Shown piece after piece: positions 1 through 64,000 of a DNA stretch of 64,000 nt. This DNA comes from Closterium sp. NIES-65. Taxonomy: Eukaryota > Streptophyta > Zygnematophyceae > Desmidiales > Closteriaceae. The position numbers and the translations under genes were made by a program. The notes under the pieces were generated by a model. It did no database searches and was not told the origin of the DNA. It was given only the letters and a program-made list of their open reading frames with translations. Location: positions 1 through 64,000 of the forward strand of contig CANXME010000046.1 of assembly GCA_948144175.1 (NCBI GenBank), written 5' to 3'. Each line of letters starts with the position of its first letter. The first letter of the stretch is position 1.

Positions 1-3000
1 GCAAAATAAAAAGAACAAGGGTCTAGCATGTGCAAAATTGCAAGAACAAGGGCCTAGCGTGTGCAAATAAAAGAACAGGGCATAGCGTGTGCAAAATAGC
101 AAGAACAACGGCCTAGCGTGTGCAAAATAAAAAGAACAAGGGCCTAGCGTGTGCAAAATAAAAAGAACAAGGGCCTAGCGTGTGCAAAATTGCAAGAACA
201 AGGGCCTACCGTGTGTGCAAAATAAAAAGAACAAGGGGCCTAGCATGTGCAAAATAAAAAGAACAAGGGCCTAGCGTGTGCAAAATTGCAAGAACAAGGG
301 CCTAGCGTGTGCAAAAATCAAGAATAAGGGCCTAGCGTTCGCAAAAATAGCAAGAGCAAGTGCCTAGCGTGTGCAAAATAAAAGAACAAGGGTCTAGCAT
401 GTGCAAAATTGCAAGAACAAGGGCCTAGCGTGTGCAAAATAAAAAGAACAAGGGCATAGGTGTGCAAATAGCAAGAACAAAGGGCCTAGCGTGTGCAAAA
501 TAAAATGAACAAGGGCCTAGCGTGTGCAAAATAAAAGGAACAAGGCCTAGCGTGTGCAAAATTGCAAGAACAAGGGCCTAGCGTGTGCAAAATTGCAAGA
601 ACAAGGGCCTAGCGTGTGCAAAATAAAAAGAAACAAGGGCCTAGCGTGTGCAAAGTTACAAGAACAAGGGGCCTAGCGTGTGCAAAATTGCAAGAACGAT
701 GGCCTAGCGTGTGCAAAATTGCAAGAACAAGGCATAGCGTGTGCAAAATTGCAAGAATAAGGGCCTAGCGTGTGCAAAAAATCAAGAACAAGGGCCTAGC
801 GTTCGCGAAATAGCAAGAAAAAGGGCCTAGTGTGGTGCAAAATAAAAGAACAAGGGTCTAGCATGTGCAAAATTGCAAGAACAAGGGCCTAGCATGTGCA
901 AAATAAAAAGAACAAGGGCATAGCGTGTGCAAAATAGCAAGAACAACGGCCTAGTGTGTGCAAAATAAAAAGAACAAGGGCCTAGCGTGTGCAAAATAAA
1001 AAGAACAAGGGCCAAGCGTGTGCAAAATTGCAAGAACAAGGGCCTACCGTGTGCAAAATAAAAAGAACAAGGGCCTAGCATGTGCAAAATAAAAAGAACA
1101 AGGGCCTAGCGTGTGCAAAATTGCAAGAACAAGGGCCTAGCGTGTGCAAAATTGCAAGAATAAGGGCCTAGCGTTCGCGAAATAGCAAGAGCAAGGGCCT
1201 AGCGTGTGCAAAATAAAAAGAACAAGGGCCTAGCGTGTGCAAAATTGCAAGAACAAGGGCCTAGCGTGTGCAAAATTGCAAGAACAAGGGCCTAGCGAGT
1301 GCAAAATAAGCAAGAGCAAGGCCTAGCGTGTGCAAAAAAATCAAGAACAAGGGCCTAGCGTTCGCGAAATAGCAAGAACAAGGCCTAGCGTGTGCAAAAT
1401 AAAAAAGAACAAAGGTCTAGCATGTGCAAAATTGCAAGAACAAGGGCCTAGCGTGTGCAAAATAAAAAGAACAAGGGCATAGCGTGTACAAAAAAGCAAG
1501 AACAAGGGCCTAGCGTGTGCAAAAAATAAAGAACAAGGGCCTAGCGTGTGCAAAATAAAAAGAACAAGGGCAAAGCGTGTGCAAAATAGCAAGAACAAGG
1601 GCCTAGCGTGTGCAAAATTGCAAGAACAAGGGCCTAGCGTGTGCAAAATTGCAAGAACAAGGGCCTAGCAAGTGCATAATAGCAAGAGCAAGAGCCTAAC
1701 GTGCGCAAAAAATCAAGAACAAGGGCCTAGCGTTCGCGAAATAGCAAGAGCAAGGGCCTAGTGTGTGCAAAATAAAAAGAACAAGGGTCTAGCATATGCA
1801 AAATTGCAAGCACAAGGGCCTAGCGTGTGCAAAATAAAAAGAACTAGGGCATAGCGTGTGCAAAACAGCAAGAACAAGGGCCTAGCGTGTGCAAAATATA
1901 AAGAACAAGGGCCTAGCGTGTGCAAAATAAAAAGAACAAAGGCCTAGCGTGTGCAAAATTGCAAGAACAAGGGCCTAGCGTGTGCAAAATAAAAAGAACA
2001 AGGGCCTAGCGCGTGCAAATAAAAAGAACAAGGGCCAAGCGTGTGCAAAATTGCAAGAACAAGGGCCTAGCGTGTGCAAAATTGCAAGAACAATGGCCTA
2101 GCGTGTGCAAAATAAAAAGAACAAGGGCCTAGCGTGTGCAAAACTGCAAGAACAAGGGCCTAGCGTGTGCAAAATTGCAAGAACAAGGGCCTAGCGAGTG
2201 CAAAATAGCAAGAGCAAGGGCCTAGCGTGTGCAAAAAATCAAGAACAAGGGCCTAGCGTTCGCGAAATAGCAAGAGCAAGGGCCTAGCGTGTGCAAAATA
2301 AAAAGAACAAGGGCCTAGCACGTGCACAATTGCAAGAACAAGGGCCTAGTGTGTGCAAAATAGAAAGAACAAGGGCCTAGCACGTGCAAAATAAAAAGAA
2401 CAAGGGCATAGCGTGTGCAAAATAGCAAGAACAAGGGCCTAGCGTGTGCAAAATAAAAAGAACAAGGTCCTAGCGTGTGCAAAATAAAAAGAACAAGGGC
2501 CTAGCGTGTGCAAAATTGCAAGAACAAGGGCCTAGCGTGTGCAAAATTGCAAGAACAAGGGCCTAGCGAGTGCAAAATAGCAAGAGCAAGGGCCTAGCGT
2601 GTGCCTAGCGTGTGCAAAATTGCAAGAACAAGGGCCTAGCGCGTGCAAAATAGCAAGAACAAGGGCCTAGCGAGTGCACAATAGCAAGAGCAAGGGCCTA
2701 GCGTGTGCAAAAAATCAAGAACAAGGGCCTAGCGTTCGCGAAATAGCAAGAAAAAGGGCCTAGTGTGTGCAAAATAAAAAGAACAAGGGTGTGGCATGTG
2801 CAAAATTGCAAGAACAAGGGCCTAGCGTGTGCAAAATAGAAAGAACAAGGGCATAGCGTGTGCAAAATAGCAAGAACAAGGGCCTAGCGTGTGCAAAATA
2901 AAAAGAACAAGGGCCTAGCGTGTGCAAAATAAAACAAGGGCCTAGCGTGTGCAAAATTGCAAGAACAAGGGCCTACCGTGTGCAAAATAAAAAGAACAAG

Positions 3001-6000
3001 GGCCTAGCATGTGCAAAATAAAAAGAACAAGGGCCTAGCGTGTGCAAAATTGCAAGAACAAGGGCCTAGCGTGTGCAAAATAAAAAGAACAAGGACCTAG
3101 TGTGTGCAAAATAAAAAGAACAAGGGCCTAGCGTGTGCAAAATTGCAAGAACAAGGGCCTAGCGAGTGCAAAATAGCAAGAGCAAGGGCCTAGCGTGTGC
3201 AAAATTGCAAGAACAAGGGCCTAGCGTGTGCAAAATAGCAAGAACAAGGGCCTAGCGCGTGCAAAATAAAAAGAACAAGGGCATAGCGTGTGCAAAATAG
3301 CAAGAACAAGGGCCTAGCGTGTGCAAAATGAAAAGAACTAGGGCATAGCGTGTGGAAAATAGCAAGAACAAGGGTATAGCGTGTGCAAATTAAAAAGAAC
3401 AAGAGCCTAGCGTGTGCAAAATAAAAAGAACAAGGGCCTTGCGTGTGCAAAATTGCAAGAACAAGGGCCTAGCGTGTGCAAAATTGCAAGAACAAGGGCC
3501 TAGCGAGTGCAAAATAGCAAGAGCAAGGGCCTAGCGTGTGCAAAATTGCATGAACAAGGGCCTAGCGTGTGCAAAATAGCAAGAACAAGGGCCTTGCGCG
3601 TGCAAAATAAAAAGAACACGGGCATAGCGTGTGCAAAATAGCAAGAACAAGGGCCTAGCGTGTGCAAAATGAAAAGAACTAGGGCATAGCGTGTGCAAAA
3701 TAGCAAAAACAAGGGCATAGCGTGTGCAAATAAAAAAGAACAAGGGCCTAGCGTGTGCAAAATAAAAAGAACAAGGGCCTAGCGTGTGCAAAATTGCAAG
3801 AACAAGGGCCTAGCGTGTGCAAAATTGCAAGAACAAGGGCCTAGCGAGTGCACAATAGCAAGAGCAAGGGCCTAGCGTGTGCAAAAAATCAACAACAAGG
3901 GCCTAGCGTTCGCGAAATAGCAAGAAAAAGGGCCTAGTGTGTGCAAAATAAAAAGAACAAGGGTCTGGCATGTGCAAAATTGCAAGAACAAGGGCCTAGC
4001 ATGTGCAAAATAGAAAGAACAAGGGCATAGCGTGTGCAAAATAGCAAGAACAACGGCCTAGCGTGTGCAAAATAAAAAGAACAAGGGCCTAGCGTGTGCA
4101 AAATTGCAAGAACAAGGGCCTAGCGTGTGCAAAATTGCAAGAATAAGGGCCTAGCGTGTGCAAAATAAAAAGAACAAGGGCCTAGCGTGTGCAAAATAGC
4201 AAGAACAAGGGCCTAGCGTGTGCAAAATGAAAAGAACTAGGGCATAGCGTGTGCAAAATAGCAAGAACAAGGGCATAGCGTGTGCAAATTAAAAAGAACA
4301 AGGGCCTAGCGTGTGCAAAATAAAAAGAACAAGGGCCTAGCGTGTGCAAAATTGCAAGAACAAGGGCCTAGCGTGTGCAAAATTGCAAGAACAAGGGCCT
4401 AGCGTGTGCAAAAAATCAAGAACAAGGGCCTAGCGTTCGCGAAATAGCAAGAAAAAAGGCCTAGTGTGTGCAAAATAAAAAGAACAAGGGTCTAGCATGT
4501 GCAAAATTGCAAGAACAAGGGCCTAGCGTGTGCAAAATAAAAAGAACAAGGGCATAGCGTGTGCAAAATAGCAAGAACAACGGCCTAGCGTGTGCAAAAT
4601 AAAAAGAACAAGGGCCTAGCGTGTGCAAAATAAAAAGAACAAGCGCCTAGCGTGTGCAAAATTGCAAGAACAAGGGCCTACCGTGTGCAAAATAAAAAGA
4701 ACAAGGGCCTAGCATGTGCAAAATAAAAAGAACAAGGGCCTAGCGTGTGCAAAATTGCAAGAACAAGGGCCTAGCGTGTGCAAAAAATCAAGAATAAGGG
4801 CCTAGCGTTCGCGAAATAGCAAGAGCAAGGGCCTAGCGTGTGCCAAATAAAAAGAACAAGGGCATAGCGTGTGCAAAATAGCAAGAACAAGGGCCTAGCG
4901 TGTGCAAAATAAAATGAACAAGGGCCTAGCGTGTGTAAAATAAAAGGAACAAGGGCCTAGCGTGTGCAAAATTGCAAGAACAAGGGCCTAGCGTGTGCAA
5001 AATTGCAAGAACAAGGGCCTAGCGTGTGCAAAATAAAAAGAACAAGGGCCTAGCGTGTGCAAAATTACAAGAACAAGGGCCTAGCGTGTGCAAAATTGCA
5101 AGAACAATGGCCTAGCGTGTGCAAAATTGCAAGAACAAGGGCCTAGCGTGTGCAAAATAAAAAGAACAAGGGTCTAGCATGTGCAAAATTGCAAGAGCAA
5201 GGGCCTAGCGTGTGCAAAAAATCAAGAGCAAAGGCCTAGCGTGTGCCAAATAAAAAGAACAAGGGTCTAGCATGTGCAAAATTGCAACAACAAGGGCCTA
5301 GCGTGTGCAAAATAAAAAGAACAAGGGCCTAGCGTAGAAAGAATTGCAAGAACAAGGGCCTAGCGTGTGCACAATTGCAAGAACAAGGGCCTAGCGTGTG
5401 CAAAATAAAAAGAACAAGGGCCTAGCGTGTGCAAAATAAAAACAACAAGGGCCTAGCGTGTGCAAAATTGCAAGAACAAGGGCCTAGCGTGTGCAAAATT
5501 GCAAGAACAAGGGCCTAGCGAGTGCACAATAGCAAGAGCAAGGGCCTAGCGTGTGCAAAAAATCAAGAACAAGGGCCTAGCGTTCGCGAGATATCAAGAG
5601 CAAGGGCCTAGTGTGTGCAAAATAAAAAGAACAAGGGTCTAGCATGTGCAAAATTGCAAGAACAAGGGCCTAGCGTGTGCAAAATAAAAAGAACAAGGGC
5701 ATAGCGTGTGCAAAATAGCAAGAACAAGGGCCTAGCGTGTGCAAAATAAAAAGAACAAGGGCCTAGCGTGTGCAAAATAAAAAGAACAAGGGCCTAGCGT
5801 GTGCAAAATAAAAAGAACAAGGGGCTAGCATGTGCAAAATAAAAAGAACAAGGGCCTAGCGTGTGCAACATAAAAAGAACAAGCGCATAGCGTGTGCAAA
5901 ATAGCAAGAACAAGGGCCTAGCGCATGCAAAATAAAAAGAAGAAGGGCCTAGCGTGTGTAAAATAAAAAGAACAAGGGCCTAGTGTGTGCAAAATCGCAA

Positions 6001-6420
6001 GAACAAGGGCCTAGCGTGTGCAAAATTGCAAGAACAAGGGCCTAGCGAGTGCAAAATAGCAAGAGCAAGGACCTAGCGTGTGCAAAAAATCAAGAACAAG
6101 GGCCTAGCGTTTGCAAAATAGCAAGAACAAGGGCCTAGCGTGTGCAACATAAAAAGAACAAGGGTCTAGCATGTGCAAAATTGCAAGAAGAAGGGCCTAG
6201 CGTGTGCAAAACAAAAAGAAAAAGGGCATAGCATGTGCAAAATAAAAGGAACAAGGTCCTAGCGTATGCAAAATAAAAAGAACAAGGGCCTAGCGTGAGC
6301 AAAATTGCAAGAACAAGGGCCTAGCGTGTGCAAGATTGCAAGAACAAGGGCATAGCGAGTGCAAAAAAGCAAGAGCAAGGGCCTAGCGTGTGCAAAAAAT
6401 CAAGAACAAGGGCCTAGCGT

Positions 6421-6761
6421 TCGCGAAATAGCAAGAGCAAGGGCCTAGCGTGTGCAAAATAAAAAGAACAAGGGTCTAGCATGTGCAAAATTACAAGATC
6501 AAGGGCCTAGCGTGTGCAAAATAAAAAGAACAAGGGCATAGCGTGTGCAAAATAGCAAGAACGAGGGCCTAGCGTGTTCAAAATAAAAAGAACAAAGGCC
6601 TAGTGTGTGCAAAATAAAAAGAACAAGGGCCTAGCGTGTGCAAATTTGCAAGAACAAGGACCTAGCGTGTGCAAAATTGCAAGAACAAGGGCCTAGCGAG
6701 TGCAAAATAGCAAGAGCAAGGGCCTAGCGTGTGCAAAAAATCAAGAACAAGGGCCTAGCGT
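6421..6761. repeat. Example of the 11-unit (341-bp) higher-order repeat of satellite A
   Basis: The rare monomer variant containing tcgcgaaata begins at 6421 and again at 6762, a distance of 341 bp or exactly eleven 31-bp units. Between them the same ordered series of monomer types appears: a tctagcatg unit, a gcatagcg unit, two or three ataaaaag units, attgcaag units, a cgagtgc unit and an aaaatcaag unit. Elsewhere the interval shortens, for example 338 bp to 7100 and 279 bp (nine units) to 7379, so the 11-mer is the common form and not an invariant one. Confidence 0.8.
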
Positions 6762-8680
6762 TCGCGAAATAGCAAGAACAAGGGCCTAGTGTGTGCAAAA
6801 TAAAAAGAACAAGGGCCTAGCGTGTACAAAATAAAAAGAACAAGGGCCTAGCGTGTGCAAAATTGCAAGAACAAGGGCCTAGCGTGTGCAAAATAAAAAG
6901 AACAAGGGCATAGCGTGTGCAAAATAGCAGGAACAAGGGCCTAGCGTGTGCAAACTAAAAAGAACAAGGGCCTAGCGTGTGCAAAATAAGAACAAGGGCC
7001 TAGCGTGTGCAAAATTGCAAGAACAAGGGCCTAGCGTGTGCAAAATTGCAAGAACAAGGGCCTAGCGTGTGCAAAAAAACAAGAACAAGGGCCTAGCGTT
7101 CGCGAAATAGCAAGAACAAGGGCCTAGCGTGTGCAAAATAAAAAGAACAAAGGTCTAGCATGTGCAAAATTGCAAGAACAAGGGCCTAGCGTGTGCAAAA
7201 TAAAAAGAACAAGGGCATAGCGTGTGCAAAATAGCAAGAACAAGGGCCTAGCGTGTGCAAGAAATAAAGAACAAGGGCCTAGCGTGTGCAAAATAAAAAG
7301 AACAAGGGCCTAGCGTGTGCAAAATTGCAAGAACAAGGGCCTAACGTGTGCAAAAAATCAAGAACAAGGGCCTAGCGTTCGCGAAATAGCAAGAGCAAGG
7401 GCCTAGTGTGTGCAAAATAAAAAGAACAAGGGGCTAGCATATGCAAAATTGCAAGAACAGAGGCCTAGCGTGTGCAAAATAAAAAGAACTAGGGCATAGC
7501 GTGTGCAAAATAGCAAGAACAAGGGCCTATCATGGGCAAAATATAAAGAACAAGGGCCTAGCGTGTGCAAAATAAAAAGAACAAGGGCCTAGCGTGTGCA
7601 AAATTGCAAGAACAAGGGCCTAGCGTGTGCAAAATAAAAAGAACAAGGCCCTAGCGCGTGCAAAATAAAAAGAACAAGGGCCTAGCGTGTGCAAAATTGC
7701 AAGAACACGGGCCTATCGTGTGCAAAATTGCAAGAACAATGGCCTAACGTGTGCAAAATAAAAAAAACAAGGGCCTAGCGTGTGCAAAATTATAAGAACA
7801 AGGGCCTAGCGTGTGCAAAATTGCAAGAAGAAGGGCCTAGCGAGTGCAAAATAGCAAGAGCAAGGGCCTAGCGTGTGCAAAAAATCAAGAACAAGGGCCT
7901 AGCGTTCGCGAAATAGCAAGAGCAAGGGCCTAGCGTGTGCAAAATAAAAAGAACAAGGGCCTAGCACGTGCACAATTGCAAGAACAAGGGCCTAGTGTGT
8001 GCAAAATAAAAAGAACAAGGGCCTAGCGTGTGCAAAATTGCAAGAACAAGGGCCTAGTGACTGCACAATAGCAAGAGCAAGGGCCTAGCGTGTGCAAAAA
8101 ATCAAGAACAAGGGCCTAGCGTTCGCGAAATAGCAAGAGCAAGGGCCTAGCGTGTGCAAAATAAAAAGAACAAGGGCCTAGCACGTGCACAATTGCAAGA
8201 ACAAGGGCCTAGTGTGTGCAAAATAAAAAGAACAAGGGCCTAGCGTGTGCAAAATTGCAAGAACAAGGGCCTAGCGACTGCACAATAGCAAGAGCAAGGG
8301 CCTAGCGTGTGCAAAATATCAAGAACAAGGGCCTAGCGTTCGCGAAATAGCAAGAAAAAGGGCCTAGTGTGTGCAAAATAAAAAGAACAAGGGTCTATCA
8401 TGTGCAAAATTGCAAGAACAAGGGCCTAGCGTGTGCAAAATAAAAAGAACAAGGGCATAGCGTGTGCAAAATAGCAAGAACAACGGCCTAGCGTGTGCAA
8501 AATAAAAAGAACAAGGGCCTAGCGTGTGCAAACTAAAAAGAACAAGGGCCTAGCGTGTGCAAAATTGCAAGAACAAGGGCTTACCGTGTGCAAAATAAAA
8601 AGAACAAGGGCCTAGTGTGTGCAAAATCGCAAGAACAAGGGCCTAGCGTGTGCAAAATTGCAAGAACAAGGGCCTAGCGA

Positions 8681-10509
8681 GTGCAATATAGCAAGAGCAA
8701 GGACCTAGCGTGTGCAAAAAATCAAGAACAAGGGCCTAGCGTTTGCAAAATAGCAAGAACAAGGGCCTAGCGTGTGCAAAATAAAAAGAACAAGGGTCTA
8801 GCATGTGCAAAATTGCAAGAAGAAGGGCCTAGCGTGTGCAAAACAAAAAGAAAAAGGGCATAGCATGTGCAAAATAAAAGGAACAAGGTCCTAGCGTATG
8901 CAAAATAAAAAGAACAAGGGCCTAGCGTGAGCAAAATTGCAAGAACAAGGGCCTAGCGTGTGCAAGATTGCAAGAACAAGGGCATAGCGAGTGCAAAAAA
9001 GCAAGAGCAAGGGCCTAGCGTGTGCAAAAAATCAAGAACAAGGGCCTAGCGTTCGCGAAATAGCATGAGCAAGGGCCTAGCGTGTGCAAAATAAAAAGAA
9101 CAAGGGTCTAGCATGTGCAAAATTACAAGATCAAGGGCCTAGCGTGTGCAAAATAAAAAGAACAAGGGCATAGCGTGTGCAAAATAGCAAGAACAAGGGC
9201 CTAGCGTGTTCAAAATAAAATGAACAAGGGCCTAGTGTGTGCAAAATAAAAAGAACAAGGGCCTAGCGTGTTCAAAATTGCAAGAACAAGGGCCTAGCGT
9301 GTGCAAAATTGCAAGAACAAGGGCCTAGCGAGTGCAAAATAGCAAGAGCAAGGGCCTAGCGTGTGCAAAAAATCAAGAACAAGGGCCTAGCGTTCGCGAA
9401 ATAGCAAGAACAAGGGCCTAGTGTGTGCAAAATAAAAAGAACAAGGGCCTAGCGTGTACAAAATAAAAAGAACAAGGGTTTAGCGTGTGCAAAATTGCAA
9501 GAACAAGGGCCTAGCGTGTGCAAAATAAAAAGAACAAGGGCATAGCGTGTGCAAAATAGCAGGAACAAGGGCCTAGCGTGTGCAAACTAAAAAGAACAAG
9601 GGCCTAGCGTGTGCAAAATAAAAAGAACAAGGGCCTAGCGTGTGCAAAATTGCAAGAACAAGGGCCTAGCGTGTGCAAAATTGCAAGAACAAGGGCCTAG
9701 CGTGTGCAAAAAAACAAGAACAAGGGCCTAGCGTTCGCGAAAAAGCAAGAACAAGGGCCTAGCGTGTGCAAAATAAAAAGAACAAAGGTCTAGCATGTGC
9801 AAAATTGCAAGAACAAGGGCCTAGCATGTGCAAAATAAAAAGAACAAGGGCATAGCGCGTGCAAAATAGCAAGAACAAGGGCCTAGCGTGTGCAAACAAT
9901 AAAGAACAAGGGCCTAGCGTGTGCAAAATAAAAAGAACAAGGGCCTAGCGTGTGCACAATTGCAAGAACAAGGGCCTAGCGTGTGCAAAATTGCAAGAAC
10001 AAGGGCCTAACGTGTGCAAAAATTCAAGAACAAGGGCCTAGCGTTCGCGAAATAGCAAGAGCAAGGGCCTAGTGTGTGCAAAATAAAAAGAACAAGGGTC
10101 AAGCATATGCAAAATTGCAAGAACAGAGGCCTAGCGTGTGCAACATAAAAAGAACTAGGGCATAGCGTGTGCAAAATAGCTAGAACAAGGGCCTAGCATG
10201 TGCAAAATATAAAGAACAAGGGCCTAGCGTGTGCAAAATAAAAAGAACAAGGGCCTAGCGTGTGCAAAATTGCAAAAACAAGGGCCTAGCGTGTGCAAAA
10301 TAAAAAGAACAAGGGCCTAGCGCGTGCAAAATAAAAAGAACAAGGGCCTAGCGTGTGCAAAATTGCAAGAACAAGGGCCTATCGTGTGCAAAATTGCAAG
10401 AACAATGGCCTAACGTGTGCAAAATAAAAAGAACAAGGGCCTAGCGTGTGCAAAATTGCAAGAACAAGGGCCTAGCGTGTGCAAAATTGCAAGAACAAGG
10501 GCCTAGCGA
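8681..10509. repeat. Satellite A 1,829-bp block, copy 1 of a tandem duplication
   Basis: The diagnostic variant gtgcaatatagcaagagcaa starts at 8681 and recurs at 10510, 1,829 bp later, which equals 59 units of 31 bp. The following bases carry the same rare variants in the same order in both copies, including a gaagaaggg unit, a gcaaaacaaaaag unit, a gtcctagcgtatgc unit and a gcgtgagc unit. This marks a recent block duplication by unequal exchange or a related process. Confidence 0.82.
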
Positions 10510-13500
10510 GTGCAATATAGCAAGAGCAAGGACCTAGCGTGTGCAAAAAATCAAGAACAAGGGCCTAGCGTTTGCAAAATAGCAAGAACAAGGGCCTAGC
10601 GTGTGCAAAATAAAAAGAACAAGGGTCTAGCATGTGCAAAATTGCAAGAAGAAGGGCCTAGCGTGTGCAAAACAAAAAGAAAAAGGGCATAGCATGTGCA
10701 AAATAAAAGGAACAAGGTCCTAGCGTATGCAAAATAAAAAGAACAAGGGCCTAGCGTGAGCAAAATTGCAAGAACAAGGGCCTAGCGTGTGCAAGATTGC
10801 AAGAACAAGGGCATAGCGAGTGCAAAAAAGCAAGAGCAAGGGCCTAGCGTGTGCAAAAAATCAAGAACAAGGGCCTAGCGTTCGCGAAATAGCAAGAGCA
10901 AGGGCCTAGCGTGTGCAAAATAAAAAGAACAAGGGTCTAGCATGTGCAAAATTACAAGATCAAGGGCCTAGCGTGTGCAAAATAAAAAGAACAAGGGCAT
11001 AGCGTGTGCAAAATAGCAAGAACAAGGGCCTAGCGTGTTCAAAATAAAATGAACAAGGGCCTAGTGTGTGCAAAATAAAAAGAACAAGGGCCTAGCGTGT
11101 GCAAAATTGCAAGAACAAGGGCATAGCGTGTGCAAAATTGCAAGAACAAGGGCCTAGCGAGTGCAAAATAGCAAGAGCAAGGGCCTAGCGTGTGCAAAAA
11201 ATCAAGAACAAGGGCCTAGCGTTCGCGAAATAGCAAGAACAAGGGCCTAGTGTGTGCAAAATAAAAAGAACAAGGGCCTAGCGTGTACAAAATAAAAAGA
11301 ACAAGGGCCTAGCGTGTGCAAAATTGCAAGAACAAGGGCCTAGCGTGTGCAAAATAAAAAGAACAAGGGCATAGCGTGTGCAAAATAGCAGGAACAAGGG
11401 CCTAGCATGTGCAAACTAAAAAGAACAAGGGCCTAGCGTGTGCAAAATAAAAAGAACAAGGGCCTAGCGTGTGCAAAATTGCAAGAACAAGGGCCTAGCG
11501 TGTGCAAAATTGCAAGAACAAGGGCCTAGCGTGTGCAAAAAAACAAGAACAAGGGCCTAGCGTTCGCGAAAAAGCAAGAACAAGGGCCTAGCGTGTGCAA
11601 AATAAAAAGAACAAAGGTCTAGCATGTGCAAAATTGCAAGAACAAGGGCCTAGCATGTGCAAAATAAAAAGAACAAGGGCATAGCGCGTGCAAAATAGCA
11701 AGAACAAGGGCCTAGCGTGTGCAAACAATAAAGAACAAGGGCCTAGCGTGTGCAAAATAAAAAGAACAAGAGCCTAGCGTGTGCAAAATTGCAAGAACAA
11801 GGGCCTAGCGTGTGCAAAATTGCAAGAACAAGGGCCTAACGTGTGCAAAAATTCAAGAACAAGGGCCTAGCGTTCGCGAAATAGCAAGAGCAAGGGCCTA
11901 GTGTGTGCAAAATAAAAAGAACAAGGGTCAAGCATATGCAAAATTGCAAGAACAGAGGCCTAGCGTGTGCAACATAAAAAGAACTAGGGCATAGCGTGTG
12001 CAAAATAGCAAGAACAAGGGCCTAGCATGTGCAAAATATAAAGAACAAGGGCCTAGCGTGTGCAAAATAAAAAGAACAAGGGCCTAGCGTGTGCAAAATT
12101 GCAAAAACAAGCGCCTAGCGTGTGCAAAATAAAAAGAACAAGGGCCTAGCGCGTGCAAAATAAAAAGAACAAGGGCCTAGCGTGTGCAAAATTGCAAGAA
12201 CAAGGGCCTATCGTGTGCAAAATTGCAAGAACAATGGCCTAACGTGTGCAAAATAAAAAGAACAAGGGCCTAGCGTGTGCAAAATTGCAAGAACAAGGGC
12301 CTAGTGTGTGCAAAATTGCAAGAACAAGGGCCAAGCGAGTGCAAAATAGCAAGAGCAAGGGCCTAGCGTGTGCAAAAAATCAAGAACAAGGGCCTAGCGT
12401 TCGCGAAATAGCAAGAGCAAGGGCCTAGCCTGTGCAAAATAAAAAGAACAAGGGCCTAGCACGTGCACAATTGCAAGAACAAGGGCCTAGTGTGTGCAAA
12501 ATAAATAGAACAAGGGCCTAGCGTGTGCAAAATTGCAAGAACAAGGGCCTAGCGACTGCACAATAGCAAGAGCAAGGGCCTAGCGTGTGCAAAAAATCAA
12601 GAACAAGGGCCCAGCGTTCGCGAAATAGCAAGAAAAAGGGCCTAGTGTGTGCAAAATAAAAAGAACAAGGGTCTAGCATGTGCAAAATTGCAAGAACAAG
12701 GGCCTAGCGTGTGCAAAATAAAAAGAACAAGGGCCTAGCGTGTGCAAAATAAAAAGAACAAGGCCCTAGCGTTTGCAAAATTGCAAGAACAAGGGCTTAC
12801 CGTGTGCAAAATAAAAAGAACAATGGCCTAGTGTGTGCAAAATCGCAAGAACAAGGGCCTAGCGTGTGCAAAATTGCAAGAACAAGGGCATAGCGTGTGC
12901 AAAATAAAAAGAACAAGGGCCTAGCGTGTGCAAAAAATCAAGAACAAGGGCCTAGCGTTCGCGAAATAGCAAGAACAAGGGCCTAGGGTGTGCAAAAAAA
13001 AAACGAACAAGGGTCTAGCATGTGCAAAATAAAAAGAACAAGGGCCTAGCGTGTGCAAAATAAAAAGAACACGGGCATAGCGTGTGCAAAATAGCAAGAA
13101 CAAGGGTCTATCGTGTGCAAAATGAAAAGAACAAGGGCCTAGCGTGTGCAAAATAAAAAGAACAAGGGCCTAGCGTGTGCAAAATTGCGAGAACAAGGGC
13201 CTAGCCTGTGCAAAATTGCAAGAACAAGGGCCTAGCGAGTGCAAAATAGCAAGAGCAAGGGCCTAGCGTATGCAAAAAATCAAGAACAAGGGCCTAGCTT
13301 TCGCAAAATAGCAAGAACGAGGGCCTAGCATTTGCAAAATAGGAAGAACAAGGGCCTAGCGTGTGCAAAATAAAAAGAACAAGGGCCTAGCGTGTGCAAA
13401 ATAGCAAGAACAAGGGCCTAGCGTGTGCAAAATTGCAAGAACAAGGGCCTAGCGAGTGCAAAATAGCAAGAGCAAGGGCCTAGCGTGTGCAAAAAATCAA

Positions 13501-14285
13501 GAACAAGGGCCTAGCGTTCGCAAAATAGCAAGAACAAGGGCCTAGCGTGTGCAAAATAAAAAGAACAAGGGTCTAGCATGTGCAAAATTGCAAGAACAAG
13601 GGCCTAGCATGTGCAAAATAAAAAGAACAAGGGCATTGCGTGTGCAAAATAGCAAGAACAAGGGCCTAGCGTGTGCAAAATAAAAAGAACAAGGGCCTAG
13701 CGTGTGCAAAATAAAAAGAACAAGGGCCTAGCGTGTGCAAAATCGCAAGAACAAGGGCCTAGCGTGTGCAAAATTGCAAGAACAAGGGCCTAGCGAGTGC
13801 AAAATAGCAAGAGCAAGGGCCTAGCGTGTGCAAAAAATCAAGAACAAGGGCCTAGCTTTCGCGAAATAGCAAGAACGAGGGCCTAGCATTTGCAAAATAG
13901 CAAGAAAAAGGGCCTAGCATGTGCAAAATAAAAAGAACAAGGGCCTAGCGTGTGCAAAATAAAAAGAACAAGGGCCTAGCGTGTACAAAATAAAAAGAAC
14001 AAGGGCCTAGCGTGTGCAAAATTGCAAGAACAAGGGCCTAGCGTGTGCAAAATTGCAAGAACAAGGGCCTAGCGAGTGCAAAATAGCAAGAGCAAGGGCC
14101 TAGCGTGTGCAAAAAATCAAGAACAAGGGCCTAGCGTTCGCGAAATAGCAAGAACAAGGGCCTAGCGTGTGCAAAATAAAAAGAACAAAGGTCTAGCATG
14201 TGCAAAATTGCAAGAACAAGGGCCTAGCGTGTGCAAAATTAAAGAAGAAGGGCATAGCGTGTGCAAAATAGCAAGAACAAGGGCC
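10360..14285. repeat. Satellite A large duplicated segment (about 3.9 kb), copy 1
   Basis: Rare variants in this segment recur 4,804 bp downstream. Examples are the ggcctaacgtgtgc unit (12240 and 17044), the A-run unit gggtgtgcaaaaaaaaa (about 12985 and 17790) and gtgcaatatagc (10510 and 15314). 4,804 bp is one base short of 155 units. Edges were placed where the offset match stops: the left side near 10360 and the right side near 14285. Confidence 0.75.
10510..12338. repeat. Satellite A 1,829-bp block, copy 2 of a tandem duplication
   Basis: This block directly follows copy 1 and repeats its order of rare monomer variants, with a few substitutions (for example gcatagcg replacing gcctagcg near 11125). 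A third copy starts at 15314, offset by 4,804 bp, as part of a larger duplicated segment. The end is approximate because ordinary satellite units flank it. Confidence 0.78.
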
Positions 14286-15164
14286 TAGCGTGTGCAAAAT
14301 AAAAAGAACAAGGGCCTAGCATGTGCAAAATAATAAGAACAAGGGCCTAGCGTGTGCAAAATTGCAAGAACAAGGGCCTAGCGTGTGCAAAATAGCAAGA
14401 GCAAGAGCCTAGCGTGTGCAAAAAATCAAGAACAAGGGCCTAGCGTTCGCGAAAAAGCAAGAACAACGGCCTAGCGTGTGCAAAATAAAAAGAACAAGGG
14501 TCTAGCATGTGGAAAATTGCAAGAACAAGGGCTTAGCGCGTGCAAAATTAAAAGAACAAGGGCATAGCGTGTGCAAAATAAAAAGAACAAGGGCGTAGCG
14601 TGTGCAAAATAAAAAGAACAAGAGCCTAGTGGTGCAAAATAAAAAGAACAAGGGCCTAGCGTGTGCAAAATTGCAAGAATAAGGGCCTAGCGTGTGCAAA
14701 ATTGCAAGAACAAGGGTCTAGCGTGTGCTAAAAATCAAGAACAAGGGCCTAGCGTTCGCGAAATAGCAAGAACAAGGGCCTAGCTTGTGCAAAATAAAAC
14801 GAACAAGGGTCTAGCACGTGCAAAATTGCAAGAACAAGGGCATAGCGTGTGCAAAAATAAAAGAACAAGGGCATAGCGTGTGCAAAATAGCAAGAAGAAG
14901 GGCCTAGCGTGCGCAAAATAAAAAGAATAAGGGCCTAGCCTGTGCAAAATAAAAAGAACAAGGGCCTAGCGTGTGCAAAATTGCAAGAACAAGGGCCTAG
15001 CGTGTGCAAAATTGCAAGAACAAGGGCCTAGCGAGTGCAAAATAGCAAGAGCAAGGGCCTAGCGTGTGCAAAAAATCAAGAACAAGGGCCTAGCGTTTGC
15101 AAAATAGCAAGAACAAGGGCCTAGCGTGTGCAAAATAAAAAGAACAAGGGTCTAGCATGTGCAA

Positions 15165-18100
15165 AATTGCAAGAACAAGGGCCTATCGTGTGCAAAATTG
15201 CAAGAACAATGGCCTAACGTGTGCAAAATAAAAAGAACAAGGGCCTAGCGTGTGCAAAATTGCAAGAACAAGGGCCTAGCGTGTGCAAAATTGCAAGAAC
15301 AAGGGCCTAGCGAGTGCAATATAGCAAGAGCAAGGACCTAGCGTGTGCAAAAAATCAAGAACAAGGGCCTAGCATTTGCAAAATAGCAAGAACAAGGGCC
15401 TAGCGTGTGCAAAATAAAAAGAACAAGGGTCTAGCATGTGCAAAATTGCAAGAAGAAGGGCCTAGCGTGTGCAAAACAAAAAGAAAAAGGGCATAGCATG
15501 TGCAAAATAAAAGGAACAAGGTCCTAGCGTATGCAAAATAAAAAGAACAAGGGCCTAGCGTGAGCAAAATTGCAAGAACAAGGGCCTAGCGTGTGCAAGA
15601 TTGCAAGAACAAGGGCATAGCGAGTGCAAAAAAGCAAGAGCAAGGGCCTAGCGTGTGCAAAAAATCAAGAACAAGGGCCTAGCGTTCGCGAAATAGCAAG
15701 AGCAAGGGCCTAGCGTGTGCAAAATAAAAAGAACAAGGGTCTAGCATGTGCAAAATTACAAGATCAAGGGCCTAGCGTGTGCAAAATAAAAAGAACAAGG
15801 GCATAGCGTGTGCAAAATAGAAAGAACAAGGGCCTAGCGTGTTCAAAATAAAATGAACAAGGGCCTAGTGTGTGCAAAATAAAAAGAACAAGGGCCTAGC
15901 GTGTGCAAAATTGCAAGAACAAGGGCCTAGCGTGTGCAAAATTGCAAGAACAAGGGCCTAGCGAGTGCAAAATAGCAAGAGCAAGGGCCTAGCGTGTGCA
16001 AAAAATCAAGAACAAGGGCCTAGCGTTCGCGAAATAGCAAGAACAAGGGCCTAGTGTGTGCAAAATAAAAAGAACAAGGGCCTAGCGTGTACAAAATAAA
16101 AAGAACAAGGGCCTAGCGTGTGCAAAATTGCAAGAACAAGGGCCTAGCGTGTGCAAAATAAAAAGAACAAGGGCATAGCGTGTGCAAAATAGCAGGAACA
16201 AGGGCCTAGCGTGTGCAAACTAAAAAGAACAAGGGCCTAGCGTGTGCAAAATAAAAAGAACAAGGGCCTAGCGTGTGCAAAATTGCAAGAACAAGGGCCT
16301 AGCGTGTGCAAAATTGCAAGAACAAGGGCCTAGCGTGTGCAAAAAAACAAGAACAAGGGCCTAGCGTTCGCGAAAAAGCAAGAACAAGGGCCTAGCGTGT
16401 GCAAAATAAAAAGAACAAAGGTCTAGCATGTGCAAAATTGCAAGAACAAGGGCCTAGCATGTGCAAAATAAAAAGAACAAGGGCATAGCGCGTGCAAAAT
16501 AGCAAGAACAAGGGCCTAGCGTGTGCAAACAATAAAGAACAAGGGCCTAGCGTGTGCAAAATAAAAAGAACAAGGGCCTAGCGTGTGCAAAATTGCAAGA
16601 ACAAGGGCCTAGCGTGTGCAAAATTGCAAGAACAAGGGCCTAACGTGTGCAAAAATTCAAGAACAAGGGCCTAGCGTTCGCGAAATAGCAAGAGCAAGGG
16701 CCTAGTGTGTGCAAAATAAAAAGAACAAGGGTCAAGCATATGCAAAATTGCAAGAACAGAGGCCTAGCGTGTGCAACATAAAAAGAACTAGGGCATAGCG
16801 TGTGCAAAATAGCAAGAACAAGGGCCTAGCATGTGCAAAATATAAAGAACAAGGGCCTAGCGTGTGCAAAATAAAAAGAACAAGGGCCTAGCGTGTGCAA
16901 AACTGCAAAAACAAGGGCCTAGCGTGTGCAAAATAAAAAGAACAAGGGCCTAGCGCGTGCAAAATAAAAAGAACAAGGGCCTAGCGTGTGCAAAATTGCA
17001 AGAACAAGGGCCTATCGTGTGCAAAATTGCAAGAACAATGGCCTAACGTGTGCAAAATAAAAAGAACAAGGGCCTAGCGTGTGCAAAATTGCAAGAACAA
17101 GGGCCTAGCGTGTGCAAAATTGCAAGAACAAGGGCCAAGCGAGTGCAAAATAGCAAGAGCAAGGGCCTAGCGTGTGCAAAAAATCAAGAACAAGGGCCTA
17201 GCGTTCGCGAAATAGCAAGAGCAAGGGCCTAGCCTGTGCAAAATAAAAAGAACAAGGGCCTAGCACGTGCACAATTGCAAGAACAAGGGCCTAGTGTGTG
17301 CAAAATAAATAGAACAAGGGCCTAGCGTGTGCAAAATTGCAAGAACAAGGGCCTAGCGACTGCACAATAGCAAGAGCAAGGGCCTAGCGTGTGCAAAAAA
17401 TCAAGAACAAGGGCCCAGCGTTCGCGAAATAGCAAGAAAAAGGGCCTAGTGTGTGCAAAATAAAAAGAACAAGGGTCTAGCATGTGCAAAATTGCAAGAA
17501 CAAGGGCCTAGCGTGTGCAAAATAAAAAGAACAAGGGCCTAGCGTGTGCAAAATAAAAAGAACAAGGCCCTAGCGTGTGCAAAATTGCAAGAACAAGGGC
17601 TTACCGTGTGCAAAATAAAAAGAACAAGGGCCTAGTGTGTGCAAAATCGCAAGAACAAGGGCCTAGCGTGTGCAAAATTGCAAGAACAAGGGCATAACGT
17701 GTGCAAAATAAAAAGAACAAGGGCCTAGCGTGTGCAAAAAATCAAGAACAAGGGCCTAGCGTTCGCGAAATAGCAAGAACAAGGGCCTAGGGTGTGCAAA
17801 AAAAAACGAACAAGGGTCTAGCATGTGCAAAATAAAAAGAACAAGGGCCTAGCGTGTGCAAAATAAAAAGAACACGGGCATAGCGTGTGCAAAATAGCAA
17901 GAACAAGGGTCTATCGTGTGCAAAATGAAAAGAACAAGGGCCTAGCGTGTGCAAAATAAAAAGAACAAGGGCCTAGCGTGTGCAAAATTGCAAGAACAAG
18001 GGCCTAGCCTGTGCAAAATTGCAAGAACAAGGGCCTAGCGAGTGCAAAATAGCAAGAGCAAGGCCTAGCGTATGCAAAAAATCAAGAATAAGGGCCTAGC

Positions 18101-19090
18101 TTTCGCAAAATAGCAAGAACGAGGGCCTAGCATTTGCAAAATCGGAAGAACAAGGGCCTAGCGTGTGCAAAATAAAAAGAACAAGGGCCTAGCGTGTGCA
18201 AAATAGCAAGAACAAGGGCCTAGCGTGTGCAAAATTGCAAGAACAAGGGCCTAGCGAGTGCAAAATAGCAAGAGCAAGGGCCTAGCGTGTGCAAAAAATC
18301 AAGAACAAGGGCCTAGCGTTCGCAAAATAGCAAGAACAAGGGCCTAGCGTGTGCAAAATAAAAAGAACAAGGGTCTAGCATGTGCAAAATTGCAAGAACA
18401 AGGGCCTAGCATGTGCAAAATAAAAAGAACAAGGGCATTGCGTGTGCAAAATAGCAAGAACAAGGGCCTAGCGTGTGCAAAATAAAAAGAACAAGGGCCT
18501 AGCGTGTGCAAAATAAAAAGAACAAGGGCCTAGCGTGTGCAAAATCGCAAGAACAAGGGCCTAGCGTGTGCAAAATTGCAAGAACAAGGGCCTAGCGAGT
18601 GCAAAATAGCAAGAGCAAGGGCCTAGCGTGTGCAAAAAATCAAGAACAAGGGCCTAGCTTTCGCGAAATAGCAAGAACGAGGGCCTAGCATTTGCAAAAT
18701 AGCAAGAAAAAGGGCCTAGCATGTGCAAAATAAAAAGAACAAGGGCCTAGCGTGTGCAAAATAAAAAGAACAAGGGCCTAGCGTGTACAAAATAAAAAGA
18801 ACAAGGGCCTAGCGTGTGCAAAATTGCAAGAACAAGGGCCTAGCGTGTGCAAAATTGCAAGAACAAGGGCCTAGCGAGTGCAAAATAGCAAGAGCAAGGG
18901 CCTAGCGTGTGCAAAAAATCAAGAACAAGGGCCTAGCGTTCGCGAAATAGCAAGAACAAGGGCCTAGCGTGTGCAAAATAAAAAGAACAAAGGTCTAGCA
19001 TGTGCAAAATTGCAAGAACAAGGGCCTAGCGTGTGCAAAATAAAAGAAGAAGGGCATAGCGTGTGCAAAATAGCAAGAACAAGGGCCTAG
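15165..19090. repeat. Satellite A large duplicated segment (about 3.9 kb), copy 2
   Basis: This is the downstream partner of 10360-14285 at an offset of 4,804 bp. It is nearly identical, including a 60-codon plus-strand open frame with the same translation at 12246 and 17050. The match ends at about 19090, where a second duplication begins. The high similarity over kilobases indicates a duplication much younger than the individual monomers. Confidence 0.75.
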
Positions 19091-20452
19091 CGTGTGCAAA
19101 AAATCAAGAACAAGGGCCTAGCGTTCGCGAAATAGCAAGAACAAGGGCCTAGGGTGTGCAAAAAAAAACGAACAAGGGTCTAGCATGTGCAAAATAAAAA
19201 GAACAAGGGCCTAGCGTGTGCAAAATAAAAAGAACACGGGCATAGCGTGTGCAAAATAGCAAGAACAAGGGTCTATCGTGTGCAAAATGAAAAGAACAAG
19301 GGCCTAGCGTGTGCAAAATAAAAAGAACAAGGGCCTAGCGTGTGCAAAATTGCAAGAACAAGGGCCTAGCCTGTGCAAAATTGCAAGAACAAGGGCCTAG
19401 CGAGTGCAAAATAGCAAGAGCAAGGCCTAGCGTATGCAAAAAATCAAGAACAAGGGCCTAGCTTTCGCAAAATAGCAAGAACGAGGGCCTAGCATTTGCA
19501 AAATAGGAAGAACAAGGGCCTAGCGTGTGCAAAATAAAAAGAACAAGGGCCTAGCGTGTGCAAAATAGCAAGAACAAGGGCCTAGCGTGTGCAAAATTGC
19601 AAGAACAAGGGCCTAGCGAGTGCAAAATAGCAAGAGCAAGGGCCTAGCGTGTGCAAAAAATCAAGAACAAGGGCCTAGCGTTCGCAAAATAGCAAGAACA
19701 AGGGCCTAGCGTGTGCAAAATAAAAAGAACAAGGGTCTAGCATGTGCAAAATTGCAAGAACAAGGGCCTAGCATGTGCAAAATAAAAAGAACAAGGGCAT
19801 TGCGTGTGCAAAATAGCAAGAACAAGGGCCTAGCGTGTGCAAAATAAAAAGAACAAGGGCCTAGCGTGTGCAAAATAAAAAAAACAAGGGCCTAGCGTGT
19901 GCAAAATCGCAAGAACAAGGGCCTAGCGTGTGCAAAATTGCAAGAACAAGGGCCTAGCGAGTGCAAAATAGCAAGAGCAAGGGCCTAGCGTGTGCAAAAA
20001 ATCAAGAACAAGGGCCTAGCTTTCGCGAAATAGCAAGAACGAGGGCCTAGCATTTGCAAAATAGCAAGAAAAAGGGCCTAGCATGTGCAAAATAAAAAGA
20101 ACAAGGGCCTAGCGTGTGCAAAATAAAAAGAACAAGGGCCTAGCGTGTACAAAATAAAAAGAACAAGGGCCTAGCGTGTGCAAAATTGCAAGAACAAGGG
20201 CCTAGCGTGTGCAAAATTGCAAGAACAAGGGCCTAGCGAGTGCAAAATAGCAAGAGCAAGGGCCTAGCGTGTGCAAAAAATCAAGAACAAGGGCCTAGCA
20301 TTCGCGAAATAGCAAGAACAAGGGCCTAGCGTGTGCAAAATAAAAAGAACAAAGGTCTAGCATGTGCAAAATTGCAAGAACAAGGGCCTAGCGTGTGCAA
20401 AATAAAAGAAGAAGGGCATAGCGTGTGCAAAATAGCAAGAACAAGGGCCTAG
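17727..20452. repeat. Satellite A 1.36-kb tandem duplication
   Basis: The sequence starting near 17727 is repeated starting near 19090, at an offset of about 1,362 bp (close to 44 units). The diagnostic A-run unit agggtgtgcaaaaaaaa is at 17789 and 19151. After the second copy, the array continues with the sequence that follows 14285 in the older copy (14471 matches 20635). The duplication therefore happened inside copy 2 of the 3.9-kb segment. Confidence 0.7.
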
Positions 20453-23400
20453 CGTGTGCAAAATAAAAAGAACAAGGGCCTAGCATGTGCAAAATAATAA
20501 GAACAAGGGCCTAGCGTGTGCAAAATTGCGAGAACAAGGGCCTAGCGTGTGCAAAATAGCAAGAGCAAGAGCCTAGCGTGTGCAAAAAATCAAGAACAAG
20601 GGCCTAGCGTTCGCGAAAAAGCAAGAACAACGGCCTAGCGTGTGCAAAATAAAAAGAACAAGGGTCTAGCATGTGGAAAACTGCAAGAACAAGGGCCTAG
20701 CGCGTGCAAAATTAAAAGAACAAGGGCATAGCGTGTGCAAAATAAAAAGAACAAGAGCCTAGTGGTGCAAAATAAAAAGAACAAGGGCCTAGCGTGTGCA
20801 AAATTGCAAGAATAAGGACCTAGCGTATGCAAAAAATCAAGAACAAGGGCCTAGCGTTCGCGAAATAGCAAGAACAAGGGCCTAGCTTGTGCAAAATAAA
20901 ACGAACAAGGGTCTAGCACGTGCAAAATTGCAAGAACAAGGGCATAGCGTGTGCAAAAATAAAAGAACAAGGGCATAGCGTGTGCAAAATAGCAAGAAGA
21001 AGGGCCTAGCGTGCGCAAAATAAAAAGAATAAGGGCCTAGCCTTTGCAAAATAAAAAGAACAAGGGCCTAGCGTGTGCAAAATTGCAAGAACAAGGGCCT
21101 AGCGTGTGCAAAATTGCAAGAACAAGGGCCTAGCGAGTGCAAAATAGCAAGAGCAAGGGCCTAGCGTGTGCAAAAAATCAAGAACAAGGGCCTAGCGTTC
21201 GCGAAATAGCAAGAACAAGGGCCTAGCGTGTGCAAAATAAAAAGAACAAGGGTCTAGCATGTGCAAAATTGCAAGAACAAGGGTCTAGCGTGTGCAAAAT
21301 AAAAAGAACAAGGGCATAGCGTGTGCAAAATAGCAAGAACAAGGGCCTAGCATGTGCAAAATAAAAAGAACAAGGGCCTAGCGTGTGCAAAATAAAAAGA
21401 ACAAGGGCCTAGCGTGTGCAAAATTGCAAGAACAAGGGCCTAGCGTGTGCACAATTGCAAGAACAAGGGCCTAGCGAGTGCAAAATAGCAAGAGCAAGGG
21501 CCTAGCGTGTGCAAAATAAAAAGAACAAGGGTCTAGCATGTGCAAAAATGCAAGAACAAGGGCTTTGCGTGTGCAAAATAAAAAGAACATGGGCCTAGCG
21601 TTTGCAAAATAGCAAGAACAAGGGCCTAGCGTGTGCAAAATAAAAAGAACAAGGGCCTAGCGTGTGCAAAATAAAAAGAACAAGGGCCTAGCGTGTGCAA
21701 AATTGCAAGAACAAGGGCCTAGCGTGTGCAAAATTGCAAGAACAAGGGCCTAGCGAGTGCAAAATAGCAAGAGGAAGGGCCTAGCGTGAGCAAAAAATCA
21801 AGAACAAGGGCCTAGCGTTCGTGAAATAGCAAGAACAAGGGCCTAGCGTGTGCAAAATATAACGAACAAGGGTCTAGCATGTGCAAAATTGCAAGAACAA
21901 GGGCCTAGCGTGTGCAAAACAAAAAAGAACGAGGGCATAGCGTTTGCAAAATAGCAAGAAAAGGGCCTAGAGTGTGCAAAATAAAAAGAACAAGGGCCTA
22001 GCGTATGCAAAATTGCAAGAACAAGGGCCTAGCGTGTGCAAAATTGCAAGAACAAGGGCCTAGCGAGTGCAAAATAGCAGGAGCAAGGGCCTAGCGTATG
22101 CAAAAAATCAAGAACAAGGGCCTAGCTTTCGCAAAATAGCAAGAACGAGGGCCTAGCATTTGCAAAATAGGAAGAACAAGGGCCTAGCGTGTGCAAAATA
22201 AAAAGAACAAGGGCCTAGCGTGTGCAAAATAGCAAGAACAAGGGCCTAGCGTGTGCAAAATTGCAAGAACAAGGGCCTAGCGAGTGCAAAATAGCAAGAG
22301 CAAGGGCCTAGCGTGTGCAAAAAATCAAGAAAAAGGGCCTAGCGTTCGCAAAATAGCAAGAACAAGGGCCTAGCGTGTGCAAAATAAAAAGAACAAGGGT
22401 CTAGCATGTGCAAAATTGCAAGAACAAGGGCCTAGCATGTGCAAAATAAAAAGAACAAGGGCATTGCGTGTGCAAAATAGCAAGAACAAGGGCCTAGCGT
22501 GTGCAAAATAAAAAGAACAAGGGCCTAGCGTGTGCAAAATAAAAAGAACAAGGGCCTAGCGTGTGCAAAATCGCAAGAACAAGGGCCTAGCGTGTGCAAA
22601 ATTGCAAGAACAAGGGCCTAGCGAGTGCAAAATAGCAAGAGCAAGGGCCTAGCGTGTGCAAAAAATCAAGAACAAGGGCCTAGCTTTCGCGAAATAGCAA
22701 GAACGAGGGCCTAGCATTTGCAAAATAGCAAGAAAAAGGGCCTAGCATGTGCAAAATAAAAAGAACAAGGGCCTAGCGTGTGCAAAATAAAAAGAACAAG
22801 GGCCTAGCGTGTACAAAATAAAAAGAACAAGAGCCTAGCGTGTGCAAAATTGCAAGAACAAGGGCCTAGCGTGTGAAAAATTGCAAGAACAAGGGCCTAG
22901 CGAGTGCAAAATAGCAAGAGCAAGGGCCTAGCGTGTGCAAAAAATCAAGAACAAGGGCCTAGCGTTCGCGAAATAGCAAGAACAAGGGCCTAGCGTGTGC
23001 AAAATAAAAAAAACAAAGGTCTAGCATGTGCAAAATTGCAAGAACAAGGGCCTAGCGTGTGCAAAATAAAAGAAGAAGGGCATAGCGTGTGCAAAATAGC
23101 AAGAACAAGGGCCTAGCGTGTGCAAAATAAAAAGAACAAGGGCCTAGCATGTGCAAAATAATAAGAACAAGGGCCTAGCGTGTGCAAAATTGCAAGAACA
23201 AGGGCCTAGCGTGTGCAAAATAGCAAGAGCAAGAGCCTAGCGTGTGCAAAAAATCAAGAACAAGGGCCTAGCGTTCGCAAAAAAGCAAGAACAACGGCCT
23301 AGCGTGTGCAAAATAAAAAGAACAAGGGTCTAGCATGTGGAAAATTGCAAGAACAAGGGCCTAGCGCGTGCAAAATTAAAAGAACAAGGGCGTAGCGTGT

Positions 23401-24700
23401 GCAAAATAAAAAGAACAAGGGCGTAGCGCGTGCAAAATAAAAAGAACAAGAGCCTAGTGGTGCAAAATAAAAAGAACAAGGGCCTAGCTTGTGCAAAATT
23501 GCAAGAATAAGGGCCTAGTGTGTGCAAAATTGCAAGAACAAGGGTCTAGCGTGTGCTAAAAATCAAGAACAAGGGCCTAGCGTTCGCGAAATAGCAAGAA
23601 CAAGGGCCTAGCTTGTGCAAAATAAAACGAACAAGGGTCTAGCACGTGCAAAATTGCAAGAACAAGGGCCTAGCGTGTGCAAAAATAAAAGAACAAGGGC
23701 ATAGCGTGTGCAAAATAGCAAGAAGAAGGGCCTAGCGTGCGCAAAATAAAACGAATAAGGGCCTAGCCTGTGCAAAATAAAAAGAACAAGGGCCTAGCGT
23801 GTGCAAAATTGCAAGAACAAGGGCCTAGCGTGTGCAAAATTGCAAGAACAAGGGCCTAGCGAGTGCAAAATAGCAAGAGCAAGGGCCTAGCGTGTGCAAA
23901 AAATCAAGAACAAGGGCCTAGCGTTCGCGAAATAGCAAGAACAAGGGCCTAGCGTGTGCAAAATAAAAAGAACAAGGGTCTAGCATGTGCAAAATTGCAA
24001 GAACAAGGGTCTAGCGTGTGCAAAATAAAAAGAACAAGGGCATAGCGTGTGCAAAATAGCAAGAACAAGGGCCTAGCATGTGCAAAATAAAAAAAACAAG
24101 GGCCTAGCGTGTGCAAAATAAAAAGAACAAGGGCCTAGCGTGTGCAAAATTGCAAGAACAAGGGCCTAGCGTGTGCACAATTGCAAGAACAAGGGCCTAG
24201 CGAGTGCAAAATAGCAAGAGCAAGGGCCTAGGTGTGCAAAAAATCAAGAACAAGGGCCTAGCATTCGCGAAATAGCAAGAGGAAGGGCCTAGCGTGTGCA
24301 AAATAAAAAGAACAAGGGTCTAGCATGTGCAAAAATGCAAGAACAAGGGCTTTGCGTGTGCAAAATAAAAAGAACATGGGCCTAGCGTTTGCAAAATAGC
24401 AAGAACAAGGGCCTAGCGTGTGCAAAATAAAAAGAACAAGGGCCTAGCGTGTGCAAAATAAAAAGAACAAGGGCCTAGCGTGTGCAAAATTGCAAGAACA
24501 AGGGCCTAGCGTGTGCAAAATTGCAAGAACAAGGGCCTAGCGAGTGCAAAATAGCAAGAGGAAGGGCCTAGCGTGAGCAAAAAATCAAGAACAAGGGCCT
24601 AGCGTTCGTGAAATAGCAAGAACAAGGGCCTAGCGTGTGCAAAATATAACGAACAAGGGTCTAGCATGTGCAAAATTGCAAGAACAAGGGCCTAGCGTGT
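19431..24700. repeat. Satellite A duplication at an offset of about 2.66 kb
   Basis: The variant cgtatgcaaaaaatcaag followed by a gctttcgcaaaatagc unit is at 19431 and again at 22095 (offset 2,664 bp). The same offset holds at 20635 and 23299, around a unit with the unusual cctagtggtgc junction. Further right the offset grows to about 2,790 bp because of an extra stretch near 24235-24300. The later copy has decayed or been rearranged slightly. Confidence 0.65.
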
Positions 24701-27700
24701 GCAAAATTGCAAGAACAAGGGCCTAGCGAGTGCAAAATAGCAAGAGCAAGGGCCTAGCGTGTGCGAAAAATCAAGAACAAGGGCCTAGCGTTCGCGAAAT
24801 AGCAAGAACAAGGACCTAGTGTGTTCAAAATAAAAAGAACAAGGGTCTAGCATGTGCAAAATTGCAAGAACAAGGGCCTAGCGTGTGCAAAATAAAAAGA
24901 ACAAGGGCATAGCGTGTGCAAAATAGCAAGAACAAGGGCCTAGCGTGTGCAAAATAAAAAGAACAAGGGCATAGCGTGTGCAAAATAGCAAGAACAAGGG
25001 CCTAGCATGTGCAAAATAAAAAGAACAAGGGCCTAGCGTGTGCAAAATAAAAAGAACAAGGGCCTAGCGTGTGCAAAATTGCAAGAACAAGGGCCTAGCG
25101 TGTGCACAATTGCAAGAACAAGGGCCTAGCGAGTGCAAAATAGCAAGAGCAAGGGCCTAGCGTGTGCAACAAATCAAGAACAAGGGCCTAGCATTCGCGA
25201 AATAGCAAGAGCAAGGGCCTAGCGTGTGCAAAATAAAAAGAACAAGGGTCTAGCATGTGCAAAAATGCAAGAACAAGGGCTTAGCGTGTGCAAAATAAAA
25301 AGAACATGGGCCTAGCGTTTGCAAAATAGCAAGAACAAGGGCCTAGCGTGTGCAAAATAAAAAGAACAAGGGCCTAGCGTGTGCAAAATAAAAAGAACAA
25401 GGGCCTAGCGTGTGCAAAATTGCAAGAACAAGGGCCTAGCGTGTGCAAAATTGCAAGAACAAGGGCCTAGCGAGTGCAAAATAGCAAGAGCAAGGGCCTA
25501 GCGTGTGCGAAAAATCAAGAACAAGGGCCTAGCGTTCGCGAAATAGCAAGAACAAGGACCTAGCGTGTGCAAAATAAAAAGAACAAGGGTCTAGCATGTG
25601 CAAAATTGCAAGAACAAGGGCCTAGCGTGTGCAAAATAAAAAGAACAAGGGCATAGCGTGTGCAAAATAGCAAGAACAAGGGCCTAGCGTGTGCAAAATA
25701 AAAAAAACAAGGGCCTAGCGTGTGCAAAATAAAAAGAACAAGGGCCTAAGGTGTGCAAAATTGCAAGAACAAGGGCCTAGCGTGTGCAAAATAGCAAGAG
25801 CAAGGGCCTAGCGTGTGCAAAAAATCAAGAACAAGGGCCTAACGTGTGCAAAATAAAAAGAACAAGGGCCTAGCGTGTGAAAAATAAAAAGAACAAGGGC
25901 CTAGCATGTGCAAAATAAAAAGAACAAGAGCCTAGCGTGTGCAAAATTGCAAGAACAAAGGCCTAGCGAGTGCAAAATAGCAAGAGGAAGGGCCTAGCGT
26001 GTGCAAAAAATCAAGAACAAGGGCCTAGAGTTTGCGAAATAGCAAGAACAAGGGCCTAGCGTGTGCAAAATATAACGAACAACGGTCTAGCATGGGCAAA
26101 ATTGCAAGAACAAGGGCCTAGCGTGTGCAAAACAAAAAAAGAACGAGGGCATAGCGTTTGCAAAATAGCAAGAACAAGGGCCTAGCGTGTGCAAAATAAA
26201 AAAAACAAGGGCCTAGCGTGTGCAAAATAAAAAGAACAAGGGCCTACCGTTGCAAAATTGCAAGAACAAGGGCCTAGCGAGTGCAAAATAGCAAGAGCAA
26301 GGGCCTAGCGTGTGTGAAAAATCAAGAACAAGGGCCTAGCGTTCGCGAAATAGCAAGAACAAGGGCCTAGCGTGTGCAAAATAAAAAGAACAAGGGCCTA
26401 GCGTGTGCAAAATTGCAAGAACAAGGGCCTAGCGTTTGCAAATTGCAAGAACAAGGGCCTAGCGAGTGCGAAATAGCAAGAGGAAGGGCCTAGCGTGAGC
26501 AAAATATCAAGAACAAGGGCCTAGCGTTCGTGAAATAGCAAGAACAAGGGCCTAGCGTTTGCAAAATAAAAAGAACAAGGGTCTAGCATGTGCAAAATTG
26601 CAAGAACAAGGGCCAAGCGTGTGCAAAATAAAAAGAACAAGGGTCTAGCATGTGCAAAATTGCAAGAACAAGGGCCTAGCGTGTGCAAAAAAAAAAAGAA
26701 CAAGGGTCTAGCATGTGCAAAATTGCAAGAACAAGGGCCTAGCGTGTGCAAAAAAAAAAAGAACGAGGGCATAGCGTTTGCAAAATAGCAAGAACAAGGG
26801 CCTAGCGTGTGCAAAATAAAAAGAACAAGGGCCTAGCGTGTGCAAAATAAAAAGAACAAGGGCCTAGCGTGTGCAAAATAAAAAGAACAAGGGCCTAGCG
26901 TGTGCAAAATTGCAAGGACAAGGGCCTAGCGAGTGCAAAATAGCAAGAGCAAGGGCCTAGCGTGTGCGAAAAATCAAGAACAAGGGCCTAGCGTTTGCGA
27001 AATAGCAAGAACAAGGGCCTAGCGTGTGCAAAATAAAAAGAACAAGGGCATAGCGTGTGCAAAATAGCAAGAACAAGGGCCTAGCGGTTGCAAAATAAAA
27101 AGTACAAGGGCCTAGCGTGTGCAAAATAAAAGAACAAGGGCCTAGCGTGTGCAAAATAAAAAAAACAAGGGCATAGCGTGTGCAAAATAGCAAGAACAAG
27201 GGCCTAGCGTGTGCAAAATAAAAAGAATAAGGGCCTAGCGTTGCAAAATTGCAAGAACAAGGGCCTAGCGTGTGCAAAATGAAAAGAACAAGGGCATAGC
27301 ATGTGCAAAATAGCAAGAACAAGGGCCTAGCGTGTGCAAAATAAAAAGAACAAGGGCCTAGCGTGTGCAAAATAAAAAGAACAAGGGCCTAGCGTGTGCA
27401 AAATTGCAAGAACAAGGGCCTAGCGTGTGCAAAATTGCAAGAACAAGGGCCTAGCGAGTGCAAAATAGCAAGAGGAAGGGCCTAGCGTGAGCAAAAAATC
27501 AAGAACAAGGGCCTAGCGTTCGTGAAATAGCAAGAACAAGGGCCTAGCGTGTGCAAAATATAACGAACAAGGGTCTAGCATGTGCAAAATTGCAAGAACA
27601 AGGGCCTAGCGTGTGCAAAACAAAAAAGAACAAGGGCATAGCGTTTGCAAAATAGCAAGAAAAGGGCCTAGAGTGTGCAAAATAAAAAGAACAAGGGCCT

Positions 27701-30700
27701 AGCGTATGCAAAATTGCAAGAACAAGGGCCTGGCGTGTGCAAAATTGCAAGAACAAGGGCTTAGCTAGTGCAAAATAGCAAGAGCAAGGGCCTAGCGTGT
27801 GCAAAAAGTTCAGAACAAGGGTCTAGCGTTTGCGAAATGGCAAGAACAAAAGCCTAACGTGTGAAAAATAAAAAGAACAAGGGTCTAGCATGTGCAAAAT
27901 TGCAAGAACAAGGGCCTAGCGTGTGCAAAATAAAAAGAACAAGGGCATAGCGTGTGCAAAATAGCAAGAACAAGGGCCTAGCGTGTGCAAAATAAAAAGA
28001 ACAAGGGCCTAGCGTGTGCAAAATTGCAAGAACAAGGGCCTAGCGTGTGCAAAATTGCAAGAACAAGGGCCTAGCGTGTGCAAAATTGCAAGAACAAGGG
28101 CATAGCGAGTGCAAAATAGCAAGAGCAAGGGCCTAGCTTTCGCGAAATAGCCAGAACAAGGGCCTAGTGTTTGCAAAATAGCAAGAACAAGGGCCTAGCG
28201 AGTGCAAAATAAAAAGAACAAGGGCCTAGCGTGTGCAAAATAAAAAGAACAAGAGCCTAGCGTGTGCAAAATTGCAAGAACAAGGGCCTAGCGTGTGCAA
28301 AATTGCAAGAACAAGGGCCTAGCGAGTGCAAAATAGCAAGAGCAAGGGCCTAGCGTGTGCGAAAAATCAAGAACAAGGGCCTAGCGTTCGCAAAATAGCA
28401 AGAACAAGGGCCTAACGTGTGCAAAATAAAAAGAACAAGGGTCTAGCATGTGCAAAATTGCAAGAACAAGGGCCTAGCACGTGCAAAATAAAACGAACTA
28501 GGGCATAGCGTTTGCAAAATAGCAAGAACAAGGGCCTAGCACGTGCAAAATAAAACGAACTAGGGCATAGCGTTTGCAAAATAGCAAGAACAAGGGCCTA
28601 GCACGTGCAAAATAAAAAGAACAAGGGCCTAGCATGTGCAAAATAAAAAGAACAAGGGCCTAGCGTGTGCAAAATTGCAAGAACAAGGGCCTAGCGTATG
28701 CAAAATTGCAAGAACAAGGGCCTAGCGAGTGCAAAATAGCAAGAGCAAGGGCCTAGCGTGTGCAAAAAATCAAGAACAAGGGCCTAGCGTTCGCGAAATA
28801 GCAAGAGCAAGGGCCTAGCGTGTGCTAAATAAAAAGAACAAGGGTCTAGCATGTCCAAAATTGCAAGAACAAGGGCCTAGCATGTGCAAAATAAAAAGAA
28901 CAAGGGCCTAGCGGGTGCAAAATAAAAAGAACAAGGGCCTAGCGTGTGCAAAATTGCAAGAACAAGGGCCTAGCGTGTGCAAAATTGCAAAAACAAGGGC
29001 CTAGCGAGTGCAAAATAGCAAGAGGAAGGGCCTAGCGTGAGCAAAAAATCAAGAACAAGGGCCTAGCGTTCGTGAAATAGCAAGAACAAGGGCCTAGCAT
29101 GTGCAAAATTGCAAGAACAAGGGCCTAGCGTGTGCAAAATAAAAAGAACAAGGGCCTAGCGTGTGCAAAATAGCAAGAACAAGGGCCTAGCGTGTGCAAA
29201 ATAAAAAGAACAAGGGCCTAGCGTGTGCAAAATAAAAAAAACAAGGGCCTAGTGTGTGCAAAATTGCAAGAACAAGGGCCTAGCGTGTGCAAAATTGCAA
29301 GAACAAGGGCATAGCGAGTGCAAAATAAAACGAACAAGGGCCTAGCGTGTGCAAAATTGCAAGAACAAGGGCCTAGCGTGTGCAAAATTGCAAGAACAAG
29401 GGCCTAGCGTGTTCATCCCCTTCTCCTAGATTCCATCCCCTTCTCCCAGATTCCATCCCCTTCTCCCATATTCCATCCCCTTCTCCCAGATTCCATCCCC
29501 TTCTCCCAGATTCCATCCCCTTCTCCCAGATTCCATCCCCTTCTCCCAGATTCCATCCCCTTCTCCCTGATTCCATCCCCTTCTCCCAGATTCCATCCCC
29601 TTCTCCAAGATTCCATCCCCTTCTTCCAGATTCCATCTCCTTCTCCCAGATTCCACCCCCTTCTCCCAGATTCCACCCCCTTCTCCCAGATTCCATCCCC
29701 TTCTCCCTGATTCAATCCCCTTCTCCCAGATTCCATCCCCTTCTCCCAGATTCCATCCCCTTCTCCCAGATTCCATCCCCTTCTCCCAGATTCCATCCCC
29801 TTCTCCCTGATTCCATCCCCTTCTCCCAGATTCCATCCCCTTCTCCCAGATTCCATCCCCTTCTCCCAGATTCCATCCCCTTCTCCCAGATTCCACCCCC
29901 TTCTCCCAGATTCCATTCCCTTCTTCCACATTCCATCCCCTTCTCCCAGATTCCATCCCCTTCTCCCAGATTCCATCCCCTTCTCCCAGATTCCATCCCC
30001 TTCTCCCAGATTCCACCCCCTTCTCCCAGATTCCACCCCCTTCTCCCAGATTCCATCCCCTTCTCCCTGAATCCATCCCCTTCTCCCAGATTCCATCCCC
30101 TTCTCCCAGATTCCATCCCCTTCTCCCATATTCCATCCCCTTCTCCCAGATTCCATCCCCTTCTCCCAGATTTCATCCCCTTCTCCCAGATTCCACCCCC
30201 TTCTCCCAGATTCCATCCCCTTTCCCAGATTCCATCCCCTTCTCCCAGATTCCATCCCCTTCTCCCAGATTCCATCCCCTTCTCCCTGATTCCATCCCCT
30301 TCTCCCAGATTCCATCCCCTTCTCCCAGATTCCATCCCCTTCTCCCAGATTCCATCCCCTTCTCCCAGATTCCACCCCCTTCTCCCAGATTCCATCCCCT
30401 TCTCCCAGATTCCATCCCCTTCTCCCATATTCCATCCCCTTCTCCCATATTCCATCTTTTTCTCCCAGATTCCATCCCCTTCTCCCAGATTCCATCCCCT
30501 TCTCCCAGATTCCATCCCCTTCTCCCAGATTCTATCCCCTTCTCCCAGATTCCATCCCCTTCTACCAGATTCCACCCCCTTCTCCCAGATTCCATCCCCT
30601 TCTCCCTGATTCCATCCCCTTCTCCCTGATTCCATCCCCTTCTCCCAGATTCCATCCCCTTCTCCCAGATTCCATCCCCTTCTCCCACATTCCATCCCCT

Positions 30701-31759
30701 TCTCCCAGATTTCATCACCTTCTCCCAGATTCCACCCCCTTCTCCCAGACTCCATCCCCTTCTCCCAGATTCCATCCCCTTCTCCCAGATTCCATCCCCT
30801 TCTCCCATATTCCATCCCCTTCTCCCATATTCCATCCCTTTCTCCCAGATTCCATCCCCTTCTCCCAGATTCCATCCCCTTCTCCCAGATTCCATTCCCT
30901 TCTACCAGATTCCACCCCCTTCTCCCTGATTCCATCCCCTTCTCCTAATTTCCATCCCCTTCTCCCAGATTCCATCCCCTTCTCCCAGATTCCATCCCCT
31001 TCTCCCAGATTCCATCCCCTTCTCCCAGATTCCATCCCCTTCTCCCAGATTCCATCCCCTTCTCCCAGATTCTATCCCCTTCTCCCAGATTCCATCCCCT
31101 TCTCCCAGATTCCATCCCCTTCTCCCTGATTCCATCCCCTTCTCCCAGATTCCATCCCCTTCTCCCAGATTTCATCCCCTTCTCCCAGATTCCATCCCCT
31201 TCTCCCAGATTTCATCACCTTCTCCCAGATTCCACCCCCTTCTCCCAGACTCCATCCCCTTCTCCCAGATTCCATCCCCTTCTCCGAGATTCCATCCCCT
31301 TCTCCCAGATTTCATCCCCTTCTCCCAGATTCCACCCCCTTCTCCCAGATTCCATCCTCTTTTCCCTGATTCCATCCCCTTCTCCCAGATTCCATCCCCT
31401 TCTCCCTGATTCCATCCCCTTCTCCGTCATTCCATCCCCTTCTCCCAGATTCCATCCCCTTCTCCCAGATTCCATCCCCTTCTCCCAGATTCCATCCCCT
31501 TCTCCCAGATTCCATCCCCTTCTCCCAGATTCCACCCCCTTCTCCCAGATTCCATCCCCTTCTCCCAGATTCCATCCCCTTCTCCCAGATTCCATCCCCT
31601 TCTCCCAGATTCCATCCCCTTCTCCCAGATTCCATCCCCTTCTCCCAAATTCCATCCCCTTCTCCCCGATTCCATCCCCTTCTCCCAGATTCCATCCCCT
31701 TCTCCCAGATTCATTCCCCTTCTCCCAGATTCCACCCCCTTCTCCCAGATTCCATCCCC

Positions 31760-32070
31760 TTCTCCCAGATTCCATCCCCTGCTCCCAGATTCCATCCCCT
31801 TCTCCCAGATTCCATCCCCTTCTCCCAAATTCCATCCCATTCTCCCATATTTCATCCCCTTCTCCCAAATTCTATACCCTTCTCCCAGATTCCATCCCCT
31901 TCTCCCAGAATCCATCCCCTTCTCCCAGATTCCATCCCCTTCTTCCAGATTCCATCCCATTCTCCCAGATTCCATCCCCTTCTCCCCGGTTCCATCCCCT
32001 TCTCCCAGATTCTATCCCCTTCTCCCAGATTCCATCCCCTTCTCCCAGATTCTATCCCCTTCTCCCAGAT
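31760..32070. repeat. Satellite B duplicated block (offset 700 bp), copy 1
   Basis: Rare variants gctcccagat (31781), a ttctataccc unit, cagaatccatc and tctccccggt (31981) recur in identical order 700 bp downstream (32481 and 32681). About 310 bp matches with essentially no change. Confidence 0.8.
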
Positions 32071-32459
32071 TCCACCCCCTTCTCCCTGATTCCATCCCCT
32101 TCTCCCTGATTCCATCCCCTTCTCCCTGATTCCATCCCCTTCTCCCAGATTCCATCCCCTTCTTCCAGATTCCATCCCATTCTCCCAGATTCCATCCCCT
32201 TCTCCCCGGTTCCATCCCCTTCTCCCAGATTCCATCCCCTTCTCCCAGATTCCATCCCCTTCTCCCAGATTCCATCCCCTTCTCCCAGATTCCACCCCCT
32301 TCTCCCAGATTCCACCCCCTTCTCCCTGATTCCATCCCCTTCTCCCTGATTCCATCCCCTTCTCCTAGATTCCATCCCCTTCTCCCAGATTCCATCCCGT
32401 TCTCCCAGATTCCATCCCCTTCTCCCAGATTCCATCCCCTTCTCCTAGATTCCATCCCC

Positions 32460-32770
32460 TTCTCCCAGATTCCATCCCCTGCTCCCAGATTCCATCCCCT
32501 TCTCCCAGATTCCATCCCCTTCTCCCAAATTCCATCCCATTCTCCCATATTTCATCCCCTTCTCCCAAATTCTATACCCTTCTCCCAGATTCCATCCCCT
32601 TCTCCCAGAATCCATCCCCTTCTCCCAGATTCCATCCCCTTCTTCCAGATTCCATCCCATTCTCCCAGATTCCATCCCCTTCTCCCCGGTTCCATCCCCT
32701 TCTCCCAGATTCTATCCCCTTCTCCCAGATTCCATCCCCTTCTCCCAGATTCTATCCCCTTCTCCCAGAT
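32460..32770. repeat. Satellite B duplicated block (offset 700 bp), copy 2
   Basis: This is the partner of 31760-32070. The run of rare variants from gctcccagat at 32481 to tctccccggt at 32681 is the same. The match fades after about 32770, where a tccatcctct variant appears. Confidence 0.8.
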
Positions 32771-33989
32771 TCCATCCTCTTCTCCCAGATTCCATCCCCT
32801 TCTCCCAGATTCCATCCCCTTCTCCCAAATTCCATCCCCTTCTCCCAGATTCCATCCCCTTCTCCCAGATTCCATCCCCTTCTCCCAGATTCCATCCCCT
32901 TCTTCCAGATTCCACCCCCTTCTCCCAGATTCCACCCCCTTCTCCCTGATTCCATCCCCTTCTCCCAGATTCCATCCCCTTCTCCCAGGTTCCACCCCCT
33001 TCTCCCAGATTCCACCCCCTTCTCCCAGATTCCATCCCCTTCTCCCTGATTCCATCCCCTTCTCCTAGATTCCATCCCCTTCTCCCATATTCCATCCCCT
33101 TCTTCCATATTCCATCCCCTTCTCCCAGATTCCATCCCCTTCTCCCAGATTTCATCCCCTTCTCCCAGATTCCACCCCCTTCTCCCAGACTCCATCCCCT
33201 TCTCCCTGATTCCATCCCCTTCTCCGTCATTCTATCCTATTCTCCCCGATTCCATCCCCTTCTCCCAGATTCCATCCCCTTCTCCCATACTCCATCCCCT
33301 TCTCCCAGATTCCATCCCCTTCTCCCAGATTCCATCCCCTTCTCCCAGATTCCATCCCCTTCTCCCTGATTCCATCCCCTTCTCCCAGATTCCACCCCCT
33401 TCTCCCAGATTCCATCCCCTTCTCCCAGATTCCATCCCCTTCTCCCAGATTCCATCCCCTTCTCCCAGATTCCATCCCCTTCTCCCAGATTCCATCCCCT
33501 TTTCCCAGATTCCATCCCCTTCTCCCAAATTCCATCCCCTTCTCCCAGATTCCATCCCCTTCTCCCAGATTCCATCCCCTTCTCCCAGATTCCATCCCCT
33601 TCTCCCAGATTCCATCCCCTTCTCCCAGATTCCATCCCGTTCTCCCTGATTCCATCCCCTTCTCCCAGATTCCATCCCCTTCTCCCAGATTCCACCCCCT
33701 TCTCCCAGATTCCATCCCCTTCTCCCATATTCCATCCCATTCTCCCAGATTCCATCCGCTTCTCGCAGATTCCATCCCCTTCTCCCATATTCCATCCCCT
33801 TCTCCCAGATTCCATCCCCTTCTCCCAGATTCCATCCCCTTCTCCCAGATTCCACCCCCTTCTCCCAAATTCCATCCCTTTCTCCCAGATTCCATCCCCT
33901 TCTCCCTGATTCCATCCCCTTCTCCCTGATTCCATCCCCTTCTCCCAGATTCCATCCCCTTCTCCCAAATTCCATCCCCTTCTCCCAGA

Positions 33990-35189
33990 TTCCATCCCCT
34001 TCTCCCAGATTCCATCCCCTTCTCCCAGATTCCATCCCCTTCTCCCAGATTCCACCCCCTTCTCCCAGATTCCACCCCCTTCTCCCTGATTCCATCCCCT
34101 TCTCCCAGATTCCATCCCCTTCTCCCAGATTCCACCCCCTTCTCCCAGATTCCACCCCCTTCTCCCAGATTCCATCCCCTTCTCCCTGATTCCTTCCCCT
34201 TCTCCCAGATTCCATCCCCTTCTCCCAGATTCCATCCCCTTCTCCCATATTCCATCCCCTTCTCCCAGATTCCATCCCCTTCTCCCAGATTTCATCCCCT
34301 TCTCCCTAATTCCACCCCCTTCTCCCAGACTCCATCCCCTTCTCCCAGATTCCATCCCCTTCTCCCATATTCCATCCCCTTCTCCCATATTCCATCCCTT
34401 TCTCCCAAATTCCATCCCCTCCTTCCAGATTCCATCCCCTTCTCCCAGATTCCATCCCCTTCTCCCAGATTCCATCCCCTTCTCCCAGATTCCATCCCCT
34501 TCTCCCAGATTCCACCCCCTTCTCCCAGATTCCACCCCCTTCTCCCTGATTCCATCCCCTTCTCCCAGATTCCATCCCCTTCTCCCAGATTCCACCCCCT
34601 TCTCCCAGATTCCACCCCCTTCTCCCAGATTCCATCCCCTTCTCCCTGATTCCATCCCCTTCTCCCAGATTCCATCCCCTTCTCCCAGATTCCATCCCCT
34701 TCTCCCATATTCCATCCCCTTCTCCCAGATTCCATCCCCTTCTCCCAGATTTCATCCCCTTCTCCCTAATTCCACCCCCTTCTCCCAGACTCCATCCCCT
34801 TCTCCCAGATTCCATCCCCTTCTCCCATATTCCATCCCCTTCTCCCATATTCCATCCCTTTCTCCCAAATTCCATCCCCTCCTTCCAGATTCCATCCCCT
34901 TCTCCCAGATTCCATCCCCTTCTCCCAGATTCCATCCCCTTCTCCCAGATTCCATCCCCTTCTCACAGATTTCATCCCCTTCTCCCAGATTCCATCCCCT
35001 TCTCCCCGATTCCATCCCCTTCTCCCAGATTCCATCCCCTTCTCCCAGATTCCATCCCCTTCTCCCTCATTCCATCCCCTTCTCCCCGATTCCATCCCCT
35101 TCTCCCATATTCCATCCCCTTCTCCCATATTCCATCCCCTTCTCCCAGATTCCATCCCCTTCTCCCAGATTCCATCCCCTTCTCCCAGA
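33990..35189. repeat. Satellite B 1,200-bp tandem duplication, copy 1
   Basis: The rare marker ccttccagat is at 34421 and 34881 in this copy and at 35621 and 36081 in the next, all offset by 1,200 bp. Other paired markers are tctcacagat (34961 and 36161) and tccctcattcc (35061 and 36261). Inside each copy a 460-bp sub-duplication is also visible (markers 34421 to 34881). Confidence 0.82.
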
Positions 35190-36389
35190 TTCCATCCCCT
35201 TCTCCCAGATTCCATCCCCTTCTCCCAGATTCCATCCCCTTCTCCCAGATTCCACCCCCTTCTCCCAGATTCCACCCCCTTCTCCCTGATTCCATCCCCT
35301 TCTCCCAGATTCCATCCCCTTCTCCCAGATTCCACCCCCTTCTCCCAGATTCCACCCCCTTCTCCCAGATTCCATCCCCTTCTCCCTGATTCCTTCCCCT
35401 TCTCCCAGATTCCATCCCCTTCTCCCAGATTCCATCCCCTTCTCCCATATTCCATCCCCTTCTCCCAGATTCCATCCCCTTCTCCCAGATTTCATCCCCT
35501 TCTCCCTAATTCCACCCCCTTCTCCCAGACTCCATCCCCTTCTCCCAGATTCCATCCCCTTCTCCCATATTCCATCCCCTTCTCCCATATTCCATCCCTT
35601 TCTCCCAAATTCCATCCCCTCCTTCCAGATTCCATCCCCTTCTCCCAGATTCCATCCCCTTCTCCCAGATTCCATCCCCTTCTCCCAGATTCCATCCCCT
35701 TCTCCCAGATTCCACCCCCTTCTCCCAGATTCCACCCCCTTCTCCCTGATTCCATCCCCTTCTCCCAGATTCCATCCCCTTCTCCCAGATTCCACCCCCT
35801 TCTCCCAGATTCCACCCCCTTCTCCCAGATTCCATCCCCTTCTCCCTGATTCCATCCCCTTCTCCCAGATTTCATCCCCTTCTCCCAGATTCCATCCCCT
35901 TCTCCCATATTCCATCCCCTTCTCCCAGATTCCATCCCCTTCTCCCAGATTTCATCCCCTTCTCCCTAATTCCACCCCCTTCTCCCAGACTCCATCCCCT
36001 TCTCCCAGATTCCATCCCCTTCTCCCATATTCCATCCCCTTCTCCCATATTCCATCCCTTTCTCCCAAATTCCATCCCCTCCTTCCAGATTCCATCCCCT
36101 TCTCCCAGATTCCATCCCCTTCTCCCAGATTCCATCCCCTTCTCCCAGATTCCATCCCCTTCTCACAGATTTCATCCCCTTCTCCCAGATTCCATCCCCT
36201 TCTCCCCGATTCCATCCCCTTCTCCCAGATTCCATCCCCTTCTCCCAGATTCCATCCCCTTCTCCCTCATTCCATCCCCTTCTCCCCGATTCCATCCCCT
36301 TCTCCCATATTCCATCCCCTTCTCCCATATTCCATCCCCTTCTCCCAGATTCCATCCCCTTCTCCCAGATTCCATCCCCTTCTCCCAGA
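35190..36389. repeat. Satellite B 1,200-bp tandem duplication, copy 2
   Basis: This block follows copy 1 directly and matches it at nearly every base; one difference is ttcatcccc near 35871 against ttccatcccc near 34671. The copy carries the same internal 460-bp and 740-bp spacing of the ccttccagat marker. Confidence 0.8.
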
Positions 36390-38020
36390 TTCCATCCCCT
36401 TCTCCCATATTCCATCCCCTTCTCCCAGATTCCATCCCCTTCTCCCAGATTCCATCCCCTTCTCCCAGATTCCATCCCCTTCTCCCAGATTCCATCCCCT
36501 TCTCCCATATTCCATCCCCTTCGCCCAGATTCCATCCCCTTCTCCCAGATTCCATCCCCTTCTTCCAGATTCCATCCCCTTCTCCCAGATTCCACACCCT
36601 TCTCCCAGATTCCATCCCCTTCTCCCAAATTCCATCCCCTTCTCCCTGATTCCATCCCCTTCTCCTAGATTCCATCTTCCTCATTCCATCCCCTTCTCCC
36701 AGATTCCATCCCCTTCTCCCAGATTCCATACCCTTCTCCCAGATTCCATCCCCTTCTCCCAGATCCCATCCCCTTCTCCCATATTCCATCCCCTTCTCGC
36801 AGATTCCATCCCCTTCTCCCAGATTCCATCCCCTTCTCCCAGATTCCATCCCCTTCTCCCTGATTCCATCCCCTTCTCCCAGATTCCACTCCCATCTTCC
36901 AGATTCCATCCCCTTCACCCAGATTCCATCCCCTTATCCCAGATTCCATCCCCTTCTCCCAGATTCTATCCCCTTCTCCCAAATTCCATCCCCTACTCTC
37001 AGATTCCATCCCCTTCTTCCAGATCCCATCCCCTTCTCCCAGATTCCATCCCCTTCTCCCAGATTCCATCCCCTTCTCCCAAATTACATCCCCTTCTCCC
37101 ATATTACATCCCCTTCTCCCAGATTCCATCCCCTTCTCCCATATTCCATCCCCTTCTCCCAGATTCCATCCCCTTCTCCCAGATTCCATCCCCTTCTTCC
37201 TCATTCCATCCCCTTCTCCCAGATTCCATCCCCTTCTCCCAGATTCCATACCCTTCTCCCTTATTCCATCCCCTTCTCCCATATCCCATCCCCTTCTCCC
37301 ATATTCCATCCCCTTCTCGCAGATTCCATCCCCTTCTCCCAGATTCCATCCCCTTCTCCCAGATTCCATCCCCTTCTCCCAGATCCCATCCCCTTCTCCC
37401 ATATTCCATCCCCTTCTCCCAGACTCCATAACCTTCTCCCAGATTCCATCCTCTTCTCCCAGACTCCATACCCTTCTCCCATATTCCATCCGCTTCTCGC
37501 AGATTCCATCCCCTTCTCCCAGATTCCATCCCCTTCTCCCAGATTCCATCCCCTTCTCCCAAATTTCATCCCCTTCTACCAGATTCCATCCCCTTCTCCC
37601 AGATTCTATCCCCTTCTCCCAGATTCTATCCCCTTCTCCCATATTCCATCCCCTTCTCTCAGATTCCACCCCCTTCTCCCAGATTCCATCCCCTTCTCCC
37701 AGATTCCATCCCCTTCTCCTTGATTCCATCCCCTTCTCCCAGATTCCATCCCCTTCTCCCAGATTCTATCCCCTTCTCCCAGATCCCATCCCCTTCTCCC
37801 ATATTCCATCCCCTTCTCCCAGACTCCATACCCTTCTCCCAGATTCCATCCTCTTCTCCCAGACTCCATACCCTTCTCCCATATTCCATCCGCTTCTCGC
37901 AGATTCCATCCCCTTCTCCCAGATTCCATCCCCTTCTCCCAGATTCCATCCCCTTCTCCCAAATTTCATCCCCTTCTACCAGATTCCATCCCCTTCTCCC
38001 AAATTTCATCCCCTTCTACC

Positions 38021-38968
38021 AGTAAAGGGAATCTAGCGGTCTCACTCGATCAGAAGGTGGGAAATATATAAATCTAGTGAGCTAATAAGGTTCGAAAGGA
38101 ATCTAATGCATATGTATATAGAAAGTGGTGCATTGGCCAGGTCGGTCAGTATGGGAACTTAGAGTGCAAATGCCTGGGAGAACGGAACCGCTCAGATCTC
38201 GCATAATACACGGAATCTAGTGGTCTCACTCAAATATAAGGTAGGAAATATATTCATCCAGTGACATAAGGGTTTGAAAGGTAACTAATGCACATGTGTA
38301 GAGAAAATGGTGCATCGGCCAGTCTGGCCGGCATTTCGCACTCATAGTGCAGGTGGGGCCAGGGAGAACGGAAACGCTCGTTTCTCAAAATGGAGAGGGA
38401 ATCTAACGGTCTCACTCGATCAGAAGGTGGGAAATATATAAATCTAGTCAGCTAAAATGGTTTGAAATGTATTCAACGCACATGTATAGAGAAAATGGTG
38501 CATTGGCCAGGTCGGTCAGTATCGGAACTTAAAATGCAAATGCCAGGGAGAACGGAAGCGCTCAGATCTGGCATAGTACACGGAATCAAGTGGTCTCACT
38601 CAAATAGAAAGTAGGAAATATATTCATCTAGTGAACGTAAGAGTTTGAAAGGTAACTAACGAACATGTGTAGAGAAAATTGTGCATCGGCGAGTCTGGCC
38701 GGCATTTCGCACTTATAGTGCAACTAGGGCCAAGGAGAACGGAAATGCTCATTTCTCAAAAAGTAGAGGGAATCTAGCGGTCTCACTCGATCAGAAGGTG
38801 GGAAATATATAAATCTAGTGAGCTAATAAGGTTCGAAAGGAATCTAATGCATATGTATATAGAAAATGGTGCATTGGCCAAGTCGGTCAGTATGGGAACT
38901 TAGAGTGCAAATGCCTGGGAGAACGGAAGCGATCAGATCTCGCATAGTACACGGAATCTAGTGGTCTC
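38021..38968. repeat. Satellite C: 371-bp dimeric repeat, block 1
   Basis: The array starts at the boundary with satellite B, at agtaaagggaatctagcgg. The unit has two related halves of about 185 bp. Half A carries cactcgatcagaaggtggg and cattggccaggtcggtcag; half B carries ctcactcaaatagaaggtag and cggccagtctggccg. Both halves share ggaatctag, ggtctcactc, aaatggtgcat and gagaacggaa. The block ends at the GTCTC target-site copy (38964-38968) next to element 1. Confidence 0.93.
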
Positions 38969-39098
38969 TGACAAAGTTTGAAGAAAGAAAGAGGGTTGAA
39001 CTAGCAAGAATGAGGATACAAATAGCAAACCCTAGAAGGGTTGTACTCACTATAGAGCACCCCACTACAGGCTAGAACAATAAGATAATATTCTGACA
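38969..39098 (-). repeat. Element 1 3' LTR (130 bp)
   Basis: Starts tgacaaagtttgaag and ends atattctgaca on the plus strand; on the minus strand it begins TGTCAGAATA and ends TTTGTCA. It is identical at all 130 positions to the copy at 40301-40430, indicating recent insertion or conversion. Confidence 0.93.
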
Positions 39099-39109
39099 CA
39101 CCCCCATAG
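39099..39109 (-). other. Element 1 polypurine tract
   Basis: The minus strand reads CTATGGGGGTG immediately before the 3' LTR. The same 11 bases precede the 3' LTR of element 2 (44654-44664). This is the expected site for plus-strand DNA priming. Confidence 0.8.
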
Positions 39110-39341
39110 CCAAAGTGGGGTGTAATCAGCAGAGCAGGCAAAGCAAAACAAGCTCAGGGTGGATCACAATGTCACCACACATTCTAAGCACAAGTTCAAG
39201 AAGAAATAGTTTAGAGTTCACAATTATAAGCAAAGCTAGTGGTAGTCACAACGGGCAAGTGAGGAGGAGGAGGGAGAGTGAGGGGAGAGGAGACAGGAGG
39301 CGACGGCTGAAGCTGCAGACACACGGGCAACAGGAGGCAGA

Positions 39342-39485
39342 CTGGCACAGCGGCTACCGGACAGCGCCCGGACTACAGGAGTAACAGGCCCCGCGGCTCA
39401 AATAGCGGCGGACGGGCAACGGACCCACGGGCGGCTGGCACAGCTGGCTACGACTGGGCTACCGGGACAGCGCCCCGGACTACAG
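39342..39485. repeat. Imperfect duplication inside element 1
   Basis: The motif ggctaccggacagcgcccgg followed by actacagg near 39351 recurs near 39457 with small insertions (ctaccgggacagcgccccgg). It is spaced by about 100 bp and shows local duplication in the non-coding 3' part of element 1. Confidence 0.6.
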
Positions 39486-39544
39486 GTGCTGCGGACGACA
39501 AGCCGGCAGCCTCCGCTCAACCTCCCGCAAACAGTCCCACCCCC

Positions 39545-39642
39545 CTGATACACACCCACTGCTACACCGCTAGCTCTACTCCCACGCACCCCCCTGATAC
39601 ACACCCACTGCTACACCGCTAGCTCTACTCCCACGCACCCCC
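39545..39642. repeat. 49-bp tandem duplication inside element 1
   Basis: Two consecutive copies of a 49-bp unit beginning ctgatacacacccactgc and ending cccacgcacc occupy 39545-39593 and 39594-39642. No coding role is evident. Confidence 0.88.
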
Positions 39643-39835
39643 CTTAAACCCTAAACCCGAGTCTCCCACACAACCACCCCCCTCAGCGACAGCTGCAGCA
39701 GTGGGAGACGGAGGAGGAGGAGGAGCAAAGGGAGGAAGGCACACCGAGCACCCCCATACCCGCCACCCCACAGCTCGCCCCTCAGGTCGCCTCGACGGAC
39801 GACGGGAAATGGGGGGGAGAGGGGGGGGGGGGGGG

Positions 39836-40082
39836 CCGGTGCCGCGACGAGGGGCGGGGCCGCGACGGTCGGGGCGGGGCCGCGACATATGGCGGGGCCG
39901 CGACGTAGGGCGGGGCCGCGACATAGGGCGGGGCCGCAACATAGGGCGGGGCCGCAAAGGTAGGGCGGGGCCGAGCCGGGCAGGCGCACGGGCGGCGACG
40001 GGCCGGGGCGGGGCCGCGACGTAGAGCGGGGCCGCGTCGAGGGGCGGGGCCGCGACGATCGGGGCGGGGCCGCGACGTAGGG
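39836..40082. repeat. GC-rich minisatellite in the element 1 leader
   Basis: About a dozen imperfect copies of ggcggggccgcgac with short variable linkers (gta, ata, ggtc, gatc) lie here. A run of 15 G precedes it at 39821-39835. On the element's own (minus) strand the core reads gtcgcggccccgcc, the same core as the leader minisatellite of element 2. Such sequence could form strong RNA structure. The long open frames across it are compositional. Confidence 0.85.
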
Positions 40083-40288
40083 GAGAAGCCCGCCGCGCGC
40101 CCCGGGGCGCACAGCGGGCAATGAACCGCCGCGCGCCTCGGGGCGCACGGCGGGCAGAAGGGCGCACGGCGGGATGAAAAAATGCCGCACGCCACGGGGC
40201 GTGCAGCTCAGAGAGTAGTAGCAGTAGTAGCAGCGGAAGCTAAGCGGTGGTAAGCCCACCCACAGGATCGATCCAGGGGGATCGACCT

Positions 40289-40300
40289 GCTCTGATAGCA
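40289..40300 (-). other. Element 1 primer-binding site
   Basis: Directly inside the 5' LTR (minus orientation) the sequence is TGCTATCAGAGC. It differs by one base from TGGTATCAGAGC, the usual plant copia site complementary to the 3' end of initiator-Met tRNA. Confidence 0.8.
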
Positions 40301-40430
40301 TGACAAAGTTTGAAGAAAGAAAGAGGGTTGAACTAGCAAGAATGAGGATACAAATAGCAAACCCTAGAAGGGTTGTACTCACTATAGAGCACCCCACTAC
40401 AGGCTAGAACAATAAGATAATATTCTGACA
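40301..40430 (-). repeat. Element 1 5' LTR (130 bp)
   Basis: Identical to 38969-39098. It begins at the TGTCAG terminus next to the GTCTC target-site copy and ends at TGTCA beside the primer site. No clear TATA box could be assigned with confidence. Confidence 0.93.
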
Positions 40431-40914
40431 GTCTCACTCAAATAGAAGGGAGGAAATAAATTTATCTAGTGAACGTAAGGGTTTGAAAGGTAACTAACGC
40501 ACATGTGTAGAGAAAATGGTGCATCGGCCAGTCTGGCCGGCATTTCGCACTTATAGTGCAAGTAGGGCCAAGAAGAACGGAAACGCTCATTTCTAAAAAA
40601 GTAGAGGGAATCTAGCGGTCTCACTCGATCAGAAGGTGGAAAATATATAAATCTAGTGAGCTAATAAGGTTTGAAAGGAATCTAATGCATATGTATATGG
40701 AAAATGGTGCATTGGCCAGGTCGGTCAGTATGGGAACTTAGAGTGCAAATGCCAGGGAGAACGAAAGCGCTCAGATCTCGCATAGTACACGGAATCTAGT
40801 GGTCTCACTCAAATAGAAGGTGGGAAATAGATTCATCTAGTGAACGTAAGAGTTTGAAAGGTAACTAACGCACATGTGTAGAGAAAATGGTGCATCGGCC
40901 AGTCTGGCCGGCAT
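40431..40914. repeat. Satellite C, block 2 (between elements 1 and 2)
   Basis: About 484 bp of the 371-bp satellite resumes exactly where it was broken by element 1 (GTCTC then actcaaatagaagg). It continues to the ggccggcat of a half-B unit, where element 2 inserted. It contains one full dimer and part of another. Confidence 0.93.
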
Positions 40915-41045
40915 TGTCAGATTATCATAGCTGATGCATGTTTGTAGGCTATAGTGGGGTAGCACATATGGGGTACAGCTTTCTAGGGTTGTATTTGTAC
41001 CCAACTCTGACTTAGTCATTTTCATTCCTGTTTACTTGTTTCACA
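40915..41045 (+). repeat. Element 2 5' LTR (131 bp)
   Basis: Begins TGTCAGATTATCATAG and ends TTGTTTCACA (TG...CA termini). It matches 44665-44795 at every one of 131 positions. It shares tagtggggt, ttctagggtt and tatttgta blocks with the element 1 LTR. Confidence 0.94.
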
Positions 41046-41056
41046 TGGTATAGAGC
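41046..41056 (+). other. Element 2 primer-binding site
   Basis: TGGTATAGAGC lies directly after the 5' LTR. It equals the initiator-Met tRNA site TGGTATCAGAGC with the C missing, which may weaken priming. Confidence 0.8.
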
Positions 41057-41149
41057 GGGTCCTTCCTAAGGACCGTTTTTTTAGGGCCCACCGAAGCGCG
41101 CCCCGAGGCGCGCATTTTTTTTCGCGACCCTTCGGTTCGCCATTGCTCT

Positions 41150-41768
41150 CGCGGCCCCGCTGTCCCTCTGACGCGGCCCCGCCACCCCTGCTTGACGCGG
41201 CCCCGCCGCCTCCTCTGCAGCGGCCCCGCCGCCTCCTCTGACGCGGCCCCGCCGCCCGCTGATCGCGGCCCCGCCGCTGGGTCTGACGCGGCCCCGCCGC
41301 CGGCTCTGACGCGGCCCCGCCGCCCGCTGATCGCGGCCCGCCGCCGGCCCAGACGCGTCCCCGCCGCCGGCTCTGACGCGGCCCCGCCGCCCGCTGATCG
41401 CGGCCCGCCGCCGGCCCTGACACGTCCCCGCCGCCGGCTCTGACGCGGCCCCGCCGCCGCCTCCTGATCGCGGCCCCGCCCCGGCTCTCTCTCGCGGCCT
41501 CGCCGCCGGCCCTGACGCGGCCCCGCCCCGGCTCTCACGCGGCCCCGCCGCCGGCTCTCTTACGGCCCCGCCGCCGGCCCTGACGCGGCCCCCTGCCTCG
41601 GCTCTCAAGCGGCCCCGCCGCCGGCTCTCTTGCGGCCCTGCCGCCAGCTCTGAAGCGGCCCCGCCCCGGCTCTCACGCGGCCCCTGCCCAGGCTCTCAAG
41701 CAGCCCCGCCGCCGGTCCTCACGCGGCCCTGCCGCCGGCTCTGACGCGGCCCCGCCCCGGTTCTTTCA
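41150..41768. repeat. GC-rich minisatellite in the element 2 leader
   Basis: About 600 bp built from imperfect repeats around gacgcggccccgccgcc, with spacers such as ggctct, gcccgctgat and gccggccc. It replaces the region where gag, protease and most of integrase would lie. The end joins the integrase tail near 41770. The same cggccccgcc core occurs in element 1 in the same element orientation. Open frames on both strands here (Arg-, Ala- and Gly-rich) are compositional. Confidence 0.88.
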
Positions 41769-41906
41769 CAGGCAGGGTGGCAGTTTTACCACCCCTCCTC
41801 TCGTCGTGTTCTGTCCTCCCAGGACGTCACGTTCGACGAGTCAGTCCCCTTCTACCGTCTCTTCCCCTACCGCACTCCTTCCCTCCCCCCTCCCCCGGAC
41901 TTCCTT

Positions 41907-43175
41907 GTGCCGGTTCCCCCTCCGGTAGACCCCCTCCCCCCTCAGGTTCCTGCCCCCTCAGGTGTGTCCCAGGTAGACGCCGTTGACCCGGTCGAGGTTA
42001 CTGGTGACTCTGGTGCTGCTGCGGGTGCTGAGCCTGGGGGTGCTGACTCTGGGGGTGCTGTGCGCGGGGGTGCTGAGCCTGGGGGTGCTACTGCTGGGGG
42101 TGCTGGGCCTGAGGGTGCTACTGCGGAGGGTGCGGAGCCTGGGGGTGCTGAGTCGGGGGGTGCTGTGCCTGGAGGTGCTGGGTCTGGGGGTGCTGGGTCG
42201 GGAGCTGCTGAGCCTGGGGGTGCTGAGCTGGGAGCTGCTGAGCCTGGGGGTGCTGCGTCTGGAGCTGCTGAGCCTGGGGTTTCTCCTGCTGCTGCGTCTC
42301 GCCGGGAGCCCCTCTCTCCACAGGAGCTGCGTGAGTGGTTCGCTCGCCGCTGGAGGCGTGCTGCTGAGTCTGGAGGTGCTGCTGGAGCTGGAGCTGGAGC
42401 TTCTTCGACCGTCGAGGGTACGGGTGCTGCCGGTCCCGGAGCTGCTGGACCTGCGGGTCCTCCGGGAGCTGGAGCTGCTGAGGGCGTTGGTGCTGAGCCT
42501 ACTGCTGTTGGTCCTGCCGCTGGAGGTGTGGGTGGCGCTGGTGCTGTCGCTGAGGGTGCTGGTGCTGTCCGTGCTGAGTCTGGAGCTGCCGCGTGGCCTC
42601 GGCCGTACTTTGTTCCGCTCCTGCAGCAGGTTCTTGGTCTTTCTCCTCCAGTAGAGGGTCCACCGCCTGTCCAGTCGCAGTCCCTGCTGGAGCCTTCCTC
42701 TCCACTGCCTGCTCCCTCTCCTTACACTGGTCCTACTGGAGGTCTTGCTGAGCGTCGTGAGCCTGCGTCTGGTCCCGCGTCGCCTGTTCGTGCTGCTCGC
42801 GCTGGTGGTCGCAGTTCGCGTCAGCGTCCTCCTCCTGTCCCTGGCACGCACCGGATGTCTTTGCGTCCGTCCACTGCTCCTCTGCGTGCCCCTTTGCCTT
42901 CTCCTCCTGAGTCCTCTCTCCCTGCGCTTGCCGACCCTGAGTCGGACTCTCTTCGTGCTGCCAGTCCTACTGTCACGCGTCTGCTTGCTACTGTCGTCAC
43001 TGACCCCTCTTTTGAGTCCACTGCTGCGTCTGCTCTAGTCGCTGAGCTCGTCGACTTTGCTGCTAGCTGTCGTCTCGACTACGCTGCTAGTCTTGTTGCT
43101 GAGTCTGCGTCTGTCTGTCCTCCGTCCGTCGGGGGTGAGTGTGCTCTTGGCACGGACGTCCTAGAGGACAGGTAG
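41907..43175 (+). CDS. Open segment of the Pol remnant: Ala/Gly/Pro-rich linker upstream of reverse transcriptase
   Basis: This 422-residue open segment starts at the first in-frame ATG, but the homology begins upstream at about 41778, so this start is probably not natural. Residues 30 to about 130 are low-complexity Gly/Ala/Glu/Pro encoded by a 15-bp-like repeat (gctgagcctgggggt). Residues 351-422 (starting AASPTVTRLLATVVTDPSFE) look like an ordinary conserved linker leading into reverse transcriptase. It ends at TAG 43173-43175, after which the same frame continues with similar sequence to the next ATG at 43326. It would encode no complete enzymatic domain. Confidence 0.6.
   Translation: MPVPPPVDPLPPQVPAPSGVSQVDAVDPVEVTGDSGAAAGAEPGGADSGGAVRGGAEPGGATAGGAGPEGATAEGAEPGGAESGGAVPGGAGSGGAGSGAAEPGGAELGAAEPGGAASGAAEPGVSPAAASRREPLSPQELREWFARRWRRAAESGGAAGAGAGASSTVEGTGAAGPGAAGPAGPPGAGAAEGVGAEPTAVGPAAGGVGGAGAVAEGAGAVRAESGAAAWPRPYFVPLLQQVLGLSPPVEGPPPVQSQSLLEPSSPLPAPSPYTGPTGGLAERREPASGPASPVRAARAGGRSSRQRPPPVPGTHRMSLRPSTAPLRAPLPSPPESSLPALADPESDSLRAASPTVTRLLATVVTDPSFESTAASALVAELVDFAASCRLDYAASLVAESASVCPPSVGGECALGTDVLEDR
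42010..42290 (+). repeat. 15-bp in-frame repeat in the Pol linker
   Basis: Imperfect copies of gctgagcctgggggt and variants run through this interval, encoding an AEPGG/ADSGG-type repeat in the Pol frame. The period is a multiple of three, so length changes would keep the frame. A second plus-strand frame stays open as a leucine-rich shadow (from 41983), as expected from the composition. Confidence 0.75.
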
Positions 43176-43325
43176 GAGGAGTTACAGTGTCTAGCGGCTG
43201 CTTCACCTCATCTCGCGTCTGTACTGCTTGCCCCTGAGGGAGACCCGGATGCACTAGACATCCCGACTCCGCGTTCTTACGCGGAGGCCGTAGAGGGCCC
43301 CTACTCCTCTCAGTGGCAGGCAGCT

Positions 43326-44453
43326 ATGGATGCAGAGATGGCTTCCTGGAAGTCCACAGGCACCTACGTTGACGCGGTTCCCCCTCCTGGGGCGAACATC
43401 GTCAGTGGCATGTGGATCTTCAGGGTGAAGCGGCCGCCGGGCTCTCCACCTGTCTTCAAGGCACGGTACGTTGCTCGTGGCTTCAGTCAGCGGCAGGGAG
43501 TTGACTACTTTCAGACCTTCTCTCCTACCCCGAAGATGACTACTCTTCGGGTGCTGCTGCACATAGCCGCTCAGCGCGACTACGAGCTTCACTCTCTCGA
43601 CTTCAGCACTGCGTTCTTGCAGGGTAGCCTGCACGAGGAGATCTGGCTTCGCCGTCCACCTGGCTTCACTGGGACTTTCCCTCCTGGCACCCAGTGGAGC
43701 CTCCGACGGCCAGTCTACGGTCTCCGCCAGGCACCGCGTGAGTGGCACGACACACTGAGGACTACGCTTGCGGCTCTTGGGTTTGCTCCTTCTACTGCTG
43801 ACCCGTCGCTGTTTCTTCGCACCGACACTTCCCTGCCGCCGTTCTACATCCTCGTGTACGTCGACGACTTGGTCTTTGCCACAGCGGACACTGCTGGACT
43901 CGCCTACGTGAAGTCCGAGCTGCTGAAGAGACACACGTGCACAGACCTGGGTGAACTGCGCAGCTACCTTGGCTTGCAGATCACTCGGGACAGAGCACAG
44001 GAGCTTCGCTGGCTCACCTACCTGCTGTCTACCTTCAGTCTTGGTTCCGGCTCTGTTTCCTGGCGGTCTACTCGCTCGTCTTCGGTTCTCGGCTCCAGTT
44101 GTGAGGCTGAGATCTACGCCGGGGCCATGGCTGCACAGGAGCTTCGCTGGCTCACCTACCTGCTGACTGACCTTGGAGAGCCACCTCGTTCTCCTCCAGT
44201 GCTGTACGTAGACAACAAGGCCATGCTGGCCTTGTGTCGAGAGCAGCGCTTGGAGCACAGAACGAAGCACATTGCTCTCCGCTACTTCCTTGCTCGTGAG
44301 CTGCAGCAGCGTGGTCAGTTGCGACTTGCGTACGTGGCCTCTGAGGCCAACACTGCTGATGTGTTCACCAAGGCACTCGCGCCTTGTGACCATCAGCGCT
44401 TTTGCACCCAGCTGGGTCTTGTGCCTGTCTTGCCTCACTTGCTCTCCTCTTGA
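43326..44453 (+). CDS. Open segment of the Pol remnant: truncated copia reverse transcriptase/RNase H
   Basis: The 375-residue open segment is in the same frame as the upstream one. Residues 1-223 are a copia reverse transcriptase (fingers and palm): FKARYVARGFSQ near 45, the DFSTAFLQG palm motif near 93, YGLRQAPREWH near 130 and the catalytic YVDD at 178-181. At residue 224 it jumps into AQELRWLTYLL (224-234), a copy of residues 270-280, then into RNase H from residue 236 (SGSVSWRS, EAEIYAGA, DNKAM at 296, RTKHI, ADVFTKAL near 350). The thumb and the start of RNase H are lost. The upstream stop at 43173 separates it from the linker. Codon use is GC-rich at third positions, unlike the AT-rich satellite around it. 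Confidence 0.75.
   Translation: MDAEMASWKSTGTYVDAVPPPGANIVSGMWIFRVKRPPGSPPVFKARYVARGFSQRQGVDYFQTFSPTPKMTTLRVLLHIAAQRDYELHSLDFSTAFLQGSLHEEIWLRRPPGFTGTFPPGTQWSLRRPVYGLRQAPREWHDTLRTTLAALGFAPSTADPSLFLRTDTSLPPFYILVYVDDLVFATADTAGLAYVKSELLKRHTCTDLGELRSYLGLQITRDRAQELRWLTYLLSTFSLGSGSVSWRSTRSSSVLGSSCEAEIYAGAMAAQELRWLTYLLTDLGEPPRSPPVLYVDNKAMLALCREQRLEHRTKHIALRYFLARELQQRGQLRLAYVASEANTADVFTKALAPCDHQRFCTQLGLVPVLPHLLSS
43995..44027 (+). repeat. 33-bp duplicated filler at the Pol deletion junction, copy 1
   Basis: The 33 bases starting gcacaggagcttcgctgg are exactly repeated at 44133-44165. The downstream copy is the natural RNase H position; this upstream copy sits between the reverse transcriptase palm and the RNase H fragment, exactly where sequence has been lost. 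Confidence 0.88.
44133..44165 (+). repeat. 33-bp duplicated segment, source copy in RNase H
   Basis: Exact match to 43995-44027. It encodes the AQELRWLTYLL helix that normally follows the EAEIYAGAMA motif of copia RNase H, so it is taken as the source copy. Confidence 0.88.
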
Positions 44454-44664
44454 CTTCACTTGTACTGTGACATATATATATACCTGCTCTTGCTTGTCTA
44501 GTTTTATATATATGTCTGTACTCCTGCATGTGAACTGGCCTCTGGCCCTGCTCTTGTGCTCGGACTGTGTGGTGACTTCGTGATCCACCCTGAGCTTGCT
44601 TTGCTTTGCTTTGCTTGACTGGTCTTGTGACCCCTTGTTCTCCCCCACTTTGCCTATGGGGGTG
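44454..44664 (+). other. Element 2 3' untranslated region with polypurine tract
   Basis: A non-coding stretch holding two short AT microsatellites (catatatatatac near 44471 and ttatatatat near 44504), a gctttgctttgctttgc run near 44595 and the polypurine tract CTATGGGGGTG at 44654-44664. The end of element 1 carries a related version of the region gatccaccctgagcttg through the polypurine tract. Confidence 0.8.
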
Positions 44665-44795
44665 TGTCAGATTATCATAGCTGATGCATGTTTGTAGGCT
44701 ATAGTGGGGTAGCACATATGGGGTACAGCTTTCTAGGGTTGTATTTGTACCCAACTCTGACTTAGTCATTTTCATTCCTGTTTACTTGTTTCACA
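44665..44795 (+). repeat. Element 2 3' LTR (131 bp)
   Basis: Identical to the 5' LTR at 40915-41045 and followed by the GGCAT target-site copy at 44796-44800. Confidence 0.94.
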
Positions 44796-45234
44796 GGCAT
44801 TTCGTACTTATAGTGCAAGTAGGGCCAAGGAGAACGGAAACGCTCATTTCGGAAATCTAGCGGTCTCACTCGATCAGAAGGTGGGAAATATATAAATCTA
44901 GTGAGCTAATAAGGTTTGGAAGGAATCTAATGCATATGTATATGGAAAGTGGTGCATTGGCCAGGTCGGTCAGTATGGGAACTTAGAGTGCAAATGCCTG
45001 GGAGAACGGAACCGCTCAGATCTCGCATAATACACGGAATCTAGTGGTCTCACTCAAATATAAGGTAGGAAATATATTCATCTAGTGAAGGTAAGGGTTT
45101 GAAAGGTAACTAATGCACATGTGTAGAGAAAATGGTGCATCGGCCAGTCTGGCCAGCATTTCGCACTCATAGTGCAGGTGGGGCCAGGGAGAACGGAAAC
45201 GTTCCTTTCTCAAAAAGTAGAGGGAATCTAGCGG

Positions 45235-45420
45235 TCTCACTCGATCAGAAGGTGGGAAATATATAAATCTAGTCAGCTAAAAATGTTTGAAATGTATTCA
45301 ATGCACATGTATAGAGAAAATGGTGCATTGGCCAGGTCGGTCTGTATCGGAACTTAAAATGCAAATGCTAGGGAGAACGGAAGCGCTCAGATCTCGCATA
45401 GTACACGGAATCAAGTGGTC
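45235..45420. repeat. Satellite C variant half-unit A3 (mosaic of halves A and B)
   Basis: This half-unit begins like half A (cactcgatcagaaggtggg) but then has gtcagctaaaaatg, gaaatgtattcaa and gcacatgtatagagaaaatgg. The last of these resembles half B (gcacatgtgtagagaaaatgg). It ends with tatcggaacttaaaatgc. The same type recurs near 38404, 52650, 54480, 56340, 57450, 60050, 61910 and 63010, usually after a half B with cactcatagtgcaggtgggg. Confidence 0.7.
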
Positions 45421-47070
45421 TGACTCAAATAGAAAGTAGGAAATATATTCATCTAGTGAACGTAAGGGTTTGAAAGGTAACTAACGCACATGTGTAGAGA
45501 AAGTTGTGCATCGGCCAGTCTGGCCGGCATTTCGCACTTATAGTGCAACTAGGGCCAAGGAGAACGGAAACGCTCATTTCTCAAAAAGTAGAGGGAATCT
45601 AGCGGTCTCACTCGATCAGAAGGTGGGAAATATATAAATCTAGTGAGCTAATAAGGTTCGAAAGGAATCTAATGCATATGTATATGGAAAATGGTGCATT
45701 GGCCAGGTCGGTCAGTATGGGAACTTAGACTGCAAATGCCAGGGAGAACAGAAGCCCTCAGATCTCGCATAGTACACGGAATCTAGTGGTCTCACTCAAA
45801 TAGAAGGTAGGAAATAAATTCATCTAGTGAACGTAAGGGTTTGAAAGGTAACTAACGCACATGTGTAGAGAAAATGGTGCATCGGTCAGTCTGGCCGGCA
45901 TTTTGCACTTATAGTGCAAGTAGGGCCAAGGAGAACGGAAATGCTCATTTCTCAAAAAGTAAAGGGAATCTAGCGGTCTGACTCGATCAGAAGGTGGGAA
46001 ATATATAAATCTAGTGAGCTAATAAGGTTCGAAAGGAATCTAATGCATATGTATGTGGAAAATGGTGCATTGGCCAGGTCGGTCAGTATGGGAACTTAGA
46101 GTGCAAATGCCAGGGAGAACGGAAGCGCTCAGATCTCGCATAGTACACCGAATCTAGTGGTCTCACTCAAATAGAAGGTAGGAAATAAATTCATCTAGTG
46201 AACGTAAGGGTTTGAAAGGTAACTAACGCATATGTGTAGAGAAAATGGTGCATCGGCCAGTCTGGCCGGCATTTCGCACTTATAGTGCAACTAGGGCCAA
46301 GGAGAACGGAAACGCTCATTCCTCAAAAAGTAAAGGGAATCTAGCCGTCTCACTCGATCAGAAGGTGGGAAATATATAAATCTAGTGAGCTAATAAGGTT
46401 CGGAAGGAATCTAATGCATATGTATATGGAAAGTGGTGCATTGGCCAGGTCGGTCAGTATGGGAACTTAGAGTGCAAATGCCTGGGAGAACGGAACCGCT
46501 CAGATCTCGCATAATACACGGAATCTAGTGGTCTCACTCAAATATAAGGTAGGAAATATATTCATCTAGTGAACATAAGGGTTTGAAAGGTAACTAACGC
46601 ACATGTGTAGAGAAAATGGTGCATCGGCCAATCTGGCCGGCATTTCGCACTCATAGTGCAGGTGGGGCCAGGGAGAACAGAAACGCTCGTTTCTCAAAAA
46701 GTAGAGGGAATCTAACGATCTCACTCGATCAGAAGGTGGGAAATATATAGTTATAGTGAGCTAATAAGGTTCGAAAGGAATCTAATGCATATGTATATGG
46801 AAAATGGTGCATTGGCCAGGTCGGTCAGTATGAGAACTTAGAGTGCAAATGCCAGGGAGAACGGAAGCGCTCAGATCTCGCATAGTACACGGAATCTAGT
46901 GGTCTCACTCAAATAGAAGGTAGGAAATAAATTCATCTAGTGAACGTAAGGGTTTGAAAGGTAACTAACGCACATGTGTAGAGAAAATGGTGCATCGGCC
47001 AGTCTGGCCGGCATTTCGCACTTATAGTGCAAGTAGGGCCAAGGAGAACGGAAACGCTCATTTCTCAAAA

Positions 47071-47441
47071 AGTAGAGGGAATCTAGCGGTCTCACTCGAT
47101 CAAAAGGTGGGAAATATATAAATCTAGTGAGCTAATAAGGTTCGAAAGGAATCTAATGCATATGTATATGGAAAATGGTGCATTGGCCAGGTCGGCCAGT
47201 ATGGGAACTTAGAGTGCAAATGCCAGGGAGAACAGAAGCCCTCAGATCTCGCATAGTACACGGAATCTAGTGGTCTCATTCAAATAGAAGGTAGGAAATA
47301 AATTCATCTAGTGAACGTAAGGGTTTGAAAGGTAACTAACGCACATGTGTAGAGAAAATGGTGCATCGGTCAGTCTGGCCGGCATTTTGCACTTATAGTG
47401 CAAGTAGGGCCAAGGAGAACGGAAACGCTCATTTCTCAAAA
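47071..47441. repeat. Reference 371-bp unit of satellite C
   Basis: One complete dimer taken as the example unit. The first half (about 185 bp) contains ggtctcactcgatcaaaagg and attggccaggtcgg; the second half contains ctcattcaaatagaagg and a site related to cggccagtctggccg. The halves align along most of their length, so the unit arose by duplication of one monomer of about 185 bp followed by divergence. Confidence 0.88.
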
Positions 47442-50400
47442 AGTAAAGGGAATCTAGCGGTCTGCCTCGATCAGAAGGTGGGAAATATATAAATCTAGTG
47501 AGCTAATAAGGTTCGAAAGGAATCTAATGCATATGTATGTGGAAAATGGTGCATTGGCCAGGTCGGTCAGTATGGGAACTTAGAGTGCAAATGCCAGGGA
47601 GAACGGAAGCGCTCAGATCTCGCATAGTACACCGAATCTAGTGGTCTCACTCAAATAGAAGGTAGGAAATAAATTCATCTAGTGAACGTAAGGGTTTGAA
47701 AGGTAACTAACGCATATGTGTAGAGAAAATGGTGCATCGGCCAGTCTGGCCGGCATTTCGCACTTATAGTGCAACTAGGGCCAAGGAGAACGGAAACGCT
47801 CATTCCTCAAAAAGTAAAGGGAATCTAGCCGTCTCACTCGATCAGAAGGTGGGAAATATATAAATCTAGTGAGCTAATAAGGTTCGGAAGGAATCTAATG
47901 CATATGTATATGGAAAGTGGTGCATTGGCCAGGTCGGTCAGTATGGGAACTTAGAGTGCAAATGCCTGGGAGAACGGAACCGCTCAGATCTCGCATAATA
48001 CACGGAATCTAGTGGTCTCACTCAAATATAAGGTAGGAAATATATTCATCTAGTGAACATAAGGGTTTGAAAGGTAACTAACGCACATGTGTAGAGAAAA
48101 TGGTGCATCGGCCAATCTGGCCGGCATTTCGCACTCATAGTGCAGGTGGGGCCAGGGAGAACAGAAACGCTCGTTTCTCAAAAAGTAGAGGGAATCTAAC
48201 GGTCTCACTCGATCAGAAGGTGGGAAATATATAATTATAGTGAGCTAATAAGGTTCGAAAGGAATCTAATGCATATGTATATGGAAAATGGTGCATTGGC
48301 CAGGTCGGTCAGTATGAGAACTTAGAGTGCAAATGCCAGGGAGAACGGAAGCGCTCAGATCTCGCATAGTACACGGAATCTAGTGGTCTCACTCAAATAG
48401 AAGGTAGAAAATAAATTCATCTAGTGAACGTAAGGGTTTGAAAGGTAACTAACGCACATGTGTAGAGAAAATGGTGCATCGGCCAGTCTGGCCGGCATTT
48501 CGCACTTATAGTGCAAGTAGGGCCAAGGAGAACGGAAACGCTCATTTCTCAAAAAGTAGAGGGAATCTAGCGGTCTCACTCGATCAAAAGGTGGGAAATA
48601 TATAAATCTAGTGAGCTAATAAGGTTCGAAAGGAATCTAATGCATATGTATATGGAAAATGGTGCATTGGCCAGGTCGGCCAGTATGGGAACTTAGAGTG
48701 CAAATGCCAGGGAGAACAGAAGCCCTCAGATCTCGCATAGTACACGGAATCTAGTGGTCTCATTCAAATAGAAGGTAGGAAATAAATTCATCTAGTGAAC
48801 GTAAGGGTTTGAAAGGTAACTAACGCACATGTGTAGAGAAAATGGTGCATCGGTCAGTCTGGCCGGCATTTCGCACTTATAGGGCAAGTAGGGCCAAGGA
48901 GAACGGAAACGCTCATTTCTCAAAAAGTAAAGGGAATCTAGCGGTCTGACTCGATCAGAAGGTGGGAAATATATAAATCTAGTGAGCTAATAAGGTTCGA
49001 AAGGAATCTAATGCATATGTATATGGAAAATGGTGCATTGGCCAGGTCGGTCAGTATGGGAACTTAGAGTGCAAAAGCCAGGGAGAACGGAAGCGCTCAG
49101 ATCTCGCATAGTACACGGAATCTAGTGGTCTCATTCAAATAGAAGGTAGGAAATAAATTCATCTAGTGAACGTAAGGGTTTGAAAGGTAACTAACTAACG
49201 CACATGTGTAGAGAAAATGGTGCATCGGTCAGTCTGGCCGGCATTTCGCACTTATAGTGCAAGTAGGGCCAAGGAGAACGGAAACGCTCATTTCTCAAAA
49301 AGTAAAGGGAATCTAGCGGTCTCACTTGATCAGAAGGTGGGAAATATATAAATCTAGTGAGCTAATAAGGTTCGAAAGGAATCTAATGCATATGTATATG
49401 GAAAATGGTGCATTGGCCAGGTCGGTCAGTATGAGAACTTAGAGTGCAAATGCCAGGGAGAACGGAAGCGCTCAGATCTCGCATAGTACACGGAATCTAG
49501 TGGTCTCACTCAAATAGAAGGTAGGAAATAAATTCATCTAGTGAACGTAAGGGTTTGAAAGGTAACTAACGCACATGTGTAGAGAAAATGGTGCATCGGC
49601 CAGTCTGGCCGGCATTTCGCACTTATAGTGCAAGTAGGGCCAAGGAGAACGGAAACGCTCATTTCTCAAAAAGTAGAGGGAATCTAGCGGTCTCACTCGA
49701 TCAAAAGGTGGGAAATATATAAATCTAGTGAGCTAATAAGGTTCGAAAGGAATCTAATGCATATGTATATGGAAAATGGTGCATTGGCCAGGTCGGCCAG
49801 TATGGGAACTTAGAGTGCAAATGCCAGGGAGAACAGAAGCCCTCAGATCTCGCATAGTACACGGAATCTAGTGGTCTCATTCAAATAGAAGGTAGGAAAT
49901 AAATTCATCTAGTGAACGTAAGGGTTTGAAAGGTAACTAACGCACATGTGTAGAGAAAATGGTGCATCGGTCAGTCTGGCCGGCATTTCGCACTTATAGG
50001 GCAAGTAGGGCCAAGGAGAACGGAAACGCTCATTTCTCAAAAAGTAAAGGGAATCTAGCGGTCTGACTCGATCAGAAGGTGGGAAATATATAAATCTAGT
50101 GAGCTAATAAGGTTCGAAAGGAATCTAATGCATATGTATATGGAAAATGGTGCATTGGCCAGGTCGGTCAGTATGGGAACTTAGAGTGCAAAAGCCAGGG
50201 AGAACGGAAGCGCTCAGATCTCGCATAGTACACGGAATCTAGTGGTCTCATTCAAATAGAAGGTAGGAAATAAATTCATCTAGTGAACGTAAGGGTTTGA
50301 AAGGTAACTAACTAACGCACATGTGTAGAGAAAATGGTGCATCGGTCAGTCTGGCCGGCATTTCGCACTTATAGTGCAAGTAGGGCCAAGGAGAACGGAA

Positions 50401-53097
50401 ACGCTCATTTCTCAAAAAGTAAAGGGAATCTAGCGGTCTCACTTGATCAGAAGGTGGGAAATATATAAATTTAGTGAGCTAATAAGGTTCGAAAGGAATC
50501 TAATGCATATGTATATGGAAAATGGTGCATTGGCCAGGTCGGTCAGTATGGGAACTTAGAGTGCAAAAGCCAGGGAGAACGGAAGCGCTCAGATCTCGCA
50601 TAGTATACGGAATCTAGTGGTCTCATTCAAATAGAAGGTAGGAAATAAATTCATCTAGTGAACGTAAGGGTTTGAAAGGTAACTAACGCACATGTGTAGA
50701 GAAAATGGTGCATCGGTCAGTCTGGCCGGCATTTCGCACTTATAGTGCAAGTAGGGCCAAGGAGAACGGAAACGCTCATTTCTCAAAACGTAAAGGGAAT
50801 CTAGCGGTCGGTGGGAAATATATAAATCTAGTGAGCTAATAAGGTTCGAAAGGAATCTAATGCATATGGATATGGAAAATGGTGCATTGGCCAGGTCGGT
50901 CAGTATGGGAACTTAGAGTGCAAAAGCCAGGGAGAACGGAAGCGCTCAGATCTCGCATAGTACACGGAATCTAGTGGTCTCATTCAAATAGAAGGTAGGA
51001 AATAAATTCATCTAGTGAACGTAAGGGTTTGAAAGGTAACTAACTAACGCACATGTGTAGAGAAAATGGTGCATCGGTCAGTCTGGCCGGCATTTCGCAC
51101 TTATAGTGCAAGTAGGGCCAAGGAGAACGGAAACGCTAATTTCTCAAAAAGTAGAGGGAATCTAGCGGTCTCACTTGATCAGAAGGTGGGAAATATATAA
51201 ATCTAGTGAGCTAATAAGGTTCGAAAGGAATCTAATGCATATGTATGTGGAAAATGGTGCATTGGCCAGGTCGGTCAGTATGGGAACTTAGAGTGCAAAT
51301 GCCAGGGAGAACGGAAGCGCTCACATCTCGCATAGTACACGGAATCTAGTGGTCTCATTCAAATAGAAGGTAGGAAATAAATTCATCTAGTGAACGTAAG
51401 GGTTTGAAAGGTAACTAACGCACATGTGTAGAGAAAATGGTGCATCGGCCAGTCTGGCCGGCATTTCGCACTTATAGTGCAACTAGGGCCAAGGAGAACG
51501 GAAACGCTCATTCCTCAAAAAGTAAAGGGAATCTAGCCGTCTCACTCGATCAGAAGGTGGGAAATATATAAATCTAGTGAGCTAATAAGGTTTGGAAGGA
51601 ATCTAATGCATATGTATATGGAAAATGGTGCATTGGCCAGGTCGGTCAGTATGGGAACTTAGAGTGCAAATGCCTGGGAGAACGGAACCGCTCAGATCTC
51701 GGATAATACACGGAATCTAGTGGTCTCACTCAAAAATAAGGTAGGAAATATATTCATCTAGTGAACATAAGGGTTTGAAAGGTAACTAACGCACATGTGT
51801 AGAGAAAATGGTGCATCGGCCAATCTGGCCGGCATTTCGCACTCATAGTGTTGGTGGGGCCAGGGAGAACGGAAACGCTCGTTTCTCAAAAAGTAGAGGG
51901 AATCTAACGGTCTCACTCGATCAGAAGGTGGGAAATATATAATTATAGTGAGCTAATAAGGTTCGAAAGGAATCTAATGCATATGTATATGGAAAAAGGT
52001 GCATTGGCCAGGTCGGTCAGTATGGGAACTTAGAGTGCAAATGCCAGGGAGAACGGAAGCGCTCAGATCTCGCATAGTACATGGAATCTAGTGGTCTCAC
52101 TCAAATAGAATGTAGGAAATAAATTCATCTAGTGAACGTAAGGGTTTGAAAGGTAACTAACGCACATGTGTAGAGAAAATGGTGCATCGGCCAGTCTGGC
52201 CGGCATTTCGCACTTATAGTGCAACTAGGGCCAAGGAGAACGGAAACGCTCATTCCTCAAAAAGTAAAGGGAATCTAGCCGTCTCACTCGATCAGAAGGT
52301 GGGAAATATATAAATCTAGTGAGCTAATAAGGTTCGAAAGGAATCTAATGCATATGTATATGGAAAGTGGTGCATTGGCCAGGTCGGTCAGTATGGGAAC
52401 TTAGAGTGCAAATGCATGGGAGAACGGAACCGCTCAGATCTCGCATAATACACGGAATCTAGTGGTCTCACTCAAATATAAGGTAGGAAATATATTCATC
52501 TAGTCAACGTAAGGGTTTGAAAGGTAACTAACGCACATGTGTAGAGAAAATGGTGCATCGGCCAGTCTGGCCGGCATTTCGCACTCGTAGTGCAAGTGGG
52601 GCCAGGGAGAACGGAAACGCTCGTTTCTCAAAAAGTAGAGGGAATCTAACGGTCTCACTTAATCAAAAGGTGGGAAATATATAAATCTAGTCAGCTAAAA
52701 AGGTTTGAAATGTATTCAACACACATGTATAGATAAAATGGTGCATTGGCCAGGTCGGTCAGTATCGGAACTTAAAATGCAAATGCCAGGGAGAACGGAA
52801 GCGCTCAGATCTCGCATAGCATACGGAATCAAGTGGTCTCACTCAAATAGAAAGTAGGAAATATATTCATCTAGTGAACGTAAGGGTTTGAAAGGTAACT
52901 AACGCACATGTGTAGAGAAAATTGTGCATCGGCCAGTCTGGCCGGCATTTCGCACTTATAGTGCAAGTAGGGCCAAGGAGAACGGAAACGCTCATTTCTC
53001 AAAAAGTAAAGGGAATCTAGCGGTCTCACTCGATCAGAAGGTGGGAAATATATAAATCTAGTGAGCTAATAAGGTTCGAAAGGAATCTAATGCATAT

Positions 53098-53236
53098 TGT
53101 CAGAGGTCCACTGGTGATCCCCGATCGATCCTAGGGAAGGGTTACAAGCACGTTTGCCTGGGGGGTTATGGGCGCACTGACCCGCTAGTGAAACAAGCCC
53201 TTTTATCCCAATGGTCTAGTGGTTGGGATTCTGACA
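53098..53236 (+). repeat. Element 3 5' LTR (139 bp)
   Basis: Starts TGTCAGAGGTCC and ends GGGATTCTGACA. Contains gatccccgatcgatcc, and near the 3' end a hairpin ATCCCAA...TTGGGAT whose loop is TGGTCTAGTGG. All five differences from the other LTR lie before 53189; the last 48 bp are identical. Confidence 0.93.
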
Positions 53237-53272
53237 TGGTATCAGAGCGAAGGTCTCGGGTTGGAATCTCGG
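53205..53272 (+). promoter_or_regulatory. tRNA-like A box and B box spanning the LTR/primer-site junction
   Basis: The LTR end tggtctagtggttgggattc (53212-53231) matches the D-arm and A box of a tRNA-Glu-type gene, with one likely change at tRNA position 21. 47 bp downstream of the A-box start, ggttggaatct (53259-53269) is a B box with two mismatches to GGTTCGANTCC. It sits in a possible T-arm: stem tcggg/ctcgg with two wobbles and a 7-base loop ttggaat. The acceptor strands do not pair, so this is not a working tRNA gene. An RNA polymerase III internal promoter, or a tRNA-mimic fold in the element RNA, is inferred. Alternatively the A-box match is a by-product of the ATCCCAA/TTGGGAT hairpin. 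Confidence 0.45.
53237..53248 (+). other. Element 3 primer-binding site
   Basis: TGGTATCAGAGC directly follows the 5' LTR and is a perfect copy of the typical plant copia/TRIM site complementary to the initiator-Met tRNA 3' end. Confidence 0.88.
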
Positions 53273-53277
53273 TGTAT

Positions 53278-53298
53278 GCACTTCGGGCATCCCAGTGC
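53278..53298 (+). other. Hairpin just before the element 3 polypurine tract
   Basis: GCACT pairs with AGTGC and, after a 2-base bulge (tc), GGG pairs with CCC around a CAT loop, giving 8 base pairs in 21 bases. It lies between the T-arm-like sequence and the polypurine tract. It could be a packaging or dimer signal in an element with almost no other internal sequence; that role is inference. Confidence 0.5.
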
Positions 53299-53305
53299 GG
53301 GGGGG

Positions 53306-53444
53306 TGTCAGAGGTCCATTGGTGATCCCCGATCGATCCTAGGGAAGGGTTACAGGCACGTTTGCCTGGGGGGTTATGGGCGCACAAACCCGCTACTGAA
53401 ACAAGCCCTTTTATCCCAATGGTCTAGTGGTTGGGATTCTGACA
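53306..53444 (+). repeat. Element 3 3' LTR (139 bp)
   Basis: Second copy of the LTR, differing at five positions from 53098-53236. It is followed by CATAT and then the interrupted satellite continues (gtatatagaaaatgg). It carries the same A-box-like 3' end, but without the B-box partner downstream. Confidence 0.93.
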
Positions 53445-56400
53445 CATATGTATATAGAAAATGGTGCATTGGCCAGGTCGGTCAGTATGGGAACTTAGAG
53501 TGCAAATGCCAGGGAGAACGGAAGCGTTCAGATCTCGCATAGTACACGGAATATAGTGGTCTCACTCAAATAGAAGGTAGGAAATAAATTCATCTAGTGA
53601 ACGTAAGGGTTTGAAAGGTAACTAATGCACATGTGTAGAGAAAATGGTGCATCGGCCAGTCTGGCCGGCATTTCGCACTTATAGTGCAAGTAGGGCCAAG
53701 GAGAATGGAAACGCTCATTTCTCAAAAAGTAAAGGGAATCTAGCGGTCTCACTCGATTAGAACGTGGGAAATATATAAATCTAGTGAGCTAATAACGTTC
53801 GAAAGGAATCCAATGCATATGTATATGGAAAATGGTGCATTGGCCAGGTCGGTCAGTATGGGAACTTAGAGTGCAAATGCCAGGGAGAACGGAAGCGCTC
53901 AGATCTGGCATAGTACACGGAATCAAGTGGTCTCACTCAAATAGAAAGTAGGAAATATATTCATCTAGTGAACGTAAGGGTTTGAAAGGTAACTAACGCA
54001 CATGTGTAGAGAAAATGGTGCATCGGCCAGTCTGGCCAGAATTTCGCACTTATAGTGCAAGTAGGGCCAATGAGAACGGAAACGCTCATTTCTCAAAAAG
54101 TAAAGGGAATCTAGCGGTCTCACTCGATCAGAAGGTGGGAAATATATAAATCTAGTGAGCTAATAAGGTTCGGAAGGAATCTAATGCATATGTATATGGA
54201 AAGTGGTGCATTGGCCAGGTCGGTCAGTATGGGAACTTAGAGTGCAAATGCCTGGGAGAACGGAACCGCTCAGATCTCGCATAATACACGAAATCTAGTG
54301 GTCTCACTCAAATATAAGGTAGGAAATATATTCATCTAGTGAACGTAAGGGTTTGAAAGGTAACTAACGCACATGTGTACAGAAAATGGTGCATCGGCCA
54401 GTCTGGCCGGCATTTCGCACTCGTAGTGCAGGTGGGGCCAGGGAGAACGGAAACGCTCGTTTCTCAAAAAGTAGAGGGAATCTAACGGTCTCACTCGATC
54501 AGAAGGTGGGAAATATATAAATCTAGTCAGCTAAAAAGGTTTGAAATGTATTCAACGCACATGTATAGAGAAAATGGTGCATTGGCCAGGTCGGTCAGTA
54601 TCGGAACTTAAAATGCAAATGCCAGGGAGAACGGAAGCGCTCAGATCTCGCATAGTACACGGAATCAAGTGGTCTCACTCAAATAGAAAGTAGGAAATAT
54701 ATTCATCTAGTGAACGTAAGGGTTTGAAAAGTAACTAACGCATATGTGTAGAGAAAATTGTGCATCGGCCAGTCTGGTCGGCATTTCGCACTTATAGTGC
54801 AACTAGGGCCAAGGAGAACGGAAACGCTCATTTCTCAAAAAGTAGAGGGAATCTAGCGGTCTCACTCGATCAGAAGGTGGAAAATATATAAATCTGGTGA
54901 GCTAATAAGGTTCGAAAGGAATCTAATGCATATGTATATGGAAAATGGTGCATTGGCCAGGTCGGTCAGTATGGGAACTTAGAGTGCAAATGCCGGGGAA
55001 ACGGAAGCGCTCAGATCTCGCATAGTACACGGAATCTAGTGGTCTCACTCAAATAGAAGGTAGGAAATAAATTCATCTAGTGAACGTAAGGGTTTGAAAG
55101 GTAACTAACGCACTAGTGTAGAGAAAATGGTGCATCGGCCAGTGTGGCCGGCATTTCGCACTTATAGTGCAACTAGGGCCAAGGAGAACAGAAACGCTCA
55201 TTTCTCAAAAAGTAAAGGGAATCTAGCGGTCTCACTCGATCAAAAGGTGGGAAATATATAAATCTAGTGAGCTAATAAGGTTCGAAAGGAATCTAATGCA
55301 TATGTATATGGAAAATGGTGCATTGGCCAGGTCGGTCAGTATGGGAACTTAGAGTGCAAATGCCAGGGAGAACGGAAGCGCTCAGATCTGGCATAGTACA
55401 CGGAATCTAGTGGTCTCACTCAACTAGAAGGTAGGAAATAAATTTATCTAGTGAACGTAAGGGTTTGAAAGGTAACTAACGCACATGTGTAGAGAAAATG
55501 GTGCATCGGCCAGTCTGGCCGGCATTTCGCACTTATAGTGCAAGTAGGGCCAAGGAGAACGGAAACGCTCATTTCTCAAAAAGTAATGGGAATCTAGCGG
55601 TCTCACTCGATCAGAACGTGGGAAATATATAAATCTAGTGAGCTAGTAAGGTTCGAAAGGAATCTAATGCATATGTATATGAAAAATGGTGCATTGGCCA
55701 GGTCGGTCAGTATGGGAACTTAGAGTGCAAATGCCAGGGAGAACGGAAGCGCTCAGATCTCGCATAGTACACGGAATCTAGTGGTCTCACTCAAATAGAA
55801 TGTAGGAAATAAATTCATCTAGCGAACGTAAGGGTTTGAAAGGTAACTAACGCACATGTGTAGAGAGAATGGTGCATCGGCCAGTCTGGCCGGCATTTCG
55901 CAGTTATAGTGCAAGTAGGGCCAAGGAGAACGGAAACGCTCATTTCTCAAAAAGTAAAGGGAATCTAGCGGTCTCACTCGATCAGAAGGTGGGAGATATA
56001 TAAATCTAGTGAGATAATAAGGTTCGGAAGGAATCTAATGCATATGTATATGGAAAATGGTGCATTGGCCAGGTCGGTCAGTATGGGAACTTAGAGTGCA
56101 AATGCCTGGGAGAACGGAACCGCTCAAATCTCGCACAATACACGGAATCTAGTGGTCTCACTCGAATATATAGTAGTTCATATATTCATCTAGTGAACGT
56201 AAGGGTTTGAAAGGTAACTAACGCACATGTGTAGAGAAAATGGTGCATCGGCCAGTCTGGCCGGGATTTCGCACTCATAGAACAGGTGGGGCCAGGGAGA
56301 ACAGAAACGCTCGTTTCTCAAAAAGTAGAGGGAATCTAACGGTCTGACTCGATCAGAAGGTGGGAAATATATAAATCTAGTCAGCTAAAAAGGTTTGAAA

Positions 56401-59400
56401 TGTATTCAACGCACATGTATAGAGAAAATGGTGCATTGGTTAGGTCGGTCAGTATCGGAACTTAAAATGCAAATGCCAGGGAGAACGGAAGCGCTCAGAT
56501 CTCGCATAGTACACGGAATCAAGTGGTCTCACTCAAATAGAAAGTAGGAAATATATTCATCTAGTAAACGAAAAGGTTTGAAAGGTAACTAACGCACATG
56601 TGGAGAGAAAATTGTGCATCGGCCAGTCTGGCCGGCATTTCGCACTTATAGTGCAACTAGGGTCAAGGAGAACGGAAATGCTCATTTCTCAGAAAGTAGA
56701 GGGAATCTAGCGGTCTCACTCGATTTGAAGGTGGGAAATATATAAATCTAGTGAGCTAATAAGGTTTGAAAGGAATCTAATGCATATGTATATGGAAAAT
56801 GGTGCATTGGCCAGGTCGGTAAGTATGGGAACTTAGAGTGCAAATGCCAGGGAGAACGGAAGCGCTCAGATCTCGCATAGTACACGGAATCTAGTGGTCT
56901 CACTCAAATAGAAGGTAGGAAATAAATTCATCTAGTGAACGTAAGGGTTTGAAAGGTAACTAACGCACATGTGTAGAGAAAATGGTGCATCGGCCAGTCT
57001 GGCTGGCATTTCGCACTTATAGTGCAAGTAGGGCCAAGGAGAACGGAAACGCTCATTTCTCAAAAAGTAGAGGGAATCTAGCAGTTTCACTCGATCAGAA
57101 GGTGGGAAATATATAAATCTAGTGAGCTAATAAGGTTCGAAAGGAATCTAATGCATATGTATATGGAAAATGGTGCATTGGTCAGGTCGGTCAGTATGGG
57201 AACTTGGAGTGCAAATGCCTCGGAGAACGGAAGCGCTCAGATCTCGCATAATACACGGAATCTAGTGGTCTCACTCAAAGATAAGGTAGGAAATAAATTC
57301 ATCTAGTGAACGTAAGGGTTTGAAAGGTAACTAACGTACATGTGTAGAGAAAATGGTGCATCGGCCAGTCTGGCCGGCATTTCGCACTCATAGTGCAGGT
57401 GGGGCCAGGGAGAACGGAAACGCTCGTTTCTCAAAAAGTAGAGGGAATCTAACCGTCTCACTCGATCAGAAGGTGGGAAATATATACATCTAGTCAGCTA
57501 AAAAGGTTTGAAATGTATTCAACGCACATGTATAGAGAAAATGGTGCATTGGCCAGGTCGGTCAGTATCGGAACTTAAAATGCAGATGCCAGGGAGAACG
57601 GAAGCGCTCAGATCTCGCATAGTACACGGAATCAAGGGGTCTCACTCAAATAGAAAGTAGAAAATATATTCATCTAGTGAACGTAAGGGTTTGAAAGGTA
57701 ACTAACGCACATGTGTAGAGAAAATTGTGCATCGGCCAGTCTGGCCGGCATTTCGCACTTATAGTGCAAGTAGGGCCAAGGAGAACGGAAACGCTCATTT
57801 CTCAAAAAGTAGAGGGAATCTAGCGGTCTCACTCGATCACAAGGTGGGAAATATATTTATCTAGTGAGCTAATAAGGTTCGAAAGGAATCTAATGCATAT
57901 GTATATGGAAAATGGTGCATAGGCCAGGTCGGTCAGTATGGGAACTTAGAGTGCAAATGCCAGGGAGAACGGAAGCGCTCAGATCTCGCATAGTACACGA
58001 AATCTAGTGGTCTCACTCAAATAGAAGGTAGGAAATAAATTCATCTAGTGAACATAAGGGTTTGAAAGGTAACTAACGCACATGTGTAGACAAAATGGTG
58101 CATCGGCCAGTCTAGCCGGCATTTCGCACTTGTAGTGCAAGTAGGGCCAAGGAGAACGGAAACGCTCATTTCTCGAAAAGAAGAGGGAATCTAGCGGTCT
58201 CACTCGATCACAAGGTGGGAAATATATAAATCTAGTGAGCTAATAAGGTTCGAAAGGAATCTAATGCATATGTATATGGAAAATGGTGCATTGGCCAGGT
58301 CGGTCAGTATCGGAACTTAAAATGCAGATGCCAGGGAGAATGGAAGCGCTCAGATCTCGCATAGTACACGGAATCAAGGGGTCTCACTCAAATAGAAAGT
58401 AGAAAATATATTCATCTAGTGAACGTAAGGGTTTGAAAGGTAACTAACGCACATGTGTAGAGAAAATTGTGCATCGGCCAGTCTGGCCGGCATTTCGCAC
58501 TTATAGTGCAAGGAGGGCCAAGGAGAACGGAAACGCTCATTTCTCAAAAAGTAGAGGGAATCTAGCGGTCTCACTCGATCACAAGGTGGGAAATATATTT
58601 ATCTAGTGAGCTAATAAGGTTAGAAAGGAATCTAATGCATATGTATATGGAAAATGGTGCATAGGCCAGGTCGGTCAGTATGGGAACTTAGAGTGCAAAT
58701 GCCAGGGAGAACGGAAGCGCTCAGATCTCGCATAGTACACGAAATCTAGTGGTCTCACTCAAATAGAAGGTAGGAAATAAATTCATCTAGTGAACATAAG
58801 GGTTTGAAAGGTAACTAACGCACATGTGTAGACAAAATGGTGCATCGGCCAGTCTAGCCGGCATTTCGCACTTGTAGTGCAAGTAGGGCCAAGGAGAACG
58901 GAAACGCTCATTTCTCGAAAAGAAGAGGGAATCTAGCGGTCTCACTCGATCACAAGGTGGGAAATATATAAATCTAGTGAGCTAATAAGGTTCGAAAGGA
59001 ATCTAACGCATATGTATATGGAAAATGGTGCATTGGCCAGGTCGGTCAGTATGGGAACTTAGAGTGCAAATGCCAGGGAGAACGGAAGCGCTCAGATCTC
59101 GCATAGTACACGGAATCTAGTGGTCTCACTCAAATAGAAGGTAGGAAATAAATTCATCTAGTGAACGTAAGGGTTTGAAAGGTAACTAACGCACATGTGT
59201 AGAGAAAATGGTGCATCGGCCAGTCTGGCCGGCATTTCGCACTTATAGTGCAACTAGGGTCAAGGAGAACGGAAATGCTCATTTCTCAAAAAGTAGAGGG
59301 AATCTAGCGGTCTCACTCGATTTGAAGGTGGGAAATATATAAATCTAGTGAGCTAATAAGGTTTGAAAGGAATCTAATGCATATGTATATGGAAAATGGT

Positions 59401-62400
59401 GCATTGGCCAGGTCGGTAAGTATGGGAACTTAGAGTGCAAATGCCAGGGAGAACGGAAGCGCTCAGATCTCGCATAGTACACGGAATCTAGTGGTCTCAC
59501 TCAAATAGAAGGTAGGAAATAAATTCATCTAGTGAACGTAAGGGTTTGAAAGGTAACTAACGCACATGTGTAGAGAAAATGGTGCATCGGCCAGTCTGGC
59601 TGGCATTTCGCACTTATAGTGCAAGTAGGGCCAAGGAGAACGGAAACGCTCATTTCTCAAAAAGTAGAGGGAATCTAGCAGTTTCACTCGATCAGAAGGT
59701 GGGAAATATATAAATCTAGTGAGCTAATAAGGTTAGAAAGGAATCTAATGCATATGTATATGGAAAATGGTGCATTGGCCAGGTCGGTCAGTATGGGAAC
59801 TTGGAGTGCAAATGCCTCGGAGAACGGAAGCGCTCAGATCTCGCATAATACACGGAATCTAGTGGTCTCACTCAAAGATAAGGTAAGAAATAAATTCATC
59901 TAGTGAACGTAAGGGTTTGAAAGGTAACTAACGTACATGTGTAGAGAAAATGGTGCATCGGCCAGTCTGGCCGGCATTTCGCACTCATAGTGCAGGTGGG
60001 GCCAGGGAGAACGGAAACGCTCGTTTCTCAAAAAGTAGAGGGAATCTAACGGTCTCACTCGATCAGAAGGTGGGAAATATATACATCTAGTCAGCTAAAA
60101 AGGTTTGAAATGTATTCAACGCACATGTATAGAGAAAATGGTGCATTGGCCAGGTCGGTCAGTATCGGAACTTAAAATGCAGATGCCAGGGAGAACGGAA
60201 GCGCTCAGATCTCGCATAGTACACGGAATCAAGGGGTCTCACTCAAATAGAAATTAGAAAATATATTCATCTAGTGAACGTAAGGGTTTGAAAGGTAACT
60301 AACGCACATGTGTAGAGAAAATTGTGCATCGGCCAGTCTGGCCGGCATTTCGCACTTATAGTGCAAGTAGGGCCAAGGAGAACGGAAACGCTCATTTCTC
60401 AAAAAGTAGAGGGAATCTAGCGGTCTCACTCGATCACAAGGTGGGAAATATATTTATCTAGTGAGCTAATAAGGTTCGAAAGGAATCTAATGCATATGTA
60501 TATGGAAAATGGTGCATAGGCCAGGTCGGTCAGTATGGGAACTTAGAGTGCAAATGCCAGGGAGAACGGAAGCGCTCAGATCTCGCATAGTACACGAAAT
60601 CTAGTGGTCTCACTCAAATAGAAGGTAGGAAATAAATTCATCTAGTGAACATAAGGGTTTGAAAGGTAACTAACGCACATGTGTAGACAAAATGGTGCAT
60701 CGGCCAGTCTAGCCGGCATTTCGCACTTGTAGTGCAAGTAGGGCCAAGGAGAACGGAAACGCTCATTTCTCGAAAAGAAGAGGGAATCTAGCGGTCTCAC
60801 TCGATCACAAGGTGGGAAATATATAAATCTAGTGAGCTAATAAGGTTCGAAAGGAATCTAATGCATATGTATATGGAAAATGGTGCATTGGCCAGGTCGG
60901 TCAGTATGGGAACTTAGAGTGCAAATGCCAGGGAGAACGGAAGCGCTCAGATCTCGCATAGTACACGGAATCTAGTGGTCTCACTCAAATAGAAGGTAGG
61001 AAATAAATTCATCTAGTGAACGTAAGGGTTTGAAAGGTAACTAACGCACATGTGTAGAGAAAATGGTGCATCGGCCAGTCTGGCCGGCATTTCGCACTTA
61101 TAGTGCAACTAGGGTCAAGGAGAACGGAAATGCTCATTTCTCAAAAAGTAGAGGGAATCTAGCGGTCTCACTCGATTTGAAGGTGGGAAATATATAAATC
61201 TAGTGAGCTAATAAGGTTTGAAAGGAATCTAATGCATATGTATATGGAAAATGGTGCATTGGCCAGGTCGGTAAGTATGGGAACTTAGAGTGCAAATGCC
61301 AGGGAGAACGGAAGCGCTCAGATCTCGCATAGTACACGGAATCTAGTGGTCTCACTCAAATAGAAGGTAGGAAATAAATTCATCTAGTGAACGTAAGGGT
61401 TTGAAAGGTAACTAACGCACATGTGTAGAGAAAATGGTGCATCGGCCAGTCTGGCTGGCATTTCGCACTTATAGTGCAAGTAGGGCCAAGGAGAACGGAA
61501 ACGCTCATTTCTCAAAAAGTAGAGGGAATCTAGCAGTTTCACTCGATCAGAAGGTGGGAAATATATAAATCTAGTGAGCTAATAAGGTTCGAAAGGAATC
61601 TAATGCATATGTATATGGAAAATGGTGCATTGGCCAGGTCGGTCAGTATGGGAACTTGGAGTGCAAATGCCTCGGAGAACGGAAGCGCTCAGATCTCGCA
61701 TAATACACGAAATCTAGTGGTCTCACTCAAAGATAAGGTAGGAAATAAATTCATCTAGTGAACGTAAGGGTTTGAAAGGTAACTAACGTACATGTGTAGA
61801 GAAAATGGTGCATCGGCCAGTCTGGCCGGCATTTCGCACTCATAGTGCAGGTGGGGCCAGGGAGAACGGAAACGCTCGTTTCTCAAAAAGTAGAGGGAAT
61901 CTAACGGTCTCACTCGATCAGAAGGTGGGAAATATATACATCTAGTCAGCTAAAAAGGTTTGAAATGTATTCAACGCACATGTATAGAGAAAATGGTGCA
62001 TTGGCCAGGTCGGTCAGTATCGGAACTTAAAATGCAGATGCCAGGGAGAACGGAAGCGCTCAGATCTCGCATAGTACACAAAATCTAGTGGTCTCACTCA
62101 AATAGAAGGTAGGAAATAAATTCATCTAGTGAACATAAGGGTTTGAAAGGTAACTAACGCACATGTGTAGACAAAATGGTGCATCGGCCAGTCTAGCCGG
62201 CATTTCGCACTTGTAGTGCAAGTAGGGCCAAGGAGAACGGAAACGCTCATTTCTCGAAAAGAAGAGGGAATCTAGCGGTCTCACTCGATCACAAGGTGGG
62301 AAATATATAAATCTAGTGAGCTAATAAGGTTCGAAAGGAATCTAATGCATATGTATATGGAAAATGGTGCATTGGCCAGGTCGGTCAGTATGGGAATTTA

Positions 62401-64000
62401 GAGTGCAAATGCCAGGGAGAACGGAAGCGCTCAGATCTCGCATAGTACACGGAATCTAGTGGTCTCACTCAAATAGAAGGTAGGAAATAAATTCATCTAG
62501 TGAACGTAAGGGTTTGAAAAGTAACTAACGCACATGTGTAGAGAAAATGGTGCATCGGCCAGTCTGGCCGGCATTTCGCACTTATAGTGCAAGTAGGGTC
62601 AAGGAGAACGGAAACGCTCATTTCTCAAAAAGTAAAGGGAATCTAGCGGTCTCACTCGATCAGAAGGTGGGAAATATATAAATCTAGTGAGCTTATAAGG
62701 TTCCGAAGGAATCTAATGCATATGTATATCGAAACTGGTGCATTGGCCAGGTCGGTCAGTATGGGAACTTAGAGTGCAAATGCCTGGGAGAACGGAACCG
62801 CTCAGATCTCGCATAATACACGGAATCTAGTGGTCTCACTCAAATATAAGATAGGAAATATATTCATCTAGTGAACGTAAGGGTTTGAAAGGTAACTAAC
62901 GCACATGTGAAGAGAAAATGGTGCATCGGCCAGTCTGGCCGGCATTTCGCACTCATAGTGCAGGTGGGGCCAGGGAGAACGGAAACGCTTGTTTCTCAAA
63001 AAGTGGAGGGAATCTAACGGTCTAACTCTATCAGAAGGTGGGAAATATATAAATCTAGTCAGCTAAAAAGGTTTGAAATCTATTCAACGCACATGTATAG
63101 AGAAAATGGTGCATTGGCCAGGTCGGTCAGTATCGGAACTTAAAATGCAGATGCCAGGGAGAACGGAAGCGCTCAGATCTCGCATAGTACACGGAATCAA
63201 GGGGTCTCACTCAAATAGAAAGTAGGAAATATATTCATCTAGTGAACGTAAGGGTTTGAAAGGTAACTAACGCACATGTGTAGAGAAAATTGTGCATCGG
63301 CCAGTCTGGCCGGCATTTCGCACTTGTAGTGCAAGTAGGGCCAAGGAGAACGGAAACGCTCATTTCTCAAAAAATAGAGGGAATCTAGCGGTCTCACTCG
63401 ATCAGAAGGTGGGAAATATATTTATCTAGTGAGCTAATAAGGTTCGAAAGGAATCTAATGCATATGTATATGGAAAATGGTGCATAGGCCAGGTCGGTCA
63501 GTATGGGAACTTAGAGTGCAAATGCCAGGGAGAACGGAAGCGCTCAGATCTCGCATAGTACACGAAATCTAGTGGTCTCACTCAACTAGAAGGTAGGAAA
63601 TAAATTCATCTAGTGAACGTAAGGGTTTGAAAAGTAACTAACGCACATGTGTAGAGAAAATGGTGCATCGGCCAGTCTGGCCGGCATTTCGCACTTATAG
63701 TGCAAGTAGGGCCAAGGAGAACGGAAACGCTCATTTCTCAAAAAGTAAAGGGAATCTAGCGGTCTCACTCGATCAGAAGGTGGGAAATATATAAATCTAG
63801 TGAGCTTATAAGGTTCCGAAGGAATCTAATGCATATGTATATCGAAAGTGGTGCATTGGCCAGGTCGGTCAGTATGGGAACTTAGAGTGCAAATGCCTGG
63901 GAGAACGGAACCGCTCAGATCTCGCATAATACACGGAATCTAGTGGTCTCACTCAAATATAAGATAGGAAATATATTCATCTAGTGAACGTAAGGGTTTG
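53445..64000. repeat. Satellite C, block 4 (to the window edge)
   Basis: About 10.5 kb, or 28 dimers, running off the right edge. Higher-order copies are seen with the rare variant cgatttgaag at 56721, 59318 and 61173, spaced 2,597 bp (seven dimers) and 1,855 bp (five dimers). Half B repeatedly carries cggccagtctggccg. A locally divergent patch is near 56161-56190 (cgaatatatagtagttcata). No gene or further insertion is seen. Confidence 0.95.

What the first reader, a model, noticed from the sequence alone, without database searches (positions are those of the whole stretch)
53205..53272. tRNA-like bipartite Pol III promoter built across an LTR and primer-site junction
Seen: the LTR 3' end carries a 20-base match to a tRNA-Glu-type D-arm/A box (tggtctagtggttgggattc). 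At normal A-to-B spacing, the short internal region carries a T-arm with a degenerate B box. Known: Cassandra TRIMs carry 5S rRNA-derived Pol III promoters in their LTRs. Inference: this element may use a tRNA-derived promoter, and only a 5' LTR-plus-internal arrangement completes it, so the 5' copy would be favoured. The 48 bp containing the A box are identical in the two LTRs while five changes lie elsewhere.
Basis: partly seen in the sequence, partly recalled or inferred. Interest (0 to 1): 0.8.

Follow-up and report, generated by a model that had tools for sequence, protein, structure and literature searches.

The report
Split tRNA-like promoter in mini-retrotransposon
A tiny plant jumping gene carries the two halves of a tRNA-gene-style start signal on either side of the joint between its end repeat and its middle, so that only a complete element, not a lone end repeat, would hold the whole signal; whether it is used has not been tested.

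Summary
The window copy is a 347-bp TRIM (139-bp LTRs, 69-bp interior, 5-bp TSD catat) inside a 371-bp satellite. Its A box (53212-53222) is exact. 36 nt on, past the primer-binding site, lies a B box that in this copy misses two positions.

The window's own genome (874 Mb, unnamed plant) changes the picture. LTR end + PBS occurs at 4,408 places (<=3 mismatches; reversed control 0). Other copies usually have a consensus B box: 40 of 47 full-length rows, 40 of 56 junctions chosen on the A side only, 6 of 6 five-prime junctions chosen on neither box. The window's damaged B box was seen in 3 rows, all at one satellite insertion site.

Best explanation: a type-2 Pol III promoter split by the LTR/PBS junction, starting near a conserved CAA and ending at the TTTT of the 3' LTR (218-nt RNA, 10-nt R, inferred); this copy is probably dead. 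It works like Helenus TRIMs but fails Helenus's defining feature (tRNA-derived sequence with both boxes in the LTR): a new variant of a known kind. Transcription is untested. 'tRNA-Glu-type' is not supported for this host, and the 48-bp identity argument is not significant.

The parts
53093..53097 (.). left target-site duplication catat (right copy 53445-53449)
   Evidence: 5-bp TSDs at 42 of 47 full-length rows
53098..53236 (+). 5' LTR, 139 bp
53125..53137 (+). U3 stretch resembling antisense tRNA-iMet T arm
   Evidence: alignment; function untested
53157..53177 (+). U3 stretch resembling antisense tRNA-iMet anticodon arm
   Evidence: (15 of 17 nt); low divergence, 0.017 per column over 53156-53177
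53194..53196 (+). CAA, proposed Pol III start (53195)
   Evidence: CAA in 108 of 123 junctions; role inferred from plant tRNA genes (PMC11700998 passages)
53201..53204 (+). TTTT in 5' LTR
   Evidence: TTTT in 114 of 123 junctions
53205..53229 (+). 7-bp inverted repeat with the A box as loop
53212..53222 (+). A box TGGTCTAGTGG
   Evidence: consensus fit in 108 of 123 junctions
53237..53248 (+). primer-binding site TGGTATCAGAGC (initiator tRNA-Met)
   Evidence: host tRNA-iMet confirmed, 6 places at 100% over 72 nt
53259..53269 (+). B box, damaged in this copy (8 of 10 fixed positions)
53299..53305 (+). G run before the 3' LTR, presumed polypurine tract
   Evidence: sequence
53306..53444 (+). 3' LTR, 139 bp (A box at 53420-53430, no B box after it)
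53409..53412 (+). TTTT in 3' LTR, proposed Pol III terminator
   Evidence: exactly two TTTT and none between in 43 of 48 rows, the window copy counted twice; role inferred

Best explanation
This is one copy of a large plant TRIM family that carries a type-2 (tRNA-gene-like) Pol III promoter cut in two by the LTR/interior junction: A box at the 3' end of the LTR, B box in the interior, primer-binding site between them. Shown: the architecture, its repetition at thousands of places, lower divergence of its parts, and damage to the B box in this copy. Inferred: TFIIIC binds both boxes; Pol III starts near the CAA (53195) and stops at the TTTT of the 3' LTR (53412), giving a 218-nt RNA with AAGCCCTTTT at both ends as a 10-nt R; tRNA-iMet primes; Copia proteins copy and integrate it. 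A solo or 3' LTR has only the A box, so the promoter would exist only in 5' LTR plus interior and be rebuilt at each round. The window copy lies at an insertion site that spread with the satellite and is probably silent.
For: Exact A box with an exact B box 36 nt on in family copies; 2 of 20000 shuffles. B box exact in 40 of 47 full-length rows and A box unchanged in 47 of 47. Chosen on PBS + B box only: consensus A box exactly 25 nt before the PBS in 65 of 89 junctions. Chosen on the A side only: exact B in 40 of 56. Chosen on a divergent U3 only: 6 of 6 five-prime junctions with both boxes exact, of 10 places fetched. Second family: A unchanged 11 of 12, B exact 8 of 12. Variants carried by >=5 copies: 1 of 21 fixed box and TTTT columns against 24 of 86 U3 columns, P=0.023, while private variants per column are similar (A 1.00, B 0.91, U3 0.98). 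Mean divergence: A block 0.019, B 0.021, PBS 0.013, against U3 left 0.098 and PBS-B spacer 0.138. The window's damaged B box is found in 3 of 47 rows, all with the same satellite site and TSD. CAA and TTTT are placed as in plant tRNA genes.
Against: No transcript or binding data. The window copy's B box lacks the base equivalent to C56; a C56G change cut yeast TFIIIC binding 370-fold (PMC11811891 passage). 83 of the 123 aligned junctions come from loci found through an exact B box, so B conservation there is partly by selection; the 40 others are too alike to test B (U3 columns with shared variants 2 of 86 among them; 47 of 76 U3 windows are as uniform as B). 23 of 129 LTR windows are as conserved as the A box, and a U3 block, 53156-53177, is equally conserved. 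Two A-box columns do carry shared variants. 13 of 89 junctions lie behind an LTR unlike the TRIM's, 12 of them without a consensus A box 25 nt before the PBS. The TTTT a few bases after the proposed start would have to be passed. Absence of TTTT over ~200 nt is not improbable by itself (not tested).
Confidence: 0.6

Rival explanations
1. The conserved blocks serve reverse transcription or packaging: a U5 hairpin whose loop happens to fit an A box, and a T-arm-like element beside the PBS. Transcription is by Pol II.
For: The A box is the loop of a 7-bp stem whose closing pair is A-T in 107 and G-C in 11 of 123; PBS and a U3 block are as conserved as the boxes; the same PBS-T-arm interior also occurs behind LTRs without the A box.
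Against: Exact A and B boxes at tRNA-gene spacing are rare by chance (2 of 20000); the shared B-box variant falls on its free position; the window region does not fold better than shuffles; the stem change may reflect few events. I noticed no TATA box by eye; not tested.
Confidence: 0.22
2. The boxes bind TFIIIC without Pol III transcription (an 'extra TFIIIC' site), with an effect on chromatin.
For: TFIIIC sites without Pol III are described in several eukaryotes (PMC11724288 passage).
Against: It does not explain the CAA start motif or TTTT placement, nor why a mobile element would keep an A box.
Confidence: 0.08
3. The boxes are a relic: a tRNA-like piece captured by an ancestor and carried along in young copies without function.
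For: Many copies are very similar, so little time has passed for decay; B conservation among unselected copies cannot be tested well.
Against: U3 and the PBS-B spacer have diverged between subfamilies while the boxes have not; P=0.023 is moderate only.
Confidence: 0.08
4. The T arm/B box is only a leftover of extended complementarity to the primer tRNA-iMet.
For: The Copia B leader in this window does resemble antisense tRNA-iMet (P=0.0005).
Against: The TRIM interior after the PBS does not (P=0.26).
Confidence: 0.02

Closest known systems
Helenus TRIMs (Kojima 2024, PMC10886601; proposed TRIMp3 group)
   Same: Short non-coding LTR element with PBS and PPT, tRNA-derived box sequences, no functional tRNA, plant form with short LTR (120 bp), short interior (85 bp) and 5-bp TSD; fungal forms linked to Copia.
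   Different: In Helenus boxes A and B are described inside the LTR; here the LTR holds only the A box and the B box lies in the interior beyond the PBS.
Cassandra TRIMs
   Same: TRIM with a Pol III promoter in its transcribed 5' part, start in the 5' LTR, stop in the 3' LTR and a very short R (18 bp, PMC10886601); same PBS TGGTATCAGAGC (PMC7215508 passage).
   Different: Promoter is 5S rRNA-derived and wholly in the LTR; here tRNA-type and split. Cassandra transcription is reported; here untested.
SMART (FRetro129), PMC3281118
   Same: Very small plant LTR element (292 bp) dependent on a Copia-like partner.
   Different: Its LTR has a TATAAAA box (passage); no Pol III boxes are mentioned in the passages seen.
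tRNA-derived SINEs
   Same: A and B boxes of tRNA origin near the 5' end of a short non-coding RNA.
   Different: This element has LTRs, PBS and integrase-type 5-bp TSDs.
Ty3 bipartite PBS (PMC5371799 passages)
   Same: tRNA-iMet contacts a PBS near the 5' end and a U3 segment near the 3' end; here U3 has antisense tRNA-iMet resemblance.
   Different: Here it is a sequence resemblance only, in a Copia-associated TRIM.

Membership tests
TRIM | Short (<1 kb) element with two LTRs, PBS, polypurine tract, no coding capacity, TSD | tested here: met
   347 bp, LTR 139, PBS, G run, 5-bp TSD in 42 of 47 rows; length leaves no room for a polyprotein
Helenus | tRNA-derived sequence with boxes A and B inside the LTR | tested here: not met
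   LTR 53098-53236 has the A box but no B-box fit after it; B lies at 53259-53269 beyond the PBS
Helenus | 5-bp TSD in plants and fungi | tested here: met
Helenus | tRNA origin of the box region | tested here: inconclusive
   D and T arms resemble several plant tRNAs, Pro best of ten recalled sequences; no tRNA model match
Helenus | Transcription by Pol III | not testable with these tools
   no RNA data; not shown for Helenus either (PMC10886601)
Cassandra | 5S rRNA-derived sequence in the LTR | tested here: not met
   no 5S match in Rfam at E<=10 over 53050-53500
tRNA-derived SINE | no LTRs; non-LTR integration | tested here: not met
   two LTRs, PBS and constant 5-bp TSDs
Ty3-like bipartite PBS | U3 segment that pairs with the primer tRNA | tested here: inconclusive
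   antisense tRNA-iMet similarity P 0.0005-0.0325 in four U3s, sense control 0.62-0.99; pairing untested

The most novel reading that the evidence does not exclude
A retrotransposon whose Pol III promoter exists only as an LTR-interior composite with the primer-binding site lodged between its boxes: the promoter is put together by reverse transcription itself, is absent from solo and 3' LTRs, and goes with a Ty3-like second contact for the same primer tRNA in U3.
Probability: 0.4. Interest if true: 0.75.

Novelty: new variant of a known kind. Interest (0 to 1): 0.6.

Why it matters
It would be a second promoter layout for Pol III-driven LTR elements. With both boxes in the LTR, solo and 3' LTRs are possible Pol III promoters; with a split promoter only complete 5' ends are. 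That predicts which of about 10,400 LTR ends in this genome can be transcribed, and could limit read-out into neighbouring DNA. Surveys that look for tRNA-like sequence within LTRs, as the Helenus survey did, could miss such elements.

Tried and rejected
tRNA gene or tRNA-like fold: no support. Descent from the host's tRNA-Glu: not supported. A recalled plant tRNA-Gly matched the genome only at 84.2-103 bits over part of its length, 86-95% identity, so that recalled sequence is not the host's exact one. B box as antisense tRNA-iMet: P=0.26. LTR-identity argument: not significant. Viral and bacterial collections: no match to three junction patterns; five matches to a 17-mer in viral contigs (L001-L005) were not pursued. 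The hairpin survey (199 LTR ends, 192 without indel) used a fuzzy search that did not list some known variants (L097, L099); its counts are not used. The first LTR columns are mis-set by flank differences; one search starts at 53111. The 'T-arm complement' row (53120-53134) is a few bases off the aligned stretch 53125-53137. An earlier count said the A box is changed in one of the 47 rows (L061_1664); the recount shows 47 of 47 unchanged, the change lies in the stem.

Sampling: of 100 places listed, 90 were fetched (30 with the search, 60); a planned last batch of 9 was not fetched. They gave 89 distinct junctions, 76 with the TRIM LTR (>=0.78 identity) and 13 without. In one search, 130 junctions became 123 by collapsing 8 satellite-borne ones into one. 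L166-L177 lie outside and are counted apart (L171 and L172 share flanks). Of 10 places, 6 are 5' junctions; 4 are 3' or solo ends, 3 of these with a changed A box (L195, L196, L197; the last two share a flank). 12 of 40 listed hits were fetched.

Papers: PMC10886601 seen in parts 1-4 and 6 of 6, outline and passages. Passages only: PMC4717578, PMC11724288, PMC7215508, PMC11811891, PMC3281118, PMC3852365, PMC11700998, PMC5371799. Others: search listings. That a split LTR/interior Pol III promoter is not in print rests only on searches of an open-licence library.

Full report
WHAT IS THERE. Window 53098-53444 is a 347-bp LTR element in a 371-bp satellite array: LTRs of 139 bp with 5 differences, a 69-bp interior, PBS TGGTATCAGAGC at 53237-53248, a G run before the 3' LTR, 5-bp TSD catat. 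The PBS complements the 3' end of plant initiator tRNA-Met: a recalled plant tRNA-iMet matches the own genome at 100% over 72 nt in 6 of 33 listed places, and the same PBS is called tRNA-Met-type in Jatropha Copia elements (PMC3852365 passage). The host is a plant by its tRNAs; I do not know the species.

THE BOXES. The A box at 53212-53222 is an exact TRGYNNARNNG. The B site at 53259-53269 departs from GGTTCGANTCC at two of ten fixed positions. One is the position of C56, where a C-to-G change cost yeast TFIIIC 370-fold in binding (PMC11811891 passage). The boxes are 36 nt apart with the PBS between. A plus a B site with <=2 mismatches occurs in 68 of 4000 shuffles, so this copy alone makes a weak case. 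The 48-nt identity has P=0.12.

OTHER COPIES. The window's genome could be searched (874 Mb, 2400 contigs). From its hits and those I cut 47 distinct full-length rows; 42 show a 5-bp TSD. All 47 have the A box unchanged and 40 an exact B box; the window's damaged form occurs in 3. Those 3 are among nine rows at the same satellite site with TSD catat; the other six have an exact B box. So this insertion spread with the satellite, and the damage arose within it.

HOW MANY. LTR end + PBS (48-mer, <=3 mismatches) 4,408 places; LTR end alone (36-mer, <=3) 10,408; PBS + exact B box 3,258; reversed controls 0 in all three.

SELECTION-AWARE COUNTS. Chosen on PBS + B box only: consensus A box exactly 25 nt before the PBS in 65 of 89 junctions, from 90 of 100 listed places. 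Chosen on the A side only: exact B box in 40 of 56 exact junctions on contigs C1-C84. Of the 16 others, one is the window copy; of 15 fetched, 14 have a changed but recognisable B box, 3 of them GGTTCAAATCC, and 1 has another interior. Among the 40 aligned junctions outside the B-selected loci: B 34 of 40, A 40 of 40. Second family (12 of 40 hits fetched): A unchanged 11 of 12, B exact 8 of 12. Chosen on a divergent U3 only (10 of 40 places fetched): 6 are 5' junctions, all with both boxes exact; 4 are 3' or solo ends, 3 with a changed A box.

CONSTRAINT. On 123 aligned junctions private variants per column are similar (U3 0.98, A 1.00, B 0.91, TTTT 1.25, PBS 0.75, stem 0.57), but variants carried by five or more copies fall on 24 of 86 U3 columns, 2 of 11 A-box, 1 of 11 B-box (its free position), 0 of 12 PBS and 0 of 4 TTTT columns. 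Fixed box positions plus TTTT against U3: 1 of 21 vs 24 of 86, P=0.023; the block 53197-53234 against U3: 4 of 38 vs 24 of 86, P=0.037. Divergence: U3 left part 0.098; 53156-53177 0.017; A block 0.019; PBS 0.013; PBS-B spacer 0.138; B box 0.021. Against: 83 of the 123 come from loci found through an exact B box; the other 40 are too alike to test B; a U3 block is as conserved as the A box; 23 of 129 LTR windows are; at a cut of 3 copies TTTT has a shared variant in 1 of 4 columns and U3 in 38 of 86. A shortened A box in L135-L137 proved to be one insertion copied with its surroundings (TSD gaggt in all three), with an intact A box in the 3' LTR; L146, with another TSD, has a similar one.

HAIRPIN. 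The A box is the loop of a 7-bp stem. The closing pair is A-T in 107, G-C in 11, other in 5 of 123; these may be few events.

MECHANISM (inferred). CAA at 53194-53196 sits about 10 nt before the position that corresponds to tRNA +1, close to the -1 to -10 range where CAA marks plant tRNA gene starts (PMC11700998 passages), and is kept in 108 of 123. TTTT stands in each LTR with none between in 43 of 48 rows. Start at 53195 and stop at 53412 would give a 218-nt RNA with AAGCCCTTTT at both ends, a short R like Cassandra's 18 bp (PMC10886601). The first TTTT would have to be passed; unproved. The window also holds Copia elements (RVT_2 at 43176-44450), and chimeras tie them to the TRIM: L081 and L106 have a Copia A LTR, L113 and L130 a Copia B LTR, in front of TRIM interior and TRIM LTR; L111 has a 127-bp non-TRIM 5' LTR, a TRIM 3' LTR and a matching 5-bp TSD. 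Strand transfer between co-packaged RNAs at the shared PBS would explain this and points to Copia as helper (inferred).

tRNA CONNECTIONS. D and T arms resemble several plant tRNAs (Pro highest of ten recalled), not the host's tRNA-Glu. U3 resembles antisense tRNA-iMet (P 0.0005-0.0325 in four U3s; sense control 0.62-0.99), reminiscent of Ty3, whose PBS has a second part in U3 (PMC5371799 passages).

COMPARISON. Helenus (PMC10886601) is the nearest kind: TRIMs with tRNA-derived sequence in the LTR, one plant species listed. The place of the boxes differs here. Searches of an open-licence library showed no split version.

VERDICT. A real feature repeated across the family, most likely a Pol III promoter in a new layout; this copy is probably dead; transcription is untested.

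Noticed in passing
L081, L106, L111, L113, L130: Chimeric elements: a Copia A or B LTR (or another non-TRIM LTR) in front of TRIM interior and TRIM LTR; L111 has a 5-bp TSD. Suggests strand transfer between co-packaged TRIM and Copia RNAs at the shared PBS.
   Followed up: partly
53125-53137 and 53157-53177; Copia B leader, minus strand, about 40240-40300: U3 of the TRIM and the leader of Copia B resemble antisense initiator tRNA-Met, like the U3 part of Ty3's bipartite PBS.
   Followed up: partly
about 40915-44795 (plus) and 38968-40430 (minus): Two Copia-type elements in the satellite: one with a reverse transcriptase domain (RVT_2), one short with GC-rich interior repeats.
   Followed up: partly
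L060, L061: Tandem TRIM copies sharing LTRs, spaced about 208 bp.
   Followed up: no
L118, L124, L135-L137: 5' and 3' LTRs of one element differ in the A-box hairpin, as if from two subfamilies.
   Followed up: partly
1-29412 and 29414-38022: A 29-kb array of a 31-bp unit followed directly by an 8.6-kb array of a 20-bp unit, then the 371-bp satellite.
   Followed up: no
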